A DNA stretch of 64,000 nt from positions 124,001 through 188,000 of the forward strand of contig JAQWUD010000016.1 in assembly GCA_029242325.1 (NCBI GenBank), given 5' to 3'. Of this stretch, positions 1 to 64,000 are shown one piece after another. Below the pieces are notes generated by a model. The model made no database searches. It saw only the letters and a list, made by a program, of their open reading frames with translations, and was not told the origin of the DNA. Within the stretch, counting starts at the first letter, position 1. Each line of letters starts with the position of its first letter. The translations under genes were made by a program, and so were the position numbers. The DNA comes from Luminiphilus sp. (GTDB taxonomy: Bacteria > Pseudomonadota > Gammaproteobacteria > Pseudomonadales > Halieaceae).

Positions 1-2
1 AT

Positions 3-587
3 GGACGCTGGCTCGTAGAGCTGAACCCGGAAATCGCCCCAAAGATAAGGGTCAACGAGCATTACGTAGCGGCGCTCAATGGCGGCAGCTCAGCAGACAG
101 AGGGTATGCCAAAGTGCATCTTCAGGAGGCCAAATGGTTCATGAAGAGCCTGCAGAGCAGGAATGAAACGCTTCTCAAGGTGGCCACGAAAATCGTTGAA
201 CACCAGAGAGGCTTTCTGGAACTTGGAGAGATCGCGATGAGGCCGTTGGTGCTTGCGGAAATTGCTTCCGAGGTTGACCTCCATGAATCGACCGTCTCGC
301 GCGCGACAACGAGGAAGTACATGCACACCCCGCGTGGTACGTTTGAATTGAAGTATTTCTTTTCAAGCAGGGTCTTGGGAGACGACGGCGGCGACAGCTC
401 CTCTACCGCTATTAAGGCGGCCATTAAGCGCCTCGTCGGCGAGGAGAACCCGCGCAAGCCATTGAGTGACTCCAAATTGTGCGCGCTCCTTGGAGACCAA
501 GGCATTACGGTGGCGAGAAGGACCATCGCTAAATACCGGGAGCAGATTTCGATCCCTCCCTCAAACGAACGCAAACGTCTAAACTGA
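3..587 (+). CDS. rpoN: RNA polymerase sigma-54 factor, C-terminal part
   Basis: The reading frame is already open at the left edge, so the true start lies outside the window. The visible 194 residues cover the core-binding end, the helix-turn-helix that reads the -24/-12 promoter and the RpoN box, seen here as [10 protein letters not shown] near the C-terminus. The stretch [21 protein letters not shown] matches the usual segment ahead of the HTH. Sigma-54 directs transcription of nitrogen, motility and other activator-dependent genes. The next genes (hpf, ptsN, rapZ, npr) are its standard neighbours in gammaproteobacteria. An NtrC-type regulator is also present at 56.9-58.3 kb. Confidence 0.96.
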
Positions 588-617
588 AAAGACGGTCGGC
601 TCATACAGGAGGTTGCA

Positions 618-905
618 ATGAATCTGACAATCAGTGGGCATCACTTGGATGTCACCCCCGCAATCCGTGACCATGTGGAAGACAAATTCGCGCCCATTCA
701 GCGCCATGGAGACCACATCACCAGAATCGAGGTGACGCTAATAGTTGAGAAACACCAACACAAGGCTGAGGCCAATCTCCACGTCTCCGGTGCCGATCTC
801 TTCGCCTCATCCGAATCGGATGATATGTACGCTGCAATTGATGCATTAGCCGCCAAGCTGGACCGCCAAGTGATCAAGCAGAAGGAAAAGCAAAGGGGTC
901 ACTGA
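618..905 (+). CDS. hpf: Ribosome hibernation promoting factor (short HPF)
   Basis: A 95-residue protein of the short HPF/YfiA type. It binds the 30S decoding region and helps form inactive 100S dimers when growth slows. The sequence begins MNLTISGHHLDVTPAIRDHV, typical of the family, and shows the alternating strand and helix pattern followed by a basic tail (KQKEKQRGH). There is no C-terminal dimerisation domain, as expected for the short form in gammaproteobacteria. A strong AGGAGG lies just upstream of the ATG. It sits 30 bp after rpoN and 3 bp before ptsN, in the classical rpoN operon. Confidence 0.95.
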   Translation: MNLTISGHHLDVTPAIRDHVEDKFAPIQRHGDHITRIEVTLIVEKHQHKAEANLHVSGADLFASSESDDMYAAIDALAAKLDRQVIKQKEKQRGH

Positions 906-908
906 CAA

Positions 909-1370
909 ATGCTCGCTCACGAAGCACCGCCGCTCACGCATTTGCTGACCTTGTGTCAGTCATCATTCCAGAGCCAAAAAAGATTATTTGAAAAGGTTGC
1001 GGAAGAATGCGAACAAGCATTTCAGCTGCCGAGGGAGACGGTATACCGGGAACTTCTGGCCAGAGAGAAACTGGGCAGCACGGCAATAGGCGAAGGTGTG
1101 GCAATCCCGCACTGCCGCATCGAAGACTGCGACAAACCCGTTGGGTGCCTGATTACGCTGGACCAGCCAATAGAATTTTCCTCGCCTGACGGGATCGGCG
1201 TAGACATTATCTTCGTCCTGCTGGTGCCAAAAACTGCAACAGAGGATCACCTCAAGCTCCTTTCATTCATCGCTACCACTCTGTCCGAGGATGAGAATCG
1301 CACTGCGCTGAGAGAAGCCAGCGACTCCCCGCAACTCCACACCATTATGATGACCGGCCAATCGGCATGA
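909..1370 (+). CDS. ptsN: PTS IIA-like nitrogen regulatory protein (EIIA-Ntr)
   Basis: A 153-residue single-domain EIIA of the mannitol/fructose class. It is the terminal phosphoacceptor of the nitrogen PTS (PtsP-NPr-PtsN) and regulates potassium uptake and stress responses rather than sugar import. The phosphorylated histidine is His68 in the motif GVAIPHCR. The segment VDIIFVLLVPKTATEDHLKLL is also typical. The stop codon overlaps the rapZ start as ATGA, indicating translational coupling. The partner phosphocarrier NPr is two genes downstream. Confidence 0.95.
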   Translation: MLAHEAPPLTHLLTLCQSSFQSQKRLFEKVAEECEQAFQLPRETVYRELLAREKLGSTAIGEGVAIPHCRIEDCDKPVGCLITLDQPIEFSSPDGIGVDIIFVLLVPKTATEDHLKLLSFIATTLSEDENRTALREASDSPQLHTIMMTGQSA

Positions 1371-2230
1371 CGCCGCAGCTCATCGTTATCAGTGGCAGTT
1401 CCGGCGCGGGGAAAAGTAGCGCGCTCACGCTTTTGGAGGATGAGGGCTACTACTGCGTCGATAATTTGCCTCCGCGTTTACTGGGAGAGTTCGCACGCGA
1501 AGTCATGGCACACGCTGAATATGAGCAGTTTAATGGCGTCGCTGTTTGTGTGGATGCACGAGCAACGAGCTTGGACCTCGACAGCGAATCCGGAACGCTT
1601 GAAGCGGCGCTACGAACCAAAGACAGCCTGTTGCTATTTTTAGATGCTCAGCCTCATGTCCTGCTCAAACGCTTTAGCGAAACCCGCAGACGGCACCCCC
1701 TAGCGGGTCCGAACAATTCGCTGCCTGAGGCTATCGCACGCGAGCGACATCAACTGGAATTCATCGCAGCGCAGGCAGATTTGTTCATTGATACTTCAGA
1801 TCTATCGCCACGCACTTTGAGAGACACGATCACCAGCCGCGTCATTGAGCAGCGAGACGGGCTTTCCATCACGATTGAATCATTTGCCTTCAAAAAGGGT
1901 GTACCGACAGATGCCGATTTCGTATTCGATGCTCGCGCATTACCCAACCCCTACTGGATAAATACGCTCAGAAACCTCACAGGCAAAGACGAGCCTGTGT
2001 GCCAGTTTCTGGAGGCGGACCCGCGCTCCCAGAAGCTTTACAACAGACTTCGCTCGTTTGTTCTGGAGAGCCTGCCCGATTTTGACCAGAGCGATAGAAG
2101 CTATCTCACCGTTGCGGTTGGCTGTACCGGCGGACAACACAGGTCTGTCTATCTGGCTGAGAGACTCCATGCGGACGTAGCGTCCGTTTACAGTGGTGCA
2201 AGGCTCAGACATCGACATCTGGTCGATTAG
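1367..2230 (+). CDS. rapZ: RNase adapter protein RapZ
   Basis: A 287-residue P-loop protein. The Walker A motif GSSGAGKS is at residues 10-17, and the conserved C-terminal signature GCTGGQHRSVYLAERL belongs to the RNA/metabolite-binding domain. In enterobacteria RapZ presents the sRNA GlmZ to RNase E and so controls glucosamine-6-phosphate synthase. In this group that partner sRNA is not known from the sequence, so the exact target is uncertain. The start overlaps ptsN by 4 nt, and npr follows after 8 bp. Confidence 0.95.
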   Translation: MTPQLIVISGSSGAGKSSALTLLEDEGYYCVDNLPPRLLGEFAREVMAHAEYEQFNGVAVCVDARATSLDLDSESGTLEAALRTKDSLLLFLDAQPHVLLKRFSETRRRHPLAGPNNSLPEAIARERHQLEFIAAQADLFIDTSDLSPRTLRDTITSRVIEQRDGLSITIESFAFKKGVPTDADFVFDARALPNPYWINTLRNLTGKDEPVCQFLEADPRSQKLYNRLRSFVLESLPDFDQSDRSYLTVAVGCTGGQHRSVYLAERLHADVASVYSGARLRHRHLVD

Positions 2231-2238
2231 GTCGCGGC

Positions 2239-2508
2239 ATGAGTGAGACAAAAATTACCGTTATCAACCCGCTGGGGCTCCACGCGCGACCTGCTGCGAA
2301 ACTGGTGGAGTGTGCGAGTCGCTTTAGCAGCGACATCAAACTCGGCCATCAGGAAAAAGATATTGATGCAAAAAGCATTATGTCAGTACTCATGTTAGCT
2401 GCACCGATGGGAGCCGAACTCACGCTCAGCGTGACGGGCGAAGACGAGGTTGCGGCTCGAGAGGCACTAGAACAGCTTTTCGCATCCGGTTTTGGTGAGC
2501 TAGAATAA
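2239..2508 (+). CDS. npr: Phosphocarrier protein NPr (HPr-like)
   Basis: An 89-residue HPr-fold protein. The phosphorylated histidine is His15 in NPLGLHARPAAK, and a serine sits at position 46 (AKSIMSVL). It passes phosphate from PtsP (EI-Ntr) to PtsN. Its place after rapZ identifies it as the nitrogen-PTS carrier (also called ptsO) rather than the sugar HPr. A gap of 74 bp separates it from mgtE, so the rpoN-npr operon may end here, although no clear terminator is visible. Confidence 0.93.
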   Translation: MSETKITVINPLGLHARPAAKLVECASRFSSDIKLGHQEKDIDAKSIMSVLMLAAPMGAELTLSVTGEDEVAAREALEQLFASGFGELE

Positions 2509-2582
2509 GCCCCAAATAGTTTCGAGCTGGCTGGACCTGACCTCGTGAGCACGGATAATGTCGTCACGAACGGAGGCCTGCA

Positions 2583-3929
2583 GTGAACTCTTCAGCTGAT
2601 TACCCCTCAAAAACTGAGCGTATTGACCTCGCCCTGCGCGCCGGTGCGGTGGCAGACGTTGCGGGTATTGTGGCTGAGATGTCGGCTGGCGACATCGCTT
2701 ACCTCATCAGCTCATCTCCCCCTGATTTCAGAGACCTCTTGCTCGAGTTGCTCGAACCCGAGCAAGAGGCATTAGTCGTCAATGAACTGCCTGACGATCT
2801 GCGCAACGCCACACTCATAGACCGCGAGCCCGAGGCACTGGCAGGGCTGGTTGAGCAACTCGATGATGACGATGTCGCAGATATACTCCATGAATTGCCC
2901 GATGATGTCTCGGGGCAGGTTTTGGCGATCATGGATGAGCAGTACCGCCAACGCATTCAGACCGTACTGAGCTATCCTGACAATGTAGCTGGCGGCCTGA
3001 TGAGCACGGACACCATTACCATTCGCGCTGATCTGACCTTTGATGTTGTCTTGCGCTACCTGCGCAGGCACGTAGAGCTTCCCCCGAGCACGGACAACCT
3101 TATTGTTGTAAACCGTGCCGATCGATTTGTGGGGCTCCTCCCCATTCGAACAGTGGTCGTATCCGATCCCGCCGTATCGGTGCGTGAGATGATGATTACT
3201 GATCAGGCGGCGATCGAGGTTGACACCCCCGCAACCGAGGTTGCTCGGCGATTCGAGAGAAATGACTGGGTATCAGCACCCGTTGTAGACGGCCGGGGAA
3301 AGCTCCTGGGTCGCATCACCATCGACGATGTCGTCGACGTGATCAAAGAAGAGGCGGACCACTCATTAACCTCTCTCGCAGGACTCGCAGAGGAGGACAC
3401 CTTCGCCACCGTTTGGCAATCGGCCCCCAGGCGCGGAATTTGGTTGGCGATTAATCTGGCGACAGCAATGTTGGCCTCTTCTGTCATCAGTTTGTTCCAG
3501 GGGACGATTGAAAAAGTCGTGGCACTGGCGGTACTGATGCCGATTGTCGCCTCCATGGGAGGGATTGCCGGCACACAAAGCCTTACAATCCTGATTCGGG
3601 CAATGGCCATGGGGCACATCAATGATCGGAACCAACTGTGGCTGGTGGGCCGAGAGTCGTTAATCGGACTGTTGAATGGCATCGTATGGGCCTCCGTCGC
3701 AGCAATCGCCGCCGCCTGGTGGTTTGAAGACATGACACTTGGCTTGATCATCGCCGGCGCGATGCTACTCAACCTGATCACCGCCGGGGTAACTGGCGCG
3801 GGACTTCCGCTAATGCTTGAAAAACTCAAGATTGATCCTGCCGTTGCTGGCGGCGTTTTGGTCACCACAGTCACTGATGTAGTGGGTTTTCTGACATTTC
3901 TGGGTCTGGCTACCGCATTTTATGGGTAA
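2583..3929 (+). CDS. mgtE: Magnesium transporter MgtE
   Basis: A 448-residue inner-membrane magnesium channel. It has an N-terminal superhelical MgtE_N domain (about residues 25-125), a pair of CBS domains (about 130-255) that sense cytosolic magnesium, and a five-helix pore domain (about 285-445). The pore signature PIVASMGGIAGTQSLT has Ile where most homologues have Asn (GGNAGTQ). The C-terminal TTVTDVVGF carries the conserved aspartate of the pore ion site. The last 8 nt overlap the darP start. MgtE in this position is also seen in pseudomonads. Confidence 0.93.
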   Translation: MNSSADYPSKTERIDLALRAGAVADVAGIVAEMSAGDIAYLISSSPPDFRDLLLELLEPEQEALVVNELPDDLRNATLIDREPEALAGLVEQLDDDDVADILHELPDDVSGQVLAIMDEQYRQRIQTVLSYPDNVAGGLMSTDTITIRADLTFDVVLRYLRRHVELPPSTDNLIVVNRADRFVGLLPIRTVVVSDPAVSVREMMITDQAAIEVDTPATEVARRFERNDWVSAPVVDGRGKLLGRITIDDVVDVIKEEADHSLTSLAGLAEEDTFATVWQSAPRRGIWLAINLATAMLASSVISLFQGTIEKVVALAVLMPIVASMGGIAGTQSLTILIRAMAMGHINDRNQLWLVGRESLIGLLNGIVWASVAAIAAAWWFEDMTLGLIIAGAMLLNLITAGVTGAGLPLMLEKLKIDPAVAGGVLVTTVTDVVGFLTFLGLATAFYG

Positions 3930-4476
3930 TGATCATCCCGCCATTGATGACGAGGGACAGGCCGACTTTGGTAGGGCAACGCATGAGCCCAGCAAAAGTG
4001 AGCGAAAACGGCAGATGCTGGCGCTGCAGGCAATGGGTGAGCGCCTGGTCAGCTTGTCTCAGACTGAGCTCGATACCATAGACATCCCAGATGAGCGCTT
4101 GCGCGATGCGGTGTTACAAGCGAGACGGATCACGGCCAGAGGCGGGCTCAAAAGACAGCTCCAGTTCATCGGCAAGCTGATGAGATCTGTTGACCCCTCG
4201 TCAATTGAATCCGGCCTTGCGGCACTTGATCAGCGACACACTGTAACGACAGCGCACTTTCATCGCGTTGAGTCACTGAGGGATAAACTACTCGAGCAGG
4301 GCGACACGGCGCTGGGCGAAGTAATGACACTCCTGCCCGCCGCTGAACCCGCGCTGATACGCCAATTGCTCAGGCAACACGCTCGTGAATCCCAGCGCGG
4401 TGGCGAAAAAACCTGTGCGAGAAAGCTTTTCCGCTATCTTGCCTCGCTGGCAGAGGGTGACGCCGAAGCACCCTGA
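3922..4476 (+). CDS. darP: Ribosome-associated protein DarP (DUF615, YjgA)
   Basis: A 184-residue, highly charged helical protein. It matches the DUF615/YjgA family along its length, for example KSERKRQMLALQAMGERLV near the N-terminus, GLKRQLQFIGKLMR mid-protein, and the C-terminal motif ARKLFRYLASLAE. It associates with late 50S assembly intermediates. It is translationally coupled to mgtE by an 8-nt overlap. Its 3' end runs 43 nt into the convergent yhdP gene, so the two transcripts overlap. Confidence 0.92.
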   Translation: MGNDHPAIDDEGQADFGRATHEPSKSERKRQMLALQAMGERLVSLSQTELDTIDIPDERLRDAVLQARRITARGGLKRQLQFIGKLMRSVDPSSIESGLAALDQRHTVTTAHFHRVESLRDKLLEQGDTALGEVMTLLPAAEPALIRQLLRQHARESQRGGEKTCARKLFRYLASLAEGDAEAP

Positions 4477-7400
4477 TCGCTTTTTTCAGGTAACCTCGAT
4501 TTGGCGTCAAACACCCTCTCAAACACCACCTGCGGTTCGTTCAGATCCCCGCTCACTGAATAGATTCCACTAGACAGTTGATTGACCTGATCTTCAAACA
4601 CCTTGCTGACGAGATAAGTTCCCGCGGCAACGGGCAAGCCGCCAGCCAGAGCAGCCACCCATGGAATGTTCTCGACCAGAGGCAAAGTCACAATCAACTC
4701 GCCATCCAGCGTCTCAGCATCCAGATCAATTTCACTTACAAAAGTAAAATATCCTCCTGATCCCTCGACCGAAAATCCAGGCATACGCAAGATGCCCTGA
4801 TCAAATTCAAAGCGCCCCCCCGCACTATCAAATGTCACGCCCGGATCGAACAGCTGGTTGATATTCGCACGACGAAGAAGACCCGATAAATTCATCAAGC
4901 TGAGTAATCTCATTACCCCCTCAGCCTCAGACTTAGCCGAAGTGAACGAACCCGACTGCATAGCCAGCGTCAACGTGCCTTCGACTGCTGACAAGTCAAA
5001 ATCTGCCGGACTACCCTGCCACCGCCAGCCAGCCTCGAGTCGCCCGCTACGAGTCTCTAATAAAGGCGCCACCCCGAGCAGGGCAAGTGAGTCAGATATA
5101 TCCTGAAGTTGAGCCGCAAGCGTCAGCGTTGTGACCTCCGCCTCATCATCGGCTTGCCATGCGAGGTGCGTATCTGGAAGCCACTCAATGCCCAGGAGGT
5201 TGCCTGCCACTTCTCTAAATTCCCAACCCCCGTTGAGAGCTGCCTCAAATTGGACATTTCCCAGATCGGTGCTGCCTCGATACACCTGCTCAACCGATAC
5301 GGAGATAGGCATCCATTTGGCGAGCCACTCTTCAGCTCGGAGCGGAGATTGTTCCGATATGTCGGGCAAGGATGCCACATCGAGATATTCAATCTCGAGC
5401 ATCCTGTGAGTTTGTGTTGCGATCATCGCCGCCGAATCGGCAAGCGGCGTTGCTTCGGTTTGGCGGAGAACACCTCTCACCCATGGCAAGGTAAAGTCAG
5501 CTTCAAATGCGGGGGCAGCAACCGAGGCGCGGAGCGTCGCGGCACCCATCTCCTGACCCTGCCAGAGCAATCGACCGATTTGGAGATCGTCTATGGTCAA
5601 GGAGGAAAACGCTGCCAGACCTCCGCTCGACTCCAGCAAAGCCGACAACCAGTCAGTGGGATCAAAAGAAGGCACATAACCTCTGACATGTACACCCAGG
5701 GAAGGGCTCAGCCTGCGCGAACCGGATGGCCTCGTTCTTGGGGTGATGTCCACCGCCACGGCCGGTTGAAGCCCATTCGAGAAGTCTGCCACCGCGGTGA
5801 ATCGCCCGAACCAAAACACCTCCCAAGGCGCCCAACCTCGATCACTCCATTCGATGTAAAGTGGCGCACGAGTCTGATCAAACTTGCCCCATGGTTGCGG
5901 TAACGACACCGTCACCCCGTCCAGATTCGACTGCAATGTCACCGAGATATCGTCCGCGACCTCTGCGGTCACATTGACGATAGCCGAACCGTCCGCGGGA
6001 AATGGCCCGGTGATCGACTGCCAACTCAAAATGTCTTCAACCGATACCGGGACACTTAAGCGAGCAGCAAGCAAACCGGGAGGCCCTCGCGCCAAATGGG
6101 GACCGAGATCGACCTGAACCGGTCGACCAAAAATTTCTGCCTGTAGCGACTCGCCTTCGAATCCGCTCTGCGTGCTATAAAAAAGTCGCCCGTGAATCAT
6201 GTCAGCCTTCAAATCGAGAAAGTCTGAATAGATAAAGGCATCATCCAGAAGCGCCGACACTTCCACGTTGACTGTTTCGCGAATGTCGACCAGATCAAAA
6301 CTCAGGCCAAGCTCAGTGCGCGCGCTCCCCTTCGTCACTAAGTCATCCAACACCGGGCGGGCGGGCGACAGAGCAGGTAACTGTCTCATGCCTTCTACCA
6401 TAGCGCTTAAGGGACTGCCGGACTCGGCCTCCAGTAAAAACAGCGCATGTCCAGGCTGCATTCGCACACCCACGCGGATGTCTTCGAGATCAATATTCGC
6501 CACTATCGCGGAAGAAGCAAATACATCAATTACCCCATCACTGAGACGCAACTGCCCGAAGGGCAGGTCAGCCGGAGGCCAGGCATCCTGATAATCCAGC
6601 GTCACCCCAGAGAAATCTACGGATAATTGCGTGGTCTGCCCGGGATCACCATAAGGTTTCAAACCGCCGTGCCAGAGGAAGGTTGCCGCGCTGACGGTGC
6701 CGGAGCCGATGGTTTTTTGTAGCCATAGATAGGTTGGCTCTGGCAAACGATGGGGAATGTAATTATTGCGAACTGCTATTGGCGCGCCCGTCATCGCGAC
6801 GGCAAGGCGCATCTTGCGCGCTATCGATGACGAGGCAGAAAAAGGAATATCGATCTCAAATTGGACTGTTGCGTCGTGGTCAGCCGCACGGGCAAGCAAT
6901 AAGCCATCCTCAAGGAACATTCCGTCACGTTGCCAGCGACCCGCTAGCTGGCCAGTCACCTTTTGTATATGGATAGGCCTCTGGTAAACCTTAGGTAACG
7001 ATAAAGTGAAATCATCTGTGTCAATCCAAGCTTGAGCGCCAGTCTCTGAAGCACTCAAATACGCATCAATACCAGCGAGGCCCGGCACACCCCTATAAGG
7101 CGCCGTTGTAATGTCTGATACCTCCGCGCTGATGGTCCACGCCTCCAGCGGCTGCTCGAACGAAGCGATCAGCAGTTCCATTGCACTTACATGGCCACTG
7201 GGCTCCAGTGTCTTGATCACGTCCAGCGCCTTGTCTGAAAGGAACTTGCCATTCGCCAATACCTGAATCATTGGCGCCACATCGAACGACTCGGTCCGAA
7301 CACCCCACCCCTCCTCGACCTCTTTAATATGAATGCGAGGTAACGCAATTTGCTTCTGGGCCAGCCCTATCGACAGATTCTGAACCCACACTTCCAGTGA

Positions 7401-8270
7401 GCCAGGAACGCCTCTCAGGGCCGACTGAAGCGTAAAAGTATCTAAGGATGCGACCCGTTCGCCGCTAAGAAAGATATTCTCAAGTGCAACCTCAATCACT
7501 CCGCTCGGCTCTTCGTGAGAGACGCCGTACCAGAAATTCAGGCTGCCCTCCGCTCGGAGATCGACACCCAGGCTATCGGCCAGTAAAGACAGCCCCTTGC
7601 CACTGATCGTGCCATGAAGCTCCCCTAAGAACTGCTTGATATCTCCAGGATTACCCGTGCCAGACCCTTCAGCCATCATCAATACGTCACTGCCCGAATA
7701 TACCGACAGACTGAGGCTCCGCTGGCTTCTCTCACGTTCTAAATCAAGATCAATGGTGACCGCAGGAACAGCTGAGTGTGGATCTGTCTGATACCATTGC
7801 TGGGCGAGCTGAGCACCGCGCACTTGCACGCGTCCAAAACTGTTTAATATTTCCCAGAAGGTTTGTGGAATCTCTGGTATACGTTGGCTTGCTGGGCCCG
7901 GCCTATGCAGCCTAGGCTTCAGCAGAGTGACCACATCGGCCCTCAGAGTGCCGCTGAGAAGACTTTGCCATGGATCAATTCGCACGCTGGCCTCAGACAA
8001 AGCCAATCGTTGGCCGCTTAACTCGTCTACCAACGAAAAATCCCGAAGTTCGATACGTGGAGAGAACCCATCCATCTTCCCGGCTGCTGCACCCACTGAT
8101 ATCTGGACGGGAAACCGTTCCGACAACGCTTCAATAACCTGCTGTTGAGCACCAGGTAACGCCGCCATTAACAAGCGCCCGCCACTCACATAGATCGCAA
8201 GCAGGACAATCAACATGACCAGACCGGGCCAGATGATCCTACCAAGTAGCCGGGGGACTGCTTTAACCAT
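4434..8270 (-). CDS. yhdP: AsmA-like envelope phospholipid-transport protein YhdP
   Basis: A very large protein (about 1278 residues from the ATG at 8270; a TTG at 8282 is also open). It has one N-terminal membrane anchor (about residues 7-27, LLGRIIWPGLVMLIVLLAI) and a long beta-rich periplasmic body of the DUF3971/AsmA-like type. The conserved C-terminal AsmA_2 region is around FEFDQGILRMPGFSVEGSGG. Proteins of this family bridge inner and outer membranes and carry phospholipids. I preferred the ATG because it gives a short 8-nt overlap with the end of maf. RNase G, which normally lies between maf and yhdP, is absent. Confidence 0.9.
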   Translation of the reverse strand: MVKAVPRLLGRIIWPGLVMLIVLLAIYVSGGRLLMAALPGAQQQVIEALSERFPVQISVGAAAGKMDGFSPRIELRDFSLVDELSGQRLALSEASVRIDPWQSLLSGTLRADVVTLLKPRLHRPGPASQRIPEIPQTFWEILNSFGRVQVRGAQLAQQWYQTDPHSAVPAVTIDLDLERERSQRSLSLSVYSGSDVLMMAEGSGTGNPGDIKQFLGELHGTISGKGLSLLADSLGVDLRAEGSLNFWYGVSHEEPSGVIEVALENIFLSGERVASLDTFTLQSALRGVPGSLEVWVQNLSIGLAQKQIALPRIHIKEVEEGWGVRTESFDVAPMIQVLANGKFLSDKALDVIKTLEPSGHVSAMELLIASFEQPLEAWTISAEVSDITTAPYRGVPGLAGIDAYLSASETGAQAWIDTDDFTLSLPKVYQRPIHIQKVTGQLAGRWQRDGMFLEDGLLLARAADHDATVQFEIDIPFSASSSIARKMRLAVAMTGAPIAVRNNYIPHRLPEPTYLWLQKTIGSGTVSAATFLWHGGLKPYGDPGQTTQLSVDFSGVTLDYQDAWPPADLPFGQLRLSDGVIDVFASSAIVANIDLEDIRVGVRMQPGHALFLLEAESGSPLSAMVEGMRQLPALSPARPVLDDLVTKGSARTELGLSFDLVDIRETVNVEVSALLDDAFIYSDFLDLKADMIHGRLFYSTQSGFEGESLQAEIFGRPVQVDLGPHLARGPPGLLAARLSVPVSVEDILSWQSITGPFPADGSAIVNVTAEVADDISVTLQSNLDGVTVSLPQPWGKFDQTRAPLYIEWSDRGWAPWEVFWFGRFTAVADFSNGLQPAVAVDITPRTRPSGSRRLSPSLGVHVRGYVPSFDPTDWLSALLESSGGLAAFSSLTIDDLQIGRLLWQGQEMGAATLRASVAAPAFEADFTLPWVRGVLRQTEATPLADSAAMIATQTHRMLEIEYLDVASLPDISEQSPLRAEEWLAKWMPISVSVEQVYRGSTDLGNVQFEAALNGGWEFREVAGNLLGIEWLPDTHLAWQADDEAEVTTLTLAAQLQDISDSLALLGVAPLLETRSGRLEAGWRWQGSPADFDLSAVEGTLTLAMQSGSFTSAKSEAEGVMRLLSLMNLSGLLRRANINQLFDPGVTFDSAGGRFEFDQGILRMPGFSVEGSGGYFTFVSEIDLDAETLDGELIVTLPLVENIPWVAALAGGLPVAAGTYLVSKVFEDQVNQLSSGIYSVSGDLNEPQVVFERVFDAKSRLPEKSDQGASASPSASEAR

Positions 8271-8829
8271 GACGCACCGCAATACCCGCCATCAATAGAA
8301 GTTCACGCGTCTCGGCAAGGGGCAAGCCGACAACGGCACTGTAGCTCCCCTTAATGTGCCGCACAAAAGCGCCAGCATACCCTTGGATGCCGTAAGCACC
8401 CGCTTTGTCATAAGGTTCGTCGCTCAGGAGATATTGCTCAATCGTATCGTCGGTCAACTGGGCAAAGGTCACGAGCGTCGTGGAAATCGCAGAATGGACA
8501 ACATCGTTATAAATCACCGCGACAGCCGTCTGTACCTGGTGGGTCTGGCCAGAGAGCATACGCAGAGTCTCCCTCGCTTCTTCGGGATTTTCTGGCTTAC
8601 CAAGTATCACAGCACCCAGAGTCACGGCCGTATCCGCGCCGATCATTGCGCACCCCTGCTCTGCACAAGCTTGCGCCTTTTTAATGGCTAATCGCGTTAC
8701 ATATCGCTCTGGCTGCTCATGGGGCGTCTGAGATTCATCCGTCGAAGGGTGCGCGACGGCAAAATCAGTCACCAGCAAAGACAAAAGCGTTCTTCTGCGG
8801 GGACTGGAGGATGCGAGGATCAGTCGCAT
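8263..8829 (-). CDS. maf: Maf-like nucleotide pyrophosphatase
   Basis: A 188-residue Maf/YhdE family protein, a house-cleaning pyrophosphatase acting on (d)TTP/UTP-type nucleotides. It begins with the diagnostic MRLILASSSPRRRTLL and contains GADTAVTLG, GKPENPEEA and the late motif YDKAGAYGIQGYAG. The longer open frame upstream belongs to mreD sequence. The ATG at 8829 overlaps the mreD stop by one base (TGATG), which fixes the start. It is part of the mreBCD-maf-yhdP operon. Confidence 0.94.
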   Translation of the reverse strand: MRLILASSSPRRRTLLSLLVTDFAVAHPSTDESQTPHEQPERYVTRLAIKKAQACAEQGCAMIGADTAVTLGAVILGKPENPEEARETLRMLSGQTHQVQTAVAVIYNDVVHSAISTTLVTFAQLTDDTIEQYLLSDEPYDKAGAYGIQGYAGAFVRHIKGSYSAVVGLPLAETRELLLMAGIAVRHG

Positions 8830-9311
8830 CAAGTAACCTCGTAGTAGCGCCTGAAATAACGCAAGACCTGTCTGATCGGCAACCAGCACAGTGCCGATAC
8901 CACCAAACCGATCAAGCCCGTCCAGGAGGCTGCAGGCACATTGATACCGTCCCTCAGCCACTGCTCAATCCCCGAACTCAGGATCATCAAAACCAAAATC
9001 ATTAATGACTGCTGTGCGGCATCAAATTGGCGGATTCTTTGATAGTTAGAGAGCAAAACGACTGTCGCCACCATCAATCCGATCGATGACAAACCCAGCG
9101 GACTACCCTCGATGAGGTCTTGTCCCACACCGAGGAAAAACGCAGTCGTAACGCCCACACGATGGGGTAGTGCAAGTACCCAGTAAAAGAGAATCAGAGC
9201 AACAAAATCGGGCCGCAACAGGCGCGATTCGACCGGCAGGGGCACGAGCATCACTATCAACCCGCAGGCGAGAGAAAAATAAATCGCCCAAGACGCCTCC
9301 GAGTGTGCCAT
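8829..9311 (-). CDS. mreD: Rod shape-determining protein MreD
   Basis: A 160-residue integral membrane protein with about five hydrophobic helices. It carries the family motif GLLR-like LRPDFVALILFYWVLALP near residues 32-49 and the later QDLIEGSPLG. MreD couples MreC/MreB to the elongasome enzymes RodA and PBP2. Its start directly abuts the end of mreC and its stop overlaps the maf start by one base. Confidence 0.92.
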   Translation of the reverse strand: MAHSEASWAIYFSLACGLIVMLVPLPVESRLLRPDFVALILFYWVLALPHRVGVTTAFFLGVGQDLIEGSPLGLSSIGLMVATVVLLSNYQRIRQFDAAQQSLMILVLMILSSGIEQWLRDGINVPAASWTGLIGLVVSALCWLPIRQVLRYFRRYYEVT

Positions 9312-10102
9312 TAGGACTCGCCCTCGCTTTGCGCAGTGCTTTGCAAGACCAGCACAAATCGGCCGTGATCCAGTGCCGAGGTAGGTATTGCAGTAACCAT
9401 AGCAAAAGCCGCGCCACCGGGCTTGATCACCTCTGTCACACGCGCTACCGGATAGCCACTCGGGAAGCGTCCGCCCAACCCAGAGGTCACAAGGAGGTCT
9501 CCGACTCGGATATCCGCCGAGATGGGTAGGTGGCGAATCAGCAAGCGATCGAGGGCGCCACTCCCCTCAGCAATAGCCCTGAGACCTGAGCGATTAACCT
9601 GTATCGGCAGAGCATGTGCGCTGTCAGTGATCAGCACGGCACGGCTGCTGAAGTCGCCACTGAGGATAATCTGCCCCATTAAACCTTCCTCACCGAGAAC
9701 AGGCTGCCCTTCCCTGACCCCGTCCTGAACACCCTTGTCAATCACAACGATATGTCGCGCAGGGTCCGGGGATATCGCACTGATCTTGGCAGCGATCAGC
9801 TGCTCTTCAATATCTCTGGCGGAATTTAAAAGCGCTCTATAGCGGGCGTTTTCCGTCAGTAACGCGGCCAGGCGCTGTGTCCGCCCTTTGAGAACGCGGT
9901 TTTCCTGCTCCAGCCTGAGCAATTCTTCCCGTAGCTCACTATTCGAATCCATTGCACTGAGCGTGCGCGCCCAAGCGTCGGCTGGAGCCAGAATGATGCC
10001 GGTAGCAAACGCGACAACGTCCACGGCCCCCTTCTGCAAAGCAGTCAGCCTGGGATGGTCCCGGTACAGAAACAAGGCGAGCAGGCAAAGAAGAGCCAGC
10101 AT
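9311..10102 (-). CDS. mreC: Rod shape-determining protein MreC
   Basis: The bitopic periplasmic scaffold of the rod complex. It has an N-terminal membrane helix, a coiled coil (about residues 50-85, SELREELLRLEQENRVLK) and the beta-barrel domain with DKGVQDGVREGQPVLG. Coordinates use the first canonical start (ATG at 10102, 263 residues), which cuts into the membrane helix. The frame stays open upstream to the mreB stop and encodes IKPLFLKQSPISARFL, which resembles the conserved MreC N-terminus (KPLF...). That extension contains no ATG, GTG or TTG. An ATC at 10150 lies 7 nt after a GGAG, so the true protein is probably 279 residues. Confidence 0.9.
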   Translation of the reverse strand: MLALLCLLALFLYRDHPRLTALQKGAVDVVAFATGIILAPADAWARTLSAMDSNSELREELLRLEQENRVLKGRTQRLAALLTENARYRALLNSARDIEEQLIAAKISAISPDPARHIVVIDKGVQDGVREGQPVLGEEGLMGQIILSGDFSSRAVLITDSAHALPIQVNRSGLRAIAEGSGALDRLLIRHLPISADIRVGDLLVTSGLGGRFPSGYPVARVTEVIKPGGAAFAMVTAIPTSALDHGRFVLVLQSTAQSEGES

Positions 10103-10174
10103 CAGGAATCGGGCGGAAATTGGACTCTGTTTCAGGAAAAGCGGTTTGATGGCGCTACTCCAGCAGCTCAGAAT

Positions 10175-11212
10175 TCACTCGGTAGAAAGCAAATCCAAAA
10201 CATGTCGATCCATAAGCTCGAGAGCTTTCCCACCACCCCGCGCCACGCAGGTCAGTGGATCCTCGGCAACAATCACTGGCAGCCCTGTTTCCTCGGCGAT
10301 CCGCTTGTCGAGATCAGTTAGCAGCGCGCCCCCACCGGTCAAAACGATGCCAGACTCGGCAATGTCGGCGGCCAACTCCGGGGGTGATTGCTCCAATGCG
10401 AGTTTTACGGCGCGCGTCATCGCATCGAGCGGTTCTTCTATCGCCCCCAATATCTCGTCGTTTGTCATCGTAAAGCTTTTGGGTACACCCTCGGCAAGGT
10501 GGCGCCCCCTTACATCAATTTCTTTCAGTTCGTCCGACTTATACGCGCAGCCTACCTCTTGCTTGATACGTTCCGCAGTGGAATCACCTATCAGGCTGCC
10601 ATATTTACGCCGCACGTAGGCGATGATGGCTTCATCAAAACGATCGCCGCCAATGCGAATAGAATCTCGATACACCACACCATTGAGGGAGATGATGGCC
10701 ACCTCGGTCGTCCCGCCACCGATGTCGACCACCATGCATCCAGAAGCTTCCTCCACCTGCAGTCCCGCCCCAATCGCAGCTGCCATGGGTTCTTCGATCA
10801 ACTTGACTTCTCGCGCACCAGCACTCATCGCTGATTCGCGAATTGCTCGACGCTCCACCTGGGTCGACATACAAGGCACACATATCAAGACCCGAGGGCT
10901 GGGTCTGATAAATCGAGTCTCATGGACTTTGGCGATGAAGTGCTGGAGCATTTTTTCCGTGACTTGGAAATCGGCAATAACCCCATCCTTCAACGGCCGG
11001 ATTGCCTGAATGTTTCCCGGTGTACGACCCAACATGCGCTTCGCTTCTTTGCCAACCGCCTCAATCGATTTTTGTCCGTTGTGTATCCTGATGGCGACTA
11101 CAGACGGCTCATCCAGGATGATGCCCCGATCCTTCACGTAAATCAGCGTATTGGCAGTGCCAAGATCGATAGACAGATCTGTGGAAAACATGCCTCGTAG
11201 GCGTTTAAGCAT
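10175..11212 (-). CDS. mreB: Rod shape-determining actin MreB
   Basis: A 345-residue actin-like ATPase that forms membrane filaments guiding lateral wall synthesis. It starts [20 protein letters not shown], the conserved amphipathic N-terminus and phosphate-1 loop, and carries [14 protein letters not shown] (phosphate-2) and [11 protein letters not shown] (adenosine motif). Of several open starts, the ATG at 11212 reproduces the family N-terminus exactly, so the 12 residues upstream are rejected. It heads the mreBCD-maf-yhdP operon and is divergent from gatC. The 221-bp gap between them should hold both promoters, but I cannot point to convincing boxes. Confidence 0.96.
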
Positions 11213-11433
11213 CGTTACATCCTGCGTGTGGAGCGGCGGGCCGATCAAAGCTAGACGCTAAATTGGAGACCTATCGGATCATCTCGATCAGCAGCGGTTC
11301 CGTTCGCCGCACGGAACTTACCCAGACGGCAAGCGCTTACGGCATAAACCTGATGCGAATGTAGCAACGCGGGGGTTTTTGGGCAAGCCGCAAGTATGTT
11401 AGTTTTCGGCGCCTTCAAAGAGGATAAGCCCCT

Positions 11434-11721
11434 ATGCCCGTGTCACCTGAAGATATCAAGAACGTCGCACTTCTCGCGCGCCTCTCCATATCCACTTCCG
11501 ACTTGGCGGAAGTGACGGAGCGTTTTGGGCGGGTACTGCAACTGGTAGACGAGTTAAATACTATCGACACCAGCGAGGTGATGCCGATGTCCAATCCTCA
11601 CGACATGGAGCAACGCCTGAGGCAAGATGCGGTAACAGAGACCAATAATCGCGAAGCCCTAATGGCCTCGGCTCCCGCTCAGGAGCAGGGATATTTTCTG
11701 GTGCCAAAGGTAATCGACTGA
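11434..11721 (+). CDS. gatC: Glutamyl/aspartyl-tRNA amidotransferase subunit C
   Basis: A 95-residue GatC, the small helical subunit that wraps around GatA and GatB in the transamidosome. Typical motifs are [14 protein letters not shown] near the start and RLRQDAVTE in the middle. Overlap with the gatA start is one base. GatCAB makes Gln-tRNA-Gln and/or Asn-tRNA-Asn by amidating the mischarged tRNA, so the organism presumably lacks one of the direct synthetases or uses the route in parallel. Confidence 0.95.
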
Positions 11722-13199
11722 TGGTGGACACCAAACTACTGACCACGCCAGTATCTCAATTACGCCAGTTACTGCAAGAGCGCGACATTTCCAGCGTAGA
11801 GCTGACACAAGCCTATTTGAACCAGATCGACGCGGTAAACGGCGCGCTCAATGCGGTGATCACCATATGTCGCGAGCAGGCACTAGAGGAGGCTCGCGTG
11901 GCTGACGCGCAACTCGCAAAAGGACAGGCCAAGCCTCTGACAGGCATTCCAATACTACACAAAGATATTTTCTGTACTCACGGTGTCCGTACCACTTGCG
12001 GTTCTCGCATGCTCGACCAGTTCATCCCCGCCTACGATGCAACAGTCGTTTCGAAATTGAAGGCCGAGGGTGTCGTAGTGCTGGGGAAATGCAACATGGA
12101 TGAGTTCGCAATGGGCTCGTCCAACGAAACCAGCTACTTCGGCTCCGTCAAAAATCCCTGGAATCTGGATTGTGTGCCGGGAGGCAGTTCTGGGGGCTCG
12201 GCGGCGGCTTTGGCCGCAGGAATGGCCCCACTCGTCACGGGTACAGACACTGGCGGATCGATTCGACAACCCGCTTCGCTCTGCGGCATTACCGGACTGA
12301 AACCGACCTATGGCAGGGTGTCCAGGCTAGGCATCATCGCTTTTGCCTCGTCTCTCGATCAGGCAGGGCCGATGGCGCGCACCGCCGAAGATTGTGCTCT
12401 CGCGTTAACCGTGATGGCAGGCGTAGACGCGGGAGACTCGACCTCAGCAGATATGCCGGTGCCGGATTTCCATGCAGCGCTCAACACCGATATCGAGGGT
12501 CTTCGCATCGGCCTGCCCAGAGAATACTTCAACGACGACCTGGATGACGCTGTCCGAAACCGCGTGATGACAGGACTCGGCGAGTTGGAAAAAGCCGGCG
12601 CCACTCTGGTCGATATCGATCTACCCCACAGCCACTATGCCATTGCCACTTATTACGTTATTGCCCCGGCAGAAGCCTCTGCCAATCTCGCGCGTTACGA
12701 TGGCGTTCGCTTTGGCCATCGATGTGACAAGCCGAAGGACCTCGTGGACCTTTACCTCCGCTCGCGAAGCGAGGGTTTTGGTGAGGAAGTGCAGAGACGG
12801 ATCTTGGTAGGCACCTACGCGCTGTCGGCGGGTTTCTACGACGCTTATTTCAATAAAGCTCAGCAGGTACGGCGCATCATCGCGCAGGACTTTCATCGCG
12901 CATTCGAAGACGTTGATGTGATTGCTGGCCCGTCTGCACCCGGGGTTGCCTTTCCTTTTGGCGCCAAGCAGCAGGATCCCGTTGCCATGTATATGGAAGA
13001 TATATACACGCTGGCCGTCAACCTGGCCGGGCTACCGGGTTTATCAACGCCAGCGGGGTTGATTGACGGTATGCCGGTGGGCCTTCAACTGATCGGCAAA
13101 CCTTTCGACGAGCAGACGATTCTGAATATGGCCCATCGGTTACAGTTGGATACCGATTGGCACATGGCCCACCCCAATCTGGAGATATCTGCATCATGA
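11721..13199 (+). CDS. gatA: Glutamyl/aspartyl-tRNA amidotransferase subunit A
   Basis: A 492-residue amidase-signature enzyme that releases ammonia from glutamine or asparagine. The Ser-cisSer-Lys triad is visible: Lys81 (ILHKDIFC), Ser156 ([10 protein letters not shown]) and nucleophile Ser180 ([13 protein letters not shown]). Length is normal for the family. The stop overlaps the gatB start (ATGA), so gatC-gatA-gatB is a coupled operon. Confidence 0.97.
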
Positions 13200-14647
13200 A
13201 CTGGGAAATGGTCATGGGGCTGGAAGTACACCTGCAACTCGCGACTCAGTCAAAAATATTCTCGGGCTCCTCGACTCAATTTGGCGGAGCGCCCAATGAG
13301 CAAGCTGACGCAGTGGACCTGGGTATGCCAGGCATGCTCCCTGTTCTGAATGAGGAGGCCGTGCGTTTTGCCGTGAGGTTTGGTCTCGGCATCGGCGCAC
13401 GGATCGGTGAACGCTCCGTGTTCGATAGAAAGAATTATTTTTATCCTGATCTCCCCAAGGGATATCAGGTAAGCCAGTTTTTTGCCCCTATCGTTTGTGA
13501 GGGATTGTTCGAGGTGCCGCTCGAGGATGGCAGCTTCTTCCCCGTTCGCATTACGCGCGCTCACCTCGAGGAGGATGCAGGCAAATCGGTCCACGACATA
13601 TTCAGTCAGGAAACCGGCATTGATCTCAATCGGGCGGGCACGCCGTTGTTGGAAATCGTAACCGAACCCGATTTTCGGACTGCCGAACAAGCCGTTAGCT
13701 ATTTAAAGGCGCTGCATTCACTCGTAACCTATTTGGGCATCTCGGATGGCAATATGGCGGAGGGCTCAATGCGCTGCGATATCAATATCTCATTACGCGA
13801 GAAAGGTTCTGAGGGTCTTGGCACCCGTTCCGAGATCAAGAACGTTAATTCATTTCGTTTCGTTGAAAGAGCGATTCACAGCGAATACGCGCGCCAAGCG
13901 GATCTGCTCGAGAGCGGCCAGACCATCACACAAGAAACCCGTCTCTATGACGCCGAGCAGAATACCACTCGCTCAATGCGGTCCAAGGAAGTCGCCAACG
14001 ACTATCGTTATTTCCCGGAGCCCGACCTACTGCCTATCGTGCTGGACAAAGAATACATCGAAGCCGTCCGAGCCAGCCTCCCCGAGTTGCCAGAGGCCAA
14101 GCGAGCCCGCTTCGCTAATGAGTTTGCGCTCAGCAAATACGATGCTGCCCTGCTGGTCCCCAATCATGCCATGGCGGACTATTTTGAGAGTGTGGTGAAG
14201 TCTTGCGGGTCACCGAAATTGGCGGCGAACTGGATTCTCGGCGACCTGTCTGGCGCGCTCAATCGGCACGAGATGACGATACAGAACAGCCCGATCTCGG
14301 CCAACCGTTTGGGGGGCCTAATCGCCAGAATTGAAGATGGCACGCTTTCCAGCAAATTGGCCAAGCAGGTGTTTGATGCACTATGGGATCAAGAGGGTGA
14401 CGCTGACCAGATTATCGCAGCTCGCAGCCTGAAGCAGGTCAGTGACTCCGGCGCACTGGAAACGATGGTGGAAGACGTGATCAGTCAGAACCCGGATCAG
14501 GTGGCACAATATCTCGCTGCAGATGAGGTGAAACGAAAGAAATTGAGTGGGTTTTTCGTCGGCCAGATCATGAAGGCGTCGAAGGGACAAGCCAACCCCA
14601 AGATACTTAACGAACTCCTGCTGCGGAAACTCACCGATCAATCCTGA
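13196..14647 (+). CDS. gatB: Glutamyl/aspartyl-tRNA amidotransferase subunit B
   Basis: A 483-residue subunit that binds the mischarged tRNA, activates the acyl group with ATP and receives ammonia from GatA. Diagnostic N-terminal sequence is [30 protein letters not shown] and EDAGKS follow, with a C-terminal YqeY-like helical tail. The ATG at 13196 was chosen over an in-frame upstream ATG because it overlaps the gatA stop and reproduces the family N-terminus. Its last 10 nt overlap the convergent Smr gene. Confidence 0.96.
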
Positions 14648-15237
14648 ACTCGACCCTTCAGGTAGGTAAGACGGTTCTCCCGTTTTTGCTCCGCGCTTTT
14701 GCGCAGTAAGACATACACCGCGCCAGTGCCGCCGTGATGGGGTTGCGCTGAGTGAAACGCCTGCACAGCATCGAGTTCCCGCAACCAGTGATTGACATAA
14801 CCTTTCAAAATCGCGGTGCGATCTCCCTCTGGTGCCGATTGCCCTTTGCCATGCACAATGAGCACAGTGCGCAGCCCAAGCCTCGTCGCTTCAACCATAA
14901 AGGCGAAAACTTCCGTTCTCGCCTTTTTGACCGTCCATCGATGCAAATCAAGCCGAGCGTCAACCTGATATTGGCCCAGACGAAGCTTACGGTACACGCC
15001 ATTTTGAATGCCAGAGCGCTTGAACGCTAAAACGTACCATGCATCGAGGGGTATCACCCCGTCATCGATCAACGGGTTGAGTAGTTCCTCCTCGCCTTCT
15101 GCGGCGCGTTGTCGCCCCTGCTGTTGATCCTCAGACAGCCGCTCCTTCACTAAGCGCACGCGCGCCTCGCGACTCAAGGGCTTCACCCCCGCCATTTCTG
15201 CGGCAAAAAGATCTTCGTCACTCACCGATGATTGCAC
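14638..15237 (-). CDS. Smr-domain DNA/RNA endonuclease-like protein (SmrA/YdaL type)
   Basis: A 199-residue protein with a variable charged N-terminal half and a C-terminal Smr domain. The Smr signature appears as [11 protein letters not shown] (usually LDLHG) and the later [10 protein letters not shown]. The closing [17 protein letters not shown] is characteristic of the small stand-alone Smr proteins of proteobacteria. These have nicking or RNA-cleaving activity in vitro, and their physiological role is not firmly known. It is convergent with gatB (10-nt overlap) and divergent from the cysZ-like gene. Confidence 0.85.
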
Positions 15238-15290
15238 TCGGGTCGGAGGTTGGGACAGTATAGTCGTCCAACCCCCAGACGGCGAACGCC

Positions 15291-16028
15291 ATGAACGGCA
15301 ACCTTTTTACGGGCTCAGGCTATTTCATGCGCGGAGTAGCCATGACCTTCCAACCAGGATTGCGGCGATTCGTGGTAGTGCCGCTGGTGGCGAATATGAT
15401 GCTCTTCAGCCTCATGGGCTGGTTAGCGTATGACTTCATCAGTGCCCTATACGAGGCCTCGATGCTCTCGGTCCCTGAGTGGCTCCAGTTCTTGTCCTGG
15501 ATTATCACTCCGATATTGTGGTTGCTGGGAGGCCTGATGACAGGGTATCTGTCGACCCTATTGGTCTTGATGCTCACTTCACCCTTTCACGCATTGCTGG
15601 CCGAGAAAGTGGAGGAATTTGTCACGGGCGAACCCGTGTCCGCGTCGGACGGCACTCTCGCGGCCCTGCTGGAGGTGCCCCGCGCATTATTCAGAGAGGT
15701 GAGGAAGATTCTTTACTACCTACCGATGGCATTGGCAGTGCTGATTCTTACCCTAGTGCCTGTCTTGAATGCCTTCGCGCCGCTGGGCTGGTTTTTGCTG
15801 GGAGCCTGGATGATGAGTCTGCAGTTTGTAGACTACCCCATGGACAATCACCGACTGCCTTTTCGCGACGTCCGTGATGCCTGCGCTGCCCGCAGAGTAT
15901 CGACCATCGGATTTGGTGGCACCGTAGCGCTTTTCACCGGAATTCCCTTTCTTAATTTGATGGTAATCCCTGCAGCCGTCATAGGAGCAACGCTTCTCTG
16001 GTGTGAAGAGCTGCGGCCACTCCGCTAG
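15291..16028 (+). CDS. cysZ: CysZ/EI24-family membrane protein, probable sulfate permease
   Basis: A 245-residue membrane protein with about four long hydrophobic segments (roughly residues 25-50, 68-95, 140-180 and 205-235). It follows the CysZ/EI24 pattern: GYFMRGVAMTFQPGLRRFVVVPL at the start, SPFHALLAEKVEE in the middle, and DYPMDNHRLPFRDVR. E. coli CysZ mediates high-affinity sulfate uptake for cysteine synthesis. No other cys gene is nearby, so the substrate is inferred from family alone. It converges on rhlB with a 4-nt overlap. Confidence 0.85.
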   Translation: MNGNLFTGSGYFMRGVAMTFQPGLRRFVVVPLVANMMLFSLMGWLAYDFISALYEASMLSVPEWLQFLSWIITPILWLLGGLMTGYLSTLLVLMLTSPFHALLAEKVEEFVTGEPVSASDGTLAALLEVPRALFREVRKILYYLPMALAVLILTLVPVLNAFAPLGWFLLGAWMMSLQFVDYPMDNHRLPFRDVRDACAARRVSTIGFGGTVALFTGIPFLNLMVIPAAVIGATLLWCEELRPLR

Positions 16029-17260
16029 TGATCATCCCCTGGGATTGGTGGCGGCGTGCATGCAAGTGTGTGACCCAATAGTGCCTCGATATCAGGCAAA
16101 AGAAAGGCATCGTCCTCGCTGGCAAAACTGATGGATACACCGGTTGCACCCGCTCGGCCCGTGCGTCCAATGCGATGCACATAATCCTCCGGATCTTCAG
16201 GGAGGTTATAGTTCACCACATGCGAGATACCTTCCACATGAAGGCCTCGTCCCGCTACATCCGTGGCAACCAGTACCTTTGACCGGCCCGATTTAAAATT
16301 CTCCAGCGTCTTGGTGCGTTTGGCCTGAGTAATCTCGCCCGACAACATGCCACATTGCACGCCTGCTTTACGGAGCTTCTCATACAAGCGACGTACTTGG
16401 TCTCGCCGATTGGCGAAAACAATGACACTTTCAACCGCCGTGTCATTCAGTAAATCCACCAGCACCGGGAAACGCTCGCGGCTGGAGACCAGGTAGACCT
16501 TTTGGTCGACCGATGCAGTTGCTACACGCTCCGGCTCGATCTCTACCGTAATTGGCTCAAACGTCCACTGCCTCGCAAGATTCATAATGTCCTGAGTGAA
16601 AGTCGCCGAAAACAGCAAGGTCTGACGGTCTTCCTTACGCGGAGTGCCGCGAACAATGCGTTTTACTTGAGGAATGAACCCCATATCCAGCATGCGATCT
16701 GCTTCATCTAGAACCAGAATCTCCACTCGATCAAGGGCAAGGTCGCGCCGCTCCATGAAATCAATCAGCCTACCGGGCGTCGCAACAATAATATCAACGG
16801 GTGATCGGTTTAATTGATTGAATTGTTTCTGGTAATCCGCTCCACCAATTAATGTGACGGTCTTGAGGCCAGTGAATCGACCCAGGTCCTCCGCATCTGC
16901 GGCAATCTGCATGACGAGCTCACGAGTTGGAGCGATAATAATTGCACGGGGCTCACCGAGATACCGCTCTCCCTCAACAGGATGACAAAGCAAATCGTTA
17001 AAAATAGTAACCAAGAAGGCAGCTGTCTTTCCTGTACCTGTCTGCGCTTTGCCAATAGCGTCGTTACCCCCCAATGTGTGGGGCAGAATTTGCCCCTGAA
17101 TCGGAGAGCAGAATTCGAATCCCAAAGCATCGATGCCTTGCTGAACAGAAGCTGTCAGACTCAAGGTATCGAACTTGATTTGATTCGGAACCGTTGCTGC
17201 GGTGGTGTCAGACGCGTCGGTCTGAGGTTCTATGTCGTTTTGCACAATACTGGCCGACAA
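16025..17260 (-). CDS. rhlB: DEAD-box ATP-dependent RNA helicase RhlB
   Basis: A 411-residue two-domain RNA helicase. The motifs in order are AQTGTGKT (I), PTRELVMQ (Ia), VATPGRLIDF (Ib), VLDEADRML (II), LFSATF (III), ATDVAGRGLH (V) and HRIGRTGRAG (VI). The C-terminal GVSISFASEDDAFLLPDIEALLG closely follows RhlB of the RNA degradosome, which unwinds structured RNA for PNPase and RNase E. It lacks the long basic tail of RhlE/SrmB types. It is divergent from the MATE gene. Confidence 0.9.
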   Translation of the reverse strand: MSASIVQNDIEPQTDASDTTAATVPNQIKFDTLSLTASVQQGIDALGFEFCSPIQGQILPHTLGGNDAIGKAQTGTGKTAAFLVTIFNDLLCHPVEGERYLGEPRAIIIAPTRELVMQIAADAEDLGRFTGLKTVTLIGGADYQKQFNQLNRSPVDIIVATPGRLIDFMERRDLALDRVEILVLDEADRMLDMGFIPQVKRIVRGTPRKEDRQTLLFSATFTQDIMNLARQWTFEPITVEIEPERVATASVDQKVYLVSSRERFPVLVDLLNDTAVESVIVFANRRDQVRRLYEKLRKAGVQCGMLSGEITQAKRTKTLENFKSGRSKVLVATDVAGRGLHVEGISHVVNYNLPEDPEDYVHRIGRTGRAGATGVSISFASEDDAFLLPDIEALLGHTLACTPPPIPGDDH

Positions 17261-17334
17261 AAATGAGCGCGAAGTCTAGCACAGGGAAGCAGGTTAAAAT
17301 GATCACTCCATCAGACTACACAGCACGCTGACCC

Positions 17335-18711
17335 TTGACTCGAAAAGCCTCTCAGTCGCACTCCCAATTCTCGCAGATGCTCGCCGAGTTAGGCCCGCTG
17401 TGGGCCATCGCCTGGCCATTGCTCATTGCCCAAACTGCCCAGATTGGCACAGGAGTGGTCGACACGCTGATGGCAGGAAACTACGGCGATGTCGACCTCG
17501 CAGCCATCGCAATCGGCTTCAACATTTGGCTGCCCCTGTATCTTATCATCCTCGGCACACTATTTGCGTGCTCAGCTATTGTGGCGCAGGATTTTGGAGC
17601 GGGACGCATCACCCGCATTCAAAGCTTCTTGCCGCAGGGGCTATGGGTCGCTGTGGCATTGAGCGCCCTGATGACACCACTCTGTTTGAACAGTGGCGCA
17701 ATTATCTCCCTGCTAGGTCTGCCCACCGAGACGACCACCAAGGCCGCTGCCTACGTGAGTCGGGTGGGCCTCGGCTTTCCTGCCCTGGGAATCTTCATGG
17801 CACTGCGGTACCACACGCAGGGCTTGGGCATTACAGCTCCTTTTGCTTTGGCAAGCGTTATCGGGTTTATCGCCAACGTGCCGCTCAACTACATGCTGAT
17901 CTTTGGTCGCTGGGGTGCACCTGAACTGGGTGCCGAGGGCTGCGGACTGGCTACTGCAGCCTCGATGTGGATCAGCACTCTGATTATTCTGCTCTACGCG
18001 CTTCGCGCAAAAGCGCTTCGGCCCTATCTCCCGGAACGCTGGATACAAAAACCAGATCGGGTTCGGATTCAAGAGATCCTCGTGGTCGGATTCCCCGTAG
18101 GCCTCACCTTTTTTCTGGAGACCGGCGTGTTCTCGGCTATCACGTTATTGATTGCCACCCTTGGGGATGCAGCGGTAGCGGCACATCAGATCGCCATTAA
18201 CGTGTGGGATGTGTTTTACATCCCCATGATCAGCATTGGCAGCGCCATGGCGACTCGTATGGGCCACGCCATTGGCGCCGAAAATACAGAGGGTGTGCGC
18301 GTGGCGCTTCGGGTAGGCGCCGCGCTGTCGGCTTTGATCGGACTAGTCGCCATGTTTTTATTGTTAGTGTTCCCCAATGTGATCATCGGGGCCTACACCC
18401 AATCTGCAGACATCTACGACCTTGCAATGAAATTATTGCGGCTCGCCGCGCTCTTCATCATGATTGACGCCGCACAGATTGTTGGCTCGTTTGTCCTGCG
18501 CGCCTATAAAGAAACGCGATTCCCCTTCGTGGTCGTTACCTTTTCCTACTGGGGAATTGCGCTGCCATTGGGCTACCTGCTTGGCATCCACTGGGGTGGG
18601 GGCACCGCAGAAGGAACAGTTGATTTCTGGTACGCCACGATTTTGGGCATCGGCGTTGCAACAGTGCTGATAACGTGGCGCGTGCGTCGTATTCTCAGTC
18701 GATTGACTTAA
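17335..18711 (+). CDS. MATE-family multidrug efflux protein (NorM-like)
   Basis: A 458-residue membrane protein with 12 predicted helices in two homologous halves. This is the MATE architecture, a Na+ or H+ driven exporter of cationic drugs. The first half contains AWPLLIAQTAQIGTGVVDTLMAG and the second half begins near GFPVGLTFFLETGVFSAITLL. The start used is a TTG at 17335. An ATG at 17377 just before the first helix would also fit and no strong ribosome-binding site decides between them. Substrate is unknown. Confidence 0.88.
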   Translation: MTRKASQSHSQFSQMLAELGPLWAIAWPLLIAQTAQIGTGVVDTLMAGNYGDVDLAAIAIGFNIWLPLYLIILGTLFACSAIVAQDFGAGRITRIQSFLPQGLWVAVALSALMTPLCLNSGAIISLLGLPTETTTKAAAYVSRVGLGFPALGIFMALRYHTQGLGITAPFALASVIGFIANVPLNYMLIFGRWGAPELGAEGCGLATAASMWISTLIILLYALRAKALRPYLPERWIQKPDRVRIQEILVVGFPVGLTFFLETGVFSAITLLIATLGDAAVAAHQIAINVWDVFYIPMISIGSAMATRMGHAIGAENTEGVRVALRVGAALSALIGLVAMFLLLVFPNVIIGAYTQSADIYDLAMKLLRLAALFIMIDAAQIVGSFVLRAYKETRFPFVVVTFSYWGIALPLGYLLGIHWGGGTAEGTVDFWYATILGIGVATVLITWRVRRILSRLT

Positions 18712-19481
18712 CCTGCGTCTCCCTGTTTGTCGACGCGCTGACACAGCAGGCAGTCATGCCGCACATTCATTGCGACCTCTGCATACTCACCCTCCCACGC
18801 GTCTGAGATATGCAGTCGCCCCCAAGGCACATCGAGATCGAGCAGGTACCTGAGCGCAAGCAGACTTTGCCGCAGCGACACCAACGCCACCACCGGGCCC
18901 AGCACACCCAGCTGGGTACACCCCGGATCCTCTACGTGTGAGGAATCAGCGGTAAGGCAATGGTAGCAACCGAGCGAGCGAGGAGCGTCGAAAGCCCCCC
19001 ACTGCCCAAAGGTGCGCACAGCAGAGCCCATAATCCAGGGCAAACCCGCTGCAAAGGTTGCTCGATCAATGTCTAAACGGGCTCTCAGAGAGTCCGTCGC
19101 ATCGAGCACCAAATCTACATTCTGAAGGAGAACGGTGGCCGAGTTTTCATCGAAACGCAGCAGCTTGGGTTCAACCACAGCGTCAGAGTTTGCCTCGGTG
19201 AGCTTGCGAGCGAGAACAGACGCCTTGGGCTGCCCGATGTCCTGCTCGGAAAATGCTATCTGCCGGGGGAGGTTACTGATCTCGATGAGGTCGTCGTCTG
19301 CAATCCGCAAATATCCGACACCCGCGCCCGCCAGGTACTGAGCCATAGGCACCCCCAACCCTCCCGCACCCACAATAAGCACTCGACTTCTGAGGAGTCG
19401 TTGCTGACCCTGAAAATCGATGTCCGGCAGTATCAGTTGGCGGGCATAACGCCTGAGTTGGAGATCCGTCAGTTCCACCAC
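18708..19481 (-). CDS. moeB: ThiF/MoeB/HesA-family adenylyltransferase
   Basis: A 257-residue E1-like enzyme that adenylates the C-terminal glycine of a small sulfur carrier such as MoaD. The nucleotide loop is VLIVGAGGLGVPMAQYLAGAG, followed by the acidic/Arg motif DDDLIEISNLPRQIAF. The zinc site is seen as CYHC and C-terminal CLLC. PGCTQLGVLGPV corresponds to the conserved cysteine loop. It starts 13 nt inside the end of prmC and continues the hemA-prfA-prmC operon, the order also found in pseudomonads. MoeB rather than ThiF is inferred from this context. Confidence 0.87.
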   Translation of the reverse strand: MVELTDLQLRRYARQLILPDIDFQGQQRLLRSRVLIVGAGGLGVPMAQYLAGAGVGYLRIADDDLIEISNLPRQIAFSEQDIGQPKASVLARKLTEANSDAVVEPKLLRFDENSATVLLQNVDLVLDATDSLRARLDIDRATFAAGLPWIMGSAVRTFGQWGAFDAPRSLGCYHCLTADSSHVEDPGCTQLGVLGPVVALVSLRQSLLALRYLLDLDVPWGRLHISDAWEGEYAEVAMNVRHDCLLCQRVDKQGDAG

Positions 19482-20278
19482 TGCCCCCCGGTCAAGCGTG
19501 CTAGCCCCGACCAGTCTGATCGCGTGGCAATATTGGCGAAGCCCCTCGCGCGCAGTGCTGCTTGCACCGTCAACGATTGATCATACCCGTGCTCGAAGAG
19601 CAGCCAGCCACCCATGGTCAAAAAAGGAGGTGCTTCCTCTGTAATACGCTCAATGGCTTCCAACCCAGTAGCCCCCCCGACTAATGCGCTAGAAGGTTCT
19701 GCACGTAGATCACCCTGTGTGAGGTGCACATCGTTTGCAGCAATATAGGGGGGGTTCGAGATAAGCAAGTCCCACTCTGCTGTGGGCAAAGCCCCAAACC
19801 AGTTGCTGACTACCCATCTCACATCAAGTCCAAGGGACCGCCCGTTAGCCTCAGCGCATGCCAATGCGTCTTTGCTTGAATCAATTCCCCACACCTCGGT
19901 TGCCGGCCGCTCAGCCTTACAAGCGAGCGCAATCGCACCGCTACCCGTTCCAAGATCCAGTATCCGCGTGGCACCCGCATCAATGCATTCGATTGCCCAC
20001 TCCACCAGATGCTCTGTCTCACGACGAGGAATCATCACGTGCTGATTCACGCTCAGGCGCAAAGTCCAAAAATCACGATAGCGCAACAGGTAAGCGAGGG
20101 GTTCTCCTTTCCTGCGCGCCTCCACAAGATGCTGAAATTTGAGAGCGGCAGCCTCACAAACCCACTCATCGGCATGCGCAAATAACCAGGCCCGATCCAC
20201 TTTCAACACGTGGCCAAGCAGTGTTTCCGCCTCACCCCGGTCGATTCCTGCCCTCCGCACTAATTCCCCTGGAGTCAT
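19469..20278 (-). CDS. prmC: Release factor glutamine methyltransferase PrmC
   Basis: A 269-residue SAM-dependent methyltransferase that methylates the glutamine of the GGQ motif in RF1 and RF2. The N-terminal helical substrate domain is followed by the SAM loop [14 protein letters not shown] (about residues 106-119) and the catalytic NPPY at residues 175-178. It overlaps the end of prfA, its substrate gene, by 4 nt (ATGA). This is the typical hemA-prfA-prmC arrangement. Confidence 0.95.
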
Positions 20279-21360
20279 TCCTCAGCCATCGCCGCAAGCA
20301 TGTCCGCCTGATGCTCTTGTCTCAAGGGTACGATGAGCGCGTCGAGATCGCCGCTGATCACTGCATCCAGCTTGTACAATGTTAAGTTAATACGGTGGTC
20401 CGTAATTCGACCTTGAGGAAAATTGTAAGTGCGGATGCGCTCCGACCGATCTCCCGAACCTACCAGAGAGCGTCTCTCAGACGCCTGAGAGGCACGCTGA
20501 CTCTCCTGCTCTGCCGACAGCAACTTCGCTTGTAACAGCGACATTGCGCGCGCACGGTTCTTGTGCTGGGACCGCTCATCCTGACACTCTACGACAATGC
20601 CTGTTGGCAAGTGGGTCAACCGCACCGCGGAGTCGGTGGTATTTACGTGCTGACCACCAGCGCCAGAAGAACGAAACGTATCAATACGCAGATCTTCCTT
20701 TCGAATCTCAACGCTATCGACCTCTGCGATCTCTGCTAATACTGCAACCGTGCAAGCCGACGTATGAATTCGTCCCTGAGACTCTGTTTCCGGCACACGC
20801 TGTACCCGGTGCGCTCCCGACTCAAATTTGAGATAGGCGTATACCTCCTCCCCTACAATGCGCGTGATGAGTTCCTTGTATCCGCCGTGATCCCCCGCTC
20901 GCTCAGATATAATCTCAACCGACCACCCTTTCTGCTCAGCATATCGGTGATACATCCTAAACAGGTCTCCAGAAAAAATAGCAGCCTCATCCCCACCTGT
21001 ACCTGCGCGTATTTCTAGAAAAACATTGCTGGCATCACTGGGATCTTTGGGAAGTAACAGCACCTGAAGGTCTGACTCAGCGGCCTTCAAACCAACCTCA
21101 GCAGTGGCTATCTCGTCGTCAGCTAGCGCCCTCAGTTCAGGATCAGGATCGTCGAGCATTTCTCGCGCATCAGCGAATAATTGCTGAAACTCGTTCCAAC
21201 GCCGAAATTGACCAACGATCTCATTGAGGTGCGAAAACTCGCGCGACAAATCACGAAAGCGACTCTGATCTCCAATGATCTCGGGGTCACCCAAAAGTGC
21301 TTCAACTTCTTGATGACGATCTGCCAAGGTATCGAGCTTGGTCAACAGCGAGGTTTTCAT
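20275..21360 (-). CDS. prfA: Peptide chain release factor 1
   Basis: A 361-residue class-I release factor recognising UAA and UAG. The peptidyl-transfer motif GGQ is at residues 235-237 within [17 protein letters not shown]. The stop-codon recognition tripeptide reads P190-E191-T192 (PxT form) in [15 protein letters not shown]. Length is exactly that expected. Gln237 is the expected target of the downstream PrmC. It lies 21 bp after hemA in the same operon. Confidence 0.97.
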
Positions 21361-21381
21361 CTGACAGGCACCAGCGGGTAA

Positions 21382-22692
21382 TTATTGAAGTGTTGTGCCT
21401 TCGTCCCGTTCTTCATCGAAGTCAGTCAATCCTAGAACGGCAGCCATTTTTGACACGTCGCTTTTGCCTCCCTCTTTAGCAAGCTGCCGCAGACCCGCGG
21501 TGGGGGCATGGATAAGCTTGTTGGTCAAATCTCGGGCCAGGCGACTCATCACTTCACCGGGATCACCGCCCTTTTCGAGCATTTTTAGAGCCTTCTCTAG
21601 CTCAGCCTGCTGTAGCGCCAGCGCCGAATCGCGATAGGTTTTGACAACATCTGCGCTCTGTCGCTCGAGCAACCCTTCCCTCAAAGCCTGAATACCACCG
21701 CTGACGATCTCATCAGCCTTGCTGGCCTCAGAGGCACGAAGCCGCAGATTTTCTTCGATGACTTCGCGCATGTCATCGACGGTATAGAGGTATATATCTG
21801 AAATGTCGGCGACCTGGGGTTCGATATCACGCGGTACCGCCAAATCAATCATCAAGACAGGTCGCCAGCGCCGAGTTTTGATCGCCTCCTCCACCGCCCC
21901 TTTGCCAAGGATCGGCAACTGACTGCCAGTCGAACTAATCACGATGTCTGCCTCGGGCAGGCGTTCGGTAACATCCGCCAGCAAGATAGCCTCGGCGTCA
22001 AACTGCGACGCAAGTTGCTGTGCTCGTTCCAGCGTGCGGTTGGCGATCACGAGCTTTCCCAAACCCGCATCTCGAAGATGCTTCGCCACCAGTTCAATCG
22101 TTTCACCCGCCCCCAACAACAGCGCGGTGCTGCGATCCATATCACGGAAGATCTGGCGCGCTAGGTCTACAGCCGCATAGGCAACGGAGACCGGGTTCTC
22201 ACCAATCGCCGTATCTGTCCTCACCTTCTTCGCGATGCGGAATGCTTCGGGAAAAATAAGATTCAGATGAAAACCTACTGCGCCCGCCTCCTGCGCAACA
22301 GCGAAGGCAGACTTCATCTGCCCAAAAATTTGCGGCTCGCCCAGCACCATAGAATTGAGTCCGGCTGCCACACGAACCAGGTGCGACGCAGCGGCAACGC
22401 TATGATTTCGGTAAATGGATGGCAGTATTTGATTAAGGTCTAGCTGATGGTGCGAAGCCAGCCACTGTGAGAGTTGATCGCTGACTGCGAGTGCATCCGC
22501 AGCCTCCGGCAGCACACCATAGAGCTCTGTTCTATTGCAGGTAGAAAGTATGACCGTCTCCGTGACCGCCGTATCGCGAATCAGTGCACTCAAGGACTGG
22601 TGCACCTTTTCAGGCGCAAAAGCGATTCTCTCGCGCAGCTCAACAGAGGCCGAGTCGTGATTCACTCCGACTACTACCAGCTTATTTAACAT
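21382..22692 (-). CDS. hemA: Glutamyl-tRNA reductase
   Basis: A 436-residue enzyme reducing glutamyl-tRNA to glutamate-1-semialdehyde, the first step of C5-pathway tetrapyrrole synthesis. Catalytic Cys52 lies in STCNRTELYG. The NADPH-binding segment includes ALLLGAGETIELVAKHLRDAG. A C-terminal dimerisation helix follows. The ATG at 22692 gives the canonical N-terminus MLNKLVVVGVNH. An upstream in-frame start at 22713 would add seven residues without family support. It is divergent from the TPR lipoprotein gene across about 105 bp. Confidence 0.95.
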   Translation of the reverse strand: MLNKLVVVGVNHDSASVELRERIAFAPEKVHQSLSALIRDTAVTETVILSTCNRTELYGVLPEAADALAVSDQLSQWLASHHQLDLNQILPSIYRNHSVAAASHLVRVAAGLNSMVLGEPQIFGQMKSAFAVAQEAGAVGFHLNLIFPEAFRIAKKVRTDTAIGENPVSVAYAAVDLARQIFRDMDRSTALLLGAGETIELVAKHLRDAGLGKLVIANRTLERAQQLASQFDAEAILLADVTERLPEADIVISSTGSQLPILGKGAVEEAIKTRRWRPVLMIDLAVPRDIEPQVADISDIYLYTVDDMREVIEENLRLRASEASKADEIVSGGIQALREGLLERQSADVVKTYRDSALALQQAELEKALKMLEKGGDPGEVMSRLARDLTNKLIHAPTAGLRQLAKEGGKSDVSKMAAVLGLTDFDEERDEGTTLQ

Positions 22693-22797
22693 GTCCGCGA
22701 TCAGTGCCCTCATGAGACGTGGTAACTTGCTATCATATCACTTCCTTTTAACGAACTCGCCGGCTCGGCTTCAAGCCCTTCGGCGCAGTAGCCGCTC

Positions 22798-24531
22798 ATG
22801 ATTGGTCCACGCTTAACACTCCACAGCATGATCTTGCTCACTCTTTCGGGCTGTGCGACGACAAGCCAGGAATCCATTTCTGTCATCGTCGACGCCCAGC
22901 CAACTCCAGTGGTCACAGCGGCGCCAAAGCAAAAAATACCCGAGACCCCGATTCCCAGCGAAAGTCTTTTCCCGCTGCTTGAGGCCGAATTCGCCCTCAG
23001 AGCGAGAGACTTTGATCGCGGGATGGTGTTGTTGGCTGATGAAGCCGTCAGGCTGTCCGATCCTGCACTCGCAAGGCGATCGCTTCGTCTTGCCGAATTC
23101 CTGAATGATGCTGATCGCGCGACCGCAATGGCGATTCGTCTGTCTGAACTCGATCCATCAGATGGGGCCGCAGCGGCGGCAGCGGCCGGATGGTTGTCTC
23201 GCACAAGCAACACCGTGCTGGCATTGCGCTATGCAGAACTGGCAATGTCGCTCGGCCAATCAGTTAACGTTGCTGCCAGTCTTGGAAACTACGAACAACT
23301 CGATAACGATTCCCAGGCCGCGGTAGCCGAAGCGATTGGCGGCATGGTCGAGCGGTGGCCCGCAGACGATCAAGTCGCCATCGCAGCGAGCTTACTCGCT
23401 CGACTGGAGAAAAATTACTCGCTCGCAATGTCATTGCTTCAGCCCGTTCTGGAGCGATCTCCCGCCGATACGCGCGCCGTCATGCTATGGACCCAGGTAC
23501 AGTTGGACACCTCTGCCAACGACCCCTTTAAGCGCTTGCGCAATGCGGTAGAGGCTTATCCGGGGAATCAGGAACTTCGTCTTCAGTATGCGCGCCTGCT
23601 TGGCTCGGAAAAAGATTACGTTGGAGCGCAAGCCCAGTTCAGTGTTTTGCTGGAACAGGAACCGGATAATCCCGAGCTCCTCTCCACCGCCGCATTACTC
23701 GACTTTGAGCTGTCGGACTACGATGCAGCGCTGGCCAAATTTCGCGATCTACTCGCGATCGATGCACGCGTTAACGAGGCTTATTATTACGTCGGCCGTA
23801 TCGAATTAGAGCGCGAACATTATCCAGATGCCATCGCGTCTTTTGCTGCCGTAGGGCCATCCAGAGAGTTCAGAGACGCCAAGGCTCGTGCAGCAGAACT
23901 GCTAGCCGAAACTGCCTTCGCAAGCGATATCAAAGCATTTTTTGAGGAGCAGCGGCGTCAGTTCCCGAGCGCAGCAGAACAGCTCTTCCTGCTTGAAGCA
24001 AACGCTCTGAGAGACTGGGAAGGTGAATCTCTGAAAACGTACGATCGCGGACTGATCGCTCTTCCAGATTCATTTTCACTCCTGTACGGACGAGCGATGG
24101 TGTACGAGTCCGAAGGGGCATTCGGAGCAATGGAAACAGACCTCCGAAGTATTCTCGCGCAGGATCCGGATCACGCTGCCACGCTCAATGCACTCGGATA
24201 CACCCTGACGAACCATACGCAGCGCTACGAGGAGGCGGCTGGCCTCATTGAGCGAGCCCTCTCTTTGTCACCCAATGATCCCGCCATCCTCGACAGCCTC
24301 GGCTGGGTGTATTACAAACTGGGCCAATATTCCCAATCAGAGTTATTACTTCGGCGAGCGCACACGGCCTTTCCTGATCCTGAGGTCGCCGCTCACTTAG
24401 GCGAGGTTCTGTGGCTGCTGGGTCGCCACTTCGAGGCGAAAGACATTTGGCACGACGGGCTCAGCCGCGTGCCCGACCATCCGATCATCCTCGAAGCTAT
24501 CAATCGATTAGGTGCCGAGCTCCCGAAATGA
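22798..24531 (+). CDS. TPR-repeat lipoprotein encoded upstream of lolB
   Basis: A 577-residue protein with a lipoprotein signal peptide. The lipobox TLSGC ends at Cys19, after a hydrophobic segment. The mature part is a long array of tetratricopeptide-like helical hairpins. Examples are YVGAQAQFSVLLEQEPDNPE, and near the C-terminus a block with LNALGYTLTNHTQRYEEAAG and ILDSLGWVYYKLGQY. Genes of this kind are regularly found between hemA and lolB in pseudomonads and relatives, pointing to a role in outer-membrane lipoprotein or envelope biogenesis. The precise function is not established. It ends in an ATGA overlap with lolB. Confidence 0.85.
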   Translation: MIGPRLTLHSMILLTLSGCATTSQESISVIVDAQPTPVVTAAPKQKIPETPIPSESLFPLLEAEFALRARDFDRGMVLLADEAVRLSDPALARRSLRLAEFLNDADRATAMAIRLSELDPSDGAAAAAAAGWLSRTSNTVLALRYAELAMSLGQSVNVAASLGNYEQLDNDSQAAVAEAIGGMVERWPADDQVAIAASLLARLEKNYSLAMSLLQPVLERSPADTRAVMLWTQVQLDTSANDPFKRLRNAVEAYPGNQELRLQYARLLGSEKDYVGAQAQFSVLLEQEPDNPELLSTAALLDFELSDYDAALAKFRDLLAIDARVNEAYYYVGRIELEREHYPDAIASFAAVGPSREFRDAKARAAELLAETAFASDIKAFFEEQRRQFPSAAEQLFLLEANALRDWEGESLKTYDRGLIALPDSFSLLYGRAMVYESEGAFGAMETDLRSILAQDPDHAATLNALGYTLTNHTQRYEEAAGLIERALSLSPNDPAILDSLGWVYYKLGQYSQSELLLRRAHTAFPDPEVAAHLGEVLWLLGRHFEAKDIWHDGLSRVPDHPIILEAINRLGAELPK

Positions 24532-25124
24532 GGTGCTGTGCCAGCACGCGGGGAATAATGCACAGCGGCTTACGATGGGCGATGTCATGGAGCTTCTGTT
24601 TGCTAGTACTGGGCTGCGCTTCCTCTAGCCCGCCCGATGTCAACGCAACCGCGACCTCCGCAGCAAACCAAGTACTCTCAACAGTCCCTATACAATTCAG
24701 TCCCTGGACCGCGGCCGGTAAGTTGTCAATAGAGACTGGGGGCGGCGTGGAAACCGCACGATTTGAATGGCACCGGTCTGCGCCCGATCGCGACAGCATT
24801 ACCTTATTCGGCCCCTTTGCGCTGAATCAGCAGAGGCTCGAGCGGTCCGCTACAGAGTTGATCTGGCAGGATGGCGACACCAAGAAACCCTTTACCGAAT
24901 TAAGCCACCATTCTGCAGCAGCGCGCCTGTTAGCCGCATTGCCCGCCGATACCGTTGCAAAGTGGCTACTCGGCCACAACGACAAAGTAGCCGGGTGGGA
25001 AGCAGAGGTCATAAAGTGGCGCGCCCTACCGCCCTGGAAAGTGCCGGAAAGGCTGTCTTTACGAACCGAAGATATGGTCATCCAGATCTTCGTGTCGCAA
25101 TGGAATCTGGACACCCCACAATGA
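24528..25124 (+). CDS. lolB: Outer-membrane lipoprotein localisation factor LolB
   Basis: An outer-membrane lipoprotein that accepts lipoproteins from periplasmic LolA and inserts them into the outer membrane. From the ATG at 24528, which overlaps the previous stop, the signal peptide ends with lipobox LVLGC at Cys30. An ATG at 24558 would give a more usual 20-residue signal and is a real alternative. The mature domain has the LolB pattern: FSPWTAAGKLSIETGGG, ITLFGPFALNQQRLER and the late WLLGHNDKVAGWEAEV. The long open frame further upstream lies over the TPR gene and is not coding. It is coupled to ispE by ATGA. Confidence 0.9.
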   Translation: MRCCASTRGIMHSGLRWAMSWSFCLLVLGCASSSPPDVNATATSAANQVLSTVPIQFSPWTAAGKLSIETGGGVETARFEWHRSAPDRDSITLFGPFALNQQRLERSATELIWQDGDTKKPFTELSHHSAAARLLAALPADTVAKWLLGHNDKVAGWEAEVIKWRALPPWKVPERLSLRTEDMVIQIFVSQWNLDTPQ

Positions 25125-25954
25125 CGGCTATTCACGCCTGCTCACCTGCGAAACTAAATTTATTCCTCCATGTAACGGGCCAAAGGGACGATGGATATCA
25201 CACCCTGCAGACCGTCTTTCAATTACTGAACTGGGGGGACGATATGGTATTCGAGCTCCGCGACACCCCCGGTATTACACTATCTGGCGATACCAACGAT
25301 TTGGCGCCCCAGGAGAACCTCATCCTCCGCGCTGCCAATGCACTGACGAACCCCCGAGCTCAAGGGGTGCACATCGATATTACAAAGCGAATTCCCCGGG
25401 GCGGTGGGCTCGGGGGCGGAAGTTCTAACGCGGCAACCACATTACTGGCCCTAAACCGGCTGTGGAGGCTGGAACTCAGCCCGAGACAGCTCGCGACCAC
25501 AGCGACCACCTTGGGAGCAGATGTGCCGATATTTGTTTATGGACACAATGCGTGGGCCGAGGGCATCGGAGAAGCGTTCTCGCCCATTAATCTCCCCAAG
25601 CGTTGGTTTGTTATCGCGCAACCAGCTTGCGAAGTCAGTACTACTGAAATCTTCGCTCATCCCGAATTGACACGTAACACTGCGCCGATTACAGTGCAGA
25701 GCTTTTTTTCAGGGGCCGGCCACAACGACCTGCAGGCGGTCGTGTTGGCACAGTTTCCTGAAGTTCAGCAGGCGTGGGAATGGCTGTATAGCCATTCTCC
25801 GACCGTAAAAATGACCGGAAGCGGTGCGTGTTTTTTTGTTGCTCTAGCGACAGAAGAAGAGGCTGAGCGTATCGCGCAAGACGCTCCAGCGGGGCTGAGG
25901 GTTGTGGTCGCGGAAGGGCTGGATCGGCTTCCCGAAATGCGGGAGGCGGTTTAG
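25121..25954 (+). CDS. ispE: 4-diphosphocytidyl-2-C-methyl-D-erythritol kinase
   Basis: A 277-residue GHMP kinase of the non-mevalonate isoprenoid pathway. It starts MTAIHACSPAKLNLFLHVTG with the conserved lysine of the SPAKLNL motif. The ATP-binding glycine-rich loop is RIPRGGGLGGGSSNAATTLL, and the third GHMP motif is KMTGSGACFF. The ATG at 25121 overlaps the lolB stop. A tRNA-Gln gene and prs follow directly, probably in one transcript. Confidence 0.96.
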   Translation: MTAIHACSPAKLNLFLHVTGQRDDGYHTLQTVFQLLNWGDDMVFELRDTPGITLSGDTNDLAPQENLILRAANALTNPRAQGVHIDITKRIPRGGGLGGGSSNAATTLLALNRLWRLELSPRQLATTATTLGADVPIFVYGHNAWAEGIGEAFSPINLPKRWFVIAQPACEVSTTEIFAHPELTRNTAPITVQSFFSGAGHNDLQAVVLAQFPEVQQAWEWLYSHSPTVKMTGSGACFFVALATEEEAERIAQDAPAGLRVVVAEGLDRLPEMREAV

Positions 25955-25964
25955 GTAAGTTGAT

Positions 25965-26039
25965 TGGGGCGTCGCCAAGTGGCAAGGCAGCGGGTTTTGA
26001 TCCCGCCATTCGGAGGTTCGAATCCTCCCGCCCCAGCCA
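25965..26039 (+). tRNA. tRNA-Gln (anticodon TTG)
   Basis: A complete 75-nt tRNA with encoded CCA. The acceptor stem is TGGGGCG paired with CGCCCCA. The anticodon stem GCGGG/CCCGC encloses the loop with TTG at 25997-25999. The T-arm is GGAGG/CCTCC. It begins ten bases after the ispE stop and ends 24 bases before prs, the same location as in pseudomonads, so it is likely processed out of a longer mRNA. Confidence 0.97.
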
Positions 26040-26063
26040 TTTTTCATTGCTTGAGGTAAGCAA

Positions 26064-27017
26064 ATGTCATCCAAAATGATGGTATTTACAGGAAATGCCA
26101 ACCGAGCGCTCGCTCGCAAGGTTGCTGACCGACTGTACCTCGCAATGGGCAACGCCGCAGTGAGTAAGTTCTCTGACGGGGAAATTACTGTCGAACTGAA
26201 CGAGAATGTGAGAGGCAAGGATGTCTTTGTTCTGCAGAGCACCTGCCATCCAACCAACGACAACATCATTGAGCTGTTGCTTATCATTGACGCACTTCGG
26301 CGCGCCTCGGCCGCGCGCATTACTGCGGTCGTGCCCTATTTTGGTTACGCGAGGCAAGATAGAAGAGTCCGCTCTTCACGAGTCCCCATCTCAGCAAAAG
26401 TTGTGGCCGATACGATGGTTGGCGTTGGCGTGGATCGCGTATTAACAGTGGATCTCCATGCCGAGCAAATTCAGGGGTTTTTCACCGTGCCGGTAGATAA
26501 CGTATATGCATCGTCAATTTTGAATGCTGATATTACCCGCTGTAACTACGAAAACCTTATTGTGGTCTCCCCCGATATTGGCGGCGTCGTGAGAGCCCGC
26601 GCCATTGCCAAACAGCTGGACGACGCGGATCTGGCGATCATTGACAAACGTCGGCCCCGAGCCAACGAGGCGGAAGTCATGAACTTGATCGGCGATGTTG
26701 ATGGCCGTACAGCTATTTTGGTAGACGACATGGTTGATACTGCAGGCACGTTGTGCAGCGCGGCTAACGCTTTAAAAAAGCGAGGTGCGACCAAGGTCGT
26801 TTCCTATTGCACGCATGCGGTTCTGTCCGGAAGAGCACTCGACAACATCCGGCAGTCCCAACTTGATGAATTGGTGGTGACAGATACTATCCCGCTGTCA
26901 GAAGAAGCATTGGCAGTCGGCAAGATCCGTCAACTCACCATCGCTGATTTGCTTGCCGAGTCCATTCGTCGTGTCAGCAATGAAGAATCCATAAGCGCGC
27001 TGTTTGATCTTTCTTAA
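26064..27017 (+). CDS. prs: Ribose-phosphate pyrophosphokinase
   Basis: A 317-residue PRPP synthase making phosphoribosyl pyrophosphate for purine, pyrimidine, histidine and NAD synthesis. The flexible-loop and ATP-binding segments are [29 protein letters not shown] (metal/ATP histidine) and the PRPP-binding loop [13 protein letters not shown]. Length and N-terminus ([17 protein letters not shown], preceded by SSK) are standard for the bacterial class I enzyme. Confidence 0.97.
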
Positions 27018-27084
27018 GCAGCGTTTTACCCACCCATCACTGCGTCGGTCGCAGACAAAGTGGTGATAACAAAGGAGCCAGACC

Positions 27085-27765
27085 ATGTCTGACGCTTTTA
27101 CAGTAGTTGCAGAGGCGCGAGCCGATGAGGGAAAAGGTGCGAGCCGCCGCCTGCGTCGACTTGAGGGCAAAATGCCTGCCGTCATTTACGGTGGAGCTCA
27201 ACCCGCCCAAAGCTTGACCCTAATCCGCAAGGACTTCGAATATATGCTGGAGAATGAAGCCTGCTTCAGCTCCATCCTAAATATTCAGGTTGGCGAGGAG
27301 TCGTTCAAAGCGATCATCAAGGATATTCAACGCCATCCCGCAAAGGGATTTCCGATGCACGCAGATTTCCTGCGCATTCGCATGGATCAGGCGATTAAAG
27401 TCAATGTCCCGCTGCACTTTGTCAATGAAGATCAGTGTACCGGCGTGAAGCTGGGCGGCGGCATGATCCAGAAGCAAGCGACAGACATTGAGATCCAGTG
27501 TTTGCCCTCGGATCTTCCCGAATACCTCGAGGTCGATATGCTCGAGGTTGAGCTTGGCCAAATCGTGCACCTGTCTGACCTCACGCTGCCAGAGGGTGTT
27601 ACGCCAATGGCCCTCGAATTGGGTGAAGACCATGATCTCGCCATAGCATCGGTCATCGCACCACGTGGCACTAAGGAATCCGACGCAGAAGACGATGATG
27701 CAGCTGAAGAGGGTGATACCAATGCGGGTTCTGACGCTTCCGCAGCAGAAGAGTCTGAGGACTAA
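27085..27765 (+). CDS. rplY: 50S ribosomal protein L25 (general stress protein Ctc type)
   Basis: A 226-residue long-form L25. The N-terminal 5S-rRNA-binding domain (about residues 1-95, with GKGASRRLRRLEGKMPAVIYG) is followed by the TL5/Ctc C-terminal beta domain and an acidic tail rich in Asp, Glu and Ala. GGAG lies upstream of the ATG. It sits between prs and pth as in related gammaproteobacteria. Confidence 0.95.
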   Translation: MSDAFTVVAEARADEGKGASRRLRRLEGKMPAVIYGGAQPAQSLTLIRKDFEYMLENEACFSSILNIQVGEESFKAIIKDIQRHPAKGFPMHADFLRIRMDQAIKVNVPLHFVNEDQCTGVKLGGGMIQKQATDIEIQCLPSDLPEYLEVDMLEVELGQIVHLSDLTLPEGVTPMALELGEDHDLAIASVIAPRGTKESDAEDDDAAEEGDTNAGSDASAAEESED

Positions 27766-27772
27766 GTAGCCC

Positions 27773-28384
27773 TTGTCTGCCATCCGACTCATCGTCGGGC
27801 TAGGCAACCCCGGCACACAATATGAAGGCACTCGGCATAACGCTGGTGCCTTTTTTGTGCGCCGTCTTGCCCAACAATATAGCCTCACGTTGGCAACTGA
27901 TCGAAACGCTTTGGGGGAATCAGCCCGCGGGAATATTGCAGGGCATGATGTCAGGCTGCTGCTTCCTGAAACGTTTATGAACGACAGCGGCCGCTCCGTC
28001 GCCGCAGTGGCGCGCTATTATAGAATTGAGCCGAGCAATATTTTAATCGCTCACGACGAACTCGATATTGCACCAGGCGAAGCGCGCTTTAAATATGATG
28101 GTGGTCACGGCGGCCATAACGGGCTGAGAGATATTATTCCTGCATTAGGTGGGCAGAGAGAATTTTGGCGACTCCGCATCGGTATAGGTCATCCCGGCTC
28201 CGCGAGAAAAGTATCGCCTTGGGTTTTGAGCAAAGCCTCCGAGGCGGACACTATGGCGATACAACAAAGCATCGCATCCGCCATCAGCGCACTTCCGTTG
28301 TTACTTGAGGGTGACGACGTAAAAGCAATGACCGCGCTCCACAGTGAACATCATCAGGTCGTGAAACCCGATAAGGACTTATAA
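27773..28384 (+). CDS. pth: Peptidyl-tRNA hydrolase
   Basis: A 203-residue Pth that recycles peptidyl-tRNA released from stalled ribosomes. The catalytic His22 is in the signature [18 protein letters not shown]. The later [15 protein letters not shown] and [12 protein letters not shown] carry the conserved Asp and the substrate-clamp residues. The start is a TTG only 7 bp after rplY. No ATG fits without losing the N-terminal beta-strand. It is followed two bases later by ychF. Confidence 0.95.
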
Positions 28385-28386
28385 GC

Positions 28387-29481
28387 ATGGGAATCCAATG
28401 TGGCATAGTCGGTTTGCCCAATGTCGGCAAGTCAACGCTGTTCAATGCCCTGACACAAGCCGGTATCGATGCCGAAAACTTCCCCTTCTGCACTATTGAG
28501 CCCAATACTGGTGTTGTGACGGTTCCAGATCCCAGACAGGGAGAGATTACCAATCTAGTCAAACCCGAGCGCTCTATTCCTGCCACCATGGAGTTCGTCG
28601 ACATTGCAGGCCTTGTCGCGGGCGCGTCAAAAGGTGAGGGCCTCGGGAACCAGTTTCTGGCCAACATTCGCGAAACGGATGCCATCGCGCATGTTGTTCG
28701 CTGTTTTGAAGATCCCAACGTGATTCACGTTGCCAATCAGATTGATCCGTTGGCTGATATCGAGACCATCAATACCGAGCTCGCGCTGGCTGACCTTGAA
28801 TCCTGCGAAAAACAACTCGCCAAGGTGGTGCGCACGGCGAAGAGTGGAGACAAGGACGCTATTGCACTGAAAACACTACTCGAAGAACAATTATTACCGC
28901 AACTCAATGAAGCCCAACCCGTGCGTGCACTGAACTTGGACGCAAACGATTGGGCAAGGGTAAAAACGCTGCATCTCTTAACCACGAAACCTACCATGTA
29001 CATCGCCAATGTCTCAGAGGATGGATTTGAGCAAAACCGGCATCTCGACGCTGTCCGCACACATGCAACCTCCGAGGGCGCCGGCATCGTGGTCATCTGC
29101 AACAAACTCGAATCAGAAATCATAGAGCTGGCCGACGACGAAAAAATCGACTTTCTGGCCGAGATGGGCATGGCTGAACCCGGGCTAAACCGAGTGATCC
29201 GTGCCGGCTATGAGCTACTGAATCTGCAGACCTACTTTACGGCGGGTCCCAAAGAGGTGCGCGCCTGGACCATTCGAGTCGGCTCCACCGCGCCGGAGGC
29301 TGCCGCCGTCATCCACACTGACTTCCAGAAGGGTTTCATCCGGGCCGAAGTCATCAGCTTCAATGACTATGTCTCTCATCGAGGCGAGCAGGGTGCAAAG
29401 GATGCCGGTAGATGGCGACTCGAAGGCAAGGACTATGTTGTAGCCGACGGCGACGTGATCCATTTTCGATTCAACGTTTAA
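28387..29481 (+). CDS. ychF: Redox-regulated ribosome-associated ATPase YchF/OLA1
   Basis: A 364-residue OBG-family P-loop protein with ATP preference. The G1 motif [16 protein letters not shown] is at the N-terminus and the G3-like [20 protein letters not shown] follows. The C-terminal TGS-like domain ends with [15 protein letters not shown], the exact family ending. The pth-ychF pair is strongly conserved in bacteria. Its stop lies 3 bp from the end of the convergent carboxyltransferase gene. Confidence 0.97.
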
Positions 29482-29484
29482 ATA

Positions 29485-31005
29485 TCAGCAGGACACGAGC
29501 GCTGCGGCAATTGCCGCTCGGGTATCCTCAGGTTGTATGACTGCGTCGATCTCGAGATAACTCGCTGCCTCCGTCGCACGGCCTTTGGCATACATTTCCG
29601 ACAATAATGCGTCGAACAGGGCCTGCCTAGCGGTGTCATCTGATGCATCCGCCAGTTCCTGACGAAAACCGAGTTGCACCGCTCCTTCGAGGCCCATCGC
29701 TCCAAACTCGCCCTGCGGCCAGCTCACCGCATACCGCGGCACCTCAAACGAGCCTCCAGTCATAGCCATCGCGCCTAATCCATAGGCACGACGCAAAAAA
29801 ATCGCGATGATGGGTTGCGTGAGGGTGGCGCCGGCGATGAACAGCTCAGACATGAGTCTGGGCGCCCCGTCTGCCTCGCTATCGGGTCCCACCATAAAGC
29901 CAGGAGTGTCGATAAACGACACCACGGGTAACTTCCATCGCTCAGCAAGCTCGTAAAGCGCGGCTGCTTTGGTAGCAGATTCGCCATCAATTGCACCGCC
30001 CAAGTGTCTGCAGTCGCTGGCCAATACTGCGACAGCTCGTCCCTCCAACCGCGCGAGCCCTGAGACGATCGCCCGCCCCATATCAGGCCGGGTCTCGATA
30101 AAAGACCCCACGTCAAAAAGATGATGGAGGATTTTGCGAACATCAAACGCGTATCGACGATTGCTGGGCATCATTGCCGACAATGCGCCTTGTTCGTGCG
30201 CCTGAAACTCGGATAGCGTCCCCTGCACACAGGACAGCACTCTCTTTGTCATCGCTGTCGCCGCCGCCTCATCAGCCACAACAATATCGACAACACCGTT
30301 TTTACGATGTACCGAAACCGGGCCAATATCGCTCGGCTCCCAACTGCCCAAACCACCCCCCTCGATCATGGTCGGACCTGCCATCCCGATACAACTTGTC
30401 TCGGTGGCGATACGCAGATCAGCAGCACCGAACAGCGCTGCATTGCCGGCGAAACAAAAACCGTGGTTCACCGCGATCCGGGGTATTTGGCCCGCTAGTG
30501 CGGCCCATCGATAAAAAGTAGGCACATTCAATCCTGCCATCGATACCAGAACATCTGTGTCACCCGGTCGGCCACCCCCCCCCTCGGTAAACATCACGAT
30601 GGGCAACTTGTCTTGAGCTGCCAAAGTCAGGAGTCGATCTATCTTACGATGATGAAAATAGCCCTGAGTGCCAGCCAGCACCGTATAATCGTTAATGATC
30701 ATGGCCGTTTGGGCGATCAACGGGGGGAACAACAGCGCATTGACAGGCCCTACTGCGGTAATCACCGCATCAGCAGCCGTGTCAGAAAGCAGCGCATCCC
30801 CTTCTCGCCGGGACCTTTGCGCGGCGACCGCGAGCTGTCCGTACTCCGATATGGCCGCTCCCTCGGTCAGATCAGCCAGATTCTCCCGGGCGGTGCGGCC
30901 GCCGCGGGCGTGACGCTTTTTGACAGCCTGCGGGCGCGCCGCGTCTGTGGTTTTAGCAAGCCTCTCCTGCAGCCCGAAATAGGGTGCACTCTGCTCATCA
31001 GTCAT
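29485..31005 (-). CDS. Biotin-dependent acyl-CoA carboxylase, carboxyltransferase (beta) subunit-like
   Basis: A 506-residue protein with the two crotonase-like halves of the carboxyltransferase fold (PCC/MCC beta type). The N-terminal half shows FTEGGGGRPGDTDV and the acyl-CoA site GFCFAGNAALFG. The C-terminal half has SFIDTPGFMVGPDSEADGAPR and RRAYGLGAMAMTGG. Such subunits move the carboxyl group from biotin to propionyl-, methylcrotonyl- or geranyl-CoA. No biotin carboxylase or biotin carrier gene is nearby, so the acceptor and partner cannot be told. The ATG at 31005 gives MTDEQS; the upstream start at 31032 is less likely. It separates ychF from tRNA-Met, which are closer together in pseudomonads. 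Confidence 0.85.
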   Translation of the reverse strand: MTDEQSAPYFGLQERLAKTTDAARPQAVKKRHARGGRTARENLADLTEGAAISEYGQLAVAAQRSRREGDALLSDTAADAVITAVGPVNALLFPPLIAQTAMIINDYTVLAGTQGYFHHRKIDRLLTLAAQDKLPIVMFTEGGGGRPGDTDVLVSMAGLNVPTFYRWAALAGQIPRIAVNHGFCFAGNAALFGAADLRIATETSCIGMAGPTMIEGGGLGSWEPSDIGPVSVHRKNGVVDIVVADEAAATAMTKRVLSCVQGTLSEFQAHEQGALSAMMPSNRRYAFDVRKILHHLFDVGSFIETRPDMGRAIVSGLARLEGRAVAVLASDCRHLGGAIDGESATKAAALYELAERWKLPVVSFIDTPGFMVGPDSEADGAPRLMSELFIAGATLTQPIIAIFLRRAYGLGAMAMTGGSFEVPRYAVSWPQGEFGAMGLEGAVQLGFRQELADASDDTARQALFDALLSEMYAKGRATEAASYLEIDAVIQPEDTRAAIAAALVSC

Positions 31006-31115
31006 CGGGTGACCCCTCTCTCGCTGCGGCACGGTTTGCGCACTGCACAGCTAAGCCGGTTGACTTCAATCCAGTAGTTTTGCAGAATCGCGCGCCTTAC
31101 ACAGTTCCTTTCCGT

Positions 31116-31192
31116 GGCTACGTAGCTCAGCTGGTTAGAGCACAGCATTCATAATGCTGGGGTCGGTGGTTCAAGTCCACCCGTAGCTACCA
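31116..31192 (+). tRNA. Elongator tRNA-Met (anticodon CAT)
   Basis: A 77-nt tRNA with encoded CCA. CAT lies at 31150-31152 in the anticodon loop, with a normal D-arm and the T-arm GGTGG/CCACC. The acceptor pairs GGCTACG with CGTAGCT, so the terminal pair 1-72 is a G-U wobble instead of G-C. The 3' portion, from within the anticodon stem to just past CCA, is repeated perfectly 4 kb downstream. This marks the gene as the integration site of the adjacent element. Confidence 0.96.
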
Positions 31193-31194
31193 CC
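31145..31194 (+). repeat. attL: 50-bp direct repeat at the tRNA-Met 3' end
   Basis: Fifty bases covering the anticodon loop, variable loop, T-arm and acceptor of tRNA-Met plus two bases beyond CCA. They are identical to 35143-35192 in the same orientation, and the bases immediately outside both copies differ. This is the hallmark of site-specific integration by a tyrosine recombinase into a tRNA gene. The left copy keeps the tRNA intact. Confidence 0.93.
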
Positions 31195-31450
31195 CTCCCC
31201 TATTTTTCAACGCTTTGCGGGCCTCCGAAAAAGCCGGAAACGGCAGAACGTTCTCGTTGCGGGGATTTTGCGGGAGTTTGGGCGGTTCCATTCGCTTTAC
31301 AGCGTCGATTAACTGCACAGTCGGTATTTTGCAATAGTGAGCCGTAATATCCCCATCCTTGCGCCCCAGAAGCTGACGACGAACGTCGTAGCTCACTTCA
31401 GCCGCCATCAGATGGCTTCCGAATGTGTGCCGCAGACAGTACTGGCATTG
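31187..31450 (-). pseudogene. Tyrosine recombinase (phage-type integrase), C-terminal remnant
   Basis: About 87 residues keep the end of the catalytic domain. Box II reads LRHTFGSHLMAAEVSYDVR with its arginine. It is followed by QLLGRKDGDITAHYCKI, where the final tyrosine is the nucleophile position. The usual LGHK histidine is replaced by Arg (LGRK). The N-terminal domain and the first catalytic arginine are missing, and upstream sequence turns into a terminator, so the gene is dead. The stop codon lies inside the tRNA 3' end, the common arrangement for integrases that target tRNA genes. Confidence 0.85.
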
Positions 31451-31473
31451 TTGCAGTAACCTGCTAACTAAGT

Positions 31474-31502
31474 AAAAAACCCGCGTTCGGCGCGGTTTTT
31501 TT
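31474..31502 (-). terminator. Rho-independent terminator downstream of hisH
   Basis: A five-base-pair GC stem (CCGCG at 31481-31485, CGCGG at 31491-31495) with a five-base loop. It is flanked by an A6 run on one side and a T7 run on the other, so it can work in both directions. On the minus strand it follows the hisH-like gene by about 160 bp and would close the amidation operon. Confidence 0.8.
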
Positions 31503-31659
31503 ATCTTAGGCATCACTGGGTATAAGGCTAATCGATGCTGTGGAGCTGTATTTGGGGTTACCTTGAAATCCTAAAAGCACAGTGCAATAGGGGCTGGCAC
31601 GTCAATTGCCAAAGACCATCACTCGCTGCTGAAGGCACTAAGGTTGCATGCCAATCAGT

Positions 31660-32307
31660 CTAAGAATGAACAAACCTTCTTAACACTTTTAAACCAGCAG
31701 GCCCGCTTCTCTCAGGATGGAACTGCAGGCCGACTGTACCGTTTGATGCAGTTGCTGCGACGATAAGATTTTTACCGTACTTACACTGAGCGAGCACATC
31801 CTTAGTGTAAGTAGGTTTAGCCATAAAAGAGTGCACGAAGTAAACAGACTCGTTGGGGGTGAGATCCCCAAGGCACGACTTCTGCCAAGCGCTATGATCT
31901 GTGATTGAACAGAACTCTCGCCAGCCAACGTGTGGTACTTTCAGCTGACGTTGCTTCTCACTCACTGAATTGCCGCGTATGGGTACCACTTCCCCTTTGA
32001 AGATACCCAAACCCTTGTGCTCCCCTAGCTCGGAACTTTTTTCAAACAGCATCTGCATACCAAGACATATTCCCATGAGTGGTAGACTTTTTGAGGCGGA
32101 CACTATCGCTTCATCTAGCCCTTTCTTTCCGATCATAGACATGCCGGCGCTGAAGGATCCAACACCAGGAAGCACGATACGAGATCCTTTTATGACTTGA
32201 CTAGGGCAATCGGTGACCTTCACTTTTGCACCCACAAATTGGAGTGCTCGAACAATGTTGCCGAGGTTCACAATTCCATAGTCAATGACAGTAACTGACT
32301 GGGCCAC
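31660..32307 (-). CDS. hisH: HisH-like glutamine amidotransferase for surface-sugar amidation
   Basis: A 215-residue class-I glutaminase. The nucleophile cysteine is in MGICLGMQMLFE and the His/Glu pair is in GLQFHPERSG, so the catalytic triad is intact. It starts with a GTG at 32307 (product VIDYGIVNLGNIVRAL). In histidine synthesis HisH feeds ammonia to HisF. Here the absence of other his genes and the adjacent sugar amidotransferase indicate that it delivers ammonia for an acetamidino-type modification of a nonulosonic or uronic acid. It is 34 bp downstream of the HisF-like gene. Confidence 0.88.
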   Translation of the reverse strand: MAQSVTVIDYGIVNLGNIVRALQFVGAKVKVTDCPSQVIKGSRIVLPGVGSFSAGMSMIGKKGLDEAIVSASKSLPLMGICLGMQMLFEKSSELGEHKGLGIFKGEVVPIRGNSVSEKQRQLKVPHVGWREFCSITDHSAWQKSCLGDLTPNESVYFVHSFMAKPTYTKDVLAQCKYGKNLIVAATASNGTVGLQFHPERSGPAGLKVLRRFVHS

Positions 32308-32341
32308 TGGCTCCCACCTCTTTACCCTTTATGTGACAACC

Positions 32342-33100
32342 TTATGTCTCTCTGACTCTTATACCTTGAGATTTGCAAGTTGCGCGAATATGCGGCAATT
32401 CGCATTCCGCGTAGTGCAAAACGGTCGCCATCGCTACAGCATCAGCGCCACCTGTTTTAATTACATCTACACAGTGTTGTGTTTTGCCCATGCCTCCGCT
32501 GGCCACCAACGGTATTGTTAAGCCTTTTCCCGCCATCTGCATTAGCTCAATGTCAAATCCTTCTCGGGTGCCGTCCTTATCTACTGAGGTGAGTAAAACC
32601 TCGCCCACCCCCCTTGCTTCTCCTTCTTGTATCCACTCCAGAGCGTCTATCCCACTCGGTTCTCGACCATTGTCGTAATAAGCTTCCCACATACCCCCAA
32701 TTTTTTTAGCTTGTACTGACAGCACTATGCACTGACTTCCAAATTGATCTCTTATTTCGTTTAAGAATTTTGGGCGTTTTATAGCTGCTGTGTTGACTGC
32801 GATTTTGTCGGCGCCAGCTTTTAAAGCCTCACCGACGTCATCAAGGCTTCTGAGCCCACCACCTACTGTTATCGGCACAAATACGTCTTCAGTAGTTTCT
32901 CTTATTATGTCGAAAATACTATTCCTGTCATAAAGGCTGGCGACTGTATCTTCGTAGTAAATTTCATCTATGCCATCTGAGTAATACTGACGAGCGAACT
33001 GCCCAGGTTCACCAAGCTTGCGTAATCCTTCGAATTGTATGCCTTTTACTAAAAAAGGAGCTTTTACATCCAACCGAGCAATCAATCGCGCTTCGTACAC
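32342..33100 (-). CDS. hisF: HisF-like (beta/alpha)8 protein with altered catalytic residue
   Basis: A 252-residue imidazole-glycerol-phosphate-synthase-like barrel with a GTG start. Asp11 (IARLDVKA) is kept. The second catalytic aspartate, expected in a V-x-A-I-D-A-K type motif at position 130, is Gln130 (CIVLSVQAKKIGG). Phosphate-binding loops TVGGGLRS and LVASGGMGK are present. This fits a barrel that still docks HisH and channels ammonia but no longer closes the imidazole ring. The neighbouring amidotransferase would be the acceptor enzyme. A true histidine-pathway enzyme is unlikely. Confidence 0.86.
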   Translation of the reverse strand: MYEARLIARLDVKAPFLVKGIQFEGLRKLGEPGQFARQYYSDGIDEIYYEDTVASLYDRNSIFDIIRETTEDVFVPITVGGGLRSLDDVGEALKAGADKIAVNTAAIKRPKFLNEIRDQFGSQCIVLSVQAKKIGGMWEAYYDNGREPSGIDALEWIQEGEARGVGEVLLTSVDKDGTREGFDIELMQMAGKGLTIPLVASGGMGKTQHCVDVIKTGGADAVAMATVLHYAECELPHIRATCKSQGIRVRET

Positions 33101-33106
33101 CAGGGG

Positions 33107-34381
33107 TTAGGCCCAAACGGAGCTTCGTAAATCCCATTTACCGCCGGTGTTTTTCCAGAGGTGCGGCGAGCGAAACTGATCGCTTAATTGGTCAAAATAT
33201 TCTCGGTTCATTTTTGGTGAAAGAAAGCGGTTACTGGCAACTGGAAACTCCGATGCTTCAATGCTTAAGTACTGGAAAACTTCCCGGCAGAATCGCTCGG
33301 GGAATTCCCCGTCATATTTTTTCACTAGCGCAACGCCCTCTTCCCGAGTGATTTCCCCATTACGTATTTCCTGAGACGCGTCATATGTTGCTCTACCGAT
33401 GCCGAACTTGATGTAAGTGGTGTAGTAGTGGAAGTCATCGATTTTGTCGTCAATGCTATTATATTTGCTGTAGGTGCCAGGACTTCTCTCCGGCGCTGCT
33501 CTAAACCCACCATGTTCTGCAGCATAGTAGTAAGCATTTTGAGGGTGCCAAGGAAGGTAGTATCCTAGGTAGTGAACCTCAATATTCTTGGATTCCATCC
33601 TCTCTGGCGCTATGGGCATATACATAGATAGATCGCCATTGGTAAGACCATACTCGTGTTTTAACTCAGTTAGTGATACACCTCCTAGAAAGAGTTCAGA
33701 GTCCTGAGAAGCGGTGAAATAAGACCAATCCCTTTGCGCCGCAGAGTTGTCTTGCAAAGGATTGCCATATTCAGCCTCATTTTCCCCGAAAAAAACCAAT
33801 GGGATACCTAAAAGCGATGCCATTTTCGGTGCGAGTGCTTTTTGGCCCATCATGAATGGCTGAAAGGGGTGAAATAGATTCTCAACGGCCAGCCTGGTAA
33901 GCAGCCTGTGAGTTTTGGGATTCGGTGTGAGTAGTTGATTATCAAATCCAGCATTCAGCCAAGCTTGGAAGTTGGCCTGCCCCCAATCCGTAGACAAGTG
34001 AGGTGCCCAAGTGACTGTTAAGGGATTCATACCATATTTGTACTTCAGCTTGTGCGCTGCGTAAAAACTGTCTTTTCCGCCAGAGCCTGGAACCAAGCAA
34101 TCATATTCCCCATTTTTTTTTCTGTGCCTGTCGCATAGCACCAGCAACTCTGCCTCCCGGCTTGCCCAGTCGACTAAAGTTTTAGCGTCATTAGCGTTGC
34201 AAGCGTCACAAGTGCCAGATTTATCAAAACTGATTGTCTCTTTTAAACTCTCTTTCTTGTGTTGATACTCAACTGCAGAGTTTGGACGTTGATTTGAGAT
34301 GACACACTTATTGCAAAAAGCCACGTCTTTGGGAAGGCCAAAATAAGGTGATAGCTCAAAAGCGCTGTCACGGCTAACCAT
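33107..34381 (-). CDS. N-acetyl sugar amidotransferase (WbpG/PseA family)
   Basis: An ATP-pyrophosphatase-type amidotransferase. A cysteine cluster CNKCVISNQRPNS opens the conserved part, a second pair CDAC follows, and the PP-loop is CLVPGSGGKDSFYAAHKL. The family adds a nitrogen from HisH/HisF-type partners to N-acetyl groups of LPS or flagellin sugars. The frame is open to a TTG at 34468. The ATG at 34381 (425 residues) was taken because it starts closest to the conserved region, but the N-terminus is unsure since the sequence just upstream looks rearranged. It heads the amidotransferase-hisF-hisH operon. Confidence 0.82.
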   Translation of the reverse strand: MVSRDSAFELSPYFGLPKDVAFCNKCVISNQRPNSAVEYQHKKESLKETISFDKSGTCDACNANDAKTLVDWASREAELLVLCDRHRKKNGEYDCLVPGSGGKDSFYAAHKLKYKYGMNPLTVTWAPHLSTDWGQANFQAWLNAGFDNQLLTPNPKTHRLLTRLAVENLFHPFQPFMMGQKALAPKMASLLGIPLVFFGENEAEYGNPLQDNSAAQRDWSYFTASQDSELFLGGVSLTELKHEYGLTNGDLSMYMPIAPERMESKNIEVHYLGYYLPWHPQNAYYYAAEHGGFRAAPERSPGTYSKYNSIDDKIDDFHYYTTYIKFGIGRATYDASQEIRNGEITREEGVALVKKYDGEFPERFCREVFQYLSIEASEFPVASNRFLSPKMNREYFDQLSDQFRSPHLWKNTGGKWDLRSSVWA

Positions 34382-34448
34382 GCTCCAAGCACCTGCGCGA
34401 GCATCCAAGGCCGCTGCCCCGCGGTAGTAGGCTCCGTTCATGATCCAT

Positions 34449-34487
34449 TCCAATACCGGCAATAACAATTTTATACTTCTTGTACAT
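34449..34487 (-). pseudogene. Possible N-terminal remnant of a nucleotide-sugar dehydrogenase
   Basis: A minus-strand ATG at 34487, preceded by a good ribosome-binding site (AAGGGGAAG), encodes MYKKYKIVIAGIG. This resembles the first beta-strand and glycine loop of UDP-sugar dehydrogenases (usually GxGYVG). The similarity then stops abruptly and the frame ends after about 50 codons inside the amidotransferase gene. It may be the start of a gene deleted when the island was assembled, leaving its translation signal in front of the amidotransferase. The evidence is a short stretch only. Confidence 0.35.
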
Positions 34488-35142
34488 CGGCACTTCCCCT
34501 TGCCTCTTTAATGAGCAAACACCTGATCCAACTACAGGGCCCAACTAAGGTGAAAGGGCGAATGTTTTTCCAAGAAAGAATTCAAAAATCTCTAAAGTTC
34601 TCTGCCTTCGAGCCGATAGTTCTCACGTGAAAAATAACATCGGTTCGCAGTGATATACCTCGGTGCGGATAAACATCGAACTAGCACTCCTGTCAGTATA
34701 TATCCAAACCGCTGGGACGTTGTTGTCTCGGAATATCTGTAATTTCTCGGCGCCGCAGTAGACGCTATCAGCAACTGTAGTTAGCAGAGATTCATTTAAG
34801 TCTGCGATAGAAGTTTTTACATCAAACTTTTAGATAAGCTCTCTCTTAGCTCCGCCCAAACTGACTGCTGAAAGCTCATATTGATCATTAAAAGTTCCCT
34901 TGGACTTATTTAACTCCGCGGCCATTTGCGCCGACTCAGCTTCCAATGACCCTCTGCCTTCAGAGGGCACCTCCTCAACGGCATTAGTCTGCCTTAGTAA
35001 ATTCGCTGATGCCGTTACTGCTCGCGTCATTGCCGGGATTTTGCGGGGATCTGCTGGAACTTTGTGGGACTTTATGGGCTTTTAGATGGCTGTGAGCGCC
35101 CATTAAGGTTAATTAAATCAATAATTTAGTGTTTCAATCTTC
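34488..35142. other. Gene-poor right end of the island
   Basis: About 650 bp between the amidation operon and attR. Only short open frames occur here, such as one at 34830-35079 on the minus strand, and none shows a recognisable domain. The first part is AT-rich and may hold the promoter of the amidation operon. The end carries the repeated YTTTRYGGG motifs described separately. Confidence 0.5.
35039..35078 (+). promoter_or_regulatory. Repeated YTTTRYGGG motifs, possible integrase arm-type sites
   Basis: Three nonamers TTTTGCGGG (35039-35047), CTTTGTGGG (35060-35068) and CTTTATGGG (35070-35078) stand in one orientation about 65-100 bp inside attR. Related copies lie inside attL: CTTTGCGGG (31213-31221) and TTTTGCGGG (31266-31274). 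The 13-mer GGGATTTTGCGGG occurs at both ends (31262-31274 and 35035-35047). Spaced repeats near both att sites are what arm-binding sites of a lambda-type integrase look like; this is inference. Confidence 0.4.
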
Positions 35143-35192
35143 GCATTCATAATGCTGGGGTCGGTGGTTCAAGTCCACCCGTAGCTACCACC
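35143..35192 (+). repeat. attR: displaced 3' part of tRNA-Met
   Basis: A second perfect copy of the 50-bp repeat at 31145-31194. Only the 3' part of the tRNA is present, preceded by unrelated AT-rich sequence, so it is not a second tRNA gene. It marks the right boundary of the integrated element. Confidence 0.93.
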
Positions 35193-35544
35193 TTATGCAA
35201 CACGACCAGCCACTTCGGTTTCTTATTTTTTTCGGAAACGAAAATAAATTTTAGGAACAATCTGAGCAAGTCAGACCCAAAGCCTACCGTAAGCCTATAG
35301 CTGCCCGTAAATAACGCGTTTTTTTGGCCCAGTGTTGCCATGACGGAATATGCTCAAGAAGCCGGTGACGCCGTCATCAATAGATGAACACCAAACCGGA
35401 AGGTCACTGATTACAACCTTTTCTTCAGCGACAAGTCTGCGATGTGCAAAAGTCCTATAGGGCTGGCCACCTCACTGCGCTACCCTCGCCATCCGAAATT
35501 TGTCAGCAACTGCCGACCGTGCCACTGATAGAGAGGACATTCCC
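35193..35544. other. Intergenic sequence between attR and the icd-like gene
   Basis: About 350 bp with no convincing gene. Minus-strand frames running into the att repeat are an artefact of the tRNA sequence. The last 20 bp carry the GAGG that precedes the TTG start of the dehydrogenase gene. Confidence 0.6.
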
Positions 35545-37287
35545 TTGGGCTCAAAAATAAGCGTTAAAAACCCCCTGGTGATTCTCCACGGAGACGAAAT
35601 GGCACAGGTGGCTTTTGATGAAATATTAAATCGCTTTGTAAAAGCGAAGCTCGATATTGAACTGGTTGAAATCGACCTCTCAGCAGAACATCGGTTCACC
35701 AGCAACGGACAGGTGGTGCGGGAGGCAATCGATGCCCTGAAGGCTCACGGCGTCGGTGTAAAGAACGCAGGGATGACGGTCAACCGGCAGCAGCTGGATG
35801 CGCTGCTGGAAAAACATCCGGAGATCGACGAAGAATCCCTCGATGACCTCGCAACCAAATCACCCAATGGCGCGATTCGCAAAGGTATCGGCGGCAACAT
35901 TACCCGGGAGGACATCGAGTTTCGCAACCTTAAAAGCGTCAGGCCGGACTGGATAGACCGAGACATCGAAGTCGATACCATGGAAAGCGGCGGGCTAGAC
36001 TTTAGCTACAGCGAGCTTTCAAACGCAACTGGCGTTGCCAAAGTCGTCTTCGTCGGGAGCAGCGGCGATCCCGTTGAGCTGCACCGGCGCGCACTCAACA
36101 ATGGCGATCCGTGGATGCTGGCGACCAATGAAATTGATGCGGTAAGAGCATGGGCTCACCGTTTCTTCCGACGAGCACTCGATGAAAAGCGGGATATTTA
36201 TCTTGGCCTGAAAGACACCGTTATCCCCGGATATGATGGTGTCATGCGCGAGGCAATTGAGGCGATTTACCACAATGAGTACCAGGCGAAGGTAGAAGCC
36301 GCAGGTCTGGGGTATCACTATGAACTGATTGACGCGCAGGCCGCGAGGTTAGTGTCCAATCCACCCGAGCGCGCGCTCTGGGGGGTTCCCGATAACGTGA
36401 GCGGCATGAAACTCTTCAAGCTTGTTCAACAGCTCAAGCGGTATGGCCTACCCGAACGTAAGGCCCACGTCTCCATTTCGCGCATGAGCGCCGGCGGCGG
36501 CGACCAATACGGCAGTTACAACACGCCGGCCCCAGAAGATGGTGTGATCAAAGTCATTATCGATGGCCAGGAAAAACATGCCCGCCATGTCAAAACCAAT
36601 GACCCTATTCTTTTTATGTCCAACGATCGGGAGTCAATTAAAGACTGGGTCAGCCAGGTGTTTCAGGATGCAGCTATTAACAAGAAAGAGGTGTACTTTG
36701 GTCTCAAACGTGAGTTCGTAAATTACGACGAAGTGTACAGCTCTATTATTTTGGAGATCCGGCAGGAACTCGCTGCACTGGACACACCACCGCCCTCTTT
36801 CATGATCATGCGACCCTCACGGCAGCTCAGCAAAATGATTTGTGATCCACCACGATGGGGTCTCTATCCAGCACAGACTCTGGATGGGGATATTTTGTCT
36901 GATATTTCCGCCGCCCTCGGCGGGAGTCTCGCAACGGCCAGCTCAGTCATCATCAGTAAAGACGGCACTAAACTTTTCGAAGCGCCTCACGGTACTGCCC
37001 ACGATCTGTACTTGCGTTACCGAGCGACCGACGGAAAAGAGGCACACTTCAATTCGTCTGCCCTCATCTTCGCTCTCGCTAACGCGCTGGAAGAACTGGC
37101 GGGGCGGGAAGGTAATGCTGCACTCGCGACCTACGCCTGCGATCTTAAGTCCGCATTGATCGACACCGTTGATCAGGGGACGATCACGGGCGACTTGAAG
37201 GGTAAGACACTTACGCCTCAGCGCGAGCGTGTCGTTGATATGGTTGGGTTTTTGGATGGCATAACAGAAAACCTTGGCAAACCCTGA
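35545..37287 (+). CDS. Isocitrate-dehydrogenase-like protein with duplicated central segment
   Basis: A 580-residue protein related to eukaryotic-type NADP isocitrate dehydrogenases, normally about 410 residues. The N-terminal part (NPLVILHGDEMAQ, SPNGAIRKGIGG) and C-terminal part (FEAPHGTAHDLYLRY) frame a tandem duplication. Residues about 138-287 and 304-453 align: YLGLKDTVIPGYDG with YFGLKREFVNYDE, and NPPERALWGVPD with DPPRWGLYPAQTLDGD. Family landmarks are split between copies: LID (near 263) in the first, GDQY (320-323) just before the second and the Asp set DGDILSD (447-453) in it. The TTG at 35545 was chosen because GAGG lies 8 nt upstream; another TTG at 35500 is also open. The activity is uncertain. 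Confidence 0.75.
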   Translation: MGSKISVKNPLVILHGDEMAQVAFDEILNRFVKAKLDIELVEIDLSAEHRFTSNGQVVREAIDALKAHGVGVKNAGMTVNRQQLDALLEKHPEIDEESLDDLATKSPNGAIRKGIGGNITREDIEFRNLKSVRPDWIDRDIEVDTMESGGLDFSYSELSNATGVAKVVFVGSSGDPVELHRRALNNGDPWMLATNEIDAVRAWAHRFFRRALDEKRDIYLGLKDTVIPGYDGVMREAIEAIYHNEYQAKVEAAGLGYHYELIDAQAARLVSNPPERALWGVPDNVSGMKLFKLVQQLKRYGLPERKAHVSISRMSAGGGDQYGSYNTPAPEDGVIKVIIDGQEKHARHVKTNDPILFMSNDRESIKDWVSQVFQDAAINKKEVYFGLKREFVNYDEVYSSIILEIRQELAALDTPPPSFMIMRPSRQLSKMICDPPRWGLYPAQTLDGDILSDISAALGGSLATASSVIISKDGTKLFEAPHGTAHDLYLRYRATDGKEAHFNSSALIFALANALEELAGREGNAALATYACDLKSALIDTVDQGTITGDLKGKTLTPQRERVVDMVGFLDGITENLGKP

Positions 37288-37319
37288 CCGCCGTCTTGGG
37301 CGGAGGGGCGAGGCGACCG

Positions 37320-37445
37320 ATAACGTCACGCGTTACCTCTGTAGCGGGCTCGTGACACCAATCAGAGGCAGGAAAGGTGTCAAGCTCACCTCCAACGCCG
37401 AAGTCCGTACACCCGCCAAGCGCCATGAGCTGTCGCGCGCACCCG
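37320..37445 (+). pseudogene. IS91-family transposase fragment (copy A)
   Basis: A short scrap just after the icd-like gene encodes VTRYLCSGLVTPIRGRKG and NAEVRTPAKRH. It aligns with the corresponding part of the larger transposase remnant at 48465-48786, with internal deletions. It ends with a 21-bp sequence (37424-37444) that is identical to 48921-48941, about 135 bp beyond the transposase stop in that copy, so material in between has been lost here. It is the left-hand scar of the region carrying the catabolic operon. Confidence 0.7.
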
Positions 37446-37657
37446 TTAAGGAATGAACGTTTTTGAATGGCATGCTCAACGCCGCAAGCAGGATTTTCGG
37501 GTCAATAGATGGAAACTTCGACAGGTCTGCAGGTCCTGTCAACGCCATTAGTGAGGGTGCCTACTGTCAATAGGCGGTTAATATTTCCTCTACTTCTCCG
37601 ATCATTATCCGCCCCTTATAAACAGTACTGCGATGTCACTGGCTTTGCGGCGCTGAC

Positions 37658-38111
37658 TTACCCGATATCTGTAGGTGCGAGAAAGCCGCCTTCCAGATGC
37701 CGCATGAAATGATTAGCTGGCGCAGCTTTGCGATGGCGCAGTAGCGCGGCCAGATGGGGGTCCTCAAGCGTCGTAGAAGTCGCTGCGTCTGGGGAAGAAC
37801 ATCAACGCGGCGACATCCCAGTCAATGCGCTCATCGCCAATCATGACTTGAGCCACCGGTGCACTGAATACCACTTTGCCACCACAACGCTCGATGAATG
37901 CCCCGGCGCCTTCGCTCTAGCGCTCGAATGCTTCGGCACCTGAGACCGCAGTCTCAGGCTGCCCGAATTCAGGATCTGCCAGCGAGTAAAATGCTTTCGC
38001 ATGACCCTGGAAGAGGTTTAATACCTCTATGTAGAGCGCAAACAACTCGTGATCCATATTGTTGCAAGGTAAGGTTTGCCCCGCTTCCTCTTTGACATAT
38101 GGAACGATCAC
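37658..38111 (-). pseudogene. Decayed small gene, DUF1330/EthD-like
   Basis: Read on the minus strand, a frame from 38111 encodes ALYIEVLNLFQGHAKAFYS and GAEAFER, then hits TAG at 37919-37917. It continues in the same frame with FIERCGGKVVFSAPVAQVMI and WDVAALMFFPRRSDFYD. After a one-base frameshift it goes on with LEDPHLAALLRHRKAAPANH before stopping at 37658. The pattern (xxGGKVVFSA, WDxxALMxFPxRxxFxD, DPxxxxxxxHRxA) is that of DUF1330/EthD-type small dimeric proteins. One nonsense codon and one frameshift make it non-functional. Confidence 0.55.
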
Positions 38112-38237
38112 TGACGAATCTGACAGTGTGACTTGATCGTCAATAAAAACGGAACGCGAAGCGTGGGTGACATATTGATGGTGTTGAGAGTCACCTGCTC
38201 AAATTGTCAGTCCAAGCCTGACTGGGATAAAGCATTA

Positions 38238-38411
38238 TTAAGACAAGTGCATTCCAAAGTAACACATGCCAATAAATGCCATGGTCACCACAAAAGAGGC
38301 ATCTTTTGTCGCAGTTTTTCGCGCTGTTGCAGCAGTCATGCTCAGGATGGCAACACATCCAAGAAAGCCGATTAACGGCCACTCCCAAGAAGCAACAAGG
38401 TCATAAATCAA
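38238..38411 (-). CDS. Small two-helix membrane protein (57 residues)
   Basis: A short minus-strand ORF with a TTG start at 38411 and a GGAG 8 nt upstream. Two hydrophobic segments, WPLIGFLGCVAILSMTAATA and ASFVVTMAFIGMCYFGMHLS, are separated by a basic turn (ARKTATKD). This hairpin pattern and the ribosome-binding site argue for a real small membrane protein of unknown function. It lies just upstream of the decayed DUF1330-like gene. The 230 bp between it and the flavoprotein gene contain nothing I recognise. Confidence 0.45.
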   Translation of the reverse strand: MIYDLVASWEWPLIGFLGCVAILSMTAATARKTATKDASFVVTMAFIGMCYFGMHLS

Positions 38412-38643
38412 GGTAGCGTCTCCTTTCAGCGCCTACTCAGCCTTATAATAATCCTTCGGCGCATCGGGTCCCTCAGCAGAACGTGACAGCTAGCTTGGCA
38501 CTTCCCGGTGAACCGCTGGTGCTTATTTTACTTGGGGGTTTTGACCGCGGCCTCGCCCTCAGGTTGATTGTGACGTAGCCCTTGCGGCTGATGAGGCTGA
38601 TTTTTTTAGGGGTTTACCTTTTGCGCCTCTCGGCGGGAATTGA

Positions 38644-41121
38644 TCAGGAAAACATGCGTTCATTTTTTGCGTCATAAAAAGGAGTCAAGCTCACATCAGC
38701 CGACACTGGGTTGCCCTCTATCGCCACCGAGTAAGGCTTCTCGATAGTCGCGGCTTTGGCTGTTGCATCGATCGGGAGGTCGATCAAGCATAATCCTACC
38801 GCGCAATTGAAATGAGCAGAAAATGCCGCAGATGTAACGTAGCCCACTACCTGCCCATCGCAAAGTACTGGCTCGTTGTGGTGCATTAGGGGGGTTGGAT
38901 CATTGAGCTTGATAGCACAAATGTGGGGGCCATTCGCTTCGGATTTTCGTTTCAAGTAGGCCTCTAGGCCGATAAAAGCGGGTGTCTTTTTTGTCTTACA
39001 TACAAAATCGAGCCCTACCTGATGTGGCGCCTCGGTATAGGACATGTCGTGACCCCAATGTCGAAATCCCTTCTCTATTCTGAGCGCATTCAATGCTTCG
39101 GCCCCCAACAGCTGCGCGTCGAACGCTTCTCCTGCCGTCAGGATGATATCTAGCACGTGTGGGGCAAAGTCGGGTGTGATGAAGATTTCCCAGCCTAGCT
39201 CACCCGAATAGGACAGCCGCTGTGCAGTAACCTTTGCGTGGCCAATATGACATTGCTTGATGTAATTGAAGGGGAACGCCTCGTTCGATACATCAATGTC
39301 GGTAATGGCGGCTAGTAGCGCGCGACTCTGCGGACCCATGATGCCCAGTACGCCGTAAGATGCGGTGTCGTCCCGGAGCCGCACATTTTCTCCGGGCTTG
39401 ATCAATCGTTTCAATAACCCTAAATCTCTTCGCGTACGGGAAATAGAACTCATTAACATAAAGCGATCGGTGTCATAGCGGGCCACCGTGGCATCACTCT
39501 CAATACCCCCTCGCTCATTCAGAATCAGAGTGTATGTGACTCGGTTGCACGAGATAGCCATGTCGTTTGTGCATAGGCGCTGCAAAAAGGCCTCGGCGTC
39601 TGATCCTTCGATCATGATCTTGCCCAGCATTGAATAGTCAATAATAGCGACCCGCTCTCGGGCCGCTCGCTGCTCATTAAGTGAAAATTCAAACCAGTTA
39701 GAGCGAGCAAAGCTGTAGTCATATTCCGGCGTCACCCCAGGCGGGGCGTACCAGCCAGGGCGCTCCCAGCCCTGTGTTTCGGTAAAGCAGGCGCCCTTTT
39801 CGGCCAATCGAAAATGAAAAGGTGAGTGCCGAATATTTCGCGCTGTTTGGCGCTGATAATTAGGCCAATGCATTGCGTAGGTGCGAACCAAGGTCTCGGG
39901 GCAGCGCTCCCGAAGATAGATATCTCGGGCCTGAAATTCCTCGCATCGGGCGGGATCCATGGCGCTGAGATCCAGTGTTGGGTGTCCATTAACCAGCCAC
40001 TCTGCCAATGCGCGACCCGCCCCGGGTCCTGTCTGGATGCCTGTGGAATTGAGTCCGGCTAAAATAAAATAATTGCTCAGGTTTGGCGCAGGCCCCAGCA
40101 CGAATTGCCCATCATAGGAGTAGCTTTCAGGCCCATTGAAGAAAGTGCGAATACCTACTTCCTGAAGGATCGGGACGCGATTCATCGCCTTCTCCAACAT
40201 GTCCATTACATCGTCTTCGATAAAAGGTAACGACTCGAAAGAGAACTTTTCTGGAATGCCGTGGATTGCCCAAGGTTTCGCGTGATGATGAGCAAAACCG
40301 AAAAGTAGTTTTCCGGCGTCTTCTTTGAAGTAAGTGCCGTCACAATAGGAGCGAAGCACCGGCAAGTCGTGAGGCAGGGAATCGATGGCCTCAGTGACCA
40401 GGTAGTAGTGCTCACAGGCGTGCAGCGGCACGCCCACACCGTTTTTTTGGCCCAGCGGCCTCGCCCACATGCCACTGCAGTTCACAACGTAATCGGCCAG
40501 AATGGTGCCTTGATCAGTTACCACTCCGGTGGCCTCAGCACCCTCCATCAGCACTTCACGAGCCTCCACACCCTCGAATATCTGAACCTGATTCTGGCGA
40601 GCGCCCTTGGCAAGCGCCATGGTCAGGTCAACGGGATTAGCGGAACCGTCACGAGGCATCAAAATGCCGCCCAGCACATTTTCAGGGTTTATCAGAGGCC
40701 AGCGCTGCTGGATTTGTTCCGTGGTCAAATAGTGCGCCTCGATACCGAATAGGGAGGCAAAGTCAGCCTTTCTTTTCAGTTCTGACAGCCGTTCAGGGTG
40801 AGTAGCGATTGATATCGATCCTGATTCACGGTAGCCCGGATTTTGTCCGGTCTCCGCTTCTATAGAATTGAGGAGCTCCACCGTATATTTTGCGAATGCG
40901 GTAGTGGCATGTGACCCATGCAGCTGTCCAACGAGGCCAGCTGCATGCCACGTTGTGCCGCATGTGAGTTGCCCTTGCTCCAAGAGAACAATATCGCGCC
41001 AACCCAGCTTGCCTAAATGATAGGCAACTGAGCACCCCAGAATACCCCCGCCAATAATGACTACCCGCGCATGTTGTGGCACTGGCTTGACAAAACTCGG
41101 TGGTGAATCCATGGGGTTCAT
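38644..41121 (-). CDS. Dimethylglycine/sarcosine dehydrogenase-like flavoprotein with GcvT domain
   Basis: An 825-residue fusion. The N-terminal FAD-dependent oxidoreductase domain has the dinucleotide loop VVIIGGGILGCSVAYHLG and TTWHAAGLVGQ; His59 is at the position that carries covalent FAD in dimethylglycine dehydrogenase. From about residue 460 a GcvT-like aminomethyltransferase domain binds tetrahydrofolate (ARERVAIIDYSMLGKIMIEG, MGPQSRALL, GELGWEIF). Such enzymes oxidatively demethylate N-methyl amino acids and trap formaldehyde as methylene-THF. The ATG at 41121 overlaps the M24 hydrolase stop. The long upstream extension of the frame lies over that gene and is not coding. It is the last gene of the operon. 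Confidence 0.88.
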   Translation of the reverse strand: MNPMDSPPSFVKPVPQHARVVIIGGGILGCSVAYHLGKLGWRDIVLLEQGQLTCGTTWHAAGLVGQLHGSHATTAFAKYTVELLNSIEAETGQNPGYRESGSISIATHPERLSELKRKADFASLFGIEAHYLTTEQIQQRWPLINPENVLGGILMPRDGSANPVDLTMALAKGARQNQVQIFEGVEAREVLMEGAEATGVVTDQGTILADYVVNCSGMWARPLGQKNGVGVPLHACEHYYLVTEAIDSLPHDLPVLRSYCDGTYFKEDAGKLLFGFAHHHAKPWAIHGIPEKFSFESLPFIEDDVMDMLEKAMNRVPILQEVGIRTFFNGPESYSYDGQFVLGPAPNLSNYFILAGLNSTGIQTGPGAGRALAEWLVNGHPTLDLSAMDPARCEEFQARDIYLRERCPETLVRTYAMHWPNYQRQTARNIRHSPFHFRLAEKGACFTETQGWERPGWYAPPGVTPEYDYSFARSNWFEFSLNEQRAARERVAIIDYSMLGKIMIEGSDAEAFLQRLCTNDMAISCNRVTYTLILNERGGIESDATVARYDTDRFMLMSSISRTRRDLGLLKRLIKPGENVRLRDDTASYGVLGIMGPQSRALLAAITDIDVSNEAFPFNYIKQCHIGHAKVTAQRLSYSGELGWEIFITPDFAPHVLDIILTAGEAFDAQLLGAEALNALRIEKGFRHWGHDMSYTEAPHQVGLDFVCKTKKTPAFIGLEAYLKRKSEANGPHICAIKLNDPTPLMHHNEPVLCDGQVVGYVTSAAFSAHFNCAVGLCLIDLPIDATAKAATIEKPYSVAIEGNPVSADVSLTPFYDAKNERMFS

Positions 41122-42308
41122 GACAGCTTGATGGGCAACTCGGGGGGGGCGCGACGCGATAGCAGCTCCGGACCCGCTTTCCGGATGACGATGTTTTCCT
41201 CGTGCACGATCATTTTGCCCGGCCGATAAAACATTCCGGGCTCCAGTGTCATTACCATGCCCTCGCGTAACACGGTGTGTTCCCACGCGGCAAAGGAGGG
41301 CGGTTCTGTTAACTGAATGCCTAGGCCATGTCCGTATCGACCGACTGTTTCTCCGATAGCGCCTGCTTTCTCTAGGACTGCGTGCATCGTCGAAAAAACT
41401 TGCGCGCAAGTATTACCCGGTCTCGCCATTTTGAGCCCGGCCTCAGTGGCCTGCCACACTGCCTGATACGCTCGCTTGGCGGCGTCGTTAACCGAGCCGA
41501 ATCCATAGTTCCGATCAAAATCACAGAAGTAGCCATCAAAGGTACAACCGGTATCGAAAATCAGCACATCGGCATCTTGAAGGCGACGGCCCGATGGAGG
41601 AGAAATAATGTCGTCATAACCGTGCCGACCGGCGCCTCCCACAAGGTAGGAAACCGTATCCACGCCAGCAGAAAGACACTCCGTCGTAAAAGTCCTGAAT
41701 AATTGCGCATCTGTCATGCCAATGTCAGAGAATAGAAACAACCGGTCGAACACATTGGAGACACATTGAGCGACATATCGAATTTTGTCGATTTCTGATT
41801 CAGATTTAATCATCCGCACCGCACGGATAGCGGGGGTTGCGTCGATCATCTTAAAGTTTGGTCGTGCCTGAGAAAGATTATTGCCGAGCCTCTCAAAGTC
41901 GTTTAGCGGCATGCGAATATGAGTTTCGGAGCCCTTGTTTATGCCAATTACACTTGAGACTGATCGCGACAGCACCTCTAGTAGAGCGTCTGTTAATAAA
42001 CTGATGCCGTCATCCTCAGGATGCGGGGCGGGCCAGCTGCGGATATCCTGTATGAATTCACTGGACATCGCATTGACGCCAATTTCGGGAATCACGGCAA
42101 TAGGCCTTCCCTGGTCGGGAATTATCACGTACCAAGGGCGAGTGGGGCTTTGCCAAAACTGGCTCAGGAAACCAGAAAAATAAAAAATATCGTGCTCGGT
42201 TGTCAGTAGCAGGGCGCCAATCCCTTGCGCGCTCATCTGAGACTGGATCGCGGCCAGCCGCCTGATAAACTCATCAATACTAAAGCCTCGTTTTGGAACG
42301 TCCGGCAT
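41118..42308 (-). CDS. M24-family metallohydrolase (Xaa-Pro dipeptidase / ectoine-hydrolase type)
   Basis: A 396-residue pita-bread-fold enzyme with creatinase-like N-terminal domain and M24 catalytic domain. All five metal ligands can be placed: Asp252 (FDTG), Asp263 (CDFDR), His327 (YGHGLG), Glu356 (LEPG) and Glu370 (VHEEN). It is therefore a metal-dependent hydrolase, unlike true creatinase. Relatives cleave Xaa-Pro bonds or open the ring of ectoine (DoeA/EutD). In this operon it probably cleaves an amide or imide bond of the substrate and feeds the coupled demethylating flavoprotein (4-nt overlap). Confidence 0.83.
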   Translation of the reverse strand: MPDVPKRGFSIDEFIRRLAAIQSQMSAQGIGALLLTTEHDIFYFSGFLSQFWQSPTRPWYVIIPDQGRPIAVIPEIGVNAMSSEFIQDIRSWPAPHPEDDGISLLTDALLEVLSRSVSSVIGINKGSETHIRMPLNDFERLGNNLSQARPNFKMIDATPAIRAVRMIKSESEIDKIRYVAQCVSNVFDRLFLFSDIGMTDAQLFRTFTTECLSAGVDTVSYLVGGAGRHGYDDIISPPSGRRLQDADVLIFDTGCTFDGYFCDFDRNYGFGSVNDAAKRAYQAVWQATEAGLKMARPGNTCAQVFSTMHAVLEKAGAIGETVGRYGHGLGIQLTEPPSFAAWEHTVLREGMVMTLEPGMFYRPGKMIVHEENIVIRKAGPELLSRRAPPELPIKLS

Positions 42309-42327
42309 GCCGTCTCCAGATGAAATG

Positions 42328-43050
42328 TTATAAATCGAGGGGAATTCCCGCTGATCGTGCTAAGTCCCACGCCAACACCTTGTTACTCGAAAGCGCCGTG
42401 ACGCCAGTCTGAGAGGTGATGCTGTCCAGCACGGTTGCGCACTTCATGTTGGTGCAGGCAATAAAAAGTACGTCAATATCGCCATCTGCCGAGGCAATGA
42501 GCTCGATCGCCGCCTGATAAATGGTGTCCGGCGATATCCGCCCTACGACTTGATCGTGTTCTTCGTCGAAGCTGGCTGAGTGCGTAATACTAAAACCCTG
42601 TGACTCAATGTGCTCAATCATAGTTGTGCACACCGGGGTCGAGTAAGGGGCAAGATAGCCAATATTGTTTGCCCCCAGCGATTCGAATGCCAACAGCGCA
42701 GCTTGCATAGGATCGCTGACATAACGAGATTTGCGCTCATTCGTAATCAGCTGTCGGATCCGGTCGCCGCCGATCTGCATGGCGCCAGAGGTGCAGGCAT
42801 AACCGATGGCATCGAAAGCGTGGGCAACAGGAAATAGCGCGGTAGATTGCGTCAGATGAAGGGCCATATCACCCAATGTCTTTTCTGTGACCTCATCTTC
42901 GAAGGGAATGCGGCTCACCAAAAGACTCAAATCTGCGTCCGCAAAATAGCGCCTGAATTCATCCTCTATCGTGACGTCTGATTGCAATACGATCATTCCG
43001 AGACGAATCTGCGCACTCTCGGGAATGAGCTGATAGCCAATCGTCTTCAT
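42328..43050 (-). CDS. Asp/Glu racemase-superfamily protein (maleate isomerase/EutA-like)
   Basis: A 240-residue member of the Asp/Glu/hydantoin racemase superfamily. It resembles maleate cis-trans isomerase and EutA more than classical racemases. Both catalytic cysteines are present: Cys86 in IGYACTSGA and Cys199 in LFIACTNMKCA. The opening MKTIGYQLIPESAQIRLGMIV is typical of the maleate-isomerase branch. It overlaps the upstream lyase gene by 4 nt. In ectoine clusters EutA stands next to EutB, as here. Its reaction in this pathway is unknown; isomerisation of a carbon skeleton or racemisation are both possible. Confidence 0.78.
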   Translation of the reverse strand: MKTIGYQLIPESAQIRLGMIVLQSDVTIEDEFRRYFADADLSLLVSRIPFEDEVTEKTLGDMALHLTQSTALFPVAHAFDAIGYACTSGAMQIGGDRIRQLITNERKSRYVSDPMQAALLAFESLGANNIGYLAPYSTPVCTTMIEHIESQGFSITHSASFDEEHDQVVGRISPDTIYQAAIELIASADGDIDVLFIACTNMKCATVLDSITSQTGVTALSSNKVLAWDLARSAGIPLDL

Positions 43051-44180
43051 ATGTCTCCGCGCATTATGGCGTCGTAGACCGCTGCATCTGTATTGCCCTC
43101 GGTGCCAATGACCAGCACACGAGAGCGACCATCCATACCGACTTCATCGGCGAGTGTGGGATCCTGCTGGATCGCCAATAATGCAATGAGCCCGGACGCC
43201 GAGCACTCTCCCCCTACAATAGCGGGTCTGTCACTCGTTGTGGGGTTTGCGAGCCAGCGCACCATAGGGCCAATACCTTCATCGTTTATGGTGATCACAT
43301 GAGAGACTCCCGCTCTGATGATAGGCCAGGCGAGCTCTGAAACCTCACCGCAGGAGAGACCAGCCATCAGTGTCTCTTCAACAATGTTGACCAGGTGGAT
43401 CTGATCGCGTTTTAAGCTTTGGTAGACGCAGTCTGATTTGTCCGATTCGACAACAATCACCGTGGGTAGGGATGGGCCCCAATGGAGCCACATCGAGGCA
43501 ATCAGGGCCCCCGCCATCGCTCCACAGCCTGCCTGAAGAATAATGTGGGTGGGTTTAGTGTCCCCGAGCTGTTGAATCAGCTCGTGGGTCATGACGGAAT
43601 AGCCGGTCATCACCAGTTTTGGAACATCGCGATAACCTGGCCAAGACGTATCAGAAACGATCTGCCAGCCATATTTTACCGCCTGTTCCCGGCACGCAAC
43701 TATTGAGTCGTCGTAGTTACCCTCCACACGATGGATAGTGGCGCCCAGTGCAGCCAGAGCATCTGCGCGTGCCGCACTGACCTTGGCGTGAATAAAAATA
43801 TGGCACTCTGCTTGACAGAAATCAGCGGCCCAGGCGACCGATCGCCCATGGTTGCCATCTGTGGCGGTGCAGACAACCAATTTATTTTCAGGTGCTTTGT
43901 GCATCAGGCAATCTATGGCGTAGGCTCCACCCAGCGCCTTGAAAGACCCAAGATCAAACCGACCTGATTCGTCTTTGTAAAAGATTTGATCGACGCCGGC
44001 TGAGGCCGCGATATCCGACAAGCTCATCAGGGGGGTGGGCTGATAGCCTTGCCATTGGCTGATAATCCGATGAGCCTCGTCACATTCCTCAGGAGAAAAC
44101 AATTCTCCGACGATATGAGAGGCAAGATTGTTTTGCAGCGGATTGCTCAGTTTCTGTGAATAGGAAAAGCGAGATGACAT
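43047..44180 (-). CDS. PLP-dependent ammonia-lyase, diaminopropionate-lyase/EutB-like
   Basis: A 377-residue fold-type II PLP enzyme. The Schiff-base lysine is Lys81 in RFDLGSFKALGGAYA, a motif typical of 2,3-diaminopropionate ammonia-lyase. The PLP-ring asparagine loop is TATDGNHGRSVAWAA, and the late GLSCGEVSELAW and GTEGNTD complete the cofactor pocket. The expected reaction is alpha,beta-elimination of ammonia from a diamino or hydroxyamino acid to give a keto acid. It is coupled to the racemase-like gene and lies 10 bp downstream of the M20 hydrolase. Confidence 0.82.
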   Translation of the reverse strand: MSSRFSYSQKLSNPLQNNLASHIVGELFSPEECDEAHRIISQWQGYQPTPLMSLSDIAASAGVDQIFYKDESGRFDLGSFKALGGAYAIDCLMHKAPENKLVVCTATDGNHGRSVAWAADFCQAECHIFIHAKVSAARADALAALGATIHRVEGNYDDSIVACREQAVKYGWQIVSDTSWPGYRDVPKLVMTGYSVMTHELIQQLGDTKPTHIILQAGCGAMAGALIASMWLHWGPSLPTVIVVESDKSDCVYQSLKRDQIHLVNIVEETLMAGLSCGEVSELAWPIIRAGVSHVITINDEGIGPMVRWLANPTTSDRPAIVGGECSASGLIALLAIQQDPTLADEVGMDGRSRVLVIGTEGNTDAAVYDAIMRGDI

Positions 44181-44190
44181 GCTTGCTGAA

Positions 44191-45357
44191 TCAGATCGAC
44201 AGCTGCTGCTGCACTAAATGGGTCCAGAACTGCATTCCAGTCACCAATATGTCGTCATTGAAGTCGTAGTGAGGGTTATGCAATGCACAGCCCCCTTCAC
44301 TGTCAGTGCCGTTACCGATAAAGACATAGGCGCCCTTCTTCAGCAGTAACATTTGGCCAAAGTCATCTGAAGCTGTCATGGGCTGGCAGGGATATTCAAT
44401 CAATTTCTCCGCGTTGATGGTGCGCGCCGCAGCCAGTGCATGCTCGGTTTCTTCCGAATGGTTCACCGTGGCATGGAATACACGCGCATAGGAAAACTGG
44501 AGTTCCGCACCATGTGCCTGACAAATGCCGCTGGCCAGTTCGTGTAACCTCCGCTCGATGATGTGGCTGACTTCAGGTTTAAAGCTGCGACAGTCGCCTT
44601 TCAGGGTGACTCTACTGGGGACTACATTAACGGTTCCGTCTGTTTCGATTTCGGTTATCGAGACCACCGCTTGTTCGGCTGGGTCAATCGATCGCGAGGC
44701 GATGGTCTGCATCGCCAAAATGATCTCTGCGCTGATTATTACGGGATCAATGAGCTGATGCGGTTGGGACGCGTGACCGCCTCGCCCAATAATAGTGACT
44801 CGGAAGTTGTCCTCTCCCGCCATGATGGGTCCGGGTGTCAGGGCTATCTGACCAGCTGGGCGGCCTGGTATGTTGTGCATTGCATAAACTGCATCCATGG
44901 GAAATCGATCAAACAATCCGTCCGCAATCATCGCTTCGGCACCGAGGCCATGTTCTTCGTTAGGTTGAAAGATAAAATAAACTGTGCCGTCGAAGTCGAA
45001 CTTTCGAAGTACATCGGCGGCTCCCAGTAACATGGCGCAATGACCATCGTGGCCGCAGGCGTGCATGTGACCATCGGTTTTAGAGCGATACTCGAAGGCG
45101 TTGCGCTCATGGATTTTGAGGGCGTCCATATCGGCCCGAAGCCCAATGGCTTTATCGCTGCTGCCTTTTCGCAATACACCTACCACGCCCGATTGACCGA
45201 TACCGCCGTGGGTTTCTATGCCCATACTGCGCAGTTGCTTTTCGATGAATCCGGCGGTCTCCCCAAGCGCAAACCCTAATTCTGGGCAACGATGCAGAGT
45301 TCTGCGCCAAGATGTGAGCGTGGCGATGTCGGGCTGATTGTATTCTGAGTTGGTCAC
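44191..45357 (-). CDS. M20-family amidohydrolase (hippurate hydrolase/IAA-amino acid hydrolase type)
   Basis: A 388-residue M20D metallopeptidase. It has LRRTLHRCPELGFALGETA-like start (WRRTLHRCPELGFAL), LRADMDAL and the metal site MHACGHDGHCAML with Cys101 and His103. FQPNEEHGLGA carries the catalytic glutamate pair. Members release amino acids from N-acyl or N-aroyl conjugates. The GTG at 45357 puts the start 5 bp after the dioxygenase stop and gives a normal family length. The longer frame upstream lies over that gene. Here it probably deacylates an N-acyl amino acid intermediate. Confidence 0.85.
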   Translation of the reverse strand: MTNSEYNQPDIATLTSWRRTLHRCPELGFALGETAGFIEKQLRSMGIETHGGIGQSGVVGVLRKGSSDKAIGLRADMDALKIHERNAFEYRSKTDGHMHACGHDGHCAMLLGAADVLRKFDFDGTVYFIFQPNEEHGLGAEAMIADGLFDRFPMDAVYAMHNIPGRPAGQIALTPGPIMAGEDNFRVTIIGRGGHASQPHQLIDPVIISAEIILAMQTIASRSIDPAEQAVVSITEIETDGTVNVVPSRVTLKGDCRSFKPEVSHIIERRLHELASGICQAHGAELQFSYARVFHATVNHSEETEHALAAARTINAEKLIEYPCQPMTASDDFGQMLLLKKGAYVFIGNGTDSEGGCALHNPHYDFNDDILVTGMQFWTHLVQQQLSI

Positions 45358-45361
45358 GCGA

Positions 45362-46192
45362 TTAAAAGTTCCTTTTCTGCGCCGCACCACGATACAAGAT
45401 GTCATCCATATTTGTATCTGCCAGCGCCCGATCCGACATCGATACAGGGTCAAGGTCATGGGCGGGGCGACGCAACACTGTATTATTTTTTCGAGGATTA
45501 CGTCCTCTGACGTCCAGCCAGAGATTTTTGCCAATCACCTGCTCTACTTCAGGCGGCATGTAGGACTGCATGGCGAAGCCAACGCGCCGTTTAGTGCTCT
45601 GATTTGGTCGGGAGCCATGAATGATCTTGGCATGGTGGAGCGACATTTGACCCGGTTTCAATATCATATCGACGGCTTGAGTCTCATCGACGTCTATCAC
45701 CTGCTGGCCGCGGGTGAGTATATTGAATTCACCGTAGGTATCTTCATGTTTCACAATCTCGCCGCGGTGTGATCCGGGAATCATCTGCATGCACCCGGTC
45801 GTGATGTTGCTGTCTGTGAGTGCCAACCAAGGTGTCACAAACGTGTCCCTGCTCATACCCATATAGGTCGCGTCCTGATGCCAGCTCACATAATGCGGGC
45901 TCTCTGGGTCTTTGCAGAAGAGCACTGTTCCCCACAGTGAAAAATGAGAGCCCAGTAGATCTTCGACTGCGTCGAGCACCCTGGGGTGGTGCGCCAGCTC
46001 GTCGAGGCACTTAAAAGATAAATGCACGTTGTTGCGCTTGTGTGGATTGGCCCACTCGGGGTATTGCGTTTCTGCGTCTTCCAGACGTTGAAGATACTGT
46101 GCTGCTTCGTCTTCACTTAGCACATCGATAGGCGAGACAAATCCCTGCTCGACATATGCCCTGATTTGCTGCTCTGACAGTACCTTTCCCAT
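45362..46192 (-). CDS. Phytanoyl-CoA dioxygenase (PhyH) family Fe(II)/2-oxoglutarate oxygenase 1
   Basis: A 276-residue cupin-fold oxygenase. The iron triad is His105-x-Asp107 (SWHQDATYMG) and His192 (KIIHGSRPN), with Arg203 in the strand that binds 2-oxoglutarate. TGCMQMIPGSHRGEIVKHED is the usual substrate-lid region. Family members hydroxylate small molecules, including ectoine, or remove N-methyl groups through hydroxylation. It lies 2 bp after the MFS gene and 4 bp before the amidohydrolase. Confidence 0.85.
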   Translation of the reverse strand: MGKVLSEQQIRAYVEQGFVSPIDVLSEDEAAQYLQRLEDAETQYPEWANPHKRNNVHLSFKCLDELAHHPRVLDAVEDLLGSHFSLWGTVLFCKDPESPHYVSWHQDATYMGMSRDTFVTPWLALTDSNITTGCMQMIPGSHRGEIVKHEDTYGEFNILTRGQQVIDVDETQAVDMILKPGQMSLHHAKIIHGSRPNQSTKRRVGFAMQSYMPPEVEQVIGKNLWLDVRGRNPRKNNTVLRRPAHDLDPVSMSDRALADTNMDDILYRGAAQKRNF

Positions 46193-46194
46193 TG

Positions 46195-47433
46195 TCAGGG
46201 TGGGGCCACGAGTCGGTTATGACGGTTGACCCGCCATAAGAGCAGCGTCGCTACGATACCGACAAGTGATATCGCCAACATATAGCTGAATGTGATTTGG
46301 TAGCCCGGCAACCCTGGGTGATTGTCCAGCCAATAGCCAATCAGTGGGTAAGTAAACCCTTCCGGCAGATAACCGATAAAACTCGCTACTCCTACCGCTG
46401 TGCCCATTGTGTGCACGGGCACTTTGGACTCAGCGAATGTGGCGTAAAAATTCCCACGCAGTGCGAACACACATAGTGCCAGGACGATCATAATGTTGGA
46501 TACGATCAAGAGATTCTGTGCCTCGGCAGGGACCATAAGAAGCAGCACCATACAGAGAGCTGATATCAAGAATGCGATGCCAATAACGATCGTTGGACCG
46601 CCTAGTTTATCGGCGATCATGCCACTCAGAGGCGCGCTGATTGCCTGAGTACCATAGGTTCTGAGGATGCCCATCAAGACACCGTAACTCACCACTGCAC
46701 CCATCACGCCCGTCATGTAGGGCGTAATGTAGCTTTGGCTTGCAAATAGGCCGTAGCCACAAAAAATGATGAGGCCGATAATCCAGACTTGGGGATTTTT
46801 GAGCGCTCCTCTGAAATATTTGAGTGCTGACTCGGGCGCTTCGTCGTAGGCGGGATCTTCAAACACGATCCAGATCGACAATCCCGCGGCGATAGTGACT
46901 ACGGCAGAAATATTAATAACCCACATGAGGCCTTCAGGGCCTTCCCCCATTTTCTGAAATACCAATAGCGTAATCATGCCGATGAGGAAGCCCCATACGC
47001 CCCGGCCGCCCTCCAAAAATCCAAACAACCTGCCTTGCTCCGAGTCTGGGCCGAGATTACGGGTTGCTTTGATAAAGGGGGCCCAGAACAAAATCAGAGT
47101 GCTCACGCCCCAAAAACCGTAGAGAATCAGGCCGCCGACATATGAGGGGAACGTAGAGAAATAAAATCCGCTAAGCCCCGTCGCGATCAGCGAGGTAGCG
47201 AGTAGTTTCCGCGGAGAGTAACGATCTGCCAGCCAACCTCCGGGTATGTAGCCCAATGTCGCAGCAACGCCATTCACGGCTTGCATTAGCCCCATCTGTG
47301 TGTGGGATACACCGAGCGCTTCCCTCATCGTGTCGTAGTAGGAATACCTGAGGAAGGGAAAGGTGTACACCATGGCACCAGCAAAGCAGAGCAGGGTGAG
47401 AAGAAGCCATTTATTACGAGGGCGGTCAGGCAT
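46195..47433 (-). CDS. MFS transporter, probable substrate importer of the operon
   Basis: A 412-residue major facilitator protein with 12 hydrophobic helices. The MFS signature after helix 2 is GGWLADRYSPRKLLATS. A second-half counterpart is GMIADKLGGPTIVIG. The ATG at 47433 is inside the last codons of the preceding dioxygenase gene (8-nt overlap) and gives a normal short N-terminus. The upstream extension of the frame is noise. Substrate is not readable from sequence; its place inside the operon suggests uptake of the catabolised compound. Confidence 0.85.
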   Translation of the reverse strand: MPDRPRNKWLLLTLLCFAGAMVYTFPFLRYSYYDTMREALGVSHTQMGLMQAVNGVAATLGYIPGGWLADRYSPRKLLATSLIATGLSGFYFSTFPSYVGGLILYGFWGVSTLILFWAPFIKATRNLGPDSEQGRLFGFLEGGRGVWGFLIGMITLLVFQKMGEGPEGLMWVINISAVVTIAAGLSIWIVFEDPAYDEAPESALKYFRGALKNPQVWIIGLIIFCGYGLFASQSYITPYMTGVMGAVVSYGVLMGILRTYGTQAISAPLSGMIADKLGGPTIVIGIAFLISALCMVLLLMVPAEAQNLLIVSNIMIVLALCVFALRGNFYATFAESKVPVHTMGTAVGVASFIGYLPEGFTYPLIGYWLDNHPGLPGYQITFSYMLAISLVGIVATLLLWRVNRHNRLVAPP

Positions 47434-48325
47434 GACATGCCGTATCTGATTGCATACTTTGCTGCGCGAAGAACGACGTCCCTTGAGGCACTTCTGGCAG
47501 CTCCATTTCATAAGGCGTGCAGCGAACACGCCCCGATGGTTCGCCACGCACCAATTCATGGGTGAGGCGGCTCAGGAGTGCGTTGGGGCTCAGCTCAATG
47601 GCGTCATCTGAGTAGTAGGTGGCAAGGTACAGCGTTCTGGGATTTGCCGACAGATTGCCGGCTGACCCGTGTAGAAGGCTCGAATGCATGAGACAGGCAG
47701 AACCCGCGGCTCCCGTGCAAGTCACGATTTGATCCTGACGTTGCGCAACCACTTCTTCCGCCACTGCGCCCGTAAAGACTCCATCATGCCAGAGTGAGAA
47801 AAGTGGGCCCTTATGCGAGCCGGGCACCACCTGCAAGGGGCCATTCTCCTCCGTCACTGCGTCCATAAATATGAGACAGGTAATCACATCGTCATTACTC
47901 ATCGGCTGGAAGGTGAAGTCTTGATGAAATTTCACTTCAGTGGCCATGCCCGGTCGTTTCGAATTTACCTTGCCGTGATGAAAGCGGATCGCAGGCCCAA
48001 TCAGTTCTGCGCAGATATCTACAGTTCGTGCGTTACGCATCACATGTCTGAATGCCTCGGATATTTCTTCGGGCGATTGGACCCGCCTCAAGCCTGATTG
48101 AGTGCCGGTATGGAGAGGGTCTAGGTCGAACCGAGCGCGTCCATCAAGAGTTTCACCGTAGTCGTCCTGATAAGACAAGCTGGCATCAACCCAGACTGAA
48201 AAATCGCTTCGCAGATTTTCGAGTTCGATCGGAGACAGCGCCTGTTCGACGATAAGGTAACCGTCCCGCCAAAATTGATCTGTTTGGCTAGCAGTGAGCT
48301 GGGTAAGTGGGGGGTTCTCTCTCAA
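47426..48325 (-). CDS. Phytanoyl-CoA dioxygenase (PhyH) family oxygenase 2
   Basis: A 299-residue Fe(II)/2-oxoglutarate oxygenase. The metal triad is His134-x-Asp136 (VKFHQDFTF) and His219 (SSLLHGSAGN). NGPLQVVPGSHKGPLFSLWH is the typical middle motif. It is clearly different from the first PhyH protein in the operon, so two distinct oxidations are likely. The start is a TTG at 48325; no ATG fits. It is the first gene of the eight-gene minus-strand operon. The promoter should lie in 48326-48460, but no clear boxes are seen. Confidence 0.83.
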   Translation of the reverse strand: MRENPPLTQLTASQTDQFWRDGYLIVEQALSPIELENLRSDFSVWVDASLSYQDDYGETLDGRARFDLDPLHTGTQSGLRRVQSPEEISEAFRHVMRNARTVDICAELIGPAIRFHHGKVNSKRPGMATEVKFHQDFTFQPMSNDDVITCLIFMDAVTEENGPLQVVPGSHKGPLFSLWHDGVFTGAVAEEVVAQRQDQIVTCTGAAGSACLMHSSLLHGSAGNLSANPRTLYLATYYSDDAIELSPNALLSRLTHELVRGEPSGRVRCTPYEMELPEVPQGTSFFAQQSMQSDTACHA

Positions 48326-48464
48326 GCTCAGTCTCTGTCAGGTAGAGGTGGATGGAACAGGATATTGGTGGCTTGCAACGAGATTGGCAATAGGCAGTGA
48401 TGAGGGTTCGACACATGACCCATTCCAACATTTGCACATGTCAGACAGCTTTGAGTCAGGTTAA

Positions 48465-48945
48465 GCGGATTTCGTTGCCCGCCTAGCGGCTCTGGTGCCA
48501 AAGCCGAGGGTTAACCTCACCCGCTACCATGGCGTCCTGGCACCGAACCACCGCTGTCGTGGGCTGGTCACACCAGCCAGGCGCGGGAAAGGCATCACGT
48601 CTATCTCCAACGCAGAAGTCCGCACACCCGCCGAGCGCCATGCCGCCATGACCTGGGCCCAGCGCCTAAACCGTGTTCAGTATCGACATCGAGGTCTGTG
48701 GCCGCTGCGGTGGTTCTGTCAGGGTCATCGCCAGCACTGAGGACCAGGACGTCATCGATCGAATGCTGACTCACCTGCGCCAGTAAGAACAGGAAACACC
48801 GACTGGGCCATTGCTGGTGCCACCGACCAGAGCGCCACCTGGGACGTTGCCTCTTTTCGTTGGGAAGGATTCCAGCACAACAGCACTGCATCAGCAGGGA
48901 ATCCAGTGAATACCGCATGGCATGAGCTGTCGCGCGCACCCCTCC
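48465..48945 (+). pseudogene. IS91-family transposase C-terminal remnant (copy B)
   Basis: The fragment encodes DFVARLAALVPKPRVNLTRY, HGVLAPNHRC, GLVTPARRGKG and RTPAERHAAMTWAQRLNRV. After a one-base loss near 48672 it continues as FSIDIEVCGRCGGSVRVIA and ends QDVIDRMLTHLRQ at the stop 48784-48786. This is the usual C-terminus of IS91-type rolling-circle transposases with the CxxCGG zinc motif. The N-terminal catalytic part is missing and the frame is broken. Downstream sequence to about 48945 is probably IS tail and contains a 21-bp stretch shared with copy A. From there to 49120 I see nothing. Confidence 0.82.
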
Positions 48946-49120
48946 CCTATCACGTCGCACACGATTCCGGCGGCAGGTGATCGTGCGCACCATCTAATCA
49001 GTCATCTAGTTCAACAGCGTCGGGAGAGCTGATCGCGCGCGCATCGCGCTTCAAGATCGCTGATTCACTTGGCTTTGCGGTCACGAAAATGTCACAGTGA
49101 AGCCGGAGGTGCAGGCGATA

Positions 49121-49819
49121 ATGAATGACCCACTAGCGGCGTTAAAGACAATCCACGCAAAACGGGGTTACCTCCTGCCCCATCATGGTTTGATGGCTAT
49201 TTCGACGCCCCACCTTCTGGAGCGCTACGATGCACTCTACTCGTCGCTGACACTCGAGGACAGATACCTCAGTCGACACGATCATGAATTTATCTGGCTG
49301 GCTATTTTAATTAGCTGCAAAGAGTCTTTGGGTACGCATCACGTGAGGCGCTTTCTCGATGCTGGGGGCACCAACAAAGAGCTCGACCTCATTATGGCGT
49401 TGAGTGCTTTTGTGATGGGTATCGATAGCTATCTGTTCGCAGAAGATCATTGGCTGGGGCACCTTCCTGGTGGCGACATGCGCCAGTCTTATCTTGAGCA
49501 ATTTAATTCGATGATCGAGGTTGGCGACACCGCACTTGCCCACATGGCCGCCTGCGCCATACACATCTGTCTCGGCAAGTGGCGAGGCCTTAGGTGGCAG
49601 CTCGTAGCGGGTTACGAGGCCCAGATCGATGAACTACAGCTGGCAGAAGCCATTTCACTGGTCATGTTTCCGGGTAGCGTCCCACACTATGTTCGCGCGG
49701 CCGCAGTGTGGCAACAGCTTATTCTCGAAAATAGGATCCCTGCCAGTGCGTTGTTTCAGCAATGGGCCTCACTCAGTGGGCAAGGAGGGTACAATGAGGC
49801 TTCAGGCGTGAGTCGCTGA
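49121..49819 (+). CDS. Carboxymuconolactone decarboxylase (AhpD-like) fold protein
   Basis: About 232 residues, all-helical, with two CMD-like halves (about 50-110 and 130-215). LSRHDHEFIWLAILISCKES and a second helix run MAACAIHICLGKWRGL follow the CMD pattern. The AhpD peroxidase motif CxxC is absent (first half reads CKESLGTHH), so peroxidase activity is unlikely. The ATG at 49121 lies 11 nt after GGAGG; a GTG at 49097 is also open. It is 50 bp upstream of a small monooxygenase-fold gene. Function is unknown. Confidence 0.7.
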   Translation: MNDPLAALKTIHAKRGYLLPHHGLMAISTPHLLERYDALYSSLTLEDRYLSRHDHEFIWLAILISCKESLGTHHVRRFLDAGGTNKELDLIMALSAFVMGIDSYLFAEDHWLGHLPGGDMRQSYLEQFNSMIEVGDTALAHMAACAIHICLGKWRGLRWQLVAGYEAQIDELQLAEAISLVMFPGSVPHYVRAAAVWQQLILENRIPASALFQQWASLSGQGGYNEASGVSR

Positions 49820-49868
49820 ATCTGCCTGCCAAAGACAACGCCCCAACACTGCGCATAGGAGCCTTACC

Positions 49869-50219
49869 ATGTCACGTATCGTTGTTTCAGGGATTGTGGA
49901 ATTCCCCCCAGACGCAAGAGACGAGGCACTTCTCAAAGGGAAGGCCCTCATTGAGGGTGCTTACACAGAGAAAGGCTGTATCCATTATCTTTGGACCGCC
50001 GACCTTAATCATCCGGGTCGGGTCATCGTCTATGAGGAGTGGGAAAGCGGAGCCGATTTGGAAGCCCATCTTCAAGGCGACTGGTATCGCAATATGTTTG
50101 CCCACCTCTCCCAGTACTCTATAGGTTCAGCTGAAATCAATAAATTCCGGGTAGACCTCAAAGAAGCGGTTTACAACGAAAGTGGGGTAGCAACGGGCTA
50201 TTTTTCCGACGAGAAATGA
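49869..50219 (+). CDS. Antibiotic biosynthesis monooxygenase (ABM) domain protein
   Basis: A 116-residue protein with one ferredoxin-like ABM domain. It has IVVSGIVEFPPDARDEALLK, the conserved EKGCIHYLWTADLNHPGRVI, the strand VIVYEEWES and HLQGDWYRNMF. Such small dimeric proteins oxidise quinols or handle reactive small molecules; YgiN is a relative. AGGAG precedes the ATG. It is probably co-transcribed with the CMD-like gene, a pairing seen in various oxidation clusters. The substrate is not evident. Confidence 0.8.
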   Translation: MSRIVVSGIVEFPPDARDEALLKGKALIEGAYTEKGCIHYLWTADLNHPGRVIVYEEWESGADLEAHLQGDWYRNMFAHLSQYSIGSAEINKFRVDLKEAVYNESGVATGYFSDEK

Positions 50220-50423
50220 ACTGCCATCGAAATGCCACGCATAGGGAGCCCACTGGGCAGTTACAGCTCATACGCGGCCCAAGCGGATAAAGCAATCGGA
50301 GTGAAACCACCTCATTTATTACCCGCCCCACTAATCGCGTAAATCACCCCACTGACCCGCTTTACAAAAGCGTAGATGGTCACCGTTGCTACCATGCGCC
50401 TATCAAAAATAAGGGGCAGGGCA

Positions 50424-51842
50424 ATGAATAACGCAGCCAAGGTGAATCCGATCCCCATCGGGCAAAAGATTGCATTCGGCATCGGCATGCTGGCCAACCA
50501 GATGTTCCCGGCAGCCTTGGGTATCTTCATGGTGATTTTGGTTCAGAGTCTGGGGATGAGCCCTTACCTTTGGGGTCTGATTTTCTTCCTTCCCAAACTG
50601 GTTGATTGCGTCACCGATCCCGTCATGGGCTTTATTTCAGACCGAACCGTGTCGCGATGGGGCAAAAGGCGCCCCTATATCTTCATCGGAGCGATTCTCT
50701 CAGGCCTGTCATACATGGCGATGTGGCAGCTCTCTGCCGAGAATGGCGAGACTTATAATTTTATTTACTTCCTCTTCTGGTCATGCGTCTTTTTCGTCGC
50801 GCTTACCATTTTCAGCGTGCCCTATGTCGCAATGGGATATGAAATGAGCGACGACTATCACGAGCGCACGCGGCTCATGGCAGTGGCGCAGTGGATTGGC
50901 CAATGGGCCTGGGTTATCGCCCCCTGGTTCTGGGTGGTGCTCTACGACCCGGAGTGGTTTGAAAGCGCGACCGACGGCGCCAGAATCCTATCTGTGTGGG
51001 TAGGCGGAGCCTGCATGCTGCTCGCCATGGTCCCAGCAATTTTTTGCATAGGCCATGACAACCGGGAAGGAAAAGCCGCGTCTAGAGATAACGAGACCAT
51101 TGGCTCGGCGCTCAAGGAGCTATTGCAGGGCATCGTCGTCACGCTGCGTTGCCGCCCCTTTCAGCAGATTTGCATCGCAACTTTTTTCATTTTCAACGCT
51201 TACAACACGGTAGCGGGCTTTGCCTGGTTCATCATCGTTTACTACATGAATCAGGGGGATCCAGCCCTGGCGGGAATGTGGCCGACGCTGTTTGGTAGCG
51301 TATCAGCGCTGTGCACCTGCTTTCTAGTAATTCCCACTATCAGCTGGATGGCCCAACGATATGGAAAACGCACCACTTTCATGGTGACGCAGTCCGTTTC
51401 AATCCTTGGCTATGTTCTGTTCTGGTGGAGTTTTAACCCGGCCAACCCCTACCTGATTTTCGCCCCCATCCCGATATTTGCATTTGGTATTGGCGGGCTG
51501 TTCACACTAATGATGTCCATGACAGCAGACATTTGTGATCTGGATGAACTGCAAACGGGCGAGCGCAGGGAAGGTCTATTCGGCGCAATTTATTGGTGGA
51601 TGGTGAAATTTGGCCTAGCCTTCGCCGGGCTGCTGAGTGGCTTAATTCTCGGCTTTATTGGCTTCGACCAAACTGTGGCCATTCAAACGGACGACACACT
51701 GGCTGGTCTTCGCATGGCGTTCATCGTAGTCCCCGTCTCTGGGACCTTGATCGCACTATGGGCGATGCGTGATTATAAACTCAATGAAGAGGCCGTTGAG
51801 GAGGTCAAAATAACCCTCTCGGAACGCCGCTTGACCGCCTGA
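50424..51842 (+). CDS. GPH-family (sodium:melibiose type) sugar symporter
   Basis: A 472-residue transporter with 12 helices. The GPH signature is in the loop after helix 2: LVDCVTDPVMGFISDRT followed by GKRRPYIFIGA. A late TADICDLDELQTGERREG is also typical of the family. The ATG at 50424 follows an AGGG box and gives the correct short N-terminus. It lies beside a beta-1,3-glucan phosphorylase-like gene and a GH16 gene, so uptake of laminari-oligosaccharides is the likely role (inferred from context). Confidence 0.85.
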   Translation: MNNAAKVNPIPIGQKIAFGIGMLANQMFPAALGIFMVILVQSLGMSPYLWGLIFFLPKLVDCVTDPVMGFISDRTVSRWGKRRPYIFIGAILSGLSYMAMWQLSAENGETYNFIYFLFWSCVFFVALTIFSVPYVAMGYEMSDDYHERTRLMAVAQWIGQWAWVIAPWFWVVLYDPEWFESATDGARILSVWVGGACMLLAMVPAIFCIGHDNREGKAASRDNETIGSALKELLQGIVVTLRCRPFQQICIATFFIFNAYNTVAGFAWFIIVYYMNQGDPALAGMWPTLFGSVSALCTCFLVIPTISWMAQRYGKRTTFMVTQSVSILGYVLFWWSFNPANPYLIFAPIPIFAFGIGGLFTLMMSMTADICDLDELQTGERREGLFGAIYWWMVKFGLAFAGLLSGLILGFIGFDQTVAIQTDDTLAGLRMAFIVVPVSGTLIALWAMRDYKLNEEAVEEVKITLSERRLTA

Positions 51843-51912
51843 AGCTGACCTCTTTGATGATGCAATCGATCCTGACCGGTGTGGCAGGTAACGGACGTGC
51901 GCGCTATTCTTT

Positions 51913-54900
51913 TTACACTGGCAGAGAGACGTTCATTTGGGATATCTCTCCCCGCTTCATAAAAATACTGTAAGAGAGCATCTTGGGGAGTCGCCTAGAG
52001 GAAAACGTCGATTCCGAGCCGTCTGCTCCATACACTGTGATGGAGGCGGTGTCCGCCTTCTCGAGTATCACCGGCACCTGGCAAATCGTAAAACCCAGCT
52101 GCCCTGCTTCGAGAGCGATCTCTTGTTCAGTAAAGGCAATATCAACATAGCGCAGGATCGCAGGTGCAGAGTGAAACTCTTGTTTACGCAACAATATTGA
52201 ATCAAATAATAGACTACCCTGATCTACTGTCAGACCCAGCTCTGGAAGCCTAGTCAATATCTCCTCCTTAACCTGTCCCGTCATGCCGGGTTGCCTGGCA
52301 CCGGCAAAACCCGGCGTATGCGAATAAGGATCTGTTGGAAACGCGCCATAGACGTCCGGCGTCTTGTTAAAGCCAATGCCAGCGCGAATATCCTCATAAG
52401 CCGATATCAGAGCACTAAGGGTCTGGCTATCGGTTCCGCTGCGATGGCCCGCGATAATCGTCTCACTCACAGCGAGCAGCAGCTTCGACACCATGTGCCA
52501 ATAGATGGAACCGAGGCCTTCATAGGCATACATCCCTCCCGACCGCCCAGTGAATAAATCGTGCCTGAAGGTGTGGATAAAAAGGTCACGTACTTGGGAT
52601 CGTTCGGCCTCACTGAAAGCAAACCCCGAGCCAGTCAGCCGAGTGAGTTCGGCGTCAACATCATCAACCTTGGTTAAGGCGCCATTAAAATGAGCGCCGC
52701 CCTGCTCATCTGTCTCAATCAGATGGGCATGTCCCTCCGCCATGAGCTGCTGCAAGATGGGAATTTGGCTAACCACCTCTGGCGATAACTGATTTTTGTC
52801 AACAAAACGCAGTAACGTTTTGTTGGGATAAAGCAGATATGAGTGCTGGCGAGGTGTGTAGAGCGCGGACTCTCTGAGCGCGCCCAATAAGCGCAGAGAC
52901 TCCTGTGGTGAAAGAACCCCCGCACTCAATACGGCGACCTGACCTTCCAGCATTTCATCTAGTCTGATTAAACGCCCCTGCGCGCCCACAATCTGCACGC
53001 GATGATAGGCATGGTAAAGCGCATCATCCCGGCGATTTTCAGCAATACTGCTACCCAATATCGGCTGAATTAGAGCGACAAATTTTTTGATTGTCTCCAT
53101 ACTCAATTGCAAGCGCTCGCCAGACAATCCTCGATCATAAATACCCTCACGGTAGGCCTCTCCGACACGCCCGAGCTGTTCCATCACCTCAAAGCGCAAC
53201 GTATCGGTCACCGCACCCGTCACGAGTGCTGCACCCTTCTCTTCAAGGACTCCGTATACACCATCAAAAAGGCAGACAACTTCGCGCGACACAGGTATCG
53301 AATGATCTGCCGCTCCAAAGAGTAACCCTCGCATGACGGTAAAAAATCGATAGAGGTAACACAGGGTCACGACCGATACGCCTGTGCCCACTAGCGCGTT
53401 GTTGGCATCGTTCCATTCGGGTCTCTGCGTATTCATCCAGATACCGCCGCCAGGAATGAAATTCGTCAGCTTCGCGAGGCCCGTTACCAGTAGCTTCTCA
53501 AGCAGATTGACCTGATACACCTGCTCACCCACCCACAACAACCTCCCATCGGCACCCGTCTCGCTCACACGAAGGGAGATGGCTGCATCCAGCTTATAAT
53601 CGAATGTGATGGTGTTGTGTGGATCGGCAAGCAGCGCGTCAAAATCTTTGATGCGATAGGGCACATTTGCATAGGCGAAGAAATCTGAGCTAAGCAAACT
53701 CGAGAGGGCAGTGGGGAAATGGCTCTGTGCCAACTCGAGCAACTTAAGCAAATAGATGATCTGGTGATCTCCCCAGTAGCCAATATTGGCCCACGGGTTG
53801 TCTGCCTCAGGTCGCTCCCAATCGATACCTTCTCGCGTGATGCGATACGGATTGTAGCCATCGGCAGTCGTAGCACTCACAAACTTGCAGATGATATTTT
53901 CAACGTACCCCGGAGTCGCAGCGGACAGCGCTTCCCAATTCTGAAAAATGTCCCGCCAATTGCCCGCGAATGACAGGCGCTTACCGCCCTGTTCATCCAG
54001 CACATCAATTGAAAAGTGGTTCCAAGGGCGCGACGGGTCACCGTGACGACGACTGAATGTGAGCGGGAGGTACTCCAGGAACAATCTGCAAAGCTGCAAA
54101 CTCCCTTCCGTCCAGATCCTTTCACGAAGAACCAAATAATCAATTCCCTCGGGCATATCTGCCGTGAGCACCTGAATTTTGGGACCCGCGTTTTTATTCC
54201 AGGCGCCGCAAAACTCAATCAAATCGGCTTTCGAGAGCAAATAATTACGGTCAAAAATCCCGCCGCGCATAGCATTAAACATCACGTTCGCGGTGTGATG
54301 CGCGGTGCTCAGACGTTCCGACGTCGATTGAAAACCGTCCGCGCTACCGACGATCTCACCGAGGCGTGATCGCCCGGTCGCAATGTCACGCTGCACACTC
54401 GACCCGATTTCCCGATCGCGCGAGATCTGTTGAATCAGATTCGCGACATCTGCGGGGCCCTGATTGACATCGGCAACGATGGACCAGCCACGTTCCACTC
54501 CCGCATCGAGCGTCAAGCTGTCTGAGACAAAATAAGCACCGCGGCGTCCGTGAACATCCTCCTCCAGCGCAACCTCGAAACCCCGTCTGAACAATTCGAC
54601 TTGAGAGGAACACAGTAAGTGCTGCGGAGAGGCGAGACCGTAGGACCAGGCGACCGTCGCCGAGAGCCCCTCGCTGGGCTCCGCCCTGTCTGTCAGCAGC
54701 GAACTCATCGAGTAGGTAGCGACCCCCGACCCCACGTCGAGTTCATTCTTTTTGTAGGCATCGACCAGACAGCTCAGTTCATTCTGAATGCCCGGGCTTG
54801 CTCCATAGGGCAGTATATTCTCTATACCGTCGAGTAAGCGTATGCACCTTGTTCGGCTCCCATGATTAGCGAGTGACGAACGCTTGATAAAGCCAAAACG

Positions 54901-55365
54901 GTGGGCGGTTTGCCAACGGTAGCGGTACCGCACGTCGAGATCAAAGTTGATCTCTTCGAAAATCAGAGTCGTCCCCAATTCATCCTTATAAAGATTGCGC
55001 TCTACCCGATATAAGCCGTCGAAGTGTAGAGCAAAGGGCTCCCAATAATATTGTCGACCCTCGTCTACAATAAAAAAGACCGCGCGATGACCCGTCACCC
55101 GTGCGCTATCGAGAATTTTATCCTCAGTGTAATAAGGAAACAGCGCGCTTTCAGAGTTGGTGCGGCCGGCAGTCAGCGCGCCCGAGGTGGAAATAAAAAA
55201 CCAATGATTCGAGTGACTGACCAAACTGATGAAGAAATGCTCCATCAGGTCAAAGTTTTGTATCCGATAAAACTCTTCGCCATCAATCTCTGCGTAGCCA
55301 CCTACCGTGGAGCCATCGAGATGCTTCAAAGGTTGTTTTCCCAACCAAATATTTTCAGACTTCAT
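51913..55365 (-). CDS. Large glycoside phosphorylase, probable beta-1,3-oligoglucan phosphorylase (GH149/GH161-like)
   Basis: A 1150-residue cytoplasmic protein with no signal peptide. N-terminal beta-sandwich blocks are followed by an (alpha/alpha)6 barrel region. The segment GGGIWMNTQRPEWNDANNAL holds Asp653, which corresponds to the general acid in the xEWND motif of GH94-type inverting phosphorylases. The size and the following extra C-terminal domains fit GH149/GH161, which phosphorolyse beta-1,3-glucans to glucose-1-phosphate. The adjacent sugar symporter and GH16 laminarinase agree with this. The exact GH family could not be tested here. It is divergent from the GH16 gene. Confidence 0.65.
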   Translation of the reverse strand: MKSENIWLGKQPLKHLDGSTVGGYAEIDGEEFYRIQNFDLMEHFFISLVSHSNHWFFISTSGALTAGRTNSESALFPYYTEDKILDSARVTGHRAVFFIVDEGRQYYWEPFALHFDGLYRVERNLYKDELGTTLIFEEINFDLDVRYRYRWQTAHRFGFIKRSSLANHGSRTRCIRLLDGIENILPYGASPGIQNELSCLVDAYKKNELDVGSGVATYSMSSLLTDRAEPSEGLSATVAWSYGLASPQHLLCSSQVELFRRGFEVALEEDVHGRRGAYFVSDSLTLDAGVERGWSIVADVNQGPADVANLIQQISRDREIGSSVQRDIATGRSRLGEIVGSADGFQSTSERLSTAHHTANVMFNAMRGGIFDRNYLLSKADLIEFCGAWNKNAGPKIQVLTADMPEGIDYLVLRERIWTEGSLQLCRLFLEYLPLTFSRRHGDPSRPWNHFSIDVLDEQGGKRLSFAGNWRDIFQNWEALSAATPGYVENIICKFVSATTADGYNPYRITREGIDWERPEADNPWANIGYWGDHQIIYLLKLLELAQSHFPTALSSLLSSDFFAYANVPYRIKDFDALLADPHNTITFDYKLDAAISLRVSETGADGRLLWVGEQVYQVNLLEKLLVTGLAKLTNFIPGGGIWMNTQRPEWNDANNALVGTGVSVVTLCYLYRFFTVMRGLLFGAADHSIPVSREVVCLFDGVYGVLEEKGAALVTGAVTDTLRFEVMEQLGRVGEAYREGIYDRGLSGERLQLSMETIKKFVALIQPILGSSIAENRRDDALYHAYHRVQIVGAQGRLIRLDEMLEGQVAVLSAGVLSPQESLRLLGALRESALYTPRQHSYLLYPNKTLLRFVDKNQLSPEVVSQIPILQQLMAEGHAHLIETDEQGGAHFNGALTKVDDVDAELTRLTGSGFAFSEAERSQVRDLFIHTFRHDLFTGRSGGMYAYEGLGSIYWHMVSKLLLAVSETIIAGHRSGTDSQTLSALISAYEDIRAGIGFNKTPDVYGAFPTDPYSHTPGFAGARQPGMTGQVKEEILTRLPELGLTVDQGSLLFDSILLRKQEFHSAPAILRYVDIAFTEQEIALEAGQLGFTICQVPVILEKADTASITVYGADGSESTFSSRRLPKMLSYSIFMKRGEISQMNVSLPV

Positions 55366-55583
55366 CTACCTACCAACCTATACATGGTGAGGGTCACGGC
55401 CCTACGTCTCCCGCAACGTAGTCACCTCCTCGACTGTGCATGAATCTTATGTCAGCGGAGCATTGCTGAGCGCATTGATTGAACCCTTTTATCGTCACAA
55501 AGTATCGGCTTGTCGTATTGGCTCTTTCGAAACCTGTCGGCCATAGTCAGACTGGCAATGAAATCATCGTGAGGCAGGCCGCG

Positions 55584-56909
55584 ATGCGTGCGTCCGTTCT
55601 AGTGCTGCTCAGCTTAATCACCCCGCACCCAGCCTGTTTCGGGGAGACGAACCACGCGCTTAATTTTGGGTCAACACAAGGCGTGTGGTGGCAACAACAG
55701 TATTTTGAAGGAACACGCTGCCGCGACGGGCTGACCTGCAACAGGATCAACAGCGTTTCCGGAACCGATGAGCCGGCGCTATTTGAGTCCCACATAGAAG
55801 GGCCATTTGATCTAGAGCGGGTGGTGCCCAATAGCACATACGACGTGACATTATTTTTAGCCGAGCCCGGTGACGCCGCCCAGAACGCACGAACGTTCGA
55901 CGTAATGATACAGAACGAACCCGTCATCAAAGCGCTGGATGTTATGCGCTACCGAGACGGTCAGGCAAAGTCCGCGCTAACCGTTACGCTCCTCGGCATC
56001 AGGGTCACGGAGCAACGATTTCTACTGGAACTGCGAGCGGGGTCAGGCAACCCGTTGCTCAGCGGTTTGTACCTTGCGTCAAAAAAAACCCAATACGAAA
56101 CCTGCGACAAAGTGGGAACTGGTCTGGCAGGAGCGGTTTGATCAGCCGGAACTGGACACCGCCTCGTGGAATATTGATGAGTGGCCACCCGGAAAAGTAA
56201 ACGGCGAGGATCAGGCTTATACGCAAGAAAGTAATAACCTACGGATCGAGGAGGGTATGTTAGTGATTGAGGCACATCACCACCCACAGAGCGATCCCGC
56301 ATTTTCATCCGCTCGCATCAATACGAGAGGTAAACACGATTTTCGATACGGGCGATTGGCAGTTTCGGCGCAACTACCTGACGCTCAGGGAACCTCACCC
56401 GCCATTTGGTTACTGCCCAGCAATCCCTTTACCTATGCAACCAACTGCTCAACAGGTACCGATTGGCAAGCTAATCGTGACTGCGACGCGTGGCCCAACT
56501 CCGGCGAAATCGACATGACATGATGGAACATGTGGGATACCAAACCGGTCACGTTCATGGAACGGTGCACACCCGCGCTCACTACTGGGGCAATAGACAA
56601 CAACGTAAAGGCAGGTTAATCAATGCTGCCGAAACAGAAGGGTTCCATCTATATGCCATGGAGTGGCGGCCCGATCGCATCGACTTTTTTGTCGACGGCA
56701 GTCCCTACTTCAGCTACCTCCGCGGCGTCGAATATACGTGGCAAACCTGGCCATTTGATCAGCCATTTCACCTGGTACTCAATCTCGCAGTGGGCGGTAA
56801 CTGGGGCAGAGCGGGAGGAGCTATTGATGCAAAGGCCTTACCCCAACACATGCTGATAGAAAGCGTCAGGTTATATCAACAGGCCAGCACATTGACGGCC
56901 AGCGACTAG
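55584..56909 (+). pseudogene. Secreted malectin-GH16 beta-1,3-glucanase (laminarinase), interrupted by two frameshifts
   Basis: A signal peptide (MRASVLVLLSLITPHPACFG) is followed by a malectin-like carbohydrate-binding domain (ALNFGSTQGVWWQ, YDVTLFLAEPGDAAQ) and a GH16 catalytic domain (WELVWQERFDQPELD, SSARINTRGKHDFRYGRLA). Frame 1 ends just after an A8 tract (56081-56088); removing one A joins it to the GH16 frame. That frame stops inside the catalytic motif because ACATG is duplicated (56513-56522). Removing one unit restores GEIDMMEHVG. The rest (HLYAMEWRPDRIDFFVDG) is intact to 56909. As written the gene cannot give active enzyme. An upstream start at 55479 is also open. Confidence 0.85.
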
Positions 56910-58258
56910 GCGTCCTGTGCCTTCCACGACTGAATTTTGCGGTAGATGGTCGACGGAGCCACCTCCAAATATCGAGCAGCGCGATTGATGCTGCCATTAC
57001 ATGCCTCAATCGCCGCCTCAATCACTTTTCTCTCGGTCAACCACAGCGGCTCAATACCTTTATCGCTGATAACTTCTCGCGACGTCACCCTCTGGCCTCG
57101 CTCTTCTTGGCTGGCCGCGACTTCCGTTCCGGTAATAATGCGACTGACCGAAGATCCCTGAATGAAAGCGGCAGACTCCATCAGGATCAGTTGGCGAATA
57201 GTATTTTCGAGCTGCCTCACGTTACCGGGCCACGAGTAGGTTCGCAGCACTTCGGCAGCCGCAGATTCAAGCGCAGCGGCTTCCCTTCCCTCTTCCTCAG
57301 CGATCCGTGCCAACATGTGCTCAGCAAGCATCAGGATGTCATCACCACGCTCTCTAAGCGCCGGCATTCTAAGTGGCACAACATGAAGCCTGTAATAAAG
57401 ATCCTCGCGCAGCCGGCCCTCTTGCATCTCAAAGAGCGGGTCGCGGTTGGTTGAAGCGATAATCCGCACCTCTGCGGCGACCTCGTGCTCTCCACCCACC
57501 GGCCTGTAGGCACCGTGCTGGATCAGTCGCAGCAGCGTTGACTGAGATTCGTAGCTGAGACTGCACACCTCATCAAGGAACAGAGTCCCATTTTTTGCCT
57601 GCGCAACAAGACCCTGATAGCCCGTCTCAACAGTGCCAAAGAGTGCGCGCTCCACCTGATCAGGAGCCAGAGATGCGCAATCCACCAGCACGAACGGCTC
57701 CGGGGCTCTCGCCGAGAGTTGGTGAATAGCCCGGGCAACCAACTCCTTGCCCGTGCCGCTCTCACCCATGACTAAGGCAGTTGCGACGGTACCTGCCAAG
57801 GATTCCACCGTATCAAATACTGTCTGCATCGCAGATGATCCGCCCAGCAGTGGGCCCAGATGCTCGCGCTTGATCGACAGGCGTCTGACCTGCCGGTCCA
57901 GCTTAAGCTTCTCTGCTGAATTTAATAACGTGACCCGGAGCCGCGCAGCATCGAAGGGTTTTTCGAGAAAGTCAGCAGCACCCTGTTTTATCGCCCGCTC
58001 GGCGTGCCCGGAGCCGTGTCCGGTCATCGCAACCACAGCCGGTTTGTGGCTCATCTGATCTGCGTTATTGAGTAGTTCCAGCCCGTCTCCGTCGGGCAAT
58101 TCAATATCCAGCAGGATCAGCTCTGGGGCCCATTCGGTCAGCGCCGCACTTGCATCGGCCAGTGTCTCCACCGCCATCACGTCCAGTCCACAGCCATCGA
58201 GATATTGGCTGTAAACGACACACAGTGTCGCACTGTCCTCAACGATGAGGGTCTTCAA
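56906..58258 (-). CDS. NtrC/LuxO-type response regulator without a canonical GAFTGA motif
   Basis: 450 residues in three domains. The receiver domain has Asp51 (LILLDIELPDGDG). The AAA+ domain shows Walker A GESGTGKE (165-172) and Walker B TLFLDEV (Asp229-Glu230). A Fis-type HTH lies at the C-terminus (INRAARYLEVAPSTIYRKIQ). Where sigma-54 activators carry ELFGHxKGAFTGA, this protein reads ALFGTVETGYQGLVAQA and the loop is shortened. It may not contact sigma-54, acting as a DNA-binding regulator or repressor instead. No sensor kinase is adjacent. It lies downstream of ctaA and overlaps the convergent end of the GH16 gene by 4 nt. Confidence 0.85.
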   Translation of the reverse strand: MKTLIVEDSATLCVVYSQYLDGCGLDVMAVETLADASAALTEWAPELILLDIELPDGDGLELLNNADQMSHKPAVVAMTGHGSGHAERAIKQGAADFLEKPFDAARLRVTLLNSAEKLKLDRQVRRLSIKREHLGPLLGGSSAMQTVFDTVESLAGTVATALVMGESGTGKELVARAIHQLSARAPEPFVLVDCASLAPDQVERALFGTVETGYQGLVAQAKNGTLFLDEVCSLSYESQSTLLRLIQHGAYRPVGGEHEVAAEVRIIASTNRDPLFEMQEGRLREDLYYRLHVVPLRMPALRERGDDILMLAEHMLARIAEEEGREAAALESAAAEVLRTYSWPGNVRQLENTIRQLILMESAAFIQGSSVSRIITGTEVAASQEERGQRVTSREVISDKGIEPLWLTERKVIEAAIEACNGSINRAARYLEVAPSTIYRKIQSWKAQDA

Positions 58259-58324
58259 GGCGCCCGCCTCCTGCAGATACCAAACGACGGAGCCAAAATT
58301 ACTTGGCTCCGGACCATGTTTGCA

Positions 58325-59368
58325 TCAAGCCGAGATTACCAGCTTTTGATCAGTCTGGGCGTGACTCCAGTACAACACCGCCGTGAGAAGAAGCACGGCA
58401 CCCACCTGATGGGTGGCCGCCATGGGAATGGCCACTTGCGTGAGCACTGTTCCAATGCCGAGGCTCACCTGAAAAGTTAACGCCAATAGCATGCATCCAG
58501 CCGCACGTCGGACGGGGGGGTTATCACTATGACGAAGCGATCTGATGCTCACCACCAACACCAAAATGGCGAGGGCGTAAGCGAGCATACGATGGTTAAA
58601 GTGTATCGTCGCGACCCCTTCGAACGTGGCTAGCCATCCCTCCGCGTAGTACCCCTTCGGCACAAACGTCTCTCCCATAAGAGGCCAGGTGGGGTAGGCA
58701 AAGCCCGCGTCGGTACCAGCCATGAACCCACCAGACAGAATCAAGGTGTAGACGCCCAGCAGCAACAGCCAGCCGATTGGACGGATTTCTCTCACTGAGG
58801 GAGACCGGTCAGAGCGAACCCGCAAGATCAACCACATCATGAGCGCGTAAATTGCTACCGCCACACCAAGATGCGCAGTGAGCCGATATTGCGAGACCGA
58901 TGGCCTATCCACCAGGCCACTCTGCACCATGTACCAGCCAAGCAAGCCCTGCGAGGCCCCCAACATTAACAGCAACACCAGTGTGGGGAGCAACTGGGGC
59001 GTGATCATGCGACGCATGGCAAAGATGACGAGTGGCACGAAATACATGAGGCCGATAAGACGCCCCAGAACGCGATGTAAATACTCGAACAAGAATATTT
59101 GTTTAAAGCCAGCCAGATCCATACCCTGATTGATCTTCTGGTACTCGGGGTATTGCTGATAGGCAGCAAAGGTCTGCACCCACTGTGCCTCGGTAAGCGG
59201 CGGAATGATGCCCATGATGGGACGCCAATCGACCATCGATAGACCTGACTCTGTCAGCCGCGTAACGCCACCCAATAAAATCATGCCCAGGACGGTGACA
59301 GCACAGATCGTCAGCCAGCCCGCTATCCAACGCGCGTTCAGCCGCGCATCCACAATCGCTAATGCCAT
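58325..59368 (-). CDS. ctaA: Haem A synthase, COX15/CtaA type
   Basis: A 347-residue protein with eight hydrophobic helices that oxidises haem O to haem A for aa3-type cytochrome oxidase. Conserved haem-ligand histidines are in FEYLHRVLGR, YRLTAHLGVA, TIHFNHRMLA and AATHQVGA. The N-terminal region GGVTRLTESGLSMVDWRP and the YQQYPEYQKINQGM segment follow the mitochondrial/alphaproteobacterial COX15 subtype, and the cysteine pair of the Bacillus type is absent. No cox genes are next to it. It is divergent from uup. Confidence 0.92.
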   Translation of the reverse strand: MALAIVDARLNARWIAGWLTICAVTVLGMILLGGVTRLTESGLSMVDWRPIMGIIPPLTEAQWVQTFAAYQQYPEYQKINQGMDLAGFKQIFLFEYLHRVLGRLIGLMYFVPLVIFAMRRMITPQLLPTLVLLLMLGASQGLLGWYMVQSGLVDRPSVSQYRLTAHLGVAVAIYALMMWLILRVRSDRSPSVREIRPIGWLLLLGVYTLILSGGFMAGTDAGFAYPTWPLMGETFVPKGYYAEGWLATFEGVATIHFNHRMLAYALAILVLVVSIRSLRHSDNPPVRRAAGCMLLALTFQVSLGIGTVLTQVAIPMAATHQVGAVLLLTAVLYWSHAQTDQKLVISA

Positions 59369-59453
59369 CTCTTAGTCCCCCAGAGACGCCTATTCTACCG
59401 AAATCAGCGCAAAGGGTCTTTCTACCCTACACTGCGCCCTCCGGAGGTCTTAC

Positions 59454-61364
59454 ATGCCTTACATCCGCCTAGACGAGATTGAATTTAGCATCGGCTCTCA
59501 GGTGCTGCTTGATAAGGTCAAGCTGACGCTTGATCGTGGGGAAAGGCTCGGTTTATTGGGCCGGAACGGGGCGGGCAAATCCACCTTACTGAAAATCCTC
59601 TCCGGCGAACTAGTGCCCGAGGATGGGGTGAGGTGGGTAGGCCCCGACATCAATATCGCGCGTCTGGAACAAACATTACCCGAACACTCTGATGTTTCAA
59701 TCTATGATTACGTCGCCACCGGACTTGCCGAGACGGGCTCCCTTCTGTCGCGCTATCACGCGCTTGTCGCAAAAGGGACAGACGCCGCGTTGGGGCAATT
59801 GAGCGCCATACAGATGGAGTTGGAGCACCGAGATGGTTGGTCAATGGGGCAACGCATCGAAAAGGTGCTTGATCAGTTGGGTCTGGAACCCGAACAATCA
59901 CTCGCAACCTTGTCGGGTGGGTGGCGCAGGAGGGCAGCACTTGCTCGAGCACTGGTCACCAACCCTGACATACTCCTGCTCGATGAGCCAACCAACCATC
60001 TTGATATTCCTTCTATTGATTGGCTGGAGCAACAGTTGAGCCAGTTCGCCGGCGCTGCTGTGTTAATTACCCATGACCGACGCTTCCTGCAACGCGTCTG
60101 TAACCGAATAGGGGAGCTGGACAGGGGGCATCTTTCTGTCTGGCAAGCCGACTACCGCAAGTTTTTACTCCTGCGGGAACAACAGTCAGATGCAGCAACG
60201 CGAGCAGAGGCATTATTCGACAAGAAACTTGCGCAGGAGGAAGTGTGGATCCGTCAGGGCATTAAGGCGCGCCGGACCCGAAATGAAGGGCGTGTGCGAG
60301 CACTGGAAGCCATGCGCGAGAAACGCTCGCAGAGACGCATCTCACAAGGAAAAGGACAGTTTAAACTGGAGGAAGCCAACCGCTCGGGCCGTCGCGTGGC
60401 GGAGGCCCGAGAAATAAGCTTTAACTACGGCGATCAGGCAATCGTCCGCGATTTCACCTCCATCATCCAGCGTGGAGACCGGCTCGGGATCATCGGCGGC
60501 AACGGCGCAGGTAAGACCACCTTAATAAAACTGCTTCTGGGTGAGCTCGATCCCGACAGCGGTGAGGTGGTATTGGGTACCCAACTGGAAATCGCCTACT
60601 CAGACCAATTGAGAGAGAGCCTCGACCCCGAAAAAGACCTCATTGACAACGTTTGTGGAGGGCAACAGTTCATTGAAATCAATGGGCAACGGCGGCACGC
60701 AATCAGTTATCTGGGCGACTTTCTATTTTCGCCAGACCGGATCCGCACACCCGTCAAGGCGCTATCGGGCGGTGAGATCAATCGCGCCATCCTCGCACGG
60801 CTGTTTACAAAGCCCGCCAATCTTCTTGTCCTCGATGAGCCAACCAATGACCTCGATATCGAGACGCTGGAATTGCTAGAGGAGATCCTGCTGGGCTTCA
60901 AAGGAACCATCATTTTGGTCAGTCACGACAGGTACTTTCTGGATAAGGTGGTGACCCACTTGCTGGTTATGAAGGGCGATGGTGAAATCGAGGAAGAGGC
61001 CGGAGGCTACAGCGACTGGGAGGAAAGAGGGAAAAGCTTCGCCCCGGTTCCAGCGTCAACCGACACCGAAGGGGATCGTCCCTCAGAATACGCCCCCCCC
61101 ACAAAACCTCCTGAGGCCTCCACCAAGAGTCGTGCTCAGAGGGGGAAAATGAAACTCAGTTACAAGGAACAACGGGAACTCGATGCCTTACCCGCTGAAA
61201 TAGAATCCCTCGAAAAGCAGCACGCTCTCCTCCTACAAACCATTTCTGACCCGACCTTTTACCAGCGCGCCCCAGACGACGTAGCTAAGGCGCTTACCGC
61301 AGTGACTGAATCTGAACAAGAGCTGGATCGCGCCCTGGAGCGCTTAATCGAATTGGAGGATTGA
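59454..61364 (+). CDS. uup: ABC-F family ATPase Uup
   Basis: A 636-residue soluble protein with two ABC ATPase domains. Walker A is GRNGAGKSTLLKIL and later GGNGAGKTTLIKLL. The signatures are LSGGWRRRAALARAL and LSGGEINRAILARL. Walker B is LLLDEPTNHLDI and LVLDEPTNDLDI. A basic linker (KARRTRNEGRVRALEAMREK) separates them and a C-terminal coiled coil (about 565-635) is typical for Uup. Uup acts on ribosomes and branched DNA intermediates and affects transposon excision. GGAGG precedes the ATG. Confidence 0.94.
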   Translation: MPYIRLDEIEFSIGSQVLLDKVKLTLDRGERLGLLGRNGAGKSTLLKILSGELVPEDGVRWVGPDINIARLEQTLPEHSDVSIYDYVATGLAETGSLLSRYHALVAKGTDAALGQLSAIQMELEHRDGWSMGQRIEKVLDQLGLEPEQSLATLSGGWRRRAALARALVTNPDILLLDEPTNHLDIPSIDWLEQQLSQFAGAAVLITHDRRFLQRVCNRIGELDRGHLSVWQADYRKFLLLREQQSDAATRAEALFDKKLAQEEVWIRQGIKARRTRNEGRVRALEAMREKRSQRRISQGKGQFKLEEANRSGRRVAEAREISFNYGDQAIVRDFTSIIQRGDRLGIIGGNGAGKTTLIKLLLGELDPDSGEVVLGTQLEIAYSDQLRESLDPEKDLIDNVCGGQQFIEINGQRRHAISYLGDFLFSPDRIRTPVKALSGGEINRAILARLFTKPANLLVLDEPTNDLDIETLELLEEILLGFKGTIILVSHDRYFLDKVVTHLLVMKGDGEIEEEAGGYSDWEERGKSFAPVPASTDTEGDRPSEYAPPTKPPEASTKSRAQRGKMKLSYKEQRELDALPAEIESLEKQHALLLQTISDPTFYQRAPDDVAKALTAVTESEQELDRALERLIELED

Positions 61365-61375
61365 GCGGAGGCGCA

Positions 61376-62563
61376 CTAAAGCACTGACGCTACGGCATCA
61401 ACTACCCGAGGAAGATTACGCGCGTTGAGCCCCGCTACATTGATGCGCGAAGAGTCAAGCATGTAAACAGACTGCTCGGTCCTCAGGCGTTGCGCCTGCT
61501 CTACAGAAAGGCCGAGGAACGAAAACATCCCGTTCTCTTTGCCAATAAAATCAAAATTCCGCCCCGTAGTGGCGGCCAGCGCATCGCGAAAATCTATGCG
61601 GAGCCCATTGATCCGCTCACAGATCTGCGCGAGCTCCACTTGCCAACTCGCTCGCAACTCAGGAGAGGACAGCACGCGCCCGGCCAGCAGCGCGCCATGG
61701 GCAGGCGGCATTGAATAAACACGCCTCGCCGCGGCAATCGCCTGACTGGTCATTGCATCGGCTGCGCGAGCATCACCGCCAACAAATACCACTGCGCCGG
61801 CACGCTCACGATACAGGCCAATATTTTTTGAGGAAGAGACGGCAATAATCATCTCGGGAACCCGCTCAAGGATGGCGCGAAGCCCTGCGGCGTCCTCTTC
61901 TAGTCCGGCCCCCATCCCCTGATACGCGAAATCAATCATTGGGAGCAGATGCCGCTCCGCCAACAATTCTGCCAACGCTCCCCACTGCGCCAAACTGGGG
62001 TCAACACCGCTCGGGTTGTGGCAACAACCATGAAGCAGTACGACGTCCCCGGCTGCGGCTGAATCCAGATCTGCGAGCATCGCCTCAAAATCCAACCCCC
62101 TCAGCTCGGGTGAATAATATCGGTAGGTCTTAAATTGCAGGCCGACAGAGCCCATCAATGGAATATGAACCGGCCATGTAGGATCGCTGACCCATACGGT
62201 GGCTCCCGGCGCAGCCGCGAACAGGACCTCGGCCCCGAGGCGGACCGCGCCGCATCCTCCAGGCGTTTGGACGGCAGACACTCTGTCGCCCAGCGTTTTC
62301 CCCGTTGCGGTTCCTAACACCAAGGCACAGATACCAGAGACATAGTCGGCATCACCCTGCGGGGGCATGTAGACTTTCGTCTGCTCCTCTCCCACCAGAC
62401 TTTGCTGTGCCTGCTTCACCGCTTCAAATACAGGGCACAGGCCCGATTCATCCATATACACACCCAAAGTCAGATCAACCTTGTCGGGGTCTGGGTCCGC
62501 CCGGCAGGCAGCGGCAAGACCCAATATAGAATCGGGTGGGAGAATCGGAAGCGAATCAAACAC
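61376..62563 (-). CDS. Aromatic/aspartate aminotransferase (class I, subgroup alpha)
   Basis: A 395-residue fold-type I aminotransferase of the AspC/TyrB group. The PLP lysine is Lys246 in SSSKNIGLYRER. Asn183 is in CHNPSGVDP, and Asp211 and Tyr214 are in DFAYQGMG. VDLTLGVYMDESG is the usual N-terminal signature. The group transfers amino groups from aspartate or aromatic amino acids to 2-oxoglutarate; the preferred substrate cannot be decided by eye. It ends 11 bp from the convergent uup gene. Confidence 0.92.
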   Translation of the reverse strand: MFDSLPILPPDSILGLAAACRADPDPDKVDLTLGVYMDESGLCPVFEAVKQAQQSLVGEEQTKVYMPPQGDADYVSGICALVLGTATGKTLGDRVSAVQTPGGCGAVRLGAEVLFAAAPGATVWVSDPTWPVHIPLMGSVGLQFKTYRYYSPELRGLDFEAMLADLDSAAAGDVVLLHGCCHNPSGVDPSLAQWGALAELLAERHLLPMIDFAYQGMGAGLEEDAAGLRAILERVPEMIIAVSSSKNIGLYRERAGAVVFVGGDARAADAMTSQAIAAARRVYSMPPAHGALLAGRVLSSPELRASWQVELAQICERINGLRIDFRDALAATTGRNFDFIGKENGMFSFLGLSVEQAQRLRTEQSVYMLDSSRINVAGLNARNLPRVVDAVASVL

Positions 62564-62674
62564 GAAAAAACCTCATGGCCGTGACTGAAATAACCGAGCA
62601 GAGTATGCGCGAGTACCCGAGGGTGCTACAAGCCCTGTTATCCTCTCCCGACCGAGACTAATCCAACCTTGAAC

Positions 62675-63418
62675 ATGTCGACAAAACAGACCCCGCCCAC
62701 CGACACGCTTTTCGCTGAACCGCTAGCAGACCCCGGCCTGTTTACCTTTAACGATGCGGTCGCGTCTGTCTTCCCTGATATGATAAATCGTTCTGTTCCG
62801 GGCTACTCCACCGTCGTTGCCATGACCGGTGTACTGGCCTCGCAACACGCTCGTCCAGGATCTCGTATTTATGATCTGGGCTGCTCCTGGGGGGCCTCAC
62901 TGCTCTCTGCAGCACGAGAGCCTGCATGCGGCAGCTGCGAGCTGATTGGAATAGACAATTCAGCCGCCATGCTCACTCAGGCCAAACTCCATCTGGCCTC
63001 GCTACCAGAAGGTAAGCGTATTTCCTTCAAACAAGCAAACATCATCGATGCCAATTTGGATAATGCTAGTGTAGTGATCCTGAATTACACGCTGCAATTT
63101 ATCCCTGTCGCTCAAAGAGCAGCTCTCCTGAACCGGATTCGACAAGCAATGAGCCCCGGCGATGTACTGATACTTTCGGAGAAGCTGACCTTGCCAGATA
63201 AACGTCTCAACGATTATCTGATCGATCTGCACCACGACTTCAAACGGCAACAGGGGTATAGCGATCTACAGATCGCTCAAAAGCGGCAGGCGCTTGAGGA
63301 TGTGCTGGTGCCAGAAACTCGGCAAGCGCATATTGATCGGCTCGATACAGTCGGATTCAGCCGCAGCGACACCTGGTTCCAGTGCCTCAATTTTGCGTCG
63401 ATGATCGCCATCGCATGA
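62675..63418 (+). CDS. cmoA: Carboxy-S-adenosyl-L-methionine synthase
   Basis: About 247 residues. CmoA converts SAM and prephenate to carboxy-SAM. Signatures are VASVFPDMINRSVPGYSTVV, the cofactor loop YDLGCSWGASLLS, and HHDFKRQQGYSDLQIAQKR. The ATG at 62675 was chosen; an in-frame TTG two codons earlier is also possible. It overlaps cmoB by 4 nt. Together they make 5-carboxymethoxyuridine-type wobble modifications (cmo5U34). Confidence 0.95.
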   Translation: MSTKQTPPTDTLFAEPLADPGLFTFNDAVASVFPDMINRSVPGYSTVVAMTGVLASQHARPGSRIYDLGCSWGASLLSAAREPACGSCELIGIDNSAAMLTQAKLHLASLPEGKRISFKQANIIDANLDNASVVILNYTLQFIPVAQRAALLNRIRQAMSPGDVLILSEKLTLPDKRLNDYLIDLHHDFKRQQGYSDLQIAQKRQALEDVLVPETRQAHIDRLDTVGFSRSDTWFQCLNFASMIAIA

Positions 63419-64000
63419 CACTTCCCCCCGAACTGACTTCGGACTGGGCCGCACTGTCATCACGCTGGACAGACGAGGCGCTGCAGGCCTGGCTCGACCC
63501 GCTCCGTGACGAATTCCAACGCGGTTTATCGGTGACACGGCACGGAGACCTGCCTCGCTGGCGGGCGGCGCTTTCCCGCTTACCAGAGCTTCCCGCGGGC
63601 CAGCTGCAACTCGACGCGCCGCGAGTTGGCTTGAACGGGTGGGCACCTCAGGCCGATCTCGAGCGTCTTGAAACTGCACTGAAGGGGCTGCACCCCTGGC
63701 GCAAAGGGCCATTCGAACTACTTGGCCTGCACATCGATACGGAGTGGCAGTCTGACTGGAAGTGGGACCGACTCAAACCAGCGCTTGCAACCCTCGAGGG
63801 CAAACGCGTGCTGGATGTGGGCTGCGGCAATGGGTATCACTGTTGGCGTATGTTGGGTGAGGGTGCAAAAGAAGTCATCGGCATCGACCCGACACCACTG
63901 TTTCTCATGCAATTCAAGGCCATTCAGAAGTATCTGCAACAACCCAACATCCACCTGTTGCCGTTGAGATTGGAGGCCATGCCATCACACCTGCCGGTCT
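63415..64000 (+). CDS. cmoB: tRNA U34 carboxymethyltransferase, N-terminal part
   Basis: The gene starts with ATGA overlap on cmoA and runs off the right edge after about 195 codons, so the C-terminal third is not visible. Diagnostic stretches are HPWRKGPFELLGLHIDTEW, SDWKWDRLKP and the SAM-type loop VLDVGCGNGYHCWRMLG. CmoB transfers the carboxymethyl group from carboxy-SAM to 5-hydroxyuridine-34 of tRNA. Confidence 0.95.
   Translation, partial: MTLPPELTSDWAALSSRWTDEALQAWLDPLRDEFQRGLSVTRHGDLPRWRAALSRLPELPAGQLQLDAPRVGLNGWAPQADLERLETALKGLHPWRKGPFELLGLHIDTEWQSDWKWDRLKPALATLEGKRVLDVGCGNGYHCWRMLGEGAKEVIGIDPTPLFLMQFKAIQKYLQQPNIHLLPLRLEAMPSHLPV

Follow-up and report, generated by a model that had tools for sequence, protein, structure and literature searches.

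An operon of eight genes on the minus strand of the window (the whole 64,000-nucleotide stretch of Luminiphilus sp. DNA that was analyzed) on balance probably serves the uptake and breakdown of an ectoine-like N-acyl (or cyclic-amidine) diamino acid, which would be N-methylated here. The best reading of the pathway is a parallel route for an ectoine-like 2,3-diamino acid and not the ectoine pathway itself: unlike EutD, its M24-fold protein still has the metal ligands, it is devoid of the histidines typical of the peptidases, and it occurs in genomes that also have EutD. The substrate, the order of steps, and each reaction were deduced from protein families, motifs, synteny, and linkage. The host is probably a marine bacterium. 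Among the papers that a literature search listed, none is evidently about this module, although a full text may mention it.

Organization and conservation of the operon

The ORF list of the window places all eight genes on the minus strand at 38644-48325. The first gene encodes PhyH1, an Fe(II)/2-oxoglutarate oxygenase (47426-48325; Pfam PhyH). It is followed by genes for an MFS carrier (46195-47433; MFS_1), a second, distinct Fe/2OG oxygenase, PhyH2 (45362-46192; PhyH), a DoeB2/aminoacylase-like M20 amidohydrolase (44191-45357; M20 and M20_dimer), and DAL, a diaminopropionate ammonia-lyase-like PLP enzyme (43047-44180; PALP). A EutA-like protein of the racemase/isomerase superfamily (42328-43050; Amdase, the EutA superfamily), the M24 protein (41118-42308; Creatinase_N and M24), and a DMGDH-like flavoprotein with a tetrahydrofolate domain (38644-41121) complete the set. 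Each gene thus has a clear Pfam family, as the first-pass annotation had named them. The tight packing that it described was also confirmed: with the starts judged best, the spacings from PhyH1/MFS to M24/DMGDH are -8, +2, +4, +10, -4, +19, and -4 bases, i.e. from an 8-base overlap to a 19-base gap. The ATG at 47433 was picked for MFS from several in-frame starts, a GTG was picked by position for M20, and DMGDH starts at 41121 or 41112. A promoter and terminator scan gave no surplus over shuffled sequences (8 versus 10.0; 13 versus 10.1).

The same annotation had proposed a search for this synteny in other genomes, which found the eight-gene order in a Hellea metagenome-assembled genome (Alphaproteobacteria, locus L021) with protein identities of 62-72%, and regulators and transporters beside other relatives. 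A GntR-UTRA regulator gene adjoins the Hellea operon. Seven of the eight genes recur in Luminiphilus and six in Arenicella. Since the same eight genes stand in the same order in another class, the operon is more than chance. That unrelated genes are co-transcribed by coincidence is extremely improbable in view of this conserved order, even though the gene subsets differ between the loci of relatives.

Sampling of 369 genomes from the host's class and 385 from Alphaproteobacteria showed the M24 subfamily in 17 and 54 of them, respectively. These 71 genomes, among them the host and Hellea, supplied 60 loci for comparison; one locus (L067) enters the counts out of 60 and stands outside those out of 59. 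Within 3 kb of M24, DAL was found at 32/60 and the EutA-like gene at 34/60 loci; one or both were present at 44/60, both at 22/60, and neither at 16/60, including L067. Plasmid-borne M24 genes of Mesorhizobium and Bosea had neither annotated nearby. DAL, M24, and the EutA-like protein make up the core of the module.

The M24 protein retains a metal site without the peptidase histidines

The claim that M24 keeps all metal ligands was upheld: five residues of the D-D-H-E-E type (D252, D263, H327, E356, and E370) were invariant in 16 alignment rows. The HE motif of the peptidases is replaced by Thr334-Glu335, also invariant in 16 rows, and the upstream PH motif is replaced in alignments to PepE and a prolidase. 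The missing histidines presumably correspond to His243 and His361 of APP. The amide hydrolysis suggested at first is putative for M24, whose peptidase histidines are replaced. The protein carries the motif FWQSPTRPW. It scored 68 bits against the EutD profile TIGR02993, below the cut-off of 613, and canonical EutD scored 91 bits on its gene (tblastn, 33001-56000). A predicted model (mean pLDDT 78.3; loops 49-56, 127-134, and 322-339 below 50) points to a fold shared with PepE, EutD, prolidases, creatinase, and DddP. As part of the best explanation, M24 is a putative non-peptidase metalloenzyme.

Relatives of M24 are annotated as Xaa-Pro peptidase. Together with PepE and prolidases among the closest folds, this name would suit a generic salvage of peptides or N-acyl-amino acids in which an Xaa-Pro peptidase works with an aminoacylase. 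Such salvage is very unlikely: the HE-motif histidine is an invariant threonine, its upstream partner is missing, and M24 coexists with ectoine genes. If M24 is indeed no peptidase, the subfamily would need a new name.

M20, DAL, and the EutA-like protein

M20 passed the broad profile TIGR01891 (317 bits; cut-off, 154) and stayed below the DoeB2 profile NF038260 (312 bits of the 550 required). DAL scored above the cut-off of NF006058 (410 versus 276 bits) and below those of TIGR03528 (288/532 bits) and TIGR01747 (267/274 bits); its best solved match was 4d9g. Of the DAPAL motifs it has the PLP lysine, K81, and the two aspartates, D108 and D177, which we take to be the catalytic residues. At L070 and L091, two loci linked to ectoine genes, the aspartate motif of DAPAL is missing from the PLP enzymes, a point against the proposed route. 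The EutA-like protein fell under the TIGR02990 cut-off (137 versus 318 bits), and canonical EutA scored 102 bits on its gene (tblastn, 33001-56000). Its cysteines C86 and C199, of catalytic type, were invariant in 10 rows, which agrees with the two-cysteine racemase-superfamily protein recognized initially.

Oxygenases, carrier, and flavoprotein

Two different oxygenases had been expected, and both proved to be of the HxD type. PhyH1 has HQD at 134, which with H219 and R230 was invariant in 5 alignment rows, and PhyH2 has HQD at 105. A halogenase function of PhyH2 was rejected by this motif, as HQD is retained. Both proteins scored below the EctD cut-off of 336.5 bits (PhyH1, 67 bits; PhyH2, 24 bits). 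The closest solved structures to PhyH1 were 7dzz, 4mhr (ectoine hydroxylase), and 5nch (leucine hydroxylase), and it is a relative of EctD and amino-acid hydroxylases, the kinship with EctD being distant. At three loci (L062, L063, and L069) PhyH1 was 67-70% identical, whereas M24 was just 48-49% identical there. PhyH2 was found within 3 kb of M24 at 1/59 loci (42% identical), and an MFS carrier of the window's type at 0/59. A search for a PhyH1 remnant in Luminiphilus locus L031 gave a single match of 26%, located at the PhyH2 gene.

The DMGDH-like protein has the complete domain set DAO, FAO_M, GCV_T, and GCV_T_C and the motif TTWHAAGL, whose histidine we assume to link FAD, so that its description as a dimethylglycine-dehydrogenase-like protein with a THF domain held. 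It matched the rat enzyme (4pab) with 452 bits. It was 57-78% identical to seven relatives and 31% and 46% identical to the two other copies examined in the host. At L034, L062, and L082 the identity of DMGDH was 66-69%, with M24 again at just 48-49%. DMGDH-like genes lay within 3 kb of M24 at 4/59 loci, two of them of the window's clade; this clade also occurred without nearby M24 (L051 and L038), and another genome (G131) has a EutA-DMGDH pair plus EutD-EutE. That the DMGDH clade and PhyH1 repeatedly accompany the core suggests an N-methylated substrate, so that this element of the first-pass annotation stands as a suggestion.

Linkage to ectoine genes, transporters, and regulators

A EutD-type gene was present in 40 of the 54 Alphaproteobacteria with M24 and in 11 of the 331 without it, counts that are uncorrected for relatedness and lifestyle; just 23/385 had EutD over the curated cut-off. 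Of the 64 M24-EutD pairs, six were no more than 20 kb apart, where random placement would give 0.7, and 58 lay beyond. In five sampled genomes M24 was within ~16 kb of ectoine genes. In G609, ~18 kb hold EutD, EutC, EutB, Atf, and Ssd, followed by DAL, M20, M24, EutE, AsnC, and Ehu-like genes. In G786, EutB-C-D-E, AsnC, Ssd, and Atf are 7.5-15 kb from DAL-M24-EutA, and G812 and G905 share the order DAL-M24-EutA-EutD-EutE. Cocleimonas flava has DAL-EutA-M24 plus a separate EutD-EutE pair.

Within 33001-56000, tblastn detected no separate EutB, EutC, EutD, or EutE (EutB, EutC, and EutE at E 1e-5), in line with the reported absence of EutC and the AstE-type deacetylase (EutE). As a clue, the latter absence is weaker than had been thought, because NCBIfam also has, with DoeB2, a deacetylase of the M20 type that belongs to the ectoine route. 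EutD was absent from the host, where the best TIGR02993 matches were 56 bits (M24 itself) and 51 against the cut-off of 613, and also from Hellea. No EutB over the cut-off was found in the host genome (best, 253/413 bits). Ectoine synthase, sought as a sign of ectoine use, matched in 0/14 genomes, with the control likewise silent.

These data bear on the possibility that the operon degrades ordinary hydroxyectoine or ectoine in a variant pathway, with DAL for EutB, M20 for EutE, and M24 for EutD/EutC. The resemblance of M20 to DoeB2, the operons that join the core with EutD and EutE, the distant relationship of PhyH1 to EctD, and the lack of EutD in host and Hellea would fit, but we regard this variant as unlikely. 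M24 and EutC were not mutually exclusive among EutD genomes (EutC in 17/40 with M24 versus 3/11 without; p 0.49), for which reason DAL as a plain EutB substitute was rejected. Moreover, G609 and G786 carry EutB, EutC, EutD, and EutE in addition to the module, as does C. flava its own EutD-EutE, and the use of hydroxyectoine calls for no demethylase. Canonical ectoine catabolism was rejected by the profile cut-offs and the separate pair in C. flava. Homarine catabolism was rejected as well: the gene families do not fit it, and the literature search on it listed work on trimethylamine and on betaine use by Vibrio natriegens.

A Vibrio TRAP receptor adjoining the module best matched 3fxb, 3gyy, and 2vpn, presumably UehA and TeaA. 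A Roseovarius ABC receptor beside genes annotated ehuC, ehuD, and ehuA best matched 2q88, which we take to be EhuB. A glycine-betaine OpuAC receptor (L062) and a BCCT transporter also adjoin relatives, and in Roseovarius pelagicus the module is near genes for choline dehydrogenase, a Rieske protein, and sarcosine oxidase. OpuAC, BCCT, and the Roseovarius pelagicus genes would fit a substrate in which a compound of the glycine-betaine type is bound through an amide, cut by M24 and M20 to deliver a methylated glycine to DMGDH. We consider this conjugate improbable: it leaves DAL, the EutA-like protein, and the linkage to ectoine genes unexplained, and full-length SoxA was not found in the host, where the best match (204/1164 bits) was DMGDH itself.

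The reported lack of a regulator held locally, as the Hellea GntR query found none at E 1e-3 in the window and five other host stretches, but not among relatives, several of which have adjoining GntR-UTRA or Lrp genes. Overall, the earlier interpretation was supported in part. That the genes form one catabolic operon with a relation to the use of ectoine is supported by synteny, transporters, and co-occurrence.

Proposed pathway

In the parallel diamino acid route, the MFS carrier would import a zwitterionic solute, which PhyH1 and PhyH2 may oxidize at the N-methyl or beta-carbon. The DMGDH-like enzyme would pass the remaining N-methyl group to tetrahydrofolate. M24 would open or hydrolyze the ring or amide, in the role that EutD has for ectoine, and M20 would take off the acyl group. 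The EutA-like protein might then correct a stereocenter, and DAL would eliminate ammonia from the 2,3-diamino acid to yield a 2-oxo acid.

More specifically, and quite speculatively, the substrate could be an imidazoline-4-carboxylate built on 2,3-diaminopropionate, a natural five-membered-ring homologue of ectoine, N-methylated in the window. M24 would open this ring before M20 deacylates, the DMGDH homologue would demethylate N-methyl-2,3-diaminopropionate (BMAA-type), and cleavage by DAL would give pyruvate and ammonia. The literature search found no paper with both BMAA and DAL. If true, this proposal would bring to light both a class of marine osmolytes not known before and the pathway that degrades it.

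The frequency of the M24 marker (17/369 and 54/385) points to a nitrogen-rich solute often met by bacteria and linked to genes in no study found by the literature search. Its identity would make a branch of organic-nitrogen cycling testable. The EutABC steps are given as proposals in passages of PMC13188858 and PMC5924519. Running parallel to the ectoine pathway, and in a few genomes inside it, the module may shed light on these steps.

Comparison with known systems

The closest known system is EutABCDE/DoeABCD of Sinorhizobium, Ruegeria, and Halomonas, with which the module shares an M24-fold ring hydrolase, a EutA-type protein, a fold-II PLP lyase, and a deacetylase and, in its relatives, Lrp/AsnC regulators and Ehu/TRAP transporters. 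However, EutD has lost the metal ligands that M24 keeps, the lyase is DAPAL-like and not EutB, the window lacks EutC, M20 stands in place of an AstE-type deacetylase, and oxygenases and a demethylase are added; in other genomes, the module coexists with EutDE. With YgeX/DpaL, DAL has in common the PLP lysine, both DAPAL aspartates, and a score above the NF006058 cut-off, but it is below TIGR03528/TIGR01747, lacks the insert seen in 4d9g, and has another operon context. The window DMGDH shares the full domain set and FAD-histidine motif of rat dimethylglycine dehydrogenase (4pab), yet it forms its own clade in the context of the M24 core, and the two examined MttB-linked copies of the host fall outside this clade. 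DddP and creatinase are non-peptidase M24 enzymes whose pita-bread fold serves small nitrogen or sulfur osmolytes, and DddP keeps a metal site. The window M24 would share this fold with them at just 15-20% identity, a comparison made by fold and overall identity.

Operon organization and protein families

The eight minus-strand genes form an operon with intergenic gaps of -8 to +19 bases. In order of transcription, each with the start judged best among the candidates, they encode the Fe/2OG oxygenase PhyH1 (47426-48325), an MFS carrier (46195-47433), the second oxygenase PhyH2 (45362-46192), the amidohydrolase M20 (44191-45357), the diaminopropionate ammonia-lyase-like PLP enzyme DAL (43047-44180), an EutA-like protein (42328-43050), M24 (41118-42308), and a dimethylglycine-dehydrogenase-like flavoprotein, DMGDH (38644-41121). 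The domain content assigned to these genes in the first-pass annotation was borne out by Pfam. With a G+C content of 0.53 versus 0.54 for the window, the operon is not distinct in composition.

Just upstream, on the plus strand, lies a Y2_Tnp transposase remnant (48465-48850) split over two frames, which we take to be IS91-type; one of the pieces matches PF04986 over 27 residues (24.9 bits, cut-off 20.9). Elsewhere in the window, the minus-strand genes at 31660-34468 encode a glutamine amidotransferase, a HisF-like protein, and a third protein without Pfam match (WbpG-like by eye), which together look like a surface-sugar amidotransferase set. A 1150-residue protein (51913-55365, minus strand) had zero Pfam matches at E 0.001.

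Comparison with NCBIfam models (score/cut-off in bits) showed that DAL passed one diaminopropionate ammonia-lyase model (410/276) and stayed below the cut-offs of TIGR03528 (288/532) and TIGR01747 (267/274). The EutA-like protein against EutA (137/318), M24 against EutD (68/613), and PhyH1 against the ectoine hydroxylase EctD (67/336.5) were all below cut-off, as was M20 against DoeB2 (312/550), M20 passing a broad amidohydrolase model. The closest solved structures were 4d9g, a diaminopropionate ammonia-lyase, for DAL; maleate isomerase for the profile of EutA-like proteins; YxeP for M20; 6zyk for PhyH2; 7dzz for PhyH1, with the ectoine hydroxylase 4mhr ranking fourth; and, at 452 bits, a DMGDH that is presumably the rat enzyme for the flavoprotein. 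The host genome (2.76 Mb) encodes ten PhyH-family proteins.

The M24 protein

In an alignment of 16 relatives, Asp252, Asp263, His327, Glu356, and Glu370 of M24 are invariant. Canonical EutD (Rhizobium DoeA, row L037) differs at all five metal-ligand sites, with substitutions at four and a gap at the fifth. Two histidines, those of the HE and PH motifs, are catalytic in M24 peptidases. Where PepE and a prolidase carry the HE histidine after the metal histidine, M24 has an invariant Thr334-Glu335, and the upstream PH histidine is absent. The subfamily also carries a FWxSPxRPW motif. The structure predicted for the protein shows the M24 fold, and its structural neighbors include PepE, EutD, prolidases, creatinase, and DddP; confidence is low in the loops around the FWxSPxRPW motif and the metal histidine. 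Judged by these residues, the M24 protein is neither an ordinary peptidase nor EutD.

A second M24 protein of Roseovarius pelagicus (locus L034, 18114-20675; locus L061, 4121-10596) has lost most metal ligands. Together with sarcosine oxidase genes and a gene resembling EutA/arylmalonate decarboxylase, it makes up another, unassigned cluster.

Distribution and gene neighborhoods

The host's closest named protein relatives belong to Luminiphilus, a gammaproteobacterium, and on this basis its class is taken as Gammaproteobacteria. At a profile threshold of E 1e-80, M24 was found in 17/369 genomes sampled from the host's class and in 54/385 from Hellea's, host and Hellea included. Sixty loci were fetched from the 71 M24 genomes. 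Within 3 kb of M24, DAL was present in 32/60, an EutA-like gene in 34/60, both in 22/60, and either in 44/60. The corresponding counts were 7/59 for M20, 3/59 for PhyH1, 1/59 for PhyH2, and 4/59 for DMGDH-like genes (two of the window's clade); the window's MFS type occurred in 0/59.

A scan with the EutA-like protein yielded 11 loci. Hellea (Alphaproteobacteria) has all eight genes in the same order at 62-72% identity, accompanied by a divergent GntR-UTRA gene. The Luminiphilus locus L031 has seven, PhyH1 being absent; Arenicella has six, two of them divergent; and Cocleimonas has DAL-EutA-M24, in some cases with an adjoining Lrp gene. In L031, a putative cyclase-family hydrolase (Pfam Cyclase, 11410-12252) directly follows DMGDH; no such gene was seen adjoining the window's operon. 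Among 244 sampled genomes of the host's taxonomic order, matches at E 1e-10 were confined to 10, host included; outside the host, the top match shared 36% identity. This patchy occurrence, together with the identity across classes, suggests horizontal transfer.

Module sets also reside on plasmids. Aliiroseovarius carries M20-DAL-M24-EutA and Phaeobacter M20-DAL-M24, each accompanied by Lrp. Roseovarius pelagicus has M24-DAL-M20 together with GntR, EutA, DMGDH, Lrp, and ABC genes of the Ehu type. Sets linked to TRAP genes occur in Photobacterium and Vibrio, one linked to BCCT in Vibrio cortegadensis, and ABC-linked ones in Sinorhizobium and Agrobacterium. On Mesorhizobium and Bosea plasmids, M24 had no annotated DAL or EutA-like neighbor; Ehu-annotated genes were present with the Bosea M24.

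DMGDH and PhyH1

The window's DMGDH shares 57-78% identity with those of seven fetched loci (L021 of Hellea, L031, L034, L038, L051, L062, and L082) and 31% and 46% with two other examined host copies; the host has four FAO_M-domain proteins, this one included. Both examined copies are flanked by genes of the MttB and corrinoid types, as named by eye. PhyH1 is 66-70% identical in L021, L062, L063, and L069. In the DMGDH- or PhyH1-bearing loci L034, L062, L063, L069, and L082, M24 is just 48-49% identical to the window's, so that PhyH1 and DMGDH stayed with a diverged core. L051 and L038 are exceptions, with a window-clade DMGDH and no M24 in the fetched stretch. A betaine-type ABC system is also encoded at L062 and L069; Pfam assigns the L062 receptor to OpuAC, and that of L069 groups with it by sequence.

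Elsewhere in the host genome (L122, C4:1000-20000), two tandem DMGDH-like genes lie among MttB-, corrinoid-, and methyltransferase-like genes; read by eye, the group is probably the host's betaine demethylation system.

Proposed pathway and relation to ectoine degradation

Beside the observed families, motifs, synteny, and linkage, we propose a pathway in which MFS would import the substrate, PhyH1 and PhyH2 would oxidize it, the DMGDH homologue would pass an N-methyl group to folate, M24 would open a ring or amide, M20 would deacylate, the EutA-like protein would correct stereochemistry, and DAL would catalyze elimination. The analogy is with ectoine-pathway roles described in PMC13188858 and PMC5924519, where the EutABC steps are presented as proposals.

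EutD-type genes (E 1e-80; 23 of 385 genomes exceed the curated EutD cut-off) were found in 40/54 genomes with M24 versus 11/331 without it (n = 385; odds ratio 83, uncorrected for relatedness and lifestyle). M24 and EutD form 64 same-genome pairs. Six of these are separated by no more than 20 kb (0.7 expected) and three by no more than 5 kb (0.17 expected); the other 58 are more than 20 kb apart. Genomes G812 and G905 share the order DAL-M24-EutA-EutD-EutE, with one additional ORF between EutD and EutE in G905. EutD and Atf are close to M24-EutA in G772, and EutB-EutC-EutD-EutE-AsnC-Ssd-Atf lies 7.5-15 kb from M24 in G786. G609 has EutD, EutC, EutB, Atf, and Ssd, then DAL, M20, M24 (~12 kb from EutD), EutE, AsnC, and Ehu-like genes. 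The PLP enzymes of G609 (L070) and G812 (L091) carry SAGNHG instead of the TDGNHG of the window's DAL, and the lyase step may thus differ there. In locus L057 (7775-9880), a PhyH protein (30% identical to PhyH1) directly adjoins a divergent EutD (43% to Rhizobium DoeA).

The Vibrio TRAP receptor best matched 3fxb, 3gyy, and 2vpn, which we take to be the ectoine receptors UehA and TeaA; the Roseovarius receptor best matched 2q88, presumably EhuB. The host genome has no EutD beyond 56 bits, and EutB over cut-off was not found in it. Cocleimonas flava, with DAL-EutA-M24, and G131, with an EutA-DMGDH pair, each also carry a separate EutD-EutE pair. Among EutD genomes, EutC is present in 17/40 with M24 versus 3/11 without, so M24 and EutC are not exclusive.

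A literature search, with most subscription papers outside its reach, found no paper evidently on this module, and the variant is apparently undescribed. We regard the module as a widespread variant of ectoine-type osmolyte catabolism, the substrate class being putative. The proximity of EutD and EutE to M24 in several genomes, and of M20 to EutE in G609, marks it as a parallel to the EutABCDE/DoeABCD route of ectoine degradation, not a simple replacement of it.
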